From Bacteroidota bacterium (GTDB taxonomy: Bacteria > Bacteroidota > Rhodothermia > Rhodothermales > Bin80), in contig JAPPNA010000076.1 of NCBI GenBank assembly GCA_028873925.1, positions 1-49,632 on the forward strand: a stretch of 49,632 nt of DNA, in the 5' to 3' direction. Both the position numbers and the translations under genes were made by a program. The first letter of the stretch is position 1. Every line of letters starts with the position of its first letter. The notes below the pieces were generated by a model. That model had not been told where the DNA came from. It made no database searches and worked only from the letters and a program-made list of their open reading frames with translations. Of the stretch, positions 1 through 49,632 are shown piece after piece.

Positions 1-628
1 CCACAATAGCCATGGCCATCCGAATGGTCTGCTCGCTGTCCTGCTGACATAATATAGCCGCAATCTTCATCGGCGCATCCGGGTAGTCGCCGGCTTCCCT
101 GCGCAGACGATGGGTCGCCTGGATGATGCCAGTCTCCAGTCGCTCTATGCCCTCCCTAACCCTGTTCTCAGAAAGCGCAGCCAGCTCAATGCAATTCGCC
201 AGGTCGTCAATCCCGCCGGTGATCCAGCCCAAGGCCGGAAAACGAGTGTAGGTCAGAGGCGTACCGGAAAAAACACAGTAGCGATACGCTGCCTGGTTGA
301 TCTCCTGTTCCAGTCTGCTCTGGGATACCGTGCGCAGGCCGGATGGCAGCTGAACCGCGATCACCTGCTCAACGACATCCGCCGTCGCGCGCAGCGAAAC
401 ACCCAAACGGCTCAGCGCATCGTCTTCTACGGTCGAGGCCGGGGCATACTCCGTCTCAATGATCACGACCTGACCGGACGGATCCGGCACAACAATGTCC
501 GGGCGTTTGGATACATCCCCCAACAGAACATCGGTCTGCTCGCCGCTGAGATTCCGCCAGCGCGGATGCTTGGCGCGCAGTACGCGGGCCAACTCAACGT
601 TCAGGCCACCTTCCTGCGTTCTCGCCAT
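1..628 (-). CDS. DNA adenine methyltransferase-like protein, copy 1 (N-terminal part, runs off the left edge)
   Basis: This is the first ~209 codons of a second copy of the large methyltransferase-like gene at 1181-4114. The alignment has a constant offset of 3486 bases and no indel, so the frame is open from the ATG at 628 to the window edge. It holds the N-terminal region with the possible nuclease motif and ends well before the methyltransferase motifs, which would lie outside the window. Compared by eye, bases 298 to 660 are identical to copy 2, while bases 1 to 297 carry roughly 14 substitutions, some changing amino acids (Leu to Gln and Tyr to Phe near the Y-R-Y-C segment). The upstream spacer is also shared. 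Whether the rest of the gene is intact cannot be seen. Confidence 0.7.
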   Translation of the reverse strand, partial: MARTQEGGLNVELARVLRAKHPRWRNLSGEQTDVLLGDVSKRPDIVVPDPSGQVVIIETEYAPASTVEDDALSRLGVSLRATADVVEQVIAVQLPSGLRTVSQSRLEQEINQAAYRYCVFSGTPLTYTRFPALGWITGGIDDLANCIELAALSENRVREGIERLETGIIQATHRLRREAGDYPDAPMKIAAILCQQDSEQTIRMAMAIV

Positions 629-680
629 ATCGTATGACTGACTCCCGGCGCAATATACTGTGAAGCGGGCCAAACTGCTC
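1..680. repeat. Direct repeat, left copy (methyltransferase 5' half plus upstream spacer)
   Basis: Bases 1-680 match 3487-4165 in the same orientation, with a single extra G in the spacer near 668. The true left boundary is outside the window. Similarity stops after the CTC at 678-680, where sequence matching the sugar-dehydrogenase gene begins. Confidence 0.9.
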
Positions 681-741
681 GGCTTCAAGTCGGTGCCGCA
701 GCGTGGTGGCCCGATTCAGCGTGAGTGCTCAGGATACGCCG
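678..741 (+). pseudogene. Fragment of the PQQ-type sugar dehydrogenase gene
   Basis: About 60 bases starting at CTCGGCTTCAAGT match 4701-4764, inside the intact sugar dehydrogenase gene, with scattered mismatches. The fragment joins the methyltransferase spacer exactly at a CTC that both parent sequences contain (4163-4165 and 4701-4703). This looks like a deletion of roughly 535 bases by microhomology within an older duplicated copy of the methyltransferase/dehydrogenase border. It has no start or stop of its own and should not be expressed. Confidence 0.75.
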
Positions 742-848
742 CGGCACCACACTTCCCGGCACGACAACAGTGACACCTCCCCCATTGTGGGTGCCCGTAC
801 ACTGCCCGGCCGGCTTCCGCGTCTCAGGGCCTGGGACTGAAGCCGGCA

Positions 849-1166
849 TCATCGCCGACAGAAGGGCCACACGGCTGCTACCAGCATGGCCGGGCCCGCC
901 TGACGAATTGTTCTGAGTTTAACACCTAGGAGAATCAGTACGATACCCAGACTGATGCCGGGATCAATCAGCACATCATAGGCTTCGGAATCTCCGGGAA
1001 TCAACCCGACATCGAACAGCGCCATCGCAATCAGCGCCGCACTCAGCGATCGGAACAGCTTGTAGCGTCCCGCCAGGAAAACCGCCACCAGGACGACCCC
1101 GGTCAGGATCAGGAATACGGCAAATGGGCCGGGAATCATAATCGGCTGATGCAGGCTGCCAACCAT
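849..1166 (-). CDS. Small hydrophobic membrane protein, unknown
   Basis: I do not recognise this frame of about 105 residues. From the ATG at 1166 it holds three to four hydrophobic stretches (around residues 9-30, 37-50 and 68-82) separated by short basic loops, such as an A-G-R-Y-K-L-F-R segment, as expected for a small inner-membrane protein. The frame can extend upstream to 1244 over the end of the methyltransferase gene, but the ATG 14 bases after that gene's stop is the more natural start. It follows the methyltransferase on the same strand and could be co-transcribed. Between 742 and 848 I see no gene. No family assignment is possible, and the frame might be fortuitous. Confidence 0.4.
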   Translation of the reverse strand: MVGSLHQPIMIPGPFAVFLILTGVVLVAVFLAGRYKLFRSLSAALIAMALFDVGLIPGDSEAYDVLIDPGISLGIVLILLGVKLRTIRQAGPAMLVAAVWPFCRR

Positions 1167-1180
1167 CAAGCCGATCCAAC

Positions 1181-4114
1181 TCAGCAATTCTGCTTGATGA
1201 TCGCTGTCTTCTTGCCGCCGTGAACAGAGGGCTCCGCGCACCACTGCCGACGAATCAGGTCCAATTCGTCAACTATTTCCGAGGGCAGTCCCAACAGCTC
1301 CACCAGGAACGCCTCGTCCAACTGCTGCCGAACCTTGTCCCGGTACGCCTCATTTGCAGGCAGCAGCTGAGCATGTTCCAACTGACCGTACAAGTCGTTT
1401 GCCTGACGCAGCTGAGCCTGACTCAGTTTCCGGGGGTCCAAAGTGAGCAATTCAGGCAGCAGTGTAATGCTTACTCTGGAACGGCCACCGTGCTGCCGTG
1501 TCCCCAACCACCAGAACGCAATCAGGCCCAGGGTGGTATTGGCCCACAAAACTATCGGCATCTCCCAAGCAGTGTTACGGCAGACGAAATTGGGCCATGC
1601 CGTACCTCCGATGGTCTTCTCCCGCGTTAGGCAGGCTGCGAGCGACTGTGAGCTCAGCCCGAAGTCGCGATTGAAGTGCAATTTTGTTGCTGTCTTCTTC
1701 CAGTCTTCGCCGGCCCGCTGCTCGCATTGAGCGCGCGGTATGCACTCATGACCGGGAGCAACGGTCATCTGACGCTCCATTTCCGCCCGTATCTTCTGCC
1801 GCGGCCGCCGCCAACTGCCCCAAAGTGCCGGATAGGTCGCAATCGCTCCCTCACGCAACTCAACCACATCAAAGGGACCCCGAGGGGTCCCGTCCGGCCT
1901 CCTTTCCTTTCCCGAGATGTCCATGTGGTACAAACCGCGCTCACCCAACTCGCCAAGTGAAGTTATCGGAATCGGAACCGAGCGCGACAGCCTGGGCAGA
2001 TACAATTCACCCTTCTTCATCGCATTAACCGCATGGACCAAGGCCAAATTCCGTACCCCGGCACAGTTGGCCTCAGAAAGCCTGCCCTTAACATAATTGC
2101 CTACATACTCCTGCCCGCTTACCCTGATATGCCCCTCAGTTGGGCTGCCGCCGACCAACAGCCCGCGAATCTCCTGACTGACCACCATAGCCTCCAGGAT
2201 TGACCTCGGCCGCCGGTCCAAATTCACATACAGACAGGAATTGTCCCTCTCCGCCCCTGCCTTCCCGTTTCGGGTCGCCAACAGCAGCACCTCGGCCGTA
2301 CTCGTATCAGCAGAAAATGCCGTCTTACCATCATTGGCAATCGTCAATACCACCAAGTCCCTGTAATGCCTGGCAAGCAGCTGGCGGGCACTCCTCCAGG
2401 ACCGACCTGACAGGAAGGCGGCAGGCAGGACCATGGCCATGATGCCGGTCTGCCGTTTGATCTTCTTGTGCGCCACATCAATGAAATTTGAAGCCAACCC
2501 CGCATTGCCGTTGCCGGCAAAATCCGGCTGACGCATCACCTTTAGTCGGGAAGACATAAGCCGCTGCTCATCCGCGGGCGTGTCAAATCCGGCAAAAGAC
2601 GGCACCGGAATCCCGATCTTGGCCCCTTCATGTCCCGTCGGACGGGTAAACGGCGGATTCATGATCACAAAATCAAACGACTCATGCGGAATCTCCACCG
2701 ATTGAGCTTCTGCCCCTGAACCGGACAATGTCTGCTGACCCGTACCAAAAATGGGCACGGTCTGGTCATCCTCCATCAGGTCAAGAGCACCCAGCGCGAC
2801 ACCGCGCCCGGTATCTTCCGGCTGTCGCCCATAGGGCAGCGTGATGATTGCGGTCCGCCTGAATGGAACCGTTGGATGCGCGCCGGACAGGATTGACGCG
2901 GTCAGATGCGTTGCCGCTGGCATGATGTCTGACCCCACCAGCACATGCTCAATCATTTCGGCGTGTATGGACGCGTCATCTCCGCCCGCTCTGCGATGCG
3001 CCCGCTGAATGGCCGTGTATGCGGCATTCAACAATGTGCCCGTTCCGCAGGCAAAGTCCGCCACCCGCAAGCGGGTAACCGCCTCCGCGTCAGTCCAGTC
3101 CACTTGCAAACGGGATACGGCAAGGCCGGACAGCAAGGCCGCCGAACTGGGCAAGGTGTAATAGGTTGCCAGCAGCTTGCGGTCCGTAATCAGACGCTGA
3201 AACATTCGCCCGGACAGGTCATGCTGACTGTTTGCCCCCAATTTGTCCAGATAAGCGGCCACATCATGCAACAGCGTCAGGATGCCATCCGCTGTGCGAT
3301 CCCGAATGGGGGCCAGTATATCTGAGGCCACCTTGAAAACCGGCCAGTAGTTGATATCGTGCAGGATGTGCCGCCACACGCGCTGAACCCGGGATTTCGA
3401 AATCTCGCCATCCCATCCGCGCAACTCACCTATCGGATCAATGCCGTGCGTGCCCGCCACGGCATGATGAAATGTCATCGCATTAGCCACAATAGCCATG
3501 GCCATCCGAATGGTCTGCTCGCTGTCCTGCTGACATAATATGGCCGCAATCTTCCTCGGCGCATCCGGGTAGTCTCCGGCTTCCCTGCGCAGACGATGGG
3601 TCGCCTGGATGATACCTGTCTCCAGTCGCTCTATGCCCTCCCTGACCCGGTTCTCAGAAAGCGCAGCGAGCTCAATGCAATTCGCCAGGTCGTCGATCCC
3701 GCCGGTGATCCAGCCCAAGGCCGGAAAACGAGTGTAGATCAGAGGCGTACCGGAATAAACACAGTAACGATACGCTGCTAGGTTGATCTCCTGTTCCAGT
3801 CTGCTCTGGGATACCGTGCGCAGGCCGGATGGCAGCTGAACCGCGATCACCTGCTCAACGACATCCGCCGTCGCGCGCAGCGAAACACCCAAACGGCTCA
3901 GCGCATCGTCTTCTACGGTCGAGGCCGGGGCATACTCCGTCTCAATGATCACGACCTGACCGGACGGATCCGGCACAACAATGTCCGGGCGTTTGGATAC
4001 ATCCCCCAACAGAACATCGGTCTGCTCGCCGCTGAGATTCCGCCAGCGCGGATGCTTGGCGCGCAGTACGCGGGCCAACTCAACGTTCAGGCCACCTTCC
4101 TGCGTTCTCGCCAT
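1181..4114 (-). CDS. DNA N6-adenine methyltransferase-like protein (Type I/IIG restriction-modification-like), copy 2
   Basis: Predicted 977 residues from the ATG at 4114; the open frame continues to 4258, but copy 1 shows the same ATG and spacer, so I use it. Near residue 353 is the SAM-binding motif I (D-F-A-C-G-T-G-T-L-L) and near 486 the amino-methyltransferase motif IV (N-P-P-F). A segment just before motif I (A-T-Y-Y-T-L-P, ~316) resembles the equivalent region of HsdM-type enzymes. The N-terminus (about 44-63) has an acidic pattern, D-I-V-V-P-D then I-I-E-T-E, that could be a PD-(D/E)XK-like nuclease core, though the final lysine is replaced. The C-terminal ~250 residues could be a target-recognition region. 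No separate specificity or restriction subunit is adjacent. Family reading is firm for the methylase core; restriction activity is inference. Confidence 0.75.
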   Translation of the reverse strand: MARTQEGGLNVELARVLRAKHPRWRNLSGEQTDVLLGDVSKRPDIVVPDPSGQVVIIETEYAPASTVEDDALSRLGVSLRATADVVEQVIAVQLPSGLRTVSQSRLEQEINLAAYRYCVYSGTPLIYTRFPALGWITGGIDDLANCIELAALSENRVREGIERLETGIIQATHRLRREAGDYPDAPRKIAAILCQQDSEQTIRMAMAIVANAMTFHHAVAGTHGIDPIGELRGWDGEISKSRVQRVWRHILHDINYWPVFKVASDILAPIRDRTADGILTLLHDVAAYLDKLGANSQHDLSGRMFQRLITDRKLLATYYTLPSSAALLSGLAVSRLQVDWTDAEAVTRLRVADFACGTGTLLNAAYTAIQRAHRRAGGDDASIHAEMIEHVLVGSDIMPAATHLTASILSGAHPTVPFRRTAIITLPYGRQPEDTGRGVALGALDLMEDDQTVPIFGTGQQTLSGSGAEAQSVEIPHESFDFVIMNPPFTRPTGHEGAKIGIPVPSFAGFDTPADEQRLMSSRLKVMRQPDFAGNGNAGLASNFIDVAHKKIKRQTGIMAMVLPAAFLSGRSWRSARQLLARHYRDLVVLTIANDGKTAFSADTSTAEVLLLATRNGKAGAERDNSCLYVNLDRRPRSILEAMVVSQEIRGLLVGGSPTEGHIRVSGQEYVGNYVKGRLSEANCAGVRNLALVHAVNAMKKGELYLPRLSRSVPIPITSLGELGERGLYHMDISGKERRPDGTPRGPFDVVELREGAIATYPALWGSWRRPRQKIRAEMERQMTVAPGHECIPRAQCEQRAGEDWKKTATKLHFNRDFGLSSQSLAACLTREKTIGGTAWPNFVCRNTAWEMPIVLWANTTLGLIAFWWLGTRQHGGRSRVSITLLPELLTLDPRKLSQAQLRQANDLYGQLEHAQLLPANEAYRDKVRQQLDEAFLVELLGLPSEIVDELDLIRRQWCAEPSVHGGKKTAIIKQNC

Positions 4115-4165
4115 ATCGTATGACTGACTCCCGGCGCAATATACTGCGAAGCGGCCAAACTGCTC
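3487..4165. repeat. Direct repeat, right copy
   Basis: This is the partner of 1-680. It spans the N-terminal ~209 codons of the intact methyltransferase gene and about 50 bases of the divergent spacer. The match ends at CTC (4163-4165). Confidence 0.9.
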
Positions 4166-4326
4166 AAGCCGCAAGGGACCACTTGCATGACGTACTGAAG
4201 TCCAAACTGCCCATTTTGGGCACCGCAGGTACGTTATGGCCATACAGGCCCGAACCAATCCGCACAGATTGCCGTAATCTGCCCCGGATGAGCGTACAAC
4301 AGACTCAAAGAATCCAAGTCACCAAT

Positions 4327-6093
4327 ATGGATATTCCTCTCCGCACCATAGGCGCACAACCTGGGGCCGTCAGGTACCTGGCCGGACCACTGGGGCTTGT
4401 GCTGCTGGTAGGTTTGCTGACCCCCGCTGCAACACTGGGACAGCCGCAGGTCAGCCTCGAAATCGCCTTCCCGGAGCTGCGCTTTGTGCGCCCGGTGGAT
4501 CTGCAGCATCGCCATCATCAGATCTATGTGGTAGAACAGTCAGGACGCATCTGGACGTTCGCCAATGATCCGCAGAGCACCGAACGGCAGGTGTTTCTGG
4601 ACATACGTTCTCGTGTCAGCAACCGTGGCAACGAAGAGGGACTGCTCGGTCTGGCCTTTCACCCGGACCACGAAACCAACGGGCACTTCTTTGTCTACTA
4701 CTCGGCTTCAAGTCCGCGCCGCAGCGTGTTGGCCCGATACAGCGTGAGCGCCCAGGATACACTGCGGGCCGATCCGACCAGTGAAGAGATTATCCTGACC
4801 CTCAGCCAGCCCGCCAGTAATCACAATGGCGGACAGATCGCCTTCGGGCCGGATGGCTACCTGTATATCGCTTTCGGGGATGGCGGCGGTGCTAATGACC
4901 CGTTCGGCCACGGCCAGAACAGGACCACCCTGCTCGGCACCATCGCCCGCATTGATGTGGATCAGACACCCTACGGCATCCCGTCTGACAACCCGTTTGC
5001 GGGCAGTTCAGTTTATCGCGAAGAGATATACGCCTGGGGATTGCGCAATCCCTGGCGATTCAATATTGATTTCAAGACCGGATATCTGTATGCCGCCGAT
5101 GTCGGTCAGTCAAGCCGGGAGGAGATCAATATCATCACCCGCGGGGGCAACTACGGCTGGAACATTATGGAAGGCACACGCTGCTTCCGATCTGTCAGTT
5201 GTAACCGGACCGGTCTGGAGCTGCCGATCTATGAGTACAACCATCAGAGTGGCGCAGCATCCGTGACCGGTGGCTATGTGTACTACGGACCGCGCGTCCC
5301 GGACCTTGGTGGATGGTACGTATTTGCCGACTATGTGGACGGGCGTGTTTGGGGCCTGGTCTACCAGAACGACCGGCTGGAGCAGAGTGCATTACTGTTG
5401 GATACGTCCCTGTTGATCAGTTCATTCGGCCGCGATCACCGCGGCGAAGTCTACGCACTCGCCTTTGACGGATTCATATATCGCTTTACCAGTACCGGGG
5501 GAGCATTGGGGTTTGAAGAGCATGCGCGGGACTATTCCCTGGTGCAGCATGGAACAGCCGCAGCGATCACCCTGCCGGCCGCCACCGGCGGCACACCGCC
5601 GTATTTCTACAGACTCTATCCGGCGGATCTCCCCGCGGGGCTGTCCTTTGATGAGGAGAGCCGACAGATATTGGGCACACCTTCCGACAGCTCTGCCTCC
5701 ACCTTGTATGATTACCGCGCGTTTGACGCGGGCGGGCGTGAAGGAATTCAGCTGTTCCGCCTTGAGGTAAAAGCTGCCATCGGGACCTCAGCTGCGCAAA
5801 CGACACCGGCGGCTGAAGCCCTGCGGGTGCACGGCAACTACCCGAATCCGTTCGCGGATCAGACCCGCATTACCTTTGACTTGAGTACGCCTTCTGAAGT
5901 GTCGCTGGCCGTGTTGGATATCCGCGGACGCCAGGTGGCGGCGCTGCCGCCGCGGCGATTTGATGCCGGTGCCGGCCACTCACTCCAGCTGCCCACCAAT
6001 CTGCTCTCCAGCGGGCCCTATCTGGCCCGGATCACGGCCAACTCATCCGACGGAATGATCACCCAAACCATCCCTGTTCTTCGGGTCCGGTGA
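4327..6093 (+). CDS. Secreted PQQ-dependent glucose/sorbosone dehydrogenase-family protein with T9SS sorting tail
   Basis: Predicted 588 residues. The ATG at 4327 is preferred because it opens a signal peptide (hydrophobic run about residues 17-37, ending near A-T-L-G-Q); the frame extends upstream without protein-like character, and an ATG at 4288 is an alternative. Residues ~50-400 are a beta-propeller of the soluble glucose/sorbosone dehydrogenase family, with G-Q-I-A-F-G-P-D-G-Y-L-Y and the G-L-R-N-P-W-R-F signature. An Ig-like domain of the putative-Ig type (~415-490) follows. The last ~85 residues begin with Y-P-N-P-F, the hallmark of a T9SS type A sorting domain, implying export through the outer membrane. 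Likely role is oxidation of a sugar or polyol outside the cell. It is divergent from the methyltransferase and ends 5 bases before the convergent lipase gene. Confidence 0.85.
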   Translation: MDIPLRTIGAQPGAVRYLAGPLGLVLLVGLLTPAATLGQPQVSLEIAFPELRFVRPVDLQHRHHQIYVVEQSGRIWTFANDPQSTERQVFLDIRSRVSNRGNEEGLLGLAFHPDHETNGHFFVYYSASSPRRSVLARYSVSAQDTLRADPTSEEIILTLSQPASNHNGGQIAFGPDGYLYIAFGDGGGANDPFGHGQNRTTLLGTIARIDVDQTPYGIPSDNPFAGSSVYREEIYAWGLRNPWRFNIDFKTGYLYAADVGQSSREEINIITRGGNYGWNIMEGTRCFRSVSCNRTGLELPIYEYNHQSGAASVTGGYVYYGPRVPDLGGWYVFADYVDGRVWGLVYQNDRLEQSALLLDTSLLISSFGRDHRGEVYALAFDGFIYRFTSTGGALGFEEHARDYSLVQHGTAAAITLPAATGGTPPYFYRLYPADLPAGLSFDEESRQILGTPSDSSASTLYDYRAFDAGGREGIQLFRLEVKAAIGTSAAQTTPAAEALRVHGNYPNPFADQTRITFDLSTPSEVSLAVLDIRGRQVAALPPRRFDAGAGHSLQLPTNLLSSGPYLARITANSSDGMITQTIPVLRVR

Positions 6094-6098
6094 CGCAC

Positions 6099-7277
6099 CT
6101 AAAACGAATTGAACCAGGCCCGCGCGCCCAGAATACTGGGCACCGCACAGTCGCCGTGATCAGATTTAGCGGACGGGTCCACCAGTTCAACAGCTCCATC
6201 CATCTCCGCAAGCGCAACTTCGGAATTAAGCTTGGGCACCAGCTCATCACCCGCACAATGGTACAGCCGTACGGGGGCCTTCGGTGCCCAGTCGGTGAGA
6301 TCATTTTCCCGCAGCGCCTGCCGCATCGGATGCGCCGGATCATTCATCAGTGCCGCGGCGACATCCTCCCGAATAATATCAATCGGCACCTGGGGCATCT
6401 CCGCATTGATGGCGCGCCCGGAATGCAGCCCGTCAAACAGCGGCGGCAGCGTTGCATCCCACGGAGATCGAAGGTATTCCGACGGATGCTCAAACAGACC
6501 GTAGACCTCGTTGTAGGCAAACAGCACATACGGCAGATAGTAGGGATTCGCATACGGCGCACGCTGAATCAGGATCAATTCATACATGGTGCCGCTGAGA
6601 TCATAAGGACCGGCCATGGGTGCCGAAGCGGTGACGGTGAATTCAGATGCGTATTCCGCCTCCAAGGCCCGATGAGCCGCCATCGTGGCGTATCCCCCTT
6701 CAGAGTACCCTGCCAGGAACAGCTCGCCGGAAAGCGACCACTGCCGTGACTGAGCCAAATGCCGGACAGCCCGCAGCATGTCAACAACCGCTGTTCCGGT
6801 GGGCTCAGCCAGCAGATACGGGTGTAAGCCGGGAGAATCCCCCAATCCCAGGTAATCCGGCAGCGCTACCAGATAGCCATCTGACGCAAATGCCAGCCCC
6901 GGAACGAATTCTCCGGCTTCCCGGGATGGCACATCTTCCCTGATGACAGTCGTACCGTGCTGAAAACTCAGGATGTTCAGCGCGCCAAGTACAGGCATAG
7001 GCACCACAACAGCACCTGAGGCCTGCGTAACCCCGCCCTGAGCATCAACGGTCTCATAGGTCAGATGAAAGACATCTGCGCCGTATCGGGCCGCAAAAGG
7101 CAGACCGAATGCTTCAATCTGTCCGTTGATGGCCGCAGCCGGGTACTGACCAATCAGCTCAGCCGCGATCACCGCTCCACGCCCGGAAACCGCTGCGGGC
7201 TCCTCGGAGGCGGATGGTGTCGTGTCACATCCGGTGACCAAGAGCACCAGGAACAGACCCGTCACTTGCAAACGCAT
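6099..7277 (-). CDS. Lipase-like alpha/beta-hydrolase lipoprotein
   Basis: Predicted 392 residues. A lipobox (L-L-V-T-G-C, Cys17) marks it as a lipoprotein. The fold is that of secreted lipases and esterases: nucleophile elbow G-Y-S-E-G-G (Ser192), a likely acid in C-A-G-D-E-L-V-P (Asp344) and a likely His374 in K-S-D-H-G-D-C. A helical lid-like insertion lies at about 230-330. It probably hydrolyses esters or lipids in the periplasm or at the cell surface. It lies downstream of the GH113-like lipoprotein on the same strand with about 40 bases between, so the two may share a transcript. Substrate is unknown. Confidence 0.78.
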   Translation of the reverse strand: MRLQVTGLFLVLLVTGCDTTPSASEEPAAVSGRGAVIAAELIGQYPAAAINGQIEAFGLPFAARYGADVFHLTYETVDAQGGVTQASGAVVVPMPVLGALNILSFQHGTTVIREDVPSREAGEFVPGLAFASDGYLVALPDYLGLGDSPGLHPYLLAEPTGTAVVDMLRAVRHLAQSRQWSLSGELFLAGYSEGGYATMAAHRALEAEYASEFTVTASAPMAGPYDLSGTMYELILIQRAPYANPYYLPYVLFAYNEVYGLFEHPSEYLRSPWDATLPPLFDGLHSGRAINAEMPQVPIDIIREDVAAALMNDPAHPMRQALRENDLTDWAPKAPVRLYHCAGDELVPKLNSEVALAEMDGAVELVDPSAKSDHGDCAVPSILGARAWFNSF

Positions 7278-7318
7278 GGAGGTTTCGGTCCAATCTGCTG
7301 GCTGAGAATGATTCCGGT

Positions 7319-8344
7319 TCAGGGTGCGCCTCCGAATCCCCGCCGTATCACATCTTCGGCCAACTTGCCCTGCGGAGAAAAATCCAGCATATTTCGCCTT
7401 CGGTCCCGATCACCGGTCCATTTCCACAGAATCGCCCCCTCAAACCAGGGCTCCTCCCGGAAATTCTCAAAAAAGCTCTCGTACAGGCGGGCCTGCAATG
7501 GATCATCCGGCGCGACACGTCCAATTTCGTCCCGGGAGGGCCAACGCCAAGGCTTTGCGGCTGCGTCCGGCACATTCCGGTAGCCGATTTCGGTGAACAA
7601 CACGGGCCTGCCTGTTTCGGTTGCCAACTGCTTCAGATCAGACTTATACTTACGCCAGCCACCGGCCAGTTCCGCCAGCGATGGATCGGGCACATCACTG
7701 AGTTCAAAATAGCCCTGAATGCCGATTGCGTCCACATCCTCCCAAAACGTTACATGTTCATACTCGTCCCACCAGTTGGCCGCGTAGGTAAGGTGCCCAC
7801 TGTAAACCTGTCGCACCTGCCCGATCAGGGCCCTCCAGAACTGCGGGCGTTCCCGCGCAGACCGGGCCAGCTCTGTACCGACAACGAGCATGTAAGCCTT
7901 TATTTCCTCGGCCAGAAGCGCATAGTGCATAATGAGCTCCTGATACTGTGACTCCCATTCAAGCCATTCGGCTTCTGAGGTATATCCGATGCTGCTTCGG
8001 GACTGGCCTTCGGTACTGTAGCGCCCGAGCCATAAGTGCGGCTTTACGATGATTCCCATCCCGAGGCTGTCAGCCGCCGCCGCCAACTCTCGTGCGCCGC
8101 GATCACTCTCGCTGTACCAGCGGGCATCCGGCTGCATGCGGATCACCGGAACATCCGCGTCCCGCTGAAAACCGAACTGCACTAGAGTGATATGGGTCAA
8201 GCCCATGGCCCTGAGCGCTGGCAGCATATCCGCTGAGGGCCGGTTGCGGGCATCCAGCGTGACCGAACGCACCTGCCACGCCGTGTGGCCGCCCGCCCCG
8301 CTGCAGCCGGCGAGTACCAGTGCCAAAGCTAATGCTCTAAACAT
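7319..8344 (-). CDS. GH113-like glycoside hydrolase lipoprotein
   Basis: Predicted 341 residues with a very short lipoprotein signal (L-V-L-A-G-C, Cys14). The body is a TIM-barrel resembling glycoside hydrolase family 113 (mannanase-like). Two glutamates stand at the expected strand ends: Glu158 in V-V-G-T-E-L as acid/base and Glu252 in L-F-T-E-I-G-Y-R as nucleophile. Aromatic-rich loops (W-W-D-E-Y, K-P-W-R-W) suit sugar binding. The start is supported by an unusually strong ribosome-binding site, GGGAGGAGG, 8 bases upstream. The gene is divergent from the aminotransferase-fold gene. Natural substrate cannot be told from sequence. Confidence 0.72.
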   Translation of the reverse strand: MFRALALALVLAGCSGAGGHTAWQVRSVTLDARNRPSADMLPALRAMGLTHITLVQFGFQRDADVPVIRMQPDARWYSESDRGARELAAAADSLGMGIIVKPHLWLGRYSTEGQSRSSIGYTSEAEWLEWESQYQELIMHYALLAEEIKAYMLVVGTELARSARERPQFWRALIGQVRQVYSGHLTYAANWWDEYEHVTFWEDVDAIGIQGYFELSDVPDPSLAELAGGWRKYKSDLKQLATETGRPVLFTEIGYRNVPDAAAKPWRWPSRDEIGRVAPDDPLQARLYESFFENFREEPWFEGAILWKWTGDRDRRRNMLDFSPQGKLAEDVIRRGFGGAP

Positions 8345-8352
8345 GAAAATTT

Positions 8353-8361
8353 CCTCCTCCC
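8353..8361 (-). promoter_or_regulatory. Strong Shine-Dalgarno for the GH113-like gene
   Basis: On the minus strand the sequence reads GGGAGGAGG, 8 bases before the ATG at 8344. Most other starts in this window show much weaker sites, so it stands out and fixes this start. Confidence 0.75.
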
Positions 8362-8402
8362 AAATTTATGTAGATTGCAACAAGCAGTACAGCATTATGC
8401 AC

Positions 8403-9701
8403 ATGACCAGCCGCCGAGATTTTTTTCATCAGATCGGTGTTCCGGCCGCGGCGCTGGCTGGCAGTTCGCTGATCCCGGCGCGCCTTCCGGGTCTGCTGGA
8501 ACGCATGGCATCGGTGTCACACGATGTGACCGAAGACGAGTCCTTCTGGCTGGAAATACAGCAGGCCTTTACGGTGGACCGCAGCCTCATCAATCTCAAC
8601 AGCGGCGGTGTCAGCCCGTCTCCGCGCATTGTGCAGGAGGCCATGAAGGGTCACCTGGACTACTCCAATGAAGCGCCGGTCTACACGATGTGGCGCATTC
8701 TTGAGCCGCAGCGCGAAGGGGTCCGCCAGCGGCTGGCCCGCTCATTCGGCTGTGATGCCGAGGAAATCGCCCTGGTACGCAATGCCAGTGAGGGTTTGCA
8801 GATCTGCCAGTTGGGATTTGATCTGCGGCCCGGCGATGAAGTCCTCACCACAACGCAGGACTATGGCCGCATGATTACCACCTTCAAGCAGCGGGAGCGT
8901 CGCGATGGGATTGTGCTGAAACAGTTCCCGGTGCCGATACCGGCGGAGGATCCGGATGAGATCGTCCGACTCTTTGAGTCCAACATCACACCCCGCACCC
9001 GCCTGATCCTGATGTGCCACATGATCAATATTACCGGCCAGATCCTGCCGGTCAGGCCGGTGGTGCAGATGGCCCGGCATCGGGGCATCCCGGTCATAGT
9101 GGACGGAGCCCATGCGTACGGCCACTTTAACTTCACCCATGCGGACCTGGATTGTGATTACTATGCCTCCAGCCTGCACAAGTGGCTGCTGGCCCCGCAC
9201 GGTACAGGCCTGTTATATGTGCGCAAAGATAGGATTCCCGGGCTGTGGCCGCTCATGGCCGCGCCGGAGGGCATGGATGATGATATCCGCAAGTACGAGG
9301 AAATCGGTACACACCCGGCCGCCAACTATGTGGCCATCGCCGAAGCACTGACCTTTCATCAGGGAATCGGGGCCAGGCGCAAGGAGAATCGCCTGCGATA
9401 CCTGCGCGACTACTGGGCGAAACCCCTGCTGGAACACGACCGCGTGCGACTCCACACCAGCCTGAAACCCGAGTTCTCGTGCTGTATCGGCACCGTGGAG
9501 ATCGAGGGCGTTGATACCGCCAAACTGGGGGAACACCTCTGGAGCACCTACCGGATCATCGCTACGCCTATCAAGCATTCGGAATTTGAAGGGCTCCGTG
9601 TCACCGCCAACGTATTCACCACGCTGGAGGAACTGGACCGATTCATCGATGCCATGGAACAGGTGATCCGCCACGGACTGCCCGCATCCGCGGCTGGATA
9701 A
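8403..9701 (+). CDS. Tat-exported class V aminotransferase-fold (isopenicillin N epimerase-like) PLP protein
   Basis: Predicted 432 residues. The start at 8403 (or an ATG two codons earlier) places a twin-arginine motif, S-R-R-D-F-F, at residues 3-8, followed by a hydrophobic stretch, so the protein is probably folded with its cofactor and exported by Tat. The class V fold is shown by V-D-G-A-H-A (Asp234, contacting the PLP ring nitrogen) and S-L-H-K-W (Lys260, the Schiff-base lysine). The family includes cysteine desulfurase-like and isopenicillin-N-epimerase-like enzymes; which reaction is catalysed is unknown. The frame continues upstream to 8187 only as a shadow of the divergent gene. It ends 4 bases before the convergent peptidase. 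Confidence 0.83.
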   Translation: MTSRRDFFHQIGVPAAALAGSSLIPARLPGLLERMASVSHDVTEDESFWLEIQQAFTVDRSLINLNSGGVSPSPRIVQEAMKGHLDYSNEAPVYTMWRILEPQREGVRQRLARSFGCDAEEIALVRNASEGLQICQLGFDLRPGDEVLTTTQDYGRMITTFKQRERRDGIVLKQFPVPIPAEDPDEIVRLFESNITPRTRLILMCHMINITGQILPVRPVVQMARHRGIPVIVDGAHAYGHFNFTHADLDCDYYASSLHKWLLAPHGTGLLYVRKDRIPGLWPLMAAPEGMDDDIRKYEEIGTHPAANYVAIAEALTFHQGIGARRKENRLRYLRDYWAKPLLEHDRVRLHTSLKPEFSCCIGTVEIEGVDTAKLGEHLWSTYRIIATPIKHSEFEGLRVTANVFTTLEELDRFIDAMEQVIRHGLPASAAG

Positions 9702-9705
9702 CCGG

Positions 9706-12135
9706 CTATCCGGTCGGCTCCGCCACTTCAACAGCTGACGGAGCGTTCTTGACGTAGGTATCCAGCCACCGGGCGGTTTCCCATAATACATGCAGCACCG
9801 ATTCGCGTGCGCGGTAGCCGTGACTCTCATGCGGCAGCATCACCAGACGCGCCGTCTTGCCGAGCCCCTTCAAGGCGCTGTAAAACCGCCGGCTCTGCAC
9901 CGGATATGTGCCCGAATTATTGTCGGCCTCCCCGTGGATCAGCAGGATCGGCTCATTCACCTTGTCGGCATGCATGAAAGGCGACATCGTGTAGTACGTC
10001 TCCGGCGACTCCCAGTACAGACGCTGCTCGGCCTGAAAACCGAAAGGCGTAAGCGTGCGGTTGTAGGCTCCGCTCCGTGCGATCCCGGCCGTGAACAGAT
10101 CCGAGTGCGCCAGGAGATTCGCGGTCATGAACGCCCCGTAGGAATGACCCGCAATGGCCACGCGCTTGGGGTCCAGAATACCGCGACGCGCACCCTCATC
10201 AATCACCGCCTGCGCATTGGCGACCAACTGCTCGCGAAATGTATCATTGGGCTCCTGGTCCCCTTCACCAATCACCGGCATGGCCGCCCCGTCCAGAATC
10301 GCGTACCCCTGGGTGACATACGGTACGGCACCGGAATAACTGACATACTTGAACCGGTAGGGGCTGCCTATGCGCTGACCGGCGGCCGATGTACTCTTGA
10401 ATTCACGGGGGTATGCCCACACCAGTCCCGGCAGCGGACCATCCCGTTCCTTGTCATAACCGGGCGGCAGGAAGAGCGTGGCACTCAGGGGTATCCCATC
10501 GGCCCGGCTGTACTGAATGTATTCCTTCGTGATCGCGGTAAGCTCGGGGTACGGATGCCTGAAGTCACTCACCCGATCCAAGGTGCCAGCCTCCAGGTCA
10601 CGCACATAGTAATTCGGAACTTCATCCACGGACTCCCGCTGTGTCAGCAGATGGCCATCGTTGAGAAGAGTGACCGGCCGCTCATAGTAGGGGGCCTCGC
10701 TCTGAAAGCGTGTTTCCGTTTCCCGGGTCTCAAGGTCAAGCGTCCGCAAAAACGGGCGATCCCCCTCTGCCGAGGCTCCGGCCCCGGTCAGATACAGCCG
10801 GCCATCCTGAATATGCAGTACGCGGCGGCCCCAGGCACCCGGCCGCGTCATCGGACTGCCGGGACTGTTGTATCGGTCCTCGTAGGAATAGTCAAACAGG
10901 CTGACAGGGGCTTCCGAAGGCTCCGAGGGGTTCACAATCCACGTGCGTACATGACGCGTGGCCGACCATCTCTCATCAATCAGCGCTAATTCGTCATCAC
11001 CCCACTGGATGCCCCCATAGCGGAGCGCCAGCTTTGCCAGAGAAATCGGCGAACCCTCAAAGGGGGCCGCCAGCATGAATACCTCATCGCGCAACTCCGC
11101 CTCGCGACCCGCGTCGCCTCCATCCAAGGCCTCAGCCCAATACAGGGTGGCCGCGGCATCCGCACGCCAGTTCAGGCTGCGGGGCCCGGTCGCTACCGAT
11201 CCGAAGGTTGTCGGCACATTCTCGGCCAGCGGCAAGCGCGCGATTTCGCGCACCATGGTGCCTTGGCGGTCATAAACCGTATAGGTCCGCGGGAAGCGGA
11301 AGACCGGCACCAGATACGAAAACGGGCGGTGAATGGCCGTCAGCAGAATATACTCACCATCCGGCGATGGACGGGCACCGGTCACCAGACCGGCCGGTCC
11401 GATGGCCGTTTCCGTGCCGTCCAGCGCGACCAGCACCGCCGAGGAGGTCATGTAATATTCAAACACCGCCTCGTCGTGCGGATCTGCGAGAAGGTCCTGG
11501 TAGGTTCTGGCCGGAGCTTTCAGGCCCTGATTTTCCTGCACGACCGGCCCCAACGGAGCCAGCGGGCGTTCCGGAACGGGGTCCCGGTCCTGAGGCACTG
11601 TAAGCACGACCATCGCTTCGCTGTCGGACATCCACGCGTAAGGCAGACCCGCCGCATTATTGACCGCCCAGTCGCCCACGCGTCGGGCCTGAGCTGTAGC
11701 CACATCCGCTACATACAGATGAATCCCATCGTCCACGTCCACGGTAAAGGCCAGCCGCGTGCCATCCGGTGAAAAGTTCACATTGCGCGCCTGCCTGTCT
11801 TCAGGCCACCCGGAAATGCGCCGTTCCGGCTGATCATCCAGGGTCTTGAGCCCCAGGGCCAGGTACCCCCTTGAGCGGCTGGGTCCGTGGGTGCGCGGAT
11901 TTATGCGCATGCCAGCCAGTCGGAGCTCCGCTGCAGCGAGGTCCGCAATCGGTGCCAGCCTGGGCGGATGCATCCACAACATCACATCACCCCTCGGGCT
12001 GACCCTCACGACAGGCGTAGTCGGCGCATCCACCAGCTGCCCCAGTGGATCGGGAGGGGTCTGGTAGGTCATCTGCGCGTTGGTCCGGAAGGTCAACAGC
12101 AGGACCAGGGTCAGAAGCAGGGCAGAGGTTTTCAT
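9706..12135 (-). CDS. Secreted prolyl oligopeptidase family (S9) serine peptidase
   Basis: Predicted 809 residues from the ATG at 12135, which starts a clear signal peptide (M-K-T-S-A-L-L-L ... T-N-A-Q, about 21 residues); the open frame starts nine codons earlier. The N-terminal ~550 residues have beta-propeller character (repeated S-P-D-G-type turns), and the C-terminal ~250 form the alpha/beta-hydrolase domain with G-H-S-Y-G (Ser665), G-E-A-D-N (Asp738) and H-E-S-H-G (His772). The length and order fit the S9 group of dipeptidyl/oligopeptidases, acting on short peptides in the periplasm or outside. The uvrA gene lies upstream on the same strand, 42 bases away. A role in peptide scavenging is inferred. 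Confidence 0.88.
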   Translation of the reverse strand: MKTSALLLTLVLLLTFRTNAQMTYQTPPDPLGQLVDAPTTPVVRVSPRGDVMLWMHPPRLAPIADLAAAELRLAGMRINPRTHGPSRSRGYLALGLKTLDDQPERRISGWPEDRQARNVNFSPDGTRLAFTVDVDDGIHLYVADVATAQARRVGDWAVNNAAGLPYAWMSDSEAMVVLTVPQDRDPVPERPLAPLGPVVQENQGLKAPARTYQDLLADPHDEAVFEYYMTSSAVLVALDGTETAIGPAGLVTGARPSPDGEYILLTAIHRPFSYLVPVFRFPRTYTVYDRQGTMVREIARLPLAENVPTTFGSVATGPRSLNWRADAAATLYWAEALDGGDAGREAELRDEVFMLAAPFEGSPISLAKLALRYGGIQWGDDELALIDERWSATRHVRTWIVNPSEPSEAPVSLFDYSYEDRYNSPGSPMTRPGAWGRRVLHIQDGRLYLTGAGASAEGDRPFLRTLDLETRETETRFQSEAPYYERPVTLLNDGHLLTQRESVDEVPNYYVRDLEAGTLDRVSDFRHPYPELTAITKEYIQYSRADGIPLSATLFLPPGYDKERDGPLPGLVWAYPREFKSTSAAGQRIGSPYRFKYVSYSGAVPYVTQGYAILDGAAMPVIGEGDQEPNDTFREQLVANAQAVIDEGARRGILDPKRVAIAGHSYGAFMTANLLAHSDLFTAGIARSGAYNRTLTPFGFQAEQRLYWESPETYYTMSPFMHADKVNEPILLIHGEADNNSGTYPVQSRRFYSALKGLGKTARLVMLPHESHGYRARESVLHVLWETARWLDTYVKNAPSAVEVAEPTG

Positions 12136-12177
12136 GAAGGTCACCGTTTGCGTGACCAACAAGATAATAACTGTGCC

Positions 12178-15012
12178 CTACTCGGATTCGCCGAGAGCTT
12201 CGCGCATGATTGCAGCGGTACTGGTCGACTTTTTGGCCAGAGCCTCGGGCGTGCCGGCAAACAGGACGCGCCCGCCCTTGTCCCCACCTTCAGGGCCTAG
12301 GTCAATAATGTGGTCGGCTACTTTGATCACATCCGGATTGTGCTCAATCACTACGACCGTATTGCCCTTATCCACCAAGGCCTGCAGCACCTCCAGCAGC
12401 TGCCGGATATCTTCGAAATGCAGCCCTGTGGTCGGCTCGTCCAACAGATAAACCGTGTCGCCGCGCCCGGGTCTGGACAGCTCCTTGGACAACTTGACCC
12501 GTTGCGCCTCTCCTCCGGAAATCGTCGTTGATGGCTGTCCCAGGCGGACATACCCCAACCCTACCGACTGCAAGGTCTTTACCTTGCGCATGATGTTGGG
12601 CACCGGAGCAAAGAACTCGGCCGCCTCATCTACCCGCATGTTCAATACATCCGCAATCGTTTTGCCCTTATACGCGATTTCGAGCGTTTCCGTGTTATAC
12701 CGCTTCCCATCGCAGGTCTCACAGACGACATACACATCCGGCAGGAAATTCATCTCAAGCCGGACCAGTCCGCCGCCCTTACAGGCTTCACAGCGCCCGC
12801 CGATCACATTGAATGAAAACCGCCCCGGCTTGTAGCCGCGCACCTTGGATTCCGGGAGATTGGCAAACAGATTCCGTATTTGCGTGAACAGGGTGATGTA
12901 GGTGGCCGGATTGGATCTTGGCGTGCGCCCGATCGGCTTCTGATCAATATCAATGACTTTGGAGACGAATTTCCACCCCAGCAGCTTATCGTGCGACAGC
13001 GCTACGCGTTCCGCTTTCCTATTGAGCTTGGTCATCAGCGCCGGGAACAGCGTCTGGTTGATCAGCGAGCTCTTGCCTGAACCGCTCACCCCGGTCACGC
13101 ACACAAAAAGCCCCAACGGCAGTCGCAGGTCCACATTCTTGAGATTGTGTCCTCTGGCATTAAACAGGCGAAGCCATCGACGGCTTGGTTTACGCCGGGA
13201 CTCCGGGACGGGTATACAGCGTTCACCCGACAGATATTCGGCTGTTATGCCATTGTGCTGCGCCCCGTTCTGCTCTTTTAACAGCGATGGCTGGCCAGCC
13301 CACACGATATGCCCCCCTTTTTCTCCCCCTCCGGGTCCCAGATCCAGGACATAGTCCGCCGCCTCAATCATATCCCGGTCATGTTCAACTACCAGCACGG
13401 AGTTTCCCAGATCGCGCAGACTCTGAAGTGACCGGATCAGCTTTCGGTTGTCGCGCGCATGCAGTCCGATCGAGGGCTCATCCAGCACATACAGTACGCC
13501 GGTAAGCTGGGTGCCGATCTGGGTGGCCAGCCGGATCCGCTGACTTTCCCCCCCAGAGAGCGTGGCCGACGGGCGGTTCAGTTTGAGATAACCAACCCCC
13601 ACATCCACCATAAAGGATACGCGCTCCTTTATCTCCTTCAGAATAGGCCCGGCGATGGTGGCCTGGCGCTGGCCGAACTCCACCGTGTCCAGAAATCCCT
13701 GCAGCTGAAGCAGATCCATATTGCCCAGATCCGCGATCGTATGATCCCCGATACGATAGGACAACGCCTCCCGATTGAGTCGACCACCGCCACACACCCG
13801 GCAGGCCGCATGGCGGCGATACTTGTCAAACTGCTTCTTTTCCCGTTTGGAGGCTACCGCATATTCGTGATCCAGATAGGTGTACACCCCAGAATACATC
13901 ATACTGAATTTCTGATTCCAGTAGCTGGCCTTAATGACGTAGGAATTGTTCAGATCGCCATCAAGTATGATCCGCAGCGTCTTCTTCGGCAGATCACGGA
14001 TGGGCGTATCCATGGACCCGCCGTGGTGCGCGACAGCAGCTTTCAATAGGGTCCAGGCATAGGTGTAATCCTGAATCTCGGGCGAGAAACAGAACACGGC
14101 CCCCTGATTCAGGGATTTGGATCTGTCCCGGATAACTAGGTCCTCCACCCAGGTTTCAAGCTCTCCCCACCCGACGCATTCCTTGCACCATCCGTAGGGC
14201 GAGTTGAACGAGAAAGTGTTCGGCGAGGCCTCTGCATACGAAATCCCCGTGTCGGGGTCGTACAGATGCCGACTGTACACGCGGTCCGGCTTACCTTTGG
14301 TCTGCACCAGCAGGACACCATCTCCCAGCTCCAAGGCCGTGTTGACCGTCTGCCGGATGCGGCCCTCATTACCGTCCTGCACGACCAGGCGATCGACGAC
14401 CACATCAATATTATGCACTTTATACCGCTGCAGCCGCATGCCCGGTGTGACCGTGCGCATCCTGCCGTTGACACGCACTTTGGTGAATCCCAGTGAGCTG
14501 ATCTTCTCAAACAGCTCACGGTAATGCCCCTTGCGTCCTCTCACCAGCGGAGCCAGCACGCTGAATCGCTGACCCGTCTGCTGCTTAAGCAGATTTTCGG
14601 TAATCTCGTCGGGCGACTGCCGAACCAGCGGCCGGCCGGAGGTGGAGGAAAAAGAGGTCGCGGCCCGGGCGTACAGCAGGCGCAGAAAATCATACACCTC
14701 CGTGACCGTACCCACCGTGGAACGGGGGTTGCGGGACACCGTCTTCTGCTCAATGGCTATGACCGGGGACAGCCCTTCAATGCGGTCCACATCAGGGCGC
14801 TCCAGCATCCCCATGAACTGGCGGGCATAGGAGCTCAGGCTTTCCATATACCGCCGCTGCCCCTCGGCATATATGGTGTCAAAAGCCAGTGAGCTTTTGC
14901 CGGACCCCGAAAGCCCTGTGATCACCACGAGCGCATCACGGGGAATATCAACCGTTACATTCTGTAGATTGTGTTCTCTTGCACCCTGAACACTAATCCA
15001 TTGCTGCTCCAT
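12178..15012 (-). CDS. uvrA: UvrABC excinuclease subunit A
   Basis: Predicted 944 residues, full length for the DNA-damage sensor of nucleotide excision repair. Two ABC ATPase halves are visible: Walker [10 protein letters not shown] at 33-41 and G-V-S-G-S-G-K-S-S near 640, each with a later signature (L-S-G-G-E-S-Q-R and I-S-G-G-E-A-Q-R) and Walker B (V-L-D-E-P-S and L-L-D-E-P-T). Cys-x2-Cys pairs mark the zinc modules (C-K-E-C and C-R-V-C in the first half, C-E-A-C and C-E-T-C in the second). It binds damaged DNA as a dimer and loads UvrB. It starts 3 bases after the stop of rpoZ and is almost surely co-transcribed with it. Confidence 0.96.
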
Positions 15013-15015
15013 GCA

Positions 15016-15318
15016 TTATTCCTCCAGGTCCGATGCCGGATCCCGGAAGTAAATCTCGGAACTAAACATCTCCTCAATGGCCAATTCCGTAGGCTTCGGC
15101 AGCGTCTCATGTTCAATCGAAATCCGTCGCTGGTCCTCCTTGAATTTCGGATCCTCCAGCTCCGGGTCAAACCCCTCAAACTGGGCCAGCTCCGCGCTCA
15201 GATCGGATTTCATTTTGGAGGCAACCTGCCGTGACCGCTTCGCAAGAATGGCTACGGTCTCAAACAGGTTACCGGTCTGATTTACGAGCTCGTCTACATC
15301 TATGGTCCTGATTGCCAT
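15016..15318 (-). CDS. rpoZ: RNA polymerase omega subunit (Bacteroidota type)
   Basis: Predicted 100 residues from the ATG at 15318 (a GTG lies one codon earlier). The N-terminal half (V-D-E-L-V-N-Q-T-G-N-L-F-E-T then I-L-A-K-R-S-R-Q) matches the conserved Rpb6/omega helix region as found in Bacteroidota, which helps assembly of the beta-prime subunit. The C-terminal half is acidic and variable, ending D-P-A-S-D-L-E-E. The gene is immediately upstream of uvrA and diverges from a small lipoprotein gene across about 40 bases. Confidence 0.75.
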   Translation of the reverse strand: MAIRTIDVDELVNQTGNLFETVAILAKRSRQVASKMKSDLSAELAQFEGFDPELEDPKFKEDQRRISIEHETLPKPTELAIEEMFSSEIYFRDPASDLEE

Positions 15319-15360
15319 CACCGTGTCCGAATGTCAGTGAACAATTGCCAGCCCCGTTAC

Positions 15361-15858
15361 ATGCACAAGTCCTTGAAGAGTTCCCGCCGCCTGATGGCGG
15401 TGCTGCTGCTGATGGCAGGCTGTTCTGCCTCTTCTGAGCACGACCGGGATACCACGTCGTGGCCGGAAGTGCTGCAGTTTCAGTCTGTAGGCTGGGGTCA
15501 TCATGCGCCGCTTGACTCCATGCGCAACACAACGCGCCGGATCTCCAGCCACGCGGAATGGACGCTGTATCAGGATTCGCTACAGCCGCTGCGACCGTTC
15601 CAGCCGGTGGACTTTTCCACGCAGATGCTCATACTGGTGGCCACGCCGGTACCCTCCACAGGTTACGGGCTGCGTGTTGAGACGGTGGAAACGTTCCTTG
15701 ATACGACTACCGTAACCTACCGCGTGTATGCGCCCGCGCCGGACTGCCTGGTCGCCGATCTGCCCGGGAATGTGTTTGACGTGGTTCGCCTGAACCGCCA
15801 CGACAATCCAATGCGCTACCTCGAAGAAACGGAGGCGATCAGGTGCTCGGTTCGCTGA
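15361..15858 (+). CDS. PrcB-like lipoprotein
   Basis: Predicted 165 residues from the ATG at 15361; the frame is open from 15331, but the later start gives a tidy lipoprotein signal ([16 protein letters not shown]). The mature part has a central segment ([12 protein letters not shown] then alternating hydrophobic strands with T-V-T-Y-R-V-Y) like the C-terminal domain of PrcB, a small protein associated with a protease complex in oral spirochaetes. The last 20 bases overlap the end of the convergent ABC ATPase gene. Function is not predictable beyond a periplasmic or membrane-anchored small domain. Confidence 0.6.
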
Positions 15859-16606
15859 CCAGGCCGGCTTCTTCGGCAATCCACTGGCGTGCCAGCATCG
15901 GATTTTCGATGCGCTGATCCGTCTCAATCAGTCCGTCCCGCAGGCGGATGACCCGGCGCGCATGTTGCGCTACATGTTCCTCGTGGGTCACCACGAGCAG
16001 CGTGTTACCCCGGCGGTACAGCAGCTCAAACAGCAGCATGATGTCCTCTCCGGTCTTGGTGTCCAGATTACCCGTCGGTTCGTCGGCGAGCACCAGGGCG
16101 GGATTGTTGACCAGCGCGCGAGCAACCGCCACACGCTGGCGCTGCCCGCCGGAGAGTTCATTGGGTTTGTGGGCTACGCGGTCACTCAGACCCACCAGAT
16201 CAAGCGCGTGGGCCGCCATTTCGCGGCGCCGGCCCCGGCGTTTGCCGGAGTAGATCAGGGGCAGTTCCACATTCTGCAGGCAGTTGGCACGCGGCAGCAG
16301 ATTGAATGTTTGAAAAACAAAGCCCACTTCCTCGTTGCGCACTTCAGCGAGCTCGTCATCCTCCATCTCACTGACATTGCGTCCGCGAAGGTGATAGGAG
16401 CCGGAAGTGGGCGAGTCCAGGCAGCCGACCAGATTCATGAGTGTGGATTTGCCGGACCCTGAAGGACCCATGATCGCCACATACTCATTGGGGAAGATGT
16501 CCAGGCTGATGCCATCGAGCGCGTGGACCGACTCGGACCCCATCGGATATATCTTCTTGATATCGCGAAGGGCAATCAGAGCCCGTCCGGTTGTGACTGA
16601 ACCCAT
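15839..16606 (-). CDS. ABC transporter ATP-binding protein (MacB/LolD type)
   Basis: Predicted 255 residues from the ATG at 16606, which comes one base after the TGA of the adaptor gene. Walker A is G-P-S-G-S-G-K-S-T, the signature L-S-G-G-Q-R-Q-R-V and Walker [13 protein letters not shown], followed by a switch histidine (V-V-T-H-E-E). The subtype, with G-N-L-D after Walker B, is the MacB/LolD group that drives tripartite efflux or lipoprotein release. It is third in an operon behind TolC and HlyD genes. The membrane permease expected next to it is absent; the next gene is on the other strand. Confidence 0.92.
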
Positions 16607-16607
16607 A

Positions 16608-18014
16608 TCAGTCCCGTTCAAACGTGATACTGCCGCGCTGGCGCTCCCGCACCTCGTCGCCGTCGCTCAACGTCCGGCTTACCGCACTGTAGGGTCCCTG
16701 GACGACGCGCGTACCAGCTTCAAGACCCGATACTATTTCAATAAAGCGGTCGTCGGCGATCCCTGTTTCAACCTCAACGGCCTCCACCCGTCCGGTTTCG
16801 CGCACGGCAAATACCATCTTGCGCAGCTGTTCCCGCTGGCCTGGCTCCCCCGCAGCCGGTCGCTCCAGAGCTACGGCGGTTGTATCGCCTGCCCGGGAGG
16901 CCCGCCTGGCACGGGCCCGGCGGATATCGGCAAAGTCGCGCACACTTACACACTGAATGGGGACCGCGACGACCTGCGTCACCGTTTTGGTGAATATATC
17001 CACAGTACCGCTCATGCCCGGACGAAAGGCCGGGGAGTCTTCGGCATTCACCGTTTCCCCAATCGGGGTTCCGGAAGTCTGCGCCAGCAGATGTGCTTCC
17101 AGATTGTGCGGGTCCAGGATGCGAACCTTAACCGGAAAATTCGTCACCTGCTCCTGGAATGAGCCGCCCTGGAGGCGGGCGGAGTTGGCAATCTCGGTCA
17201 CCACTCCCTTGAAGGTACGCTCAGGGTACGCATCCACTTCAATCCTGGCTGTGTCACCCAAGGCGACATTAACCACATCATTCTCGCTGACTTCCACTTC
17301 AATTTCCATCTGATCCAGACGGGCAATCGTCATGATCGGCGTGCCGGCCTGCAGCTCATTGCCTGTCACGCGTTCGCCCAATTCAATTTCCAGTTTGCTT
17401 ACGGTACCGTCCATGGGCGCGTACAGCGCGGTTTTGCTGAGCTGCTCTTCCACTTCCTTAAGGCGGGCTTCGGAGCTTTCTACCGCGAACTGGGCCGCCT
17501 CAAGTGATGCCTGCGCGATTTCATACTGCGTGTTGGACTGCTCGTAAATCTCCTGGGCGATAACCTCCGCCTCAAAGAGCTGCTTCTGGCGCGCCCGGTC
17601 CTGCTCCCGCATCATAAGGTCCGCCCGGCGCTGGGCTTCCTGAGCCTTCGTCTGCGACAGGTTCGCTTCCGCCTGTTCCACCTGGGCCCGATAAAAATCC
17701 GGCTTGATCCGCGCCAGGAGCTGATTGCGCCTGATCATCTGCCCTTCCACCACGGGAAGCTCAACGACTTCTCCCGATACATCAGGACTGATGACAATTT
17801 CCACTTCCGGCTGTACGCGACCGGAGGCCGTCACGGTCTGGGTTACGGTGCGGACCTGGGCTGTGGTGATTTCCACTTCCTCGCCGTCTTTGTTGCCGCC
17901 GATAAATCGCGCCGCCACAATGGCCAGTACCAACAGCAGCACTATGGATGCGATCAATACGAAGATTAAGCGCCGCGTCCGCTTCTTTCGGGCAGCCTTG
18001 GACCGTTTAGCCAT
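16608..18014 (-). CDS. HlyD/MacA-family periplasmic adaptor of an efflux pump
   Basis: Predicted 468 residues. A basic N-terminus ([13 protein letters not shown]) precedes one inner-membrane helix (~16-37). Then come a half-lipoyl segment ([11 protein letters not shown]), a long alpha-hairpin rich in Glu, Gln and Ala (~105-190, coiled coil), the returning lipoyl segment (M-D-G-T-V-S-K-L) and beta-barrel and membrane-proximal domains. This layout is that of MacA-like adaptors bridging an ABC permease and TolC. It lies 21 bases after the TolC gene and one base before the ATPase gene. A low-complexity arginine/alanine patch (~360) is a species-specific insertion. Confidence 0.9.
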
Positions 18015-18035
18015 GTCTCTTGAGATTTCCGTCAG

Positions 18036-19412
18036 TTAGTTCTGCTCCAGGATGGGCCGGGAGGGATCCAGCACTCCGGTGTAATAGTCAATCAGGCGTT
18101 TCCTGATGTAGAATGTGTACCGCGCCCGAACCCGTTCACTGGAAGCCTGAACAAAGTCAGTCTGGGCCTGCGTCAGTTCCACCAAGGTGCCGGCACCGAC
18201 ATTGTACCGCTCCCGGGCCGCCTCCAGAGCCTGCTCCCGGAACAGCAGCTGCTGCTCGGTGACTTCAAGGCTCTTTTCAGCGGTGATATAGTCCAGATAG
18301 GCCGACCGTACCTCGACCCCCACCTGCTGCCGCTGGTTTTCCAGGTCCAGTCGGGAGTTTTCGTACTGGACGTAAGCCCGCTGCAGCGTGGAGCTCGTCT
18401 GGCGCCGATTGAATACGGGGATGTTAAGGGACAGACTGACGGATTCCGAGCGGTTGTTTTCGAACTGATTGCCGAAATCCACCGGGATTCCGCTGTTGTA
18501 ACTGGTGGAAGCCGATGCCGATAGGCGCAGGCTCGGCATCCGTGCCGCCTTTACCCGACGCACCCCCTGCCAGGACGCATCAATATTCAGTTCACCTGCG
18601 CGAAGATCCGCGCGCCGGCCCAGCGCATCGGTGATCAGGGCATCCAGATTATAGTCACCCGGTGTCAGCGACAGCACCGACTCATCCGGCACCTCAAATA
18701 CATAGGACCCCAGCGGGTCCAACTGCAGCGTCTGAATGACATTTGCCTCGGCAATCTGGCTCATACGCTCGGCCTCAATGATCGACAGTTCCGCACTCGC
18801 GACCGCCGCGCGCTGCTGGTACAAGTCCGACATCGGCCGGCTGCCTGCCCGGACAAACTCTTCAATCTGGCTCAACAGCTGCTGCTGGGCCACCAGGTTC
18901 TCCTGCTGCACCAGAATCTGCTCGCGCTGCTCCACATAGTTGAGGAACTGCCCGGCCACGGTAAAGACAATGAACTGGCGTCCGCGCTCCAGATTCAGAT
19001 CTGAAGCAGTCAGTGACAGCTGACTCTGGCGTAGTGCGGCGACATCCGCAAATCCGTTATAAACCGTAATGCCGGAAGACGCGCCCACATTGAAGCGATC
19101 ATTGGCGGTGGTGCGCAGCTCACCCACATTGGTGTCAAAGGACAGGCCGTAACTGCGCCCACCGCTGGAGAACATGTTGAAGGTGGGCAGAAAGGCCGCA
19201 CGCGCGCTGCTGACATCAATCTCAGCGAGCCGTACTGAATTGGACCACTGTCTGATCTGATAATTCTGGTCCAGCGCGATCCGTATCGCATCGTCAAACG
19301 TTATGACCTCCGGCTCCTGAGCCGTAGCACTCCGTGCAATCAACAGTACCAGCGCCAGGCCAGCCAGGCGCAGGATAGTCCTGTACAAGGGATTGCCAAT
19401 AGTCAGATTCAT
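18036..19412 (-). CDS. TolC-family outer membrane efflux protein
   Basis: Predicted 458 residues with a signal peptide (hydrophobic ~13-27, ending A-R-S-A-T-A-Q). The TolC pattern is clear: the I-T-F-D-D-A-I-R-I-A-L-D-Q-N-Y opening, a duplicated arrangement of long helices with heptad repeats (about 150-200 and 355-410), and short beta segments between that form the outer-membrane barrel. The closing region L-V-E-L-T-Q-A-Q-T-D-F-V-Q-A is typical. It is the first gene of the efflux operon, with a 200-base upstream region that should hold its promoter. Confidence 0.9.
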   Translation of the reverse strand: MNLTIGNPLYRTILRLAGLALVLLIARSATAQEPEVITFDDAIRIALDQNYQIRQWSNSVRLAEIDVSSARAAFLPTFNMFSSGGRSYGLSFDTNVGELRTTANDRFNVGASSGITVYNGFADVAALRQSQLSLTASDLNLERGRQFIVFTVAGQFLNYVEQREQILVQQENLVAQQQLLSQIEEFVRAGSRPMSDLYQQRAAVASAELSIIEAERMSQIAEANVIQTLQLDPLGSYVFEVPDESVLSLTPGDYNLDALITDALGRRADLRAGELNIDASWQGVRRVKAARMPSLRLSASASTSYNSGIPVDFGNQFENNRSESVSLSLNIPVFNRRQTSSTLQRAYVQYENSRLDLENQRQQVGVEVRSAYLDYITAEKSLEVTEQQLLFREQALEAARERYNVGAGTLVELTQAQTDFVQASSERVRARYTFYIRKRLIDYYTGVLDPSRPILEQN

Positions 19413-19612
19413 GTTTCAGTCAGGCAGGTTGGGGTGGAGGCGAAAGCATTGCGCCGAAAAACAGGGGCCTTCTGCATCATGAGTCCGGTTTGCATCGGTA
19501 TGCACTAGGCCTTACGACAAGGTTCACGGAATTGTTACAGTCCTTGCCGCACCGATAACACAGATAACCCGCGCCCTTAGACGCTGAGCGGGCGAAATTG
19601 ATTTCAACTCCG
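19413..19612. other. Intergenic region between the sigma factor and the efflux operon
   Basis: Two hundred bases without a gene, downstream of the sigma factor and upstream of tolC, both on the minus strand. A weak GC stem (GCCC/GGGC around 19573-19594) could end the sigma-factor transcript. I found no convincing TAnnTTTG promoter box for the efflux operon, though the promoter should be here. Confidence 0.4.
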
Positions 19613-20452
19613 TTACACCGAGTGAGCCTTGAGTGCCTTGCTTCGGGCTTTCTGACGCAGTTTTCGCAGCGCCTTCTCCTTTATCTGCCGCACCCGTTCG
19701 CGCGTCAGATCAAAGCGGAGGCCGATTTCCTCCAGGGTGAGGGGATGCTCACGCCCGATTCCGAAGTACAGGCGGGTGATTTCCGCTTCCCGCTGGCACA
19801 GGCTGCTTAAGGCGACATCAATGTCAATCTTAACCGACTCGCTCAGAAGCTGCTCATCAGGTGCCAGCGTCTCCGTACTGGGCAGCACATCCAGGAGCCG
19901 GTTGTCATCCTCATCATTAAAGGGCGCATCCATGGATATATGGCGGCCGGTATGCTGGAGCGCCTCGCGCACCTTATCAACACCGATATCCAGCTCTACA
20001 GCCAGTTCCTCACGCGTCGGCGGACGCTCATTGATCTGCGCGAGGCGCGCACTGGCCTTGCGCAGTTTGCTGATGGTCCCAATCCGGTTCAGCGGAAGAC
20101 GAACCACCCGGCCCTGTTCGGCCAGTGCCTGCAGAATCGACTGACGGATCCACCATACCGCGTAGGAGATGAATTTGAAACCACGCGTTTCGTCAAACCG
20201 CTTCGCAGCCTTAATCAGCCCGTAGTTGCCCTCATTGATCAGGTCCGTCAGATGCAGCCCCTGGCCCTGATACTTCTTAGCCACGGAAACCACGAATCTG
20301 AGGTTTGCCTGCACCAGCTTCGTCAGCGCCTGCATATCCCCCTCCTTGATCTGGCGGGCCAGCTCAGCCTCCTCATCCGGCGTTACCAGATCAATCTGCC
20401 CAATTTCCTTCAAATACTGATCCAGCATGCGCTGGCGACGGGGAACGTACAT
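19613..20452 (-). CDS. rpoD: Primary sigma factor (RpoD/SigA, short Bacteroidota type)
   Basis: Predicted 279 residues, the short form usual in Bacteroidota, without the long N-terminal region 1.1. Region 1.2 (D-Q-Y-L-K-E-I-G), region 2 ([10 protein letters not shown] then [11 protein letters not shown], the -10 recognition and melting part), region 3 and region 4 with a helix-turn-helix ([20 protein letters not shown]) are all present. It directs RNA polymerase to most promoters. In this phylum such factors recognise a TTTG/TAnnTTTG promoter, consistent with the sites found upstream of acpP and the TPR gene. Confidence 0.92.
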
Positions 20453-20545
20453 GAACTATCGCGTCAGATGGAAAGGAAGTTTGGAAGTGGCCTCAGCCGC
20501 AAGCACGAAAACGTTTACAAATCAAGCGCATGAATTGATCCGTCC

Positions 20546-22837
20546 TTAAGTGTCCACGGACTGATTTCTGAGGATGAAGAGGCCTTCGCGGCGGCTGGTT
20601 ACCACAATAATCCCGCTCTTGAAATACGGATAGCTGCTCCAGGTCCCGTTGAAGCCGGACTCGTCGGTACCGTAGGGGGTCGTGTCAAAAAAGCCCACCT
20701 CCACCGGATTGTCCGGCGTGGAAATGTCGATCACGCGCAGGCCGCTGGCATTGTTGGTCTGGTACATCAGGTCCCCATGCACATAGAGATTGTGGTCCGT
20801 AGCCGAGGTGGGGCCGAAGAATTCCCGCACCATCTGGGGATCCGCCAGATCCCGCACATCCCATACCAGCGTCCGTGTCCGTTCAGCCCTGCCGCTGATC
20901 TCATCCAGCTCATCATTCTGGAAGTACCAGCCGTGATCCTCCGAAAGCCATCCCTGATGAACGTATGCAGCATCCGGATATGTTCCGGTGCCTACGGCCA
21001 CCGGATTGGCCTTATCGGTAACATCGGAAATACTGATCGCCGTTTCATTGGCTCCGATGCAGATTTCGCGACCCTGGTATTCCGCATCCGGGCCGTGATA
21101 AATCACGCATTGCGCGTCATGGCTGTAGCCGGTGTTGCGCCGGCCGGTCGTAACGTCGGCAAAGCACCCGGCGAATGCCGGCTGTCGGGGCTCACGCAGA
21201 TCAATCATGTGCAGACCGCCGCCGCAGGTTTCACCGCCGCCGCTGGCACCCACCGCATAGGCGAACCCGGTCGCCTCATTGATGACAATATTGTGGGCGC
21301 TGTGGATCTGATCGTAGTGTGCCGTGGCCGCAAAATTTGTCGGTATCACCTCCAGATCCCGCAACTGGGTCAGATCAAATACCTGCATTCCGTGAGCATC
21401 AGCCCCATCGGCGACGATGTAGGCATGATTGCGATAGACTTTGATGTCGCGCCATGTGCTGCCCGGCGACCCATCCGTGCGGGGCAGCGTCCCCAGATAC
21501 ACCGGATTCATCGGATCCGACACATTGATAAACACGGCCCCTTCCAGGTGGCCGACCAGCGCGTATTCAGCTCCGGTCTCCGGGTCGGTCCAACCCCAGA
21601 CATCGTTGAGACGCACCCCGCGGGCGGCCTCCATGTCAGCCAGTGGCAGAAATGAAAGCAGATCCACCCCGGCGCAGTCATAATCCAGCGCCCGCCCTTG
21701 TGCGCATACTTCCGAGGCATCCGCGATGGCCGCCATCGGTTCCGCGGCATTGAACAGCTCCGCCTCCAGCCTCCAGCCATCCCGGTTCTCCAGAACCAGC
21801 ACGCTGCCTTCTCCATAAGCCATCCTCGGCATACCCACCGCTGCGATGCGTCCATCGGTGACAAATGACCCCCCGATACCCGCTCCGGGCAGGCCTTCCG
21901 GCAGCACACTGGCGAGTTCGCCATAGGCGTGCTGATAAATCCGTCCTCGCCCCTGGTCCGCACCCGGGGCACCGATCCACGCGGCATCGTCGGTCAGTTG
22001 CACGGCCGCTCCGAATCGTTCAGATTGCTGGCCTGCCGGACGACTCATCGTTGCTGATACCGTCCAGCCCTGCCCCGCATCCGCCTCCAGCAGCACCGCC
22101 ATCCCGGCAGCCGGTGCTCCAATCAGCAACCGGGAGCCGCGCATGTCGACTGCGGACCCGAAACCGGACTGCACACCGTAATCCGCACCCGTGAGCTCCG
22201 CATCCGATGCCCAAGCCCCGTCCGCATACCGGTATGTGGATACCCCGTTGCCTCTGGCAGTACCCACAGCCAGCCGATCACCATCCAAGGCTAACGACAT
22301 CCCGAACGCTTCACGACTCCGCGGGGCCTCAAGAACCGCTTCCAGCTGCCAGCCCTCGTCCTGTTTGTACACCCGGACCACACCCGAATTACCCTCCTCC
22401 AGACCGGATCCGACAGCCAGTCGATCCCCGCTCAATGCCAGCGCGGTCGCAGTATGCTGCAGATGCCCGGTCATTACAAACGTATCGCTGTCGGACACCC
22501 GCTCATAGGTAATCACCTCGCTCCCGCTGCCGATGGCCAACATGGAGCCTTCAAAGGTTACGGCGTACCCGAATCCATCGTCCACATACGCGTCCGGGGC
22601 CTGCAGCATGCCGGACGAAGTCCAGCCCCCCTCAGCATTCCTGGCATAGATATGCACTGTGCCGGGATGTTTGAATCCGCCCGGTTCTCCGGTCAGAATA
22701 AGGTCTGCTCCCAAGCCTACTGACTGGCCGAAACCGGCCATGTCAACGGGTTCCGGCTGGTAGAACGACTGGGCGAGTGCCGGTGTGACCGGCAGCAGCA
22801 GCACCAGTAGAATTGTACATGGAATCCGGGTGTTCAT
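20546..22837 (-). CDS. Choice-of-anchor B family protein with N-terminal FG-GAP-like propeller
   Basis: Predicted 763 residues with a signal peptide (I-L-L-V-L-L-L-P-V-T-P-A-L-A-Q). Residues ~25-350 repeat F-G-x-A-V/S-L-x-G-D-x-L-A-V-G-type units, the FG-GAP pattern of integrin-like beta-propellers. From ~385 (C-A-Q-G-R-A-L-D-Y-D-C-A-G-V-D-L-L) it becomes the choice-of-anchor B region with LVIVD-like repeats: N-D-V-W-G-W-T-D, W-R-D-I-K-V-Y, H-N-I-V-I-N-E-A-T and Y-T-H-D-A-Q-C-type blocks, which recur in the paralogue at 33062-34621. Unlike that paralogue it ends without a T9SS tail. Likely an extracellular or surface protein; ligand unknown. It lies 24 bases after the mature end of tRNA-Val on the same strand. 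Confidence 0.85.
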   Translation of the reverse strand: MNTRIPCTILLVLLLPVTPALAQSFYQPEPVDMAGFGQSVGLGADLILTGEPGGFKHPGTVHIYARNAEGGWTSSGMLQAPDAYVDDGFGYAVTFEGSMLAIGSGSEVITYERVSDSDTFVMTGHLQHTATALALSGDRLAVGSGLEEGNSGVVRVYKQDEGWQLEAVLEAPRSREAFGMSLALDGDRLAVGTARGNGVSTYRYADGAWASDAELTGADYGVQSGFGSAVDMRGSRLLIGAPAAGMAVLLEADAGQGWTVSATMSRPAGQQSERFGAAVQLTDDAAWIGAPGADQGRGRIYQHAYGELASVLPEGLPGAGIGGSFVTDGRIAAVGMPRMAYGEGSVLVLENRDGWRLEAELFNAAEPMAAIADASEVCAQGRALDYDCAGVDLLSFLPLADMEAARGVRLNDVWGWTDPETGAEYALVGHLEGAVFINVSDPMNPVYLGTLPRTDGSPGSTWRDIKVYRNHAYIVADGADAHGMQVFDLTQLRDLEVIPTNFAATAHYDQIHSAHNIVINEATGFAYAVGASGGGETCGGGLHMIDLREPRQPAFAGCFADVTTGRRNTGYSHDAQCVIYHGPDAEYQGREICIGANETAISISDVTDKANPVAVGTGTYPDAAYVHQGWLSEDHGWYFQNDELDEISGRAERTRTLVWDVRDLADPQMVREFFGPTSATDHNLYVHGDLMYQTNNASGLRVIDISTPDNPVEVGFFDTTPYGTDESGFNGTWSSYPYFKSGIIVVTSRREGLFILRNQSVDT

Positions 22838-22861
22838 CAGGCAAAAAACGATCTGGCGAAG

Positions 22862-22934
22862 TGGGCCCTACAAGATTCGAACCTGTGACCTCTCGCGTGT
22901 GAGGCGAGCGCTCTAACCACTGAGCTAAGGGCCC
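22862..22934 (-). tRNA. tRNA-Val (anticodon CAC)
   Basis: Read on the minus strand, the 73 bases fold into a full cloverleaf. The acceptor GGGCCCT pairs with AGGGCCC, the D arm begins GCTC, the anticodon stem CTCGC/GCGAG encloses the loop CTCACAC, giving anticodon CAC (valine codon GTG), and the T arm is ACAGG-TTCGAAT-CTTGT. The 3' CCA is not encoded. Confidence 0.95.
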
Positions 22935-23158
22935 GCAATTTTATTGTCGGATGTGTGCTCCCGTCCAGATACCCGGGCGGCCGTTCTGAAGAAGGAGGGG
23001 AATCTGCGCGGCACGGGCCGACGCACGCTCCCATGTGGCGAAACGGCCCGTAAACTCAAGGAAGTCGCTCTGCGCCATACGCAATCTGGTTTCTGTCGGA
23101 TTCTTCAGCACATGCCTGCGCACCCTCAGTTTTCTTAGAGGGTAAAAGCAGCAAATGT
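22935..23158. other. Intergenic region between holA and tRNA-Val
   Basis: About 220 bases. An open frame on the minus strand covers most of it but has no recognisable features and low-quality composition. An AT-rich ACAATAAAATT sits just before the tRNA and may be part of its promoter. Confidence 0.4.
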
Positions 23159-24220
23159 CTAATTCCTGTGAATGTTTCCCGCCTCCGGTTTAATCAGCAC
23201 AGCATTAAGCATCAGGGTCATGATGAGTCGCGGACTGCGCTGACTGCCTCCCTTCAGCTCAGCCTCGGCGCTCAGCAACGCATTGAGCACCCGTGTGAGC
23301 TCGGCAGGCTGCCAGTGGCGCAGGGCCCGCAGCTGCTTGTCGATAATGAATTTGGGAGTGCCCAGTTCTTTGGCCAGGGCGTACGAGTTTCGCGCGCCTG
23401 CATATCCGTGCAGCTTCCAGAGGCGCACGAAATAGGTGGACAGCGTATAGACAATCCGCATGCATTCCCCCCGCGCATTGGATGCCGCCAACAGCAGCTG
23501 CTCACAAATGCGGTGCGCGTCTTCATAGCGGCGGTACGCCAGCGCATCCTGCAGCTCAAAAATGTTGATTTCCCGGGTCTGACCGCTGGCCTGCACAATG
23601 TCGTCGCGGGTTATCACCCGACGGTCTCCGACATAGGCCTGCAGTTTGGCGAATTCATTGGCCAGGTCAGACATTGAATTGCCCACAAACTCCACCAGGG
23701 TCTGCGCCGCCCCATCAGCCAGCTCACAGCCTGCCTGTCGGGCCATCTTATTGACAAAGACGGGGAGGCGATGCCGTTTCAGCGGCTCGAAGTGTGCGCA
23801 GGCGGCACTGTGCCGCAGGGTCCTGTAGGGGTCCGTATTGAACCTGGGCTTACCGTTGCACAGCAGGAGGACCACCGCCTGGGGATTCGGCTTTTTGGCA
23901 TAGGCCGCAAATCGGCGGTTATTGCTGAGCTTTTCAAACTGCCGCACGATTACAACACGCCGCTGTGCCATCATCGGCACCAGCTGACATGTGGCCAGGA
24001 CGGAATCCGCGTCCGTGTCTTCCCCGTGGACCAAATCCAGATTAAAATCCCGTTCGTGCTCCTGAAGCGCAGACCGGATCAGATATCGCTGTATGCGACC
24101 AGGCAGAAAGGACTCCGTGCCGTAAATCAGATACAGAGGCTTGAATTCGTGGCGCGTGAAGGACCGCACCAGATCCTGATACAGATCGAGCGCGTCCTTG
24201 GTGCTTTTTCGCGCGGCCAT
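23159..24220 (-). CDS. holA: DNA polymerase III delta subunit
   Basis: Predicted 353 residues, normal for the delta subunit that opens the sliding clamp during loading. The N-terminal domain begins K-P-L-Y-L-I-Y-G-T-E-S-F, and the conserved R-R-V-V-I-V-R-Q-F-E-K-L block and the central N-E-F-A-K-L segment are present; the C-terminal helical domain carries A-L-A-Y-R-R-Y. The ATG at 24220 overlaps the TAA of the upstream gene as TAATG, which points to coupled translation and decides this start over an in-frame ATG four codons earlier. Confidence 0.9.
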   Translation of the reverse strand: MAARKSTKDALDLYQDLVRSFTRHEFKPLYLIYGTESFLPGRIQRYLIRSALQEHERDFNLDLVHGEDTDADSVLATCQLVPMMAQRRVVIVRQFEKLSNNRRFAAYAKKPNPQAVVLLLCNGKPRFNTDPYRTLRHSAACAHFEPLKRHRLPVFVNKMARQAGCELADGAAQTLVEFVGNSMSDLANEFAKLQAYVGDRRVITRDDIVQASGQTREINIFELQDALAYRRYEDAHRICEQLLLAASNARGECMRIVYTLSTYFVRLWKLHGYAGARNSYALAKELGTPKFIIDKQLRALRHWQPAELTRVLNALLSAEAELKGGSQRSPRLIMTLMLNAVLIKPEAGNIHRN

Positions 24221-24660
24221 TATGCGCTGCACTGTTTAGCAATGGCTTGCAGCTGGACGGTATCATGCTGCACGGTCCGGTGCAGGAGCCTGCATAATTC
24301 CTCCAACTGCGGCTGCGCCAGTTCACCCAGCCCATCGGCTGCTGCCAGCAGGGTGCGCCGGGTCGCCGCTACGCGCCGGAGCACCTCGGGCAGTGCAAGG
24401 ATATTCCAGTCCGTAACCTCAGCTTCGTCCGGCGTGCCGTTAGCCCCGGCCAGCGCCCGCAGCCGGGGCAGCGTACGGTCGGCATCATGCTCGGCAATCG
24501 CCCCGTACCGCTGTCTGACCGTAAGGCCATCCTGAGCATCTATCCGCTCGGATTTGGCCATGCGGGGCAGAACGGATTCCGTGGAGGCCAACTCCAGCAG
24601 CAGGTAGGCCAACTGATCCGTCAGTGCCGCACGTAACGTTGCGGCGGACGCGTTATCCAT
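24220..24660 (-). CDS. Small DinB-like helical protein, function unknown
   Basis: Predicted 146 residues from the ATG at 24660, which overlaps the end of nuoI by 8 bases; a longer frame to 24720 lies inside nuoI. The sequence is helical, with [14 protein letters not shown] at the start, [14 protein letters not shown] in the middle and a closing [12 protein letters not shown]. The spacing of histidines recalls the four-helix DinB/DUF664 superfamily, some of which bind a metal through three histidines, but only two are well placed. Its TAA overlaps the holA start. Assignment is tentative. Confidence 0.55.
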
Positions 24661-25369
24661 GTTCGTCCGGAGACGATTCCCGTCCGGTCCATGTTTTGCC
24701 GGCCGCAATGGGAGGCTCACGGCGCAGGTGGGTGTTGTTCAGCGCCGGCATGGTTGAAGCAGCCAGCTCACGCACATGGCGGCGGTCCTTGAGGCTGTGG
24801 AGGTTATTGTCTTCCCGGTGCTGCCAGGGTTCGTCATCCTCCTGCGGATTGCGGTAATCCTCCAGATATTCCAGGCGATCCGTCAGGCGCTCAACCGGCA
24901 CCAGCAGCTGCTCTAGTCCGAATATGGCTTCCGAGCGCCCCTGGAACGTGAGGTCATATTCCTTTGACATCACGATGGCTTCCTCAGGGCACACTTCTTC
25001 GCAGAATCCGCAGTAAATGCACCGCAACATGTTGATTTCAAACCAGGCTGGCTCGCGCTCCTTTGAGCTGCTTGGATCTTCCACCTCACGCGACTGCATT
25101 GAAATTGCCATCGGCGGGCAGGCTTTCGCGCAGAGGTTGCAGGATACGCAACGCGGCTTGCCTTCTTCCTCCACCAGCACCGGCCGCCCCCGATAGGAAT
25201 CCGGCGGATTCCACAGTTCGTCGGGGTATTCCGTCGTGTACTGGGGTTCCTTTACGAGCTTGCGAAAGCTGTATCCGAGCCCCTTGAAAATCTCCGGCAA
25301 GTAAAGCCGCTCCCAGAAACTGAGGTCCCTCTCATTGTCCGACTTGGTATTCCTGGGTACTCCGGGCAT
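24653..25369 (-). CDS. nuoI: NADH-quinone oxidoreductase subunit I (complex I 8Fe ferredoxin subunit)
   Basis: Predicted 238 residues from the ATG at 25369; the frame runs upstream into der but reads there as a shadow. An [14 protein letters not shown] amphipathic start is followed by two 4Fe-4S motifs, [12 protein letters not shown] and [12 protein letters not shown], which form clusters N6a and N6b passing electrons toward quinone. Beyond the usual end lies a charged extension of about 65 residues. No other complex I gene is near, so nuoI is detached from its usual cluster, sitting 67 bases after der. Confidence 0.88.
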
Positions 25370-25436
25370 AGGGGTGGGCGGAATGAATGCAACCCGTGGA
25401 AAGAACTTGAAACGGTATTGTTCCGCTTTGGCGGGA

Positions 25437-26753
25437 CTAATCCGGTTCCTGCGATTTTTTTCTGAACCGCAGACGTACCGGCACACCGGTAAAGTCAAAG
25501 GCCGCGCGGAGCCTGTTTTCGAGGTACCGCACATAGGATTCGTGTACGCCCTGCGGATGATTGCAGAAGAACGTAAAGACCGGTGGTGCGGTGGACGTTT
25601 GCGTGACGTACTTGATCTGCACATGGCGGTTGCGCCAGGTCGGGGGGTAGTGCTGCTGAACTGCCATCTGCAACACCCGGTTAAGCGACGCAGTGGCAAT
25701 GCGGCTGTGTCGCACCTGCTCGATCTTGAGACTCATGTCCAGAATCCGGTAGATCCGCTGGCGTGTGAGCGCGGATACAAACACTACAGGCACATAATCC
25801 AGCGTGCGCAGCCGGTTCCGGATTGCCCTTTCGCGGTCCCGAGCGGTGTTGGTTTCCTTTTCGATCAGATCCCACTTATTTACCGCCAGAATAAGGCCTT
25901 TGTACCGGGCCTCTGCCTGTTTGAGCACGGCAATGTCCTGCGCCTCCAGCCGCTGGGTCGCATCAATGAGCAGCACCGCGACATCACATTCGCGCACGGC
26001 CTTTTCGGTGCGCAGTGTGGCATAGAACTCCACATTTTCCTTAACGCGGGTACGGCGGCGCAGCCCGGCGGTGTCCACCAGCACCAGCGGCTGCTGCCGG
26101 TACGTAAGGGGCGTGTCCACCGCGTCCCGCGTTGTGCCCCCGATCTCGGTTACGATAGCGCGCGCCGAGTTCAGCAGCGCATTGGTCAGCAGGGACTTGC
26201 CGACATTCGGACGGCCGATCAGTGCGATACGCAGCCCGGCAGGTCGCTGTGCCGGGTCATCCGGCGGCAGGGCCGCCACCAGCGCATCCAGAAGTTCGCC
26301 TGTCCCCATGCCGTTGGTGCCGCTGATGGGAAACACCTCCTTCAGGCCGAGTTTGTACATCCCGGCCGCCTGCCAGCGCCGCTGAACATTATCGCTCTTA
26401 TTGGCCAGCACCATCACCGGTCGGGGACCCCGCTGCAGGTGCCGTGCCAGCTCCAGGTCCACATCCGTAATGCCGGTCGTTACATCGGTAACCAGCAGGA
26501 TTACATCCGCCTCCTCCAGCGCCAGCTCCACCTGCTCGCGAATGGCTTTTTCGAAGCGCTCGGCACTGCGCGGTACAAATCCTCCGGTATCCACCAGCCG
26601 AAACGTCCGTCCGTTCCACTCCACCTCGCCGAACAGTCGATCCCTCGTAACGCCCGGCGCATCATGAACAATGGCCTCGCGGGTTTCTGTGAGCCGGTTA
26701 AACAGGGTCGATTTGCCCACATTGGGACGCCCGACCAGTGCGGCAAGCGGCAT
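25437..26753 (-). CDS. der: Ribosome-associated GTPase Der (EngA)
   Basis: Predicted 438 residues, the standard size. Two tandem GTPase domains each show a P-loop (G-R-P-N-V-G-K-S-T near 8 and G-R-P-N-V-G-K-S-L near 180), D-T-G-G/D-T-A-G switches and N-K-S-D/N-K-W-D specificity motifs. A C-terminal KH-like domain ends the protein ([10 protein letters not shown]). Der acts in late assembly of the 50S ribosomal subunit and is usually essential. It starts one base after the stop of the EcsC-family gene. Confidence 0.95.
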
Positions 26754-26754
26754 G

Positions 26755-27573
26755 TCACAGGCGCTCCTTGTACTCCAGGTACATTGAGCGAAACAGCATG
26801 TAGGAGGTCCGGGCAGTTTCGCGCGTGAACCAGAAATTCACGCCAGCCCCGACCGCAGCACCCGCCAGCGGCACCGCCTGCAGGAGTTTGCGCCCGACCA
26901 GATTCTTGGCAATCTCCCGCGGAAGATGGCGGCTCTGATTGGCAATGGTGCCCCGTACTCGTCCTCTGTAGGAGGACATGCCGCCCGCCAGCGCAGCCGC
27001 GAGAATACTGATTTCGCGTACCGCATTCGCCCGTGCCTCCCGCGAATTCGCGGCCGCCGCGTTGTAAATCGCCAGCACGATCGGACTGTATTCGGGGCTC
27101 GTCATGGGGAAACCGTAGGCGGCACCGATACGCTGGATCAGATGCAGATTGATGACAAACAGCAGCGGGATATCCGCCGCAATAAAGACCCCTCCGCCGA
27201 GACCTGTCCCGCCCCCGCTGAGGGCGGCCAGCATCACATTCCGCGAAAAGAGTCCCTGCGCCATAGGGTCCAAATCCTCCAGGGCCTGGTTGCGCAGATC
27301 TTCAACTTGGGAAACTTCCATCTGCCGCTTCTGGGCCTCATTGAGGATGCCTTCCAGATCCACCGCCCATTTGCCCGCATCATTGAGACGGCTCAGGAAA
27401 ACGTCCACTGCCTCATTCATCTGATCTACCACAGTTTCAGGGACACCCTGCTCCACCACCCAATCCACCGGACGCATCAGCCAGTCCATAGCCTGCGCCA
27501 GAACGGATCCGTCTCCCCGCAGCCAGGCATCCACTTCGCGGCGGGCCGATTTTTCGTAACTGTTTAATCGCAT
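26755..27573 (-). CDS. EcsC-family protein
   Basis: Predicted 272 residues from the ATG at 27573 (M-R-L-N-S-Y-E-K); the upstream open frame is not protein-like. The sequence fits the EcsC family: a helical N-terminus, then a glycine-rich amphipathic segment (S-G-G-G-T-G-L-G-G-G-V-F-I-A-A-D-I-P) and the conserved L-H-L-I-Q-R-I-G-A-A-Y-G-F, then a second glycine/alanine-rich hydrophobic stretch (V-P-L-A-G-A-A-V-G-A-G-V-N). It is probably membrane-associated. The molecular role of the family is poorly defined; EcsC was named from a gene next to an ABC transporter. Here it sits between uppP and der. Confidence 0.82.
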   Translation of the reverse strand: MRLNSYEKSARREVDAWLRGDGSVLAQAMDWLMRPVDWVVEQGVPETVVDQMNEAVDVFLSRLNDAGKWAVDLEGILNEAQKRQMEVSQVEDLRNQALEDLDPMAQGLFSRNVMLAALSGGGTGLGGGVFIAADIPLLFVINLHLIQRIGAAYGFPMTSPEYSPIVLAIYNAAAANSREARANAVREISILAAALAGGMSSYRGRVRGTIANQSRHLPREIAKNLVGRKLLQAVPLAGAAVGAGVNFWFTRETARTSYMLFRSMYLEYKERL

Positions 27574-27610
27574 CTCACCCGGGTTTTCACATGGTACGCA
27601 GCGCAGCGCG

Positions 27611-28423
27611 TCAGGGTGCACTGCCCGCCGAAAGAAGAAGCCAGCCCAGCAGACCGACCCCGACACAATAGTATGCGAAGTAATGCAGGCGGCCCCGGCG
27701 CACGAAATTAAGTACCACCCGAATGGCCAGCACACCGGAGGCATACGCCACGGCTGTTCCCACCAGTACATGCACCCAGTCAACGGCTGCCACTTGGGCG
27801 GTCATATCGGTCACCTTGAGCAGCGCCGCGCCCGCGATGGGCGGCAACACCATCAGAAAGGAAAAATCCGCCGCCGCCTCCGGATCGACCCGAAGGTAAA
27901 GCCCTGTGCAGATGGTGGCTCCAGAACGTGATATGCCGGGCAGCAGTGCGGCGACCTGTGCCACGCCGGTCAGCAGCGCGGTCCACGCGGAGGTCGCACG
28001 CTGCCCTGTCGGTGCCAGCCGCGTAAGCCATAACAGCCCCCCGGTAACCAGCAGCATCGCGCACGCCAGGCGGGGTTTCATGAAGGCTGCTTCAAACATG
28101 TCGCCCAGCAGCACATAAGCCAGTCCTACGGGCACGCATGAGAGTGCAATCTGCCAGCCGAGACGCACTTCGGGATCCGTCCGATTGGCCGCATGCGGAA
28201 GCGAGCGAACCATCTGTCCTACAAGCGTCCCGATTCTGGCATGGTATACGGTGATGATGCTTCCTGCCGTACCCAGGTGCAGCATAACCTCAAAGGCCAC
28301 ATCATCGGTCAGTGCAATGCCCAGCAAATGCTGTCCCAGCACCAGGTGACCGGACGAAGATACCGGTAGAAACTCCGTCAATCCCTGGACGAGTCCGAGG
28401 ATAATGGCCTGCCACCAGGTCAT
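27611..28423 (-). CDS. uppP: Undecaprenyl-diphosphatase
   Basis: Predicted 270 residues from the ATG at 28423 (M-T-W-W-Q-A-I-I-L-G-L-V-Q-G-L-T-E). It is a polytopic membrane protein with about eight hydrophobic helices and both catalytic motifs of the BacA/UppP family: E-F-L-P-V-S-S-S-G-H at 17-26 and P-G-I-S-R-S-G-A-T near 165. It recycles the lipid carrier of peptidoglycan synthesis by removing one phosphate from undecaprenyl diphosphate. The stop of the NFACT gene lies 34 bases upstream, so the two are likely co-transcribed. Confidence 0.95.
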   Translation of the reverse strand: MTWWQAIILGLVQGLTEFLPVSSSGHLVLGQHLLGIALTDDVAFEVMLHLGTAGSIITVYHARIGTLVGQMVRSLPHAANRTDPEVRLGWQIALSCVPVGLAYVLLGDMFEAAFMKPRLACAMLLVTGGLLWLTRLAPTGQRATSAWTALLTGVAQVAALLPGISRSGATICTGLYLRVDPEAAADFSFLMVLPPIAGAALLKVTDMTAQVAAVDWVHVLVGTAVAYASGVLAIRVVLNFVRRGRLHYFAYYCVGVGLLGWLLLSAGSAP

Positions 28424-28457
28424 CGGCAGTTCAGTGGGTTGCGCACTTTCAAGATAC

Positions 28458-30056
28458 TTACGGCAAACCCGGTTCAACCAGCAACACCTCCATTTCGCGC
28501 ATTACGACCATAGCTCCGGGAGCGCCGCCTTTGGCCTTGCGCACATACTTGCGCGGGGTCACAATGACCGCCGCGATCGCACTTCCACGGGCTTTGCTGT
28601 GCCACGCGGCTATCGCGGCGGCCTGTTCCACCAGGTGCGCGGGGGGCTTGTCCTGGCGACCCGGCAGGCGCAGCACCGCATGGGCACCGCTGACACCACG
28701 GGCATGGAGCCACAAGTCGAACGGACGGGCGTGCCGCGTGGTGAGCAGTTCACTTTCCTTTGCGTTCCGACCCACCCGGAGTTCATACCCGCCGTCCAGG
28801 TCGTAGCGCCTGAACAGGGTACGGGGGCCCGAGGCTGAAGCCCTCATCGGGGCCAAATCGCGATCCAGTACCTTCAGCTCTTTCATCGTACGAACCGCCT
28901 GTAACCTGCCAAGATTTGCCTGGAGCTGCTTCAGCCTGCGTTCCTCACGGGCCACCCGTGCGTCCAGGTGTTTGCGATGCCGGCGGGCGTTGCGGGCTCG
29001 TTCGTAGTACTTTTCCGCATTCTCCAGCGAGCTCAGCGCGGGGTTCAGCGGGATTTGAACGGGAGTGCCGCCTTGGAAGAGATCCGCCAGCTCCATTCGG
29101 CCGGCACCGGGTGGTTGCGGTGGCGCGGCCATCAGCAGATCACCGTACCGCTGCGACTGCCGATCTTCGACCATCTGCAGTCTGCGCAGTCGGTCCACCG
29201 AGCGGTGGGCCTTCCCCAGTGCGGCCATCAGTGCCTTCCTGCGGGGTTCATAGGCCTCCTGGAACGCCCGCTGCGCCAAGGCCTGCTGCGCATACGCGCG
29301 CACCGCCGTATCCGTGTCGGCAAACTCCTCCGCAGGCGAATCCGCGCGGGTCACCATCGGGCACAGGGCGAGAGCGAGAGGGTTTCGGTAAATGCGCGGG
29401 CAGGGATCCAGGAGGCATCGGTGCAGTTCAGAGGCCGCCTCATACAGGCGCAGGGCACCCTCGCTGCTGTGCGTTTCCCCAGGCTCCACGCCGGATCTGT
29501 GCAGTGCCTCGGCGGCCAACGTACGATCAAAAAAGGGCATAACCGCGGATAGTGCCTTAACCGCTGACATGCCTTGGCGCGTCGCCCACCGCTCCAGGAA
29601 TTGTTGGGGCGACTCCGGCATCGCCGCCGGGCGCGGGTCGGGCGGCGATCCTTTCAGGCGGGTCTGGAATCGTCCGACCGGTGTTCCGTCGGCATCCATC
29701 AGGAATACATTGGCTCGCGGGCCAAAGAGGTACGCCTCCAGTCTCAGGTTGCCCGTCGTGTCAATCTGCAGAATCCGTTCGCCTTCCACGATGCGAACCC
29801 GGGTGATTTCCTGTCCGCTCAGCTGCCTAAACACCGCCCGTTGATTGCGTCGGGCCCGACCGCAACCCGGCTTGACAAAAGCACCCAATAGCGGACCGTG
29901 CGTCAGAAAGGTCAGCGTGCACCACTGCGGGGCCGCACTCAGCGCGACGCTGAGCTCTCCCGCTGCCTGTGTCCAGGCACTGTGTACCACCCGTCCGCTG
30001 AGCAATCCCTGCCATTCGCGCGCCAGTGCATTGAGTACATAATAGCTGTTCAGCAT
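28458..30056 (-). CDS. NFACT-domain protein, RqcH-like ribosome quality-control factor
   Basis: Predicted 532 residues. The NFACT-N domain opens the protein (L-N-A-L-A-R-E-W, then R-L-E-A-Y-L-F-G-P-R-A-N-V-F-L-M), a coiled-coil pair of helices occupies ~300-400 (Y-Y-E-R-A-R-N-A-R-R-H-R-K-H), and the NFACT-R domain closes it (F-D-L-W-L-H-A-R-G-V-S-G-A-H, P-R-K-Y-V-R-K-A-K-G-G-A-P-G-A). This is the order in bacterial RqcH/Rqc2, which binds stalled 50S subunits and adds alanine tails; the family was earlier called fibronectin-binding. Bacteroidota members are generally divergent, so the tailing activity here is an inference. Confidence 0.85.
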   Translation of the reverse strand: MLNSYYVLNALAREWQGLLSGRVVHSAWTQAAGELSVALSAAPQWCTLTFLTHGPLLGAFVKPGCGRARRNQRAVFRQLSGQEITRVRIVEGERILQIDTTGNLRLEAYLFGPRANVFLMDADGTPVGRFQTRLKGSPPDPRPAAMPESPQQFLERWATRQGMSAVKALSAVMPFFDRTLAAEALHRSGVEPGETHSSEGALRLYEAASELHRCLLDPCPRIYRNPLALALCPMVTRADSPAEEFADTDTAVRAYAQQALAQRAFQEAYEPRRKALMAALGKAHRSVDRLRRLQMVEDRQSQRYGDLLMAAPPQPPGAGRMELADLFQGGTPVQIPLNPALSSLENAEKYYERARNARRHRKHLDARVAREERRLKQLQANLGRLQAVRTMKELKVLDRDLAPMRASASGPRTLFRRYDLDGGYELRVGRNAKESELLTTRHARPFDLWLHARGVSGAHAVLRLPGRQDKPPAHLVEQAAAIAAWHSKARGSAIAAVIVTPRKYVRKAKGGAPGAMVVMREMEVLLVEPGLP

Positions 30057-30122
30057 GACGCTGCGCCTGCAGCAGGCGTGAAGCCTTCAAAGCAAATCAG
30101 CTGGCCATCGTGACGCCATGGG

Positions 30123-30215
30123 TTAGCAGCCCAAACCGCCTGCAGCATTCCCGAACAGCCGCGCGGCCTTACCGGATTTGGGATGCACCAAGGCAAAGTC
30201 CGACACTCTCTTCAC
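30123..30215 (-). CDS. Possible 30-residue peptide, unknown
   Basis: A GTG at 30215 preceded at 7-8 bases by GGGAG starts a 30-codon frame (V-K-R-V-S-D-F-A-L-V-H-P-K-S-G-K, ending G-G-L-G-C). It lies in the gap between the outer-membrane protein and NFACT genes, on their strand. The ribosome-binding site is better than most in the window, but the frame is short enough to arise by chance and no family is recognisable. Confidence 0.15.
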   Translation of the reverse strand: MKRVSDFALVHPKSGKAARLFGNAAGGLGC

Positions 30216-30353
30216 CGCTAAGCTCCCGTAATTGACGCTGCACCCTCAGCGGCATCAAACGAACCTATCTAAGACTGTTCCTGCCGGGAAGCTGCCGACA
30301 CATTTGATTCAGTCCGGATCAGAAAGTTTCGGACACCAGTGGTGCTCCCTTAC

Positions 30354-30376
30354 CGGGCCGTATCATGCCCGGCCCG
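30354..30376 (-). terminator. Hairpin downstream of the outer-membrane protein gene
   Basis: A perfect 7-bp GC-rich stem (CGGGCCG with CGGCCCG) encloses a 9-base loop about 95 bases after the gene's stop. There is no run of T after it on the minus strand, so if it terminates transcription it is not a classical intrinsic terminator. Confidence 0.35.
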
Positions 30377-30469
30377 ATTCAGCTCAGCAGACCGCCGCCG
30401 ACAGTTCCGGCAGCACCGAATCCGGATCGCCCACAGTCAGCGGGCACATTCTGCAGGAACTCAGGGCAG

Positions 30470-32782
30470 TCACCACTGCAGCCGGTAGCCAAGCATCAAC
30501 CTGTTAACATCAAAGAGGTCCAGCGTGCTGAATTCAGCAAAGAATCTGGACGTTCCCCATACGTAAAACTCCGTGCCCACCAGCAGATTCAGCACGAGTT
30601 CAAACTCCGAGAAGCTCTTGTCAACAAAAAAGCCTATCCCCGGACCCCCGTAGAAATCCAGAGGTCCCACGCTGCGGATATCCCAGGCGGCGTTGCCCAG
30701 TACGGCGATGGACACCTGATCGGAAATCCCCAGGCCAACCTCCGGCAAAACCCGAAATCCGAGCCTCGAAAAGCGGACATCTCCGCGAACACCCAGCAGG
30801 AACTGGGATTCACCGCCCATGCGAAGACCCAGATGAGGCTGCAGCGCCGCCAAGCGCGGCTTGCCGAACGTACCAAGAATCCCCCGCCGCTCGGTGGTGT
30901 CCGCAGGCGCAGGTACCGTTACCGCCAAATCGCGCTCACGCATCCTGTCCATCTCCCGGGTAATGTGACGCTCCATGCGTGCCTCCATTTGTCTCAGGGT
31001 CTCGGCCAGCTCCGACGCGGTAAAGGCCTCCTGTTCCGGCAGCGCACCGGTGACCCGACTTACGATCTCTTCAACCTGCTCCGGGGTAAGCAAGCGGACC
31101 TGGGCAGCCGAGTCAGCTGGTGCCCCTTCAGGAGTCGGCGACACTTCCCGGGCTGTCGTTTCTTCGTCCGTCACCACGGGAGGTGGCGCGTAGGGTGCCG
31201 CGGCCGGTGAGTCACCGAATCGAATATAAATTTCGCCTGTTTCGGGAACCGGGATCGTTACGGTTTGGCCGGATACGTTACTTCTCGGGCTCACCAGAGC
31301 AACCGTTGAGTCGTCCGTAACGACCTGGATGCGACTTGGGACTGCCGGAGTTCCGTTTGTTGCAGCGACCGCTATCGGTGTCGCACGGTCGGAGGCCAAC
31401 GAGTCCAAACTCGCCCGTACTTGAGCGAGCTCAGCATTTATGGCTTCAACATGTGCCTGAACCTCCGCACGCTCGGCGGCCAACTGATTTTCCAACGGAT
31501 GTCTGCGGCCGCCCATGCTGAATTTGACCCCAAATGTGTACATCAGACTACCGACGATCTGGCCGGGGTCGCTGAAGGTCTCTTCGGCAAAGGTGCTCAT
31601 CAGCACGCTCCGTACGCTGCCGTTAAGCCGCAAGGCAGCACCCAAACCCAAATCGAGCCCCACGCCGCCGGTGGCAAAATTCCGGCCTGCAATCGGGAAT
31701 CCGTATCGGTCAGTGAAGCCGGCCCCCCGGCCCGCATTCATATATCCGACACCCATCAGAACAAACGGCATAATGTCGCGTCCGGGATTGAAGCGGATGT
31801 CCACCTCGCCTCCGAAAAATTCAACCCCACCAAATTCCTCCGGCAGACCCCCTTCAAACACGCTGTCCTGATTCGTATCGCGCCAGTAAAAGCCGCGCAG
31901 GCCGACATTCGGCCCCAAGTCAAAGCCGGCGGAAATCCCGGCCAATACGCTGGATTCTGGAAATCCCAACGCTTCATTGAAGTCAATTTCCCCGTAGAGC
32001 GTCTCCACGGCGAAATGCAGCCCGCGCCGGTACAACCGGGAGGGCTGTGCCCAATTCGCGGAACCTATCACACCACGCTCATTATCGCCGAAGATCAGCT
32101 TCAGCGACGCGGACAGCGTTCGCATGCCTGAGTCCTCCCATCTGTAGAGTCCGTCCCTATGCCCCGTCTGGGGGCTCATGCCGCTTCTCCGCGAAAACAT
32201 GAAGTCGGGATTGGACTGATAGATGTGTTCTGCGGCAGTCACCGACAGACTCACCCGGTCAAACATATTCAGGGCAAAGCCAAGGCCCGCGCTTCCGTAT
32301 ACGGATTCCGTGGATGCCAGCCAGCTGGGCCTAAATTCAAGGATACCTACGCCTGCGGTGACAAAGGGCACGAGTCGGCCGTGCCACGCATCTATGCGCA
32401 GACTGCCGCCATACTGCCGCAAATCTATCTGCCGGGCACCCAACCCGAGTCTGTCCGACCTCCTGCCGGTACCGAAATCTCCGTTCCCGGAACGTGAGAA
32501 ATCTGTTGCAACAGCATCGCCGTAAAAATAATGGCCGCTCACTTCAACCCGATCGCCAAACCGGAGGCCGATGGCCCCACCGAGAACGTCTCCTTCGGAA
32601 AGCCCTGAGTAACCGCTGAAGCTCGCCTGATTGCCGTGTACGGAGAGCGAGTAGCCGACCTGCGCCCAGGCATCGGGACCAACACTGAGTACAGCGCAGA
32701 CGGAAAACGCAAAAACGAGTCGGCATGCAAACCGGGCTGATTCTCTCAACTGCCTGCCGCTCGTATTAGCCAAGAAATGCAT
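30470..32782 (-). CDS. Modular outer-membrane beta-barrel protein with coiled-coil linkers
   Basis: Predicted 770 residues from the ATG at 32782, which gives a signal peptide ending D-A-W-A-Q (~41). Two successive barrel-like modules (about 45-200 and 230-410) share the pattern of a final V-T-A-G-V-G/V-L-M-G-V-G-Y strand. A first coiled coil (~425-455, N-Q-L-A-A-E-R-A-E-V-Q-A-H-V-E), a proline/alanine linker, a second coiled coil (~585-625) and a third barrel module follow, finishing Y-R-L-Q-W with a C-terminal aromatic as in BAM-inserted barrels. I know no single family with this layout. It may anchor or organise the outer membrane. Function unknown. Confidence 0.7.
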   Translation of the reverse strand: MHFLANTSGRQLRESARFACRLVFAFSVCAVLSVGPDAWAQVGYSLSVHGNQASFSGYSGLSEGDVLGGAIGLRFGDRVEVSGHYFYGDAVATDFSRSGNGDFGTGRRSDRLGLGARQIDLRQYGGSLRIDAWHGRLVPFVTAGVGILEFRPSWLASTESVYGSAGLGFALNMFDRVSLSVTAAEHIYQSNPDFMFSRRSGMSPQTGHRDGLYRWEDSGMRTLSASLKLIFGDNERGVIGSANWAQPSRLYRRGLHFAVETLYGEIDFNEALGFPESSVLAGISAGFDLGPNVGLRGFYWRDTNQDSVFEGGLPEEFGGVEFFGGEVDIRFNPGRDIMPFVLMGVGYMNAGRGAGFTDRYGFPIAGRNFATGGVGLDLGLGAALRLNGSVRSVLMSTFAEETFSDPGQIVGSLMYTFGVKFSMGGRRHPLENQLAAERAEVQAHVEAINAELAQVRASLDSLASDRATPIAVAATNGTPAVPSRIQVVTDDSTVALVSPRSNVSGQTVTIPVPETGEIYIRFGDSPAAAPYAPPPVVTDEETTAREVSPTPEGAPADSAAQVRLLTPEQVEEIVSRVTGALPEQEAFTASELAETLRQMEARMERHITREMDRMRERDLAVTVPAPADTTERRGILGTFGKPRLAALQPHLGLRMGGESQFLLGVRGDVRFSRLGFRVLPEVGLGISDQVSIAVLGNAAWDIRSVGPLDFYGGPGIGFFVDKSFSEFELVLNLLVGTEFYVWGTSRFFAEFSTLDLFDVNRLMLGYRLQW

Positions 32783-33061
32783 GATGTCCAGTTGTTGTCC
32801 ATGGGCATTCACCCGGATTCGCCCGCCACCTGCTGAAAATCCCGCTGGTTCCGCATGTGAGGGCACGATGGTGCGTTTACCCCATGCGGCCCCCCGTGAT
32901 CCACACGCCGCTCATCTTCCAAACACCATGGCCACCTGCTGCTGCGAATTCATCCCGTCTCCGCATCCGGGTTGCGCTGTGCGAGTAAATCCCTTATTCT
33001 ATACTCCACATGGTTTGGTGAATCGGAACCCTGTTGGATTTTTGGCAAGAATGCAGACCCC
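32783..33061. other. Divergent intergenic region
   Basis: About 280 bases between the outer-membrane protein gene (minus) and the choice-of-anchor B gene (plus). It should contain promoters for both, but no box close to TAnnTTTG is evident on either strand. No gene seen. Confidence 0.4.
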
Positions 33062-34621
33062 ATGTTGACTCGCGTTTCCTCCCTGTTCTTGCTGGTCGCC
33101 ATCTGGGCGGCCACAACCGCCGCACAGAGCCTGCCTACACTGTCAGGGAGTCGCATCACATGTACCCACGGCAAAGCCGGTATGCACGCTTGTCATGAAA
33201 TCGACATGCTCTCCCGCGTGTCCATGGACGACCTGTATGCCGGTCAGTCCGCGGCGGAACCACTATCCAGAGGCCTTAATGACATATGGGGCTGGACCGA
33301 TCCCGATTCCAGACGGGAATACGCGCTGGTTGGCCGCATGGATGCCGTTGCCTTCGTGGATGTGACCATCCCGACTGAGCCGGTATATCTCGGGTATCTG
33401 CCGAGCCATGATGGTGGGCATTCCTGGTGGCGTGACATGAAGGTGTATAAGGACCACATGTTTGTGGTCGTTGATGGCGGAGGGGTCAATGGCATGCAGG
33501 TGTTTGACCTGACCCGACTGCGCAGTTTTGCCGGCCAGCCGGTCCGATTTGAACAGACCGCCCGTTACGGAGAAATCGAGCAGGCCCACAATGTTGCAAT
33601 TAACGAAGAGACCGGCTTTGCCTATATCGTCGGAACAAGCAGGGGCGGTTGCCCCGGCCTTCATATGGTGGATATCCGAAATCCCCTAGAACCGAAATTC
33701 GCAGGCTGCCACAGTCACAGCAACACTGGTCGAAGCGGTCGCGGCTATACGCATGACACCCAGTGCGTCGTCTACCGCGGCCCGGATACGGACTATTACG
33801 GCAGGGAGATCTGCTTCAGTTCCAATGAAACAGCGCTCAGCATTATGGATGTGACCGACAAATCCGCTGCCTTTGAGCTTGCTGCCGAAGGACACCCGAA
33901 TGTGGCGTACGCGCACCAGGGATGGCTCACCGAGGACCATCGGTACTTTGTGATGAACGATGAGGGGGATGAACGTCAGGGACTCACCGATCGTACCCGC
34001 ATGCTCATCTGGGATGTAACCAAACTCGATGAACCCGTCATAGACACGGAGTTTCTGGGTCAGACGCATACGCCTGACCACAACCTGTACGCGCGCGCCG
34101 GCTATATTTTCGCGTCGAATTATACCAGCGGCCTGCGTGTATTTGACCTCAGTAATCCGAGTGCTCCCGTGGAGGTAGCCTACTTTGACACCCATCCGGC
34201 CACGGATGACTTGAGTTTCAATGGCACTTGGAGCGTCTATCCTTTCTTCGCCAGCGGCACGATAATCGTCAATAGCCATCCGGACGGACTCTTGGTTCTG
34301 GATCCTACCAGCCTGAACCTTACACGGGTTTCGGTAGCGGCAGACCATGAACTTCCCACCGCACTGACGCTCTCGCATGCGTGGCCGAACCCCTTTAATC
34401 CCAGTACCACCCTTGCGGTGTCACTGCCCGAAGCGGCGAACCTTTCGGTCGCAGCCTATGATCTGCTTGGACGCCGTGTGTCCAGTCTTCACAACGGCAC
34501 ACTAGATGCGGGCCGGCACCTGATCGCCTTTGATGCGACTGATCTGCCCGGCGGCACCTATATCATTCAGGCGCGGGCGGGCCAGTCCATGGCTTCCCAA
34601 CGGGTAACGCTGGTCAAGTAA
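33062..34621 (+). CDS. Choice-of-anchor B family protein with T9SS sorting tail
   Basis: Predicted 519 residues from the ATG at 33062, which opens a signal peptide (V-S-S-L-F-L-L-V-A-I-W-A-A-T-T-A-A-Q). Residues ~45-420 are the choice-of-anchor B region: N-D-I-W-G-W-T-D, W-R-D-M-K-V-Y, H-N-V-A-I-N-E-E-T, Y-T-H-D-T-Q-C and T-P-D-H-N-L-Y blocks shared with the larger paralogue at 20546-22837. The last ~85 residues form a T9SS type A sorting domain beginning W-P-N-P-F-N-P-S-T. The family is defined by alternative C-terminal anchors on a common body, which the two copies here illustrate. Extracellular; molecular role unknown. Confidence 0.88.
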   Translation: MLTRVSSLFLLVAIWAATTAAQSLPTLSGSRITCTHGKAGMHACHEIDMLSRVSMDDLYAGQSAAEPLSRGLNDIWGWTDPDSRREYALVGRMDAVAFVDVTIPTEPVYLGYLPSHDGGHSWWRDMKVYKDHMFVVVDGGGVNGMQVFDLTRLRSFAGQPVRFEQTARYGEIEQAHNVAINEETGFAYIVGTSRGGCPGLHMVDIRNPLEPKFAGCHSHSNTGRSGRGYTHDTQCVVYRGPDTDYYGREICFSSNETALSIMDVTDKSAAFELAAEGHPNVAYAHQGWLTEDHRYFVMNDEGDERQGLTDRTRMLIWDVTKLDEPVIDTEFLGQTHTPDHNLYARAGYIFASNYTSGLRVFDLSNPSAPVEVAYFDTHPATDDLSFNGTWSVYPFFASGTIIVNSHPDGLLVLDPTSLNLTRVSVAADHELPTALTLSHAWPNPFNPSTTLAVSLPEAANLSVAAYDLLGRRVSSLHNGTLDAGRHLIAFDATDLPGGTYIIQARAGQSMASQRVTLVK

Positions 34622-34627
34622 TCGGGA

Positions 34628-35236
34628 TTACAACAGCTTGAGTACCGCGAATCCGGCCGCCAGCGCAACGGCGAAGGCCACCGCCAGGATATTGAAGTAG
34701 CGATCGATGAACCGCTTCACGGTAAAGCCAAACTTCCATATCAATCCGCTGACCAGCAGGAAACGGGCGGTACGACTGATGGCGGATGCCAGGACGAACA
34801 GGGGGAAATTAATCGCGAAAGCACCCGCGCTCACGGTGAAAAGTTTGTAGGGAACCGGGGTGAATCCGGCCGTGAAAACAATGATAAACCCCCAGGCCTC
34901 AAACCTTTCGCCCAACTCGTAGTAGACCGATTCGCTGAAGCCCGGGACGACATCAAAAAAGAATCGCGCCAGTGCTGTGAATTCCTCGCCCGACAGCCAG
35001 ACAAAGTGGCCCAGCGCGTAGCCGGTCATGCCCCCCAGAAGCGAGCCGGCGCTGCAGACCAGACCAAACCAGAGCGCCCGGGACCGACGGCCCAGCGCCA
35101 TTGCGATCAGGAGCACATCAGGCGGAACAGGGAAAAACACTGATTCCGCAAAAGCCAGCACGAACAGCGCCAGCAGTCCGTAGGGTGAGTCAGCCCAACT
35201 CAGCACCCAGTCGTAGAGATGCCGCAACCAGCTCAC
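34628..35236 (-). CDS. DedA/YqaA-family (VTT domain) membrane protein
   Basis: Predicted 202 residues starting at a GTG (35236) that overlaps the TGA of the TPR gene as GTGA, so translation is probably coupled. Several hydrophobic helices and the family signature F-T-A-G-F-T-P-V-P-Y-K-L-F-T-V-S-A-G-A-F (re-entrant loop with conserved G-x-x-P-x-P-Y) identify the YqaA branch of the DedA/SNARE-associated (VTT) superfamily. Members are proposed to be lipid flippases or scramblases, some for undecaprenyl phosphate. The N-terminal P-V-P-P-D motif fits the first re-entrant loop. Confidence 0.88.
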   Translation of the reverse strand: MSWLRHLYDWVLSWADSPYGLLALFVLAFAESVFFPVPPDVLLIAMALGRRSRALWFGLVCSAGSLLGGMTGYALGHFVWLSGEEFTALARFFFDVVPGFSESVYYELGERFEAWGFIIVFTAGFTPVPYKLFTVSAGAFAINFPLFVLASAISRTARFLLVSGLIWKFGFTVKRFIDRYFNILAVAFAVALAAGFAVLKLL

Positions 35237-36639
35237 TCTTCAAACTCCAAGCCCGCTACACGGCAGAATTCCGCGTCCTGCGCCAGTTCGGGGCACACTT
35301 CACAGAACCGCGCTTTGTTTTTCGGATCCAGTGCAATCGCACGGCGCAAGGTGGAAATAAATTCGTCCCACCGGTTCAGCGCCAGCAGCGTACCCGCCAA
35401 TTGAAACCAGGCGGTCCCGCAATCTGAAGACAGCTCAATCGCACGCGTGTAGGCCTCCTTAGCTTTACGAAATCGGCCGTCCTCAAACAGAAGGTCTGCG
35501 TAGTCCATCCACGCGTCATGGCTGTCATCCCAAAGGATAGCCGCCTGCCTGAATGACCGGATGGCCTGTGACTTCCAGCCGGCCATGCGTTCGGCCTCGC
35601 CGCGCCGCACCCAGAACTCCGGGCAATCTTCGTCCAGCCGGGTAGCCCGCCGGTGGGCCTCTGCGGACTTGGCGTACTGCCCCTCAAAATACAGTGCAAC
35701 CCCCAACCCGTGCCACCCTTCCGGTGTTTTCGGGGCTGTTTGGGTCGCCATACGGAAGGCAGCAAGACTCTCGGCACCCTTACCTAACTCCGCGTAGGCC
35801 AGCGCCATATTGCAATAGGCAGCCGCCTTCGGTCCATGGGTGTCCAGGATAACCTGATAGCACGCGATGGCCTCATCCAATCGGCCCAATACGGCCAGTG
35901 CATTGCCCTTGTTGTACAAGGCCGGCAGCCAGTTCTCATTAATGATCAGTGCCCACTCGTACGACTCCAACGCCTCTTTGTGGCGGCCCAGAATTACCAG
36001 TTGAGCGGCTCGGTAGAACCAGGCATCGTAGCTGTAGGCATCAATGTCCAGGTGCCGGTCGTAGGCATCTATGCTGGCCTGACTGTCTCCCAACTTCCCG
36101 TAGCAGTACCCGAGCTCACACCATACATCATCGTGATTGGGATCAAGCTCGGCGCATCGCTGCAGCGGGGCCAGGGCCTCCTGACAGTTTTCCTCGCGCA
36201 ACCAGAGGCAGGCAAGATGGAAATGGCCTTCGCTGTTGTGCGGATCAATACTGAGTGCTTCCTCAAAACGGGCCCGTGCCATCTCGGTATCACCCGCGGA
36301 AACCAGTGTGATGCCCACATTGATCAGAGCATCCGGATCAGTAGGATTCAGACTCAGGGCCTCTTGGAAGGCCTCGGACGCTTCCTCCTCCCGGCCAAGG
36401 TTGCTTAGCACGACACCGCGTGACACCCAGACTTCCGACATGAAGGAATGCGTTTCCAGCAGCCGGTCTATGGCCGCCAGCGAATCCTCCAGCCGTCCGT
36501 TTTCAAAAAAGTGATGCGCCAGTGCTTCCAGTGCCTCTGATTCAAAAAAAGCATCAAAGCCGCGGTGCTCAAAGGTTTCGATCCACTTCCTGAGGCGTTC
36601 GGGGTCACGCAGCGGGCCATCAAATTCGTAGTCAAGCAT
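35233..36639 (-). CDS. Tetratricopeptide repeat protein
   Basis: Predicted 468 residues from the ATG at 36639, which has GGGAG 8 bases before it; an in-frame TTG five codons upstream is less likely. Ten or more 34-residue TPR units run through the protein (for example G-R-E-E-E-A-S-E-A-F-Q-E-A-L-S-L-N-P and G-R-L-D-E-A-I-A-C-Y), which should form a superhelical binding scaffold. There is no signal peptide or membrane segment, so it is cytoplasmic. It is the first gene of a pair with the DedA-like gene, preceded by a good promoter candidate at 36695-36725. Partner unknown. Confidence 0.9.
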   Translation of the reverse strand: MLDYEFDGPLRDPERLRKWIETFEHRGFDAFFESEALEALAHHFFENGRLEDSLAAIDRLLETHSFMSEVWVSRGVVLSNLGREEEASEAFQEALSLNPTDPDALINVGITLVSAGDTEMARARFEEALSIDPHNSEGHFHLACLWLREENCQEALAPLQRCAELDPNHDDVWCELGYCYGKLGDSQASIDAYDRHLDIDAYSYDAWFYRAAQLVILGRHKEALESYEWALIINENWLPALYNKGNALAVLGRLDEAIACYQVILDTHGPKAAAYCNMALAYAELGKGAESLAAFRMATQTAPKTPEGWHGLGVALYFEGQYAKSAEAHRRATRLDEDCPEFWVRRGEAERMAGWKSQAIRSFRQAAILWDDSHDAWMDYADLLFEDGRFRKAKEAYTRAIELSSDCGTAWFQLAGTLLALNRWDEFISTLRRAIALDPKNKARFCEVCPELAQDAEFCRVAGLEFEE

Positions 36640-36694
36640 GTGCAGCTCTCCCAACTGGCTTCAGCCGGTTCAACAGGCCATCCTCCATTTACAG

Positions 36695-36725
36695 AAAATA
36701 TAACTCACCGCGGTCCGTTTTCAAA
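36695..36725 (-). promoter_or_regulatory. Bacteroidota-type promoter for the TPR-DedA operon
   Basis: On the minus strand TTTG (36722-36725), a 19-base spacer and TATATTTT (36695-36702) match the TTTG-N19-TAnnTTTG consensus at all but the last base. The site is 56 bases before the ATG. Confidence 0.65.
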
Positions 36726-36752
36726 ATTCCCGTACGGCCTGCTTATACGCCC

Positions 36753-36782
36753 GAATTCGCCGCACGCTTCATGTGCGGATTC
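36753..36782. promoter_or_regulatory. Hairpin in the fur leader
   Basis: An inverted repeat GAAT-tcg-CCGCAC, 7-base loop, GTGCGG-ATTC, lies about 56 bases before the fur ATG. GGGGGAACCCC and CCCGTCGGG follow before the gene, so the leader is likely structured. No riboswitch class matches by eye. Confidence 0.4.
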
Positions 36783-36838
36783 CAGGGGGAACCCCGAGGC
36801 TCCCGTCGGGTAAGGCAGAGGTGTGATCCGGTAGTTCC

Positions 36839-37315
36839 ATGCCCACGCTTTCATCCGAAGACCGCCAAGAAGTCCACCGGCGATTTCGCGAATTCATAAA
36901 GGAGCGAGGCCTCAGGCAGACCCCGGAACGGTTCCTGGTTCTGGATGCCGTATACGAGGCGGCCCGCCACTTGGATGCTGATGAGCTGTTTATTCACCTG
37001 AAGAAGGCACGGCGTTCCATAAGCCGGGGCACGGTATACAATACGCTCAACCTGCTGATGGAGTGTGACCTGGTGATCCGGCATAAATTCGGCCAAAGTC
37101 CGGCTAAGTACGAAGCGGCCTATCGCTACTGGCAGCATGACCACCTGATCTGTCTGGACTGCCATCATGTGATGGAATTCTGCGACCCCCGCATCCAGAG
37201 CATCCAGGAGATGGTTGGTGATATCTACCGCTTTGATATCAAGAGTCACGCGCTGCACCTCTATGGGCACTGCCAGCGCGAGGACTGTCAGAATCGGATG
37301 GCTGCTATGGCCTGA
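36839..37315 (+). CDS. fur: Fur-family transcriptional regulator
   Basis: Predicted 158 residues. The winged helix is in the N-terminal half (R-Q-T-P-E-R-F-L-V-L-D-A-V then S-R-G-T-V-Y-N-T-L-N-L-L, the recognition helix). The C-terminal half has the metal and dimerisation features: H-D-H-L-I-C-L-D-C-H-H-V-M-E-F with a C-x2-C and a second pair, G-H-C-Q-R-E-D-C-Q, for the structural zinc. This suits a metal-sensing repressor for iron, zinc or peroxide; the subtype is uncertain. It is a stand-alone gene divergent from the TPR gene, behind a structured leader. Confidence 0.85.
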   Translation: MPTLSSEDRQEVHRRFREFIKERGLRQTPERFLVLDAVYEAARHLDADELFIHLKKARRSISRGTVYNTLNLLMECDLVIRHKFGQSPAKYEAAYRYWQHDHLICLDCHHVMEFCDPRIQSIQEMVGDIYRFDIKSHALHLYGHCQREDCQNRMAAMA

Positions 37316-37609
37316 CCGGGCCCGCTGCCGCAACGGAGACGGGCCGGATGGCCTATTTGGAGCATCACCATTGCCGGATGTAGTGAACGCCGTTCGCCGG
37401 TCATCGGCCCGGCTGCGTATCAATCTCGGTCCCGTAAATCGGGGCCGAATTTCCCCGCGGGCAGCCCCCACAAGATCAATTGTATCTCCCGGGCCATTCC
37501 GACGCACATTCAGGAACCCCTATCCAGCTCACAATTGAATCCGGTCCCGGCCTGTGGTACGGCCAACACGGCGGGCTGGTCATCAGCATTCGCCGAGGCT
37601 GCCGACGGA
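37316..37609. other. Intergenic region between fur and fabF (convergent)
   Basis: About 290 bases between convergent genes. No coding sequence is evident. It holds a hairpin at 37426-37448, described separately. Confidence 0.4.
37426..37448. terminator. Possible bidirectional terminator hairpin between fur and fabF
   Basis: TCGGTCCCG pairs with CGGGGCCGA (one T-G wobble) around a TAAAT loop, followed on the plus strand by ATTTCC. It lies between two convergent genes, where a terminator would serve both. The T-run is poor. Confidence 0.4.
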
Positions 37610-38869
37610 TCAGCTATCCATCCGGCGGAAAGCCACCGATGTGTTGTGTCCGCCGAATCCGAACGCGTTGGACAAAGCCACATTCACCGCGCGGGGCTGC
37701 GCCTTGTTGAACGTATAATTCAGATCGCACTCCGGATCAGGCTGTTCAAAATTGATCGTTGGCGGAACCAGGCTGTGGCGGATCGCCAGAATGGTCGCAA
37801 TCGCCTCCGTTGCGCCGGCGGCTCCCAGCAGGTGGCCGGTCATGCTCTTGGTGGACGAGAGATTCATCGCATAAGCATGTTGGCCGAATACCTGCTTTAC
37901 CGCCTTGGTCTCGGCGGTATCTCCCAATGGCGTTGAGGTGCCGTGCATGTTCAGATAGTCCACATCCTCGGGCTTGAGGCGGGCATCCAGCAGCAGGTTG
38001 CGCATGGCCAGAGCCGCCCCGTAGCCCTCCGGATCCGGGGCGGTAATATGGTTGGCATCCGCGCTCATACCGAGCCCGATAACCTCCGCATAGATCGAGG
38101 CACCTCGCGCACGCGCATGCTCAAGTTCCTCAATCACCAGCATCCCGGCTCCCTCGCCCAGTACAAATCCATCCCGGCTCAGATCAAACGGCCGACTGGC
38201 CCTCGCGGGATCATCGTTGCGGGTGGACAGCGCCCGCAGGGCGTTGAAGCCACCGATCCCCAATTCACTCACCGCCGCTTCCGATCCGCCGCACAACGCC
38301 ACATCAGCCAGCCCCCGCTGAAGCATCATAAAGGAGTCCCCGATATTGTTGTTGCCCGTGGCGCAGGCACTTACTACGCAATAGTTGGGGCCGCGGAACT
38401 TGTACTTGATCGAAATATGACCGCTAACAATGTCCGGGATCAGCTTCGGTATAAAGAACGGCGACATCCGACGCGGTCCGCTGCGGATATAGGCGGCCGT
38501 CTGCTCATGGAATACCTGCATCCCCCCAATCCCGCTGCCCACGATCACCGCGACCCGATCCCTCTGCTCCTGGGACATGGATTCCGGCTTCAGCCCGGAA
38601 TCCTCAATAGCCTGATCTGCCGCCACCAGCGCATATTGGGCAAACGGGTCCAGCTTACGGGCCTCCTTGCGATCAAAATGATCGAGCGCATCGTAGCCCT
38701 TCAGCTGACACGCGAACTTCGTGGCGAAGGCCGATGTGTCAAAATACGTGATGGGTGCAGCTCCGCTGACACCGCTGATGAGCGACTGCCAGTACGATTC
38801 AGGCGAAAGCCCCAGCGGAGTAAGCGCCCCGATACCCGTTACGACAACCCGTCGCGGCGATGTCTGCAT
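37610..38869 (-). CDS. fabF: Beta-ketoacyl-ACP synthase II
   Basis: Predicted 419 residues, the normal size. The catalytic triad is complete: Cys169 in V-S-A-C-A-T-G, His309 in N-M-H-G-T-S-T-P and His346 in M-T-G-H-L-L-G-A-A-G; a glycine-rich G-F-G-G-H-N ends the protein. It condenses malonyl-ACP with acyl-ACP in fatty-acid elongation. The gene follows acpP by 25 bases on the same strand, the common acpP-fabF order. Confidence 0.96.
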   Translation of the reverse strand: MQTSPRRVVVTGIGALTPLGLSPESYWQSLISGVSGAAPITYFDTSAFATKFACQLKGYDALDHFDRKEARKLDPFAQYALVAADQAIEDSGLKPESMSQEQRDRVAVIVGSGIGGMQVFHEQTAAYIRSGPRRMSPFFIPKLIPDIVSGHISIKYKFRGPNYCVVSACATGNNNIGDSFMMLQRGLADVALCGGSEAAVSELGIGGFNALRALSTRNDDPARASRPFDLSRDGFVLGEGAGMLVIEELEHARARGASIYAEVIGLGMSADANHITAPDPEGYGAALAMRNLLLDARLKPEDVDYLNMHGTSTPLGDTAETKAVKQVFGQHAYAMNLSSTKSMTGHLLGAAGATEAIATILAIRHSLVPPTINFEQPDPECDLNYTFNKAQPRAVNVALSNAFGFGGHNTSVAFRRMDS

Positions 38870-38894
38870 GTCAATGGGGCAACCAAGGTTTCGC

Positions 38895-39131
38895 CTATGC
38901 CGTCTTCTCCGTCAGAAATGAGATCGCATCGCCGACTGTCTGGATTCGCTCCGCATCCTCGTCCGAAATCGTCACATCGAACTCCTTCTCGAATTCCATG
39001 ATCAGTTCGACCGTGTCCAGAGAATCAGCGCCCAGATCGTCGGTAAACGACGCTCCAGAGGTGATTTCGTCCTCGGAGACCCCCAGTTTATCCGCGATAA
39101 TTGCCTTAATCGCGCTTTCCAGATTTGCCAT
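38895..39131 (-). CDS. acpP: Acyl carrier protein
   Basis: Predicted 78 residues, acidic and all-helical. The phosphopantetheine attachment site is Ser37 in [11 protein letters not shown]. It carries growing acyl chains for fatty-acid synthesis and is followed by fabF. A good Bacteroidota promoter lies just upstream (39157-39187). Confidence 0.97.
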
Positions 39132-39156
39132 ATTGAGTCAGGAAATAGTTGTTGCC

Positions 39157-39187
39157 CAAAGTTACGATAGACGGGCGCACGGCGCAA
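39157..39187 (-). promoter_or_regulatory. Bacteroidota-type promoter for acpP-fabF
   Basis: On the minus strand a TTGC (39184-39187), a 19-base spacer and a perfect TAnnTTTG box, TAACTTTG (39157-39164), lie 25 bases before the acpP ATG. Spacing is the same as at the TPR promoter. Confidence 0.65.
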
Positions 39188-39265
39188 TTGAGCCGTAGCA
39201 CTGCGCCCATTGCAGCCTGCTTGAACCCCGCACTTCCAATTGCGTTTCAGCGATTTTTTGCCTGA

Positions 39266-40450
39266 ATGTCCTATCTCTTCACGTCAGAATCCGTATCCGA
39301 GGGTCACCCCGACAAAGTGGCCGACCAGATTTCGGATGCCATCCTGGACAATTATCTGGCACGCGACCCGGAAAGTCGCGTGGCCGTTGAGACGCTTGTT
39401 ACCACCAATACCATCATCCTGGCCGGAGAAGTGGCCTCCCGGGCCGGAGATGTCAATCACGAGGCCGTTGCACGTCAGGTTGTTCGGGAAATCGGCTATA
39501 CGCTGCCCGATCTCGGGTTTTCTGCGGATTCCGCCGCCTTCCACTCCCACCTGCACGCCCAGAGCCACGATATCGGGCGCGGCGTGGATCCGGTACTGCA
39601 GAAAAATCAGGGGGCTGGCGATCAGGGGATGATGTTCGGCTATGCATGTCGTGAGTCGGATCTGACCGGCAGCCGGCCCAAGGCCTATATGCCGCTGCCG
39701 CTCACCTATGCGCACCGCCTTATGCGGGTACTCGCTGAGATCCGCAAAGAGGAGTCCGTTATGCCCTACCTGCGGCCGGATGCCAAGTGCCAGGTCACGA
39801 TCGAATATGACGGGCTTGGTCGCACCCCCAGGAGCGTCCATACCATCGTAGTCTCCACGCAGCACGACAGCGCGACCGAGCAGAAAAAGATCAGGCAGGA
39901 TATCGCCGACATCCTGATCCCGCGGGTGATTGCACCCGCACACAATGGCCGGTACATTCTGCATGTCAACCCGACAGGAAGGTTTGTCATTGGGGGTCCC
40001 CACGGCGATACCGGACTGACGGGGCGCAAGATTATCGTTGATACGTACGGCGGGCGCGGAGCGCACGGCGGCGGTGCCTTCAGCGGCAAGGATCCGTCAA
40101 AAGTCGACCGATCCGCGGCCTACGCGGCGCGGCATGCCGCCAAGAACGTTGTGGCTGCAGATCTGGCTGATGTGGTGGAAATTCAGGTGGCCTATGCCAT
40201 CGGCCGGCCCGATCCGGTATCCATATTTGTTGATACCTTCGGCACGGCTAAGCATGGACTGACCGACCACCGCCTCAAGGAAGTGGTTACCCAGGTCTTT
40301 GATCTGCGGCCCGCCGCCATCATTGAACGCCTGGATCTGAAACGGCCCATCTATCGGGAAACGGCCATCTACGGTCACTTCGGACATCCGGACCGCCCTT
40401 GGGAGCTGCTGGATGCCGTGGACGATCTAAGGGGTGCCGCCGAACGCTAG
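39266..40450 (+). CDS. metK: S-adenosylmethionine synthase
   Basis: Predicted 394 residues. Family motifs are intact: [15 protein letters not shown] near the start (ATP and metal binding), [12 protein letters not shown] around 117 and [16 protein letters not shown] (the P-loop) near 270. It makes SAM from methionine and ATP. ahcY follows 23 bases later, so one transcript supplies and recycles the methyl donor. It diverges from acpP across about 130 bases. Confidence 0.97.
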
Positions 40451-40473
40451 TATCCAATCCATTCCGATTTCCA

Positions 40474-41751
40474 ATGGACTACGCAAAAGGACAATTCAAG
40501 GTTAGGGATCTGGCCGGTGCTGATGAGGGACGCATGCGCATTGAATGGGCTGAAAGCCGCATGCCCGTGCTGATGAAACTGCGCCGGGAATATGCGCCGC
40601 TGGCCCCGTTCAAAGGGTACAGAATCGTGGGTTGTCTGCATGTCACCAAAGAGACCGCTGTTCTGGTGGAGACGTTCGCGGCCTGCGGCGCACAGGTGGC
40701 CTGGAGCGGCTGCAATCCGCTGTCCACCCATGACCAGGTGGCCGCGGCGCTCGCCCGGGCCGGGATCGAGATTTACGCCTGGTACGGTCAGAATGTAGAG
40801 GAATTCTACTGGAGCATTGACCGGACGCTGGATACGTCGCCGCACCTAACGCTGGATGACGGGGCGGACCTCATCTTCACGGTGCACAAGCGATTCCCGC
40901 ACCTGGCCGACTCCATCATCGGCGGCAGCGAGGAAACCACCACCGGCGTACAGCGCCTGCGTGCGATGGCCGGGGACGGACACCTGCTGTATCCGGTCTA
41001 TGCGGTCAACGACACCGAAACCAAATGGGACTTTGACAATGTGTACGGTACCGGACAGTCCACCATTGATGGCATCCTGCGGGCCAGCAGCGTGCTTATT
41101 GCCGGCAAGAATCTGGTCGTCGCGGGGTACGGCCATTGCGGCCGGGGGGTTGCCATCCGGGCCAAGGGGCTTGGGGCAAATGTGATTGTCACCGAAGTGC
41201 GTCCTGCAGCCGCCCTGAAGGCCACCCTGGATGGCATGCGTGTGATGCCGATGGAAGATGCTGCACGACTGGGGGATATCTTTGTTACCGCCACCGGTAT
41301 GAAAGATGTGATCCGCGGGCGGCACTTTGAGGCCATGAAAGATGGCGCACTGGTCTGCAACACCGGGCACTATGATGTGGAGCTGAACCTCGCAGAACTG
41401 GATGGCCTGACCTGCTCCAAGCGCATTATTCGTCCCGACAACTGCGAATACACCCTAGAGGATGGCCGGAAACTGTATGTGCTGGCGGACGGGCGTCTGG
41501 TCAATCTGGCCGCGGCCGAAGGACATCCATCAGAGGTGATGGACATGAGTTTTGCCAATCAGTTCATGGCCCACCTGAGGCTCGTACAAACCCATGAGGC
41601 CGGAGATCAACTCCCCAATTCCGTCATCGAGCTGCCCGACGAGGTGGATGCCGAAATAGCCCGCCTGAAGCTGGAAACGATGGGGATCCGGATTGATAGA
41701 CTGACCGAAGAGCAGGTGGCCTATGCCTCCGACTATTCGGCAGGGACATGA
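40474..41751 (+). CDS. ahcY: Adenosylhomocysteinase
   Basis: Predicted 425 residues from the ATG at 40474 (M-D-Y-A-K-G-Q-F-K-V); the upstream in-frame stretch overlaps metK and is not protein-like. The NAD-binding site is G-Y-G-H-C-G-R-G, with upstream substrate residues in S-E-E-T-T-T-G-V and N-D-T-E-T-K. The C-terminus, ending I-D-R-L-T-E-E-Q-V-A-Y, lacks the Y-R-Y ending typical of the longer enzymes; the protein is of the shorter type found in archaea and some bacteria. It hydrolyses S-adenosylhomocysteine, relieving inhibition of methyltransferases. Its stop is immediately followed by the stop of the convergent fdxA. Confidence 0.95.
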   Translation: MDYAKGQFKVRDLAGADEGRMRIEWAESRMPVLMKLRREYAPLAPFKGYRIVGCLHVTKETAVLVETFAACGAQVAWSGCNPLSTHDQVAAALARAGIEIYAWYGQNVEEFYWSIDRTLDTSPHLTLDDGADLIFTVHKRFPHLADSIIGGSEETTTGVQRLRAMAGDGHLLYPVYAVNDTETKWDFDNVYGTGQSTIDGILRASSVLIAGKNLVVAGYGHCGRGVAIRAKGLGANVIVTEVRPAAALKATLDGMRVMPMEDAARLGDIFVTATGMKDVIRGRHFEAMKDGALVCNTGHYDVELNLAELDGLTCSKRIIRPDNCEYTLEDGRKLYVLADGRLVNLAAAEGHPSEVMDMSFANQFMAHLRLVQTHEAGDQLPNSVIELPDEVDAEIARLKLETMGIRIDRLTEEQVAYASDYSAGT

Positions 41752-42093
41752 TCAGGACCAGTCCTGGATATCCTCTTCGGACTTGGCTTTCTCCTTCCAG
41801 GCTTCCGCGTCCGGGAGCGGATCGGAGCGCTCAATGATGTTGTAGCCGTCCTCCTGCCACTTCTCCGCCAGATACTGATTCCATTCAATGTAGTGCTCCC
41901 ACCCCTCAGGCACTTCATCGTCGGGATAAATGGCTTCCACGGGGCATACGGGCACGCACGCATTGCAATCAATACACTCGTCCGGGTGTATCACCAGGAA
42001 ATTGGGTCCTTCGTAGAAGCAATCCACGGGACAAACCTCAACACAATCCGTGTGCTTGCAGTTGATGCAAGGCTCTGTTACCACATAAGGCAT
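41752..42093 (-). CDS. fdxA: 7Fe ferredoxin (FdxA type)
   Basis: Predicted 113 residues. The first cluster motif is [14 protein letters not shown] with a further C in V-D-C-F, the 3Fe-4S/4Fe-4S pattern of FdxA; the second is [12 protein letters not shown]. The C-terminal half is acidic with [12 protein letters not shown]. It is a soluble electron carrier. A weak promoter box lies upstream in the divergent gap with rnd. Confidence 0.92.
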
Positions 42094-42124
42094 GATTCGC
42101 GCGCGCCGGGCAGTTGGAATTGCC

Positions 42125-42156
42125 TAAATGTACTGTGTTTTGAGCGAATTGATCAA
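42125..42156 (-). promoter_or_regulatory. Possible promoter for fdxA
   Basis: On the minus strand TTGA (42153-42156), 20 bases and TACATTTA (42125-42132) approximate the TTTG/TAnnTTTG consensus with one mismatch in each box. Confidence 0.35.
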
Positions 42157-42167
42157 TTGAGTGCCGC

Positions 42168-43322
42168 ATGAATTCGACGGATTTTGCCGGGAGCGAACTG
42201 ATCAGCAGTGCCGCAGCCCTAGATGAGCTGGTGATCCGAATGCGCGGCAGCAGCCGCATTGCGCTGGATACCGAGTTTATGCAGGGTGATCGCTACCGAC
42301 CCACCCTGGCCCTGATTCAGGTGGCTTTGGAGGATGGATCCGTCCATCTGATCGATCCGCTGGCGGTGCCTGAGCTTAGCGGTCTTGGCCGCATTCTGGC
42401 CAGTGACCGGATTGTCAAAGTACTCCACGATCCCATCCAGGATCTGGGTCTGCTGCATCAGACAACCGGAAAGGTTTTCAGGAACATATTTGACACACGC
42501 CTGGCCGGGCAACTGCTAAGCCTGGGGGAAGCCGCATCCCTGAGCGACTATGTGCGGTGGCTCACCGGGAGCCCCGTTGAGAAAGGCCCTCAGCGCTCCA
42601 ACTGGCTGGCCCGGCCTCTTTCGAAATCCCAGTTGCATTATGCCCGCAGCGATGTGATTTTCCTGCTCCGCATGCACCGCCGCATGATTGCGTACGCCCG
42701 GGAGACCGGACGGCTCAAATGGCTGGAGGAAGATATGCGGCGCTTTGATGATCCCTCCACCTACCGGATTGCAGATCCTGTCACTCAGATGATGCAATCC
42801 AATCGCGCACGAGACCTCAAGCCGCGCAACCGGGCCGTTCTGGTGCAGCTCACCAAGTGGCGCGAAGAGATGGCGGAAAAACTGGATGTTCCCACGCGCC
42901 ACCTGCTTACCCCCGGACAGCTGCTGTATCTGGCCCAAAAAGCACCCAGAACACCCTGGGCCGTCCGGTCCATCTGTCCGGAAGTTTCTGTGTTCAGCCG
43001 CCATATCGCCGACCGGGTAAAGACCGGGCTTTCCATGTCGGACCCGCCCGATGTTAAGATCCCGCCCAAGCGGCGCTTCCTGACCCGGTATCAGCGGCTG
43101 TGCTACCGCCAGCTTCGCGATGCCGTTGCCGCCCGGGCGGAACAGCTGGATATACCCGCTATGCACCTGGCCCGTAAGTCAGATCTTGTGGCGCTTGCCC
43201 GTCAGATGCCGGATGCGAATCCGTTATGCCTGCGTGGCTGGCGTCTGGAGGCCATCGGTCGCGACCTGCAGCAGATCAGTGGCGGATTTATTCCGCGTCA
43301 GCGCGCACCCGGCCCTCGATGA
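42168..43322 (+). CDS. rnd: Ribonuclease D
   Basis: Predicted 384 residues. The DEDDy exonuclease domain occupies the first ~200: D-T-E-F (Exo I), H-D-P-I-Q-D-L-G-L-L (Exo II) and Y-A-R-S-D-V-I-F-L-L (Exo III with the tyrosine). HRDC-like helical domains follow at ~215-290 and ~305-375. It trims 3' ends of tRNA precursors and other stable RNA. The end overlaps the convergent Nudix gene by 35 bases. Confidence 0.92.
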   Translation: MNSTDFAGSELISSAAALDELVIRMRGSSRIALDTEFMQGDRYRPTLALIQVALEDGSVHLIDPLAVPELSGLGRILASDRIVKVLHDPIQDLGLLHQTTGKVFRNIFDTRLAGQLLSLGEAASLSDYVRWLTGSPVEKGPQRSNWLARPLSKSQLHYARSDVIFLLRMHRRMIAYARETGRLKWLEEDMRRFDDPSTYRIADPVTQMMQSNRARDLKPRNRAVLVQLTKWREEMAEKLDVPTRHLLTPGQLLYLAQKAPRTPWAVRSICPEVSVFSRHIADRVKTGLSMSDPPDVKIPPKRRFLTRYQRLCYRQLRDAVAARAEQLDIPAMHLARKSDLVALARQMPDANPLCLRGWRLEAIGRDLQQISGGFIPRQRAPGPR

Positions 43323-43980
43323 CCGGGCCGACGCGCTCAAGAAGATCGCGGAGCCCGGCATAGCCCAAACAATCCTGCGCCTCGTGCCGGTGCATCCATT
43401 CCACACGCGTGATCCCCTCTTTGCCCTGCGGAACAAACGAGTTGCTGCCGCTCTGAAACCTGAACCAGTACGTCGTCTTAATATGATACTCGCCTTTGCG
43501 TGCGTATCCGTGCATGGTGGCGGCCAGCACCGGGCCGCGCTGCAGCTGCCTGATCCCGGTTTCCTCTCGCACCTCACGCAGCGCGCAATCTTCAAGCGTC
43601 TCACCAAGGTCCAGTTTTCCCTTGGGCAGATCCCACAATCCGTTGCGGTGAATCAGCAGCACTTGCATGGTTTTTGGATTGACGACCACACCGCCGGCTG
43701 CGGACACCTCTCTGCACGCCAGATACGGATCCGCATTCAGTAAGGCCTCCGGCTGCACCCGGTCAGCCTGCCACAAATCATCGCCAAGGCGGATGAGAGT
43801 ACGAAGCCGGATCGCATCCACCGCCAGAACGCAGTTGGGAGTCTGCCTGGTGATTGCCGGCATCCGGGCCTGAAGCTGCGCATCCGCAGCACCGCGCTGA
43901 GACAGGATGGAAAGCTGGCTAAGCGGTGCGCTATGGAACAAGATCCTCCTTTCAGGTTCACACAGGGACAAATCCGTCAT
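43288..43980 (-). CDS. Nudix hydrolase
   Basis: Predicted 230 residues. A complete Nudix box is present (G-K-L-D-L-G-E then R-E-V-R-E-E-T-G-I at ~120-142), needed to bind magnesium and cleave nucleoside diphosphate-linked substrates. The N-terminal ~85 residues are a separate, unassigned domain, so this is longer than a minimal Nudix protein. Around the box, L-W-D-L-P-K-G-K resembles diadenosine polyphosphate hydrolases, but the substrate cannot be decided. The start codon shares bases with the divergent start of the beta-propeller gene. Confidence 0.9.
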   Translation of the reverse strand: MTDLSLCEPERRILFHSAPLSQLSILSQRGAADAQLQARMPAITRQTPNCVLAVDAIRLRTLIRLGDDLWQADRVQPEALLNADPYLACREVSAAGGVVVNPKTMQVLLIHRNGLWDLPKGKLDLGETLEDCALREVREETGIRQLQRGPVLAATMHGYARKGEYHIKTTYWFRFQSGSNSFVPQGKEGITRVEWMHRHEAQDCLGYAGLRDLLERVGPVIEGRVRADAE

Positions 43981-45004
43981 GATGGTCCGTTTGAAGGTCC
44001 TGGTGCTGCTGGCTTCGGCTCTGTGGTGCGCGTGCGCAGCCGCCCAGCCGTATTATATGTATATCGCGAACGAGTCAGAGGATACGGTCGTTCTGGTGTC
44101 CTTTGACGGGCATGACCTTCAGATTGCGGAAAGAATCCCAGTCGGTAACATGCTGACGGAAATCGAAGGACCCCACGGGCTTACCGTCAGTCCAGACGGC
44201 CGATTCTGGTTTGTGTCCATGGCACACGGCCAGCCGTTCGGGAAAATCGTCCGGTATTCCACCATTGATAATCGGAAGACCGGCGAAGTAACCGTGGGGC
44301 TGTTTCCGGCATCCATGGCAATTTCCCCGCTCACCGGGCTCCTGCATGTGGTCAATTACAACCTTCACGGTGCACCTGAGCCGAGCAGTGTTTCGGTGGT
44401 GGATCCGGATGCCATGACTGAAGTGGCCCGTGTGGAGACCGGCATCATGCCGCATGGGTCACAGTTTACCCCGGATGGATTGGTACACTATTCGGTGGCG
44501 ATGATGAGTCACGAACTGATTGAACAGGATGGCCTGAAACTGAACATCCGGCGCAGACTGCCACTGGGAGCCGGTGTCAGGCCTACATGGGTGGCGGTTC
44601 ATCTTGATCGGCCTCAAGCGTATGTCGCCGGCAACGGATCCGATGAGATCCTGATCGTTGACCTGAACGCCTGGCAGGTCACCGAGCGTATCAGTGCGCC
44701 GGGTGCACCTTACAACCTGGCGGTAACGCCCGATGGCCGATCCCTTGTCGCGACGCTCAAATCGGCTGGGGCCATCGGCTTCTACGACATTAACACTGCT
44801 GCTGAGGATAAGCGCATTGAAAGCGCCGAAGCTCTGCCGCATGGAATTGCGCTTGCACCCGATGGTCGGTATGCCTTTGTGACCTCAGAAAACATCGGAC
44901 ACGCTCCCGGCACGGTAGAGGCCATTGATCTGACCCTTCGGGAGCGTGTGGCCAGGGTGTCAACCGGGCAGCAGGCGGGCGGAATCGTGTTCTGGAAACG
45001 ATAG
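43979..45004 (+). CDS. Secreted YncE-like beta-propeller protein
   Basis: Predicted 341 residues from the ATG at 43979 (a second ATG follows directly). A signal peptide (V-L-V-L-L-A-S-A-L-W-C-A-C-A-A-A-Q) leads into a seven-bladed propeller of the YncE/cytochrome-D1-like kind, with repeated blades such as G-L-T-V-S-P-D-G-R-F-W-F-V and I-A-L-A-P-D-G-R-Y-A-F-V. No heme-binding C-x-x-C-H is present, so it is a binding or scaffold propeller and not a cytochrome. It is divergent from the Nudix gene and just upstream of the DUF58 gene, 5 bases away. Confidence 0.82.
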   Translation: MMVRLKVLVLLASALWCACAAAQPYYMYIANESEDTVVLVSFDGHDLQIAERIPVGNMLTEIEGPHGLTVSPDGRFWFVSMAHGQPFGKIVRYSTIDNRKTGEVTVGLFPASMAISPLTGLLHVVNYNLHGAPEPSSVSVVDPDAMTEVARVETGIMPHGSQFTPDGLVHYSVAMMSHELIEQDGLKLNIRRRLPLGAGVRPTWVAVHLDRPQAYVAGNGSDEILIVDLNAWQVTERISAPGAPYNLAVTPDGRSLVATLKSAGAIGFYDINTAAEDKRIESAEALPHGIALAPDGRYAFVTSENIGHAPGTVEAIDLTLRERVARVSTGQQAGGIVFWKR

Positions 45005-45009
45005 ATTCC

Positions 45010-45909
45010 GTGTCCCTTCCCGCTACCCGTTTTATTGATCCGGCCGTACTGGCGCGCCTGTCGTCGATGGAGCTGCTTGCGCGGTCGGTGGTGGAAGGCT
45101 TCCTGGCAGGGCTGCATCAAAGCCCGTACAAGGGCTTCTCTGTAGACTTTATGCAATACCGCCCGTATGTGCCGGGAGATGACCTCCAAAGAGTGGACTG
45201 GAAGGTCTACGCGCGAACGGATCGATATTTTGTCAAGGAATATCAGGGCGAAACGAATACCCGGGTACATATCGTGCTGGACACCAGCGGATCAATGGGA
45301 TTCGCCAGCACCGAGGTGAGCAAACTGAAATATGCGTGCTACCTGGCTGCGTCCGTGGCCTATCTGGCCAATCGGCAGCGGGATGCGGCGGGATTAACGT
45401 TGTTTGACCGGTCCATAGGGACTTACTGTCCTCCGCGGGTGAGCCGCACCCATCTGCTGACGCTGCTTACCGCGCTCGGACAGGCTGCTGCGGGCACAGC
45501 CACCGATCTGGACCGCTCGCTGGGCACGATTGCCGAGCAGCAGCGCAAGCGCGGATTTATTGTGCTGATCAGCGATCTGCTCACCGACAGCGAGGCGGTC
45601 GAAAAAACGCTCAGTCTGCTGCGGTATGCCGGTCACAATGTGTTGGTCTTCCAAGTGATGGATCCGATGGAGATCAGTTTTGATTACAAGGATGTGGTGG
45701 AATTTCGGGATCTGGAGTCCGGGCGCAGGATGCTGATTGATGCCACAAGTGCCCGTGCCGAGTACCGGCAGCGGTATGCGACGTTTCAGGACCGCCTGAA
45801 GAAGGTGTGCGGTCTGCTGCAAGTGGATCGCGCCGTGCTTCGGACGGATCAGCCGCTGGACCGCGCCCTGTTTCATTATCTGTCCGCCCGTTCAAAGCGC
45901 AGATTCTGA
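45010..45909 (+). CDS. DUF58 (von Willebrand A-like) protein
   Basis: Predicted 299 residues, starting at a GTG. The DUF58 signature Y-V-P-G-D-D-L-Q-R-V-D-W-K-V-Y-A-R-T is near residue 55, and a vWA fold with a metal-ion site (D-T-S-G-S-M-G) follows at ~97. It is usually encoded beside MoxR AAA ATPases and BatA-type membrane proteins in systems thought to act in envelope stress or cofactor assembly. Here the next gene is a BatA-type protein, but no MoxR gene is in the window. Confidence 0.85.
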   Translation: MSLPATRFIDPAVLARLSSMELLARSVVEGFLAGLHQSPYKGFSVDFMQYRPYVPGDDLQRVDWKVYARTDRYFVKEYQGETNTRVHIVLDTSGSMGFASTEVSKLKYACYLAASVAYLANRQRDAAGLTLFDRSIGTYCPPRVSRTHLLTLLTALGQAAAGTATDLDRSLGTIAEQQRKRGFIVLISDLLTDSEAVEKTLSLLRYAGHNVLVFQVMDPMEISFDYKDVVEFRDLESGRRMLIDATSARAEYRQRYATFQDRLKKVCGLLQVDRAVLRTDQPLDRALFHYLSARSKRRF

Positions 45910-45923
45910 CCTGATCAAGTAAA

Positions 45924-47861
45924 GTGGGCTTTCTGACTCCCTTGTTTCTGGCCGCGGCTGGGGCCGCCGTGATCCCGGTGATGCTGCACCTGGTGCGGCG
46001 AATGCGTGCCCGGGAGGTTCCTTTCAGCTCACTTATGTTTCTCACCGCCACGCCCATTCAGAAGATCCGGCGGCGGCGACTGCAGGATGTACTGCTGATG
46101 CTGCTGCGCGCCGCGGTTCTGGTGCTTCTCGCGGCGGTCTTCGCCCGCCCCTACCTACTCCAGGAGGATATCCCGACCGTGTTTGAGCGTCAGCAGGAAT
46201 CTGTGGTCATTCTGGTGGATGTGTCCTTGAGCATGCAGCATGAAGGGCGGTTTGCTCAGGCATTGGAACTTGCGCAGACGCGACTCACTCAGGGCAACGA
46301 GTGGGCCTTGGTCGCATTCAGCCGCGGGGCCGAGCAGCTTACGGCCTTGGGGCGGGATCGGGATCTTCACCGGGATGTCCTGTCCCGATTGGAGTCTTCG
46401 TTCGCCTCCACGGATTACTTCCCGGCCCTTAGTCTCGCCGCGGACATTCTTCAGGACGCGCGCTATGCGTCACGCACGATTGTACTGGTGTCCGACTTCC
46501 AACAAACCGGATTCAGCGCGGCCATGGACAATCTGGTATTGCCTGAGGGCATTGCATTTGAGCCCATCGCGGTGGGCAGCGGGACCTTGGATAACCGCTA
46601 CTTTACCGACTTTGCGGCCACCATGCACCGCCGCGGAGAGCTTGTGGCCATCCACCTGGATGCGCGTATTCACCCCGAAGGCGAAGTAACGCTCACGCTT
46701 CAGGGTAATGACGAGGCTGTGCAGTACGGCTCTGCGGTCTCCTTCCGACCCGTGACCGACCGGACCGGACCTGTACTGGGACAGTTGTTCGTACGCGATG
46801 CCGAGACGCAGGCGGATGATTACCACTACTTCACCTACGATGTCCGTCCACGCCCGGAGGTGGTGATTGTTGATTCCACCGTCCCGCAGCGCACGGCCTT
46901 CTTCTTGCGCAGCGCCTTTGAACTGGGGGAGGCCAGTCAGTACCAAGTGGTGGTGCGGCGCGCCCCGGCTCAGTTGAGCGGAGCGGACATGGTCATTGTA
47001 GCGGACGCGGCTGCACTCAGCGCGTCAGACATCCGCACGCTGGCTGGTTTTGCCCGGCGGGGCGGATCGGTGGTGCTGGCGTGCAGCAGTTCCGAACTGC
47101 CCGGCCCTTCCGCCCTGTTGGGGACTGGCCTTGCCGACGCGCTGATCAGCAATTATGACCTGCAGAGTGCCGCCGCCATTATCGCAGATGTGGACGACCA
47201 GCATCCGGCGCTATCTCTGTTTGCGGGCGGGCCGATTCTCAGGCCCCGTATCCGGCAGTATGTGCGGGTTGCCGCCGACTCTTTGGCACAGACGATTGCG
47301 ACCTACGACACGGGGGATCCGTTTCTGATTGAACGCGCGCTCGGCCGGGGGCGCGTGCTCCTGTTTACCTCCAGTCTGAGCACGGAGTGGACGGATCTTC
47401 CGCTGACCGAAGTGTTTGTGCCGCTGCTGTACCGGATCGCGGGATATGCAACCGGGATTTCGGCTGCGCCCCCCGCCTATACGGTGGGCGATGCGGTTTC
47501 CATTACCGGTGCGCCGGACGGGGTCTGGGAAGTATCCGATCCTGAAGGAGCCATCTATACGGTAGAGGCGGATTCGGCGGGGCTGGGCTTTTTCCGGCAG
47601 GCCGATCTTCCGGGACACTACCGGATTCGGCAGGGACGAACCGGTTTTTCGATTGCCGTCAATGTGGACCCGGGCGAAGCGGACCTCACCGCGCGCGATA
47701 CTGAGGAAGCCTATGCCGCGGTAACCTACCAGCGTACCGCCTCAGGAGAAACCGAACGCCTGCCGGTGGATCAGGAGCAACAGCAGAACCTTTGGCGTGT
47801 ATTGCTTATTGCAGTACTTGGGTTGTTTGTGCTTGAATCTGTCCTATCCTCCAGACGCTGA
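45924..47861 (+). CDS. BatA-type membrane protein with von Willebrand A domain
   Basis: Predicted 645 residues, starting at a GTG 14 bases after the DUF58 gene. The BatA N-terminal domain is clear: one membrane helix (A-A-A-G-A-A-V-I-P-V-M-L-H-L) then R-R-R-R-L-Q-D-V-L-L-M-L-L-R and a second helix (V-L-V-L-L-A-A-V-F-A-R-P). A vWA domain with D-V-S-L-S-M (~95) follows, then a large periplasmic region with beta-sandwich character and a last helix near the C-terminus (L-L-I-A-V-L-G-L-F-V-L). The family is named from aerotolerance genes. It probably works with the DUF58 protein. Confidence 0.82.
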   Translation: MGFLTPLFLAAAGAAVIPVMLHLVRRMRAREVPFSSLMFLTATPIQKIRRRRLQDVLLMLLRAAVLVLLAAVFARPYLLQEDIPTVFERQQESVVILVDVSLSMQHEGRFAQALELAQTRLTQGNEWALVAFSRGAEQLTALGRDRDLHRDVLSRLESSFASTDYFPALSLAADILQDARYASRTIVLVSDFQQTGFSAAMDNLVLPEGIAFEPIAVGSGTLDNRYFTDFAATMHRRGELVAIHLDARIHPEGEVTLTLQGNDEAVQYGSAVSFRPVTDRTGPVLGQLFVRDAETQADDYHYFTYDVRPRPEVVIVDSTVPQRTAFFLRSAFELGEASQYQVVVRRAPAQLSGADMVIVADAAALSASDIRTLAGFARRGGSVVLACSSSELPGPSALLGTGLADALISNYDLQSAAAIIADVDDQHPALSLFAGGPILRPRIRQYVRVAADSLAQTIATYDTGDPFLIERALGRGRVLLFTSSLSTEWTDLPLTEVFVPLLYRIAGYATGISAAPPAYTVGDAVSITGAPDGVWEVSDPEGAIYTVEADSAGLGFFRQADLPGHYRIRQGRTGFSIAVNVDPGEADLTARDTEEAYAAVTYQRTASGETERLPVDQEQQQNLWRVLLIAVLGLFVLESVLSSRR

Positions 47862-47922
47862 GGCCCGATGCCATCATCAGAAAAGTCCGTAAGCGACCTG
47901 CTGCAGCAGGTGCGCTGCCAGT

Positions 47923-48477
47923 TCAGACTTCGGGCGGCCCGGCAGCATGCTGCACTGGCGTTCCAACAGAGCCCTGCTGCCGGCAAATCTCGGAGCATAG
48001 GTCCTCACGGCCGGCCGCACCAAGGGAACCGATGGCTGGTGCGTCAGACGTACGGCCCTGGATGTCATTGAACCCGCCCGGAAAATCATCGACTATTAGC
48101 GCGACTCCATGCGCTCCAGCCGGACCCATTGAATTCGCCCACAAGGATCCGAGCGGCATCACGAGAAACACAACCTGCGGGACAGGATCCGAGGCAATAT
48201 CCCGCACTTCCGACAGCAGGAGCAGGTCCTGGAGCTGAAACGCAGCTCCAGCACAAAGCCCACGCGATCCCTGGACCCTTACCGGACACATGCAGACTCT
48301 GTCTGAAGTAGTTCTTGACTGCCCCCCCCCGAATAAAGAGCACCTACTCTGGCCAAAGAACTCAAGACGCTCGGCATCTATACCGAGGTTATAACTCACA
48401 TCATCGCTAAAGGTCACATTCGGCAGTAGTAGCGCGAGCCCGGAAGCTAACGGGACCACAGAATCGGGCTGTCCCAT
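47923..48477 (-). pseudogene. Degenerate or frame-variable thioredoxin-like reading frame
   Basis: A 184-codon frame (M-G-Q-P-D-S-V-V-P-L) contains a run of nine C (48322-48330; nine G in the coding sense, read G-G-G). A central stretch, C-A-G-A-A-F-Q-L-Q-D-L-L-L-L then V-P-Q-V-V-F-L-V-M-P, parallels the single-cysteine region of the protein at 48507-49082, suggesting tandem paralogues. The last ~50 codons read poorly here, while another frame (R-L-T-H-Q-P-S-V-P-L-V-R) looks better from about 48070, as if a frameshift has occurred. Either a decayed gene or one whose frame is switched at the homopolymer. Confidence 0.35.
48322..48330. repeat. Nine-C homopolymer inside a reading frame
   Basis: Nine consecutive C on the plus strand, flanked by G on both sides. 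Loss or gain of one base would shift the frame at 47923-48477. Confidence 0.9.
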
Positions 48478-48506
48478 ACCCTCAGCGCGTTCAAGGATGC
48501 CTTGGG

Positions 48507-49082
48507 TTATTTGGTGATCTCAACCTGACGGAGGACAAGTCCCGGCATCTGCTCCATAACCTGCGTTATCACGCCGGATTCCGTCAGGACTACCAGTGGC
48601 GTTCTGACTCCTGAATTGCGGGGACTAAACCATGAACCTTGTGACACAATAAACGGAAACTGCGCCTGGCTCACCCGGCGTAGCACCAACGTTTCGTACA
48701 TCCCCGCTTCCTCTCCCACAATAGGTTCTGCAAGAATGGCTACGACAGGATATTCCTGACATTCAGACTCCGGTGGCAGGTTTGACCATCGGCGCAGCAT
48801 CGCCACCTGGTCGCCCGAGCAGCCTGTGCCGTCGAGCAGAACAACAACGGCTGAGTCGGGCATCGACCACTCCTGCTCTGCTTTCCCTGTTCGCGGGGCG
48901 ATCAGGTAGTCAGATGAAATGGTCTGCCCGAGCAACGGGTGCGCGGCTATTGCGCCTTCCTGACGGGCTGGAGTTGTTGGTGAGGCTGCAAAATACAGCC
49001 TGGCTCCCGTGAATACTCCCATAACGACCGCAAATGGGATGACGAACCAGAAAGCTCTGTGCGTATGATTACGGATTCGCAT
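48507..49082 (-). CDS. Membrane-anchored thioredoxin-like protein with one cysteine
   Basis: Predicted 191 residues. One N-terminal membrane helix (F-W-F-V-I-P-F-A-V-V-M-G-V-F) is followed by a domain with thioredoxin-like order: S-A-V-V-V-L-L-D-G-T-G-C-S-G-D-Q where an active-site C-x-x-C would sit but only the first cysteine remains, then P-V-V-A-I-L-A-E-P, then T-P-L-V-V-L-T-E-S-G and a C-terminal helix. One more cysteine is at S-E-C-Q-E. It could be a redox-inactive or single-cysteine redoxin facing the periplasm. The shorter frame just downstream looks like a relative. Confidence 0.5.
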   Translation of the reverse strand: MRIRNHTHRAFWFVIPFAVVMGVFTGARLYFAASPTTPARQEGAIAAHPLLGQTISSDYLIAPRTGKAEQEWSMPDSAVVVLLDGTGCSGDQVAMLRRWSNLPPESECQEYPVVAILAEPIVGEEAGMYETLVLRRVSQAQFPFIVSQGSWFSPRNSGVRTPLVVLTESGVITQVMEQMPGLVLRQVEITK

Positions 49083-49201
49083 CTGAAGGCGGGATAAATT
49101 TGTACCGGAGGATTAGAGGATTACCCACATCTCCATCGGACAGAATTTCAGGGTCCGCTTCACGGAAAATATGACCATTAGCGGCCCCCATAGGAATAAA
49201 T

Positions 49202-49211
49202 GGGGGGGGGG
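49202..49211. repeat. Ten-G homopolymer upstream of the thioredoxin-like gene
   Basis: Ten consecutive G, 120 bases before the ATG of the gene at 48507-49082. It could alter promoter spacing if it lies in its promoter. Confidence 0.9.
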
Positions 49212-49276
49212 ACTCCCTACCTTTTATACAAGGGATTTCAAAAAAAAGTGGGGCGTAATTTTCGCGAGCTGAACCG

Positions 49277-49525
49277 TCATTCGGTGCCCGGATTTTGGTG
49301 ACGCGCGCGGAGGCGTTCAGGCAGCAGTGTTAGCATTTTTTTTACGGTTGACCCGTTGATTTGGGCCGGGTTGAGGGTATCTGGTGCTGCGGTTGGCTGG
49401 ATTATGTGGTCCGCGGCGGCGGCAGTGTAGCGTGTGAAGATGGTTTGGCTTGGATTTCGCCCTTCACAGGCGCTCAGAGGGCGAGTTTTGGGCGCTGGAC
49501 GGGTAAAGATGCAGTAAACGTCGTT
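49277..49525 (-). pseudogene. Possible C-terminal fragment of an unidentified protein
   Basis: An 82-codon frame without a start codon in its first 60 codons reads as protein-like (I-F-T-R-Y-T-A-A-A-A-D-H-I-I-Q-P, then L-N-P-A-Q-I-N-G-S-T and a basic end). It overlaps the frame at 49464-49604. I do not recognise it; it may be a remnant of a larger gene joined to its neighbour by a frameshift. Confidence 0.2.
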
Positions 49526-49604
49526 TCAGCGCCGTTTTGGCGGCCTCAAACAGCCGCAATCCGCCCAAACTGGCGGCGGCCATGCAGAAGCCCAGTCCGC
49601 ACAT
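49464..49604 (-). CDS. Possible small protein, unknown
   Basis: A 46-codon frame (M-C-G-L-G-F-C-M-A-A-A ... R-L-L-H-L-Y) whose ATG follows directly after a TGA that ends another frame entering from the right edge. This TGAATG arrangement can indicate coupling, but both frames are short and unassigned. Confidence 0.2.
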   Translation of the reverse strand: MCGLGFCMAAASLGGLRLFEAAKTALKRRLLHLYPSSAQNSPSERL

Positions 49605-49632
49605 TCACCGGATTTTACGCAATAATTCGCCT

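Follow-up and report, generated by a model that had tools for sequence, protein, structure and literature searches.

The window, a stretch of 49,632 nt from a Bacteroidota bacterium (Rhodothermales; Bin80; GCA_028873925.1), is the complete contig JAPPNA010000076.1 (C27), and carries at its start two tandem copies of a type IIG-like restriction-modification gene (Table 1). As a sequence-only reading had proposed, the copies lie in direct orientation; both are on the minus strand, at an offset of 3,486 nt. The right copy is full-length, and the left copy runs off the contig start, its protein being 98% identical to the right copy over the 209-codon part. The copies are separated by 553 nt that contain a small ORF, an arrangement that lends no support to the single expression signal proposed for them; judged by consensus matches only, the intervening stretch has two weak matches to promoters and lacks a terminator. 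The gene family is multi-copy in this genome, occurring at about ten places. The divergent dehydrogenase gene next to the pair was considered as a marker for dating the insertion, and proved uninformative, with orthologues in other genomes about 55% identical. A nearby MADS defence system was likewise rejected, since UvrA and an ABC transporter ATPase account, as cross-hits, for the PADLOC mad3 and mad8 matches at 12178-15012 and 15839-16621.

Table 1. Features at the tandem locus, in positions of the 49,632-nt window
Feature	Position	Strand	Evidence
Diverged part of left copy	1..294	-	14 differences from 3487-3780
Contig-edge stretch	1..55		Match of exactly 55 nt to 3487-3541, the signature of a de Bruijn (k=55) junction
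Second tandem copy (left), 5' part	2..628	-	209 codons, ATG at 628, no stop, runs off contig start
Identical, probably gene-converted tract of left copy, CDS -32 to +334	295..660	-	366/366 identical to 3781-4146
Upstream flank, diverged but homologous	661..683		1 substitution and 1 indel relative to 4147-4168
Dehydrogenase-gene fragment, 71 nt	674..744		87% identical to 4697-4767 of the neighbouring glucose/sorbosone dehydrogenase gene
Small hydrophobic ORF between copies, 108 aa	849..1175	-	Weak sub-threshold DUF819 match
Full-length type IIG-like restriction-modification gene (right copy), 977 aa	1181..4114	-	Open frame, ATG at 4114
Recognition-region candidate, residues 601-970	1205..2314	-	Same place as M.TaqI, CamA and BrxX recognition domains; tandem paralogues differ most here
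Helical segment and gamma-class N6-adenine methyltransferase core, residues 151-600	2315..3664	-	Motifs I and IV, structural comparison
Motif IV NPPF	2648-2659	-	Methyltransferase core
Motif I ADFACGTG	about 3038-3064	-	Methyltransferase core
N-terminal domain, residues 1-150, PD-(D/E)XK fold	3665..4114	-	AF2 of domain alone, pLDDT 88.7
Identical tract, right copy	3781..4146	-	366 nt, exact match to 295-660
Glucose/sorbosone dehydrogenase-like secreted protein, divergent from methyltransferase gene	4393..6093	+	Pfam GSDH 4e-41

The AF2 model of the 977-residue protein (pLDDT 87.6) resembles BpuSI, DrdV, BrxX and CamA, and the structures that its N-terminal domain matches best are BpuSI (Z 9.4) and DrdV (Z 7.4). 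Adenine methyltransferase motifs I (ACGTG) and IV (NPPF) are both present, NPP being invariant in 75 sequences. In the AF2 models and structural comparison, the architecture is that of a type IIG enzyme, with a nuclease-like domain, an adenine methyltransferase and a recognition region following one another in one polypeptide. The order of parts is the same in BpuSI (PDB 3s1s) and DrdV (7lo5, 7lvv), which have a PD-(D/E)XK N-terminus, a helical connector, a gamma-class methyltransferase and a C-terminal recognition region. The Pfam Eco57I match is weak (22.3 bits; cut-off 25.3), as are the PADLOC matches to MTase_II and REase_MTase_IIG (15.8 bits for the latter). A sequence search of solved structures gave no match with the single protein, and marginal BrxX matches only with a profile.

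The methyltransferase and recognition fold is shared with BREX PglX/BrxX (8c45, 9ewz) and with CamA (7lt5), in neither of which an N-terminal nuclease-like domain was aligned. Superposition of residues 155-977 on BrxX (Z 22.6, 5.9 A, 637 residues) and weak profile matches to BREX methyltransferases might suggest that the gene encodes a BREX-type PglX/BrxX methyltransferase. This identity is nevertheless highly improbable: the nuclease-like domain precedes the part that aligns from BrxX residue 1 onward, and BREX profile scores are 17-21 bits against cut-offs of 500-900 (20.5 bits against 500 for the NCBIfam BREX MTaseX model). In addition, BREX acts with other Brx/Pgl proteins, and PADLOC detected no BREX component, pglZ and brxC included, among the ten ORFs neighbouring the window gene.

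The state of the nuclease-like domain bears on whether these enzymes restrict DNA or only methylate it. The position of the usual catalytic lysine is occupied by glutamate in 72 of the 75 sequences and by lysine in three, and no separate nuclease or helicase was found among the ten neighbouring ORFs tested. Both findings would fit solitary, regulatory methyltransferases in which the nuclease domain is dead and the tandem copies set methylation patterns instead of restricting DNA. This alternative is possible though doubtful, and it challenges the interpretation only as regards restriction, leaving gene conversion unaffected. Against it, D44 and E58 (each in 74/75) and E60 (72/75), encoded at 3935-3985, are kept across many phyla, which does not amount to decay. 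Furthermore, E-x-E sites are known from active nucleases such as BamHI.

Comparison of the two copies reveals a mosaic. The identity noted earlier between 298-660 and 3784-4146 is real, although the run is slightly longer, extending over 295-660 and 3781-4146. To its left, the approximately 14 substitutions estimated by eye number exactly 14 in positions 1-294 (4.8%), and the several residue changes noted among them fall in four codons (Q112L, F120Y, T126I and M187R), while nine codons differ synonymously. With nine changes at 71 synonymous sites against five at 226 nonsynonymous sites (dN/dS about 0.17), the unconverted part is under purifying selection, and the suggestion that it was left free to diverge was too strong. 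Nor is divergence confined to one side, as had been claimed, for the upstream side differs too (661-683 versus 4147-4168). The identical tract thus lies between diverged homologous flanks on both sides, which is a mark of gene conversion.

An ordinary recent tandem duplication, its differences clustered by chance without conversion, might appear sufficient given that the differences are few (14) and the tract is short. However, so clean a run is improbable (P about 1e-4) under uniformly placed differences, at 2e-4 for the left side and 8e-5 with the upstream differences counted, and identity breaks off abruptly at both ends within homologous DNA. The 5' pattern also recurs in L124, C116 and G010 C109/C116, with phylogenetic discordance in L124, leaving simple duplication quite unlikely. 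A further alternative attributes the mosaic to assembly, with strain variants or a third paralogue collapsed or chimeric through the 366-nt repeat, in which case the left copy would be unreal as a mosaic. The assembly is fragmented into 185 contigs, the contig end falls inside the gene with its edge overlapping the other copy by exactly 55 nt, and the repeat exceeds k=55, making a mis-join inside it possible. Despite this, the DNA upstream of the left copy (661-1180) belongs to that copy alone, and no long repeat lies where it meets the 3' end of the right copy; a second adjoining gene is therefore indicated independently of the 366-nt repeat. The two-sided diverged flanks look natural in kind, and tandem pairs are also found in a chromosome-level assembly and at several other loci; an artefact is therefore considered unlikely.

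The 55-nt junction signature occurs at four other contig ends as well, all inside paralogues of this family. Because exactly 55 nt are shared at the contig start, as at a k=55 junction, the left and right copies are suggested to become identical again beyond the edge. A general enrichment of family copies at contig ends was also considered and rejected (6/10 within 1 kb; P 0.12 after allowing for gene length), the exact 55-nt overlaps being stronger evidence.

Tandem pairs elsewhere in this genome and in relatives extend the comparison. On contig C116 of the same genome, a family copy is followed by a 590-nt gap and the start of another copy, the two being identical from -91 to +79; further upstream their DNA is unrelated. 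In a relative, tandem copies 2 and 3 (G010:C99) share an exact run of 1,782 nt (CDS 25-1806), after which identity falls to 47-75%; the break, at codon ~602, coincides with the end of the methyltransferase core, and the recognition half has diverged. Orthologues at L124 and L114 are 75-89% identical in their catalytic halves; in the recognition region they reach 70-86%, compared with only 33-60% for paralogues. L124a and L124b nevertheless have 524 identical nt at the 5' end, and through most of this stretch L124a lies nearer to L114a than to L114b, its own orthologue. This is phylogenetic discordance of the kind that identifies gene conversion, and comparison with the orthologues shows that the L124 5' end has been overwritten. 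These pairs show the same process in relatives, where it has produced tandem genes whose catalytic halves are identical and whose recognition halves differ. Some pairs show the reverse pattern, which counts against this reading: in L109, from the chromosome-level assembly OX638380, the N-terminal part is different and the methyltransferase and recognition regions are 93-99% identical.

Together, the two-sided divergence in the window and the direct phylogenetic test in L124/L114 make gene conversion of the gene start, which the sequence-only reading had also favoured, the best explanation, although a search for a close orthologue of the window pair found none. The two genes are probably tandem paralogues of a type IIG-like single-chain enzyme that have undergone intragenic conversion at their start. 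The event would have copied about 370 nt, comprising the gene start and the core of the nuclease-like domain, from one copy to the other, and would be recent, with the adjoining stretch staying about 5% different. The converted tract is limited to the nuclease-like end of the gene. The left copy ends at codon 209, short of both the methyltransferase core and the recognition region (codons ~601-970), and because the latter is not assembled, the proposal that the pair has two DNA specificities is unproven. It is backed by analogy with the tandem pairs of relatives, in which the catalytic half is common and the recognition half different. The complete left copy would carry its own recognition region, and each copy would methylate and cut its own motif.

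Close relatives of the gene come from about 12 phyla and mostly from marine-sponge bacteria, those that were traced being from marine sponges; in a phylum-wide sample, 6/296 genomes matched, all within the window's own family. The related loci number 198 in all. Spread on plasmids or phages was considered and rejected, as only distant relatives were found, with plasmids at 37% identity at best and viral matches consisting of partial ones on haloarchaeal viruses and nine distant IMG/VR contigs. According to the accessible parts of published surveys, sponge symbionts of many phyla are rich in restriction-modification genes (PMC5099237, PMC5649159, PMC8163846); there, systems are counted by type or COG, and this family, its tandem arrays and mosaic paralogues are not described. 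The general enrichment is already known; the window family would represent one specific component of it, shared among symbionts and open to testing.

We read this as a tandem, gene-converting family of type IIG-like enzymes. Unlike BpuSI and DrdV, to which it is about 10-15% identical in sequence, it has glutamate for the catalytic lysine and occurs in tandem multi-copy arrays with apparent gene conversion. It also resembles the recognition-domain movement (DoMo) of Helicobacter pylori type I and type IIG S genes (PMC3077401, PMC3983042), in that recombination between related genes alters recognition sequences. In DoMo, however, domains are exchanged within a stand-alone specificity subunit by way of short flanking repeats. 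In the window family, by contrast, conversion would homogenise extended stretches of the gene for a fused enzyme across tandem copies, the recognition half staying different.

More tentatively, sponge-symbiont bacteria of many phyla might share, by horizontal transfer, single-chain restriction enzymes in tandem arrays, their catalytic halves kept alike by gene conversion and their recognition halves different and recombining, which would make the specificities rapidly renewable. The family could in this way maintain DNA specificities that keep changing, as a defence against phages and plasmids in the sponge habitat. The copy number of such systems would be undercounted in short-read symbiont genomes, because assemblies break inside the arrays. 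If true, this would show concretely how the symbionts of one animal group come to diversify their restriction specificity, and would offer a ready-made setting in which to test the exchange of recognition domains among fused restriction enzymes.

The two copies of the methyltransferase-like gene lie in direct orientation, as the sequence-only reading proposed, and both are on the minus strand. The stretch it regarded as identical (298-660 and 3784-4146) is an exact match, although its true extent is slightly larger, covering 366 nt (295-660 and 3781-4146). The left end, for which about 14 substitutions and several residue changes had been suggested, contains 14 differences, all within 1-294; of the affected codons, four change the amino acid and nine are synonymous. 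Between the two copies, the nonsynonymous to synonymous ratio in this diverged part is approximately 0.17, and selection has therefore kept the protein in both. If the differences were placed uniformly, a clean run this long would arise in about 1 in 5,000 to 12,000 draws.

Divergence is not confined to one side, as had been claimed, since 661-683 and 4147-4168, located 5′ of the tract, differ by one substitution and one indel. An unbroken match flanked on either side by homologous but diverged sequence is the pattern that gene conversion produces. The earlier observation is confirmed and its interpretation is supported in part; taken alone, the pair in the window is a modest example of tandem paralogues undergoing conversion. 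The converted tract holds residues 1-111, taking in the region of the start codon and the core of the nuclease-like domain, while the recognition region lies wholly outside it. Just upstream of the left copy, 674-744 matches a piece of the interior of the neighboring GSDH-type dehydrogenase gene (4697-4767; 71 nt, 87% match), as if an older duplication took in this gene and most of it was later lost.

At five contig ends that lie within family members, one of them position 1 of the window, exactly 55 nt are shared with another family copy from the same genome. These overlaps have the length expected from a k=55 de Bruijn graph and suggest that the contig broke off because the left copy, further on, turns identical to the right copy again. 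The 55-nt overlap at the contig end also leaves room for a mis-join, and the contig may have been wrongly joined inside the 366-nt repeat. The presence of the second gene beside the first is independent of this repeat, because 661-1180 joins both copies.

Features of the window and of related loci
Feature	Contig	Coordinates	Strand	Remarks
Full gene, right copy	window	1181-4114	-	977 aa
Left copy	window	start at 628, runs off position 1	-	position 1 is the contig's own first base (49,632 nt)
Small hydrophobic ORF between copies	window	849-1175	-	108 aa; DUF819 match below threshold
PADLOC mad3/mad8 matches	window	12178-15012 and 15839-16621	-	strong matches; false positives
Four-copy array	G010:C99			taken to be JAPOUL010000155, 29,481 nt; Bacteroidetes bin coded CAR4
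L041 tandem pair	G010:C149	5163-8093 and 8440-11376		
L049 family member	G000:C93	5592-8257		

Conversion between tandem copies is also observed among relatives of the 977-aa protein. The strongest test of it compares the tandem pair L124a/b with L114a/b, the orthologous pair in a second genome. Away from the 5′ end, orthologues are 75-89% identical in the catalytic half and 70-86% in the recognition region, where tandem neighbors share 33-60%. The 5′ ends of L124a and L124b show no difference across 524 nt, and for most of this stretch L124a resembles L114a, to which L124b is orthologous, more closely than it resembles L114b, its own orthologue. Therefore, L124a had its 5′ end replaced by a copy of the L124b sequence. 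The CAR4-coded array comprises four copies on a single contig, all pointing the same way, and the final three are arranged head to tail. Its copies 2 and 3 exactly share 1,782 nt from codon 9 to codon 602, beyond which identity is 47-75% over the whole recognition half. The opposite mosaic occurs in L109, a locus in a chromosome-level assembly, wherein the N-terminal parts differ and the remaining parts are 93-99% identical. In a distant branch (L041, ~28% identical to the window protein), a tandem pair features 2,357 identical nt yet differs near the 5′ end.

The window's genome has family members in about 10 places, two of which are tandem pairs (the window pair and contig C116). On C116, a full copy is followed after 590 nt by the start of another. 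The two match exactly between -91 and +79, as far as the contig reaches, and are unrelated in the DNA beyond that on the upstream side. Another member in this genome, L049, has broken reading frames along with TGA stops in frame at two points, and is apparently a decaying copy.

Sequence libraries match the 977-aa protein weakly, with Pfam Eco57I below its cut-off and methyltransferases from PADLOC and NCBIfam at weak scores. An AlphaFold model built from 75 relatives (pLDDT 87.6) structurally resembles BpuSI and DrdV (both type IIG enzymes), BrxX (a BREX methyltransferase), and CamA. Like type IIG enzymes, the modeled protein has a nuclease-like domain, a helical connector, a methyltransferase (ACGTG, NPPF), and a C-terminal recognition region, in that order. 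Residues 1-155 modeled alone adopt a PD-(D/E)XK-type fold, with the BpuSI nuclease domain as best match (Z 9.4, 3.1 Å, 124 residues), followed by that of DrdV (Z 7.4); Holliday-junction resolvases, McrC, Can2, and BsaXI rank lower. Active-site residues D44 and E58 are kept in 74 of 75 aligned sequences. The lysine position is occupied by glutamate in 72 of the 75 (lysine in three), so the nuclease activity of the protein is putative. BamHI, an active nuclease, has a glutamate at this position. Elsewhere in the window, Pfam assigns the mad3/mad8 matches to UvrA and to an ABC transporter ATPase, which makes them a trap for false positives with these defence models.

Screening 84,980 species genomes yielded 198 relatives. 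Among the best 80, 26 have record names bearing the codes CAR, COS, RHO, STY, or APA, consistent with sponge species studied in PMC8163846. Four more are MPN/MPM bins (bin131, bin80, bin36, and bin55), three of them listed in an Aplysina aerophoba study (PMC5649159), and two are Candidatus Synechococcus spongiarum; the project names of the other 48 look like those of sponge or reef symbiont projects. All family members of traceable source come from sponge symbionts, and we infer from the named relatives that the window's genome also belongs to one. In a control sample across the window's phylum, 6 of 296 genomes match at E <= 1e-60, each of them belonging to the family of the window's genome, and the plasmid and phage collections searched nearly lack the protein family.

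The 75 aligned sequences span about 12 phyla. Near-identical sequences in Gemmatimonadota, Acidobacteriota, and Pseudomonadota bins point to transfer between phyla, with mis-binning of short contigs as another possible source of such matches. Cross-phylum transfer is likely for L121, which comes from a chromosome-level Rhodothermales assembly and is nested in the tree among Latescibacterota sequences (L071, L134, and L137).

The product of each gene is probably a single enzyme that methylates a motif of its own and that, if the nuclease domain is active, would cut unmethylated DNA. Recombination between tandem copies occurs by conversion, as seen in the relatives and, in the window, in the shape of the tract; long tracts of the catalytic half, often from near the 5′ end, would thereby be made alike while the recognition halves keep their differences. 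Retaining several specificities would be favored under selection from phages and plasmids. Ultimately, the greater interest lies in the whole family, a new form of type IIG-like enzyme arranged in tandem, mosaic arrays.
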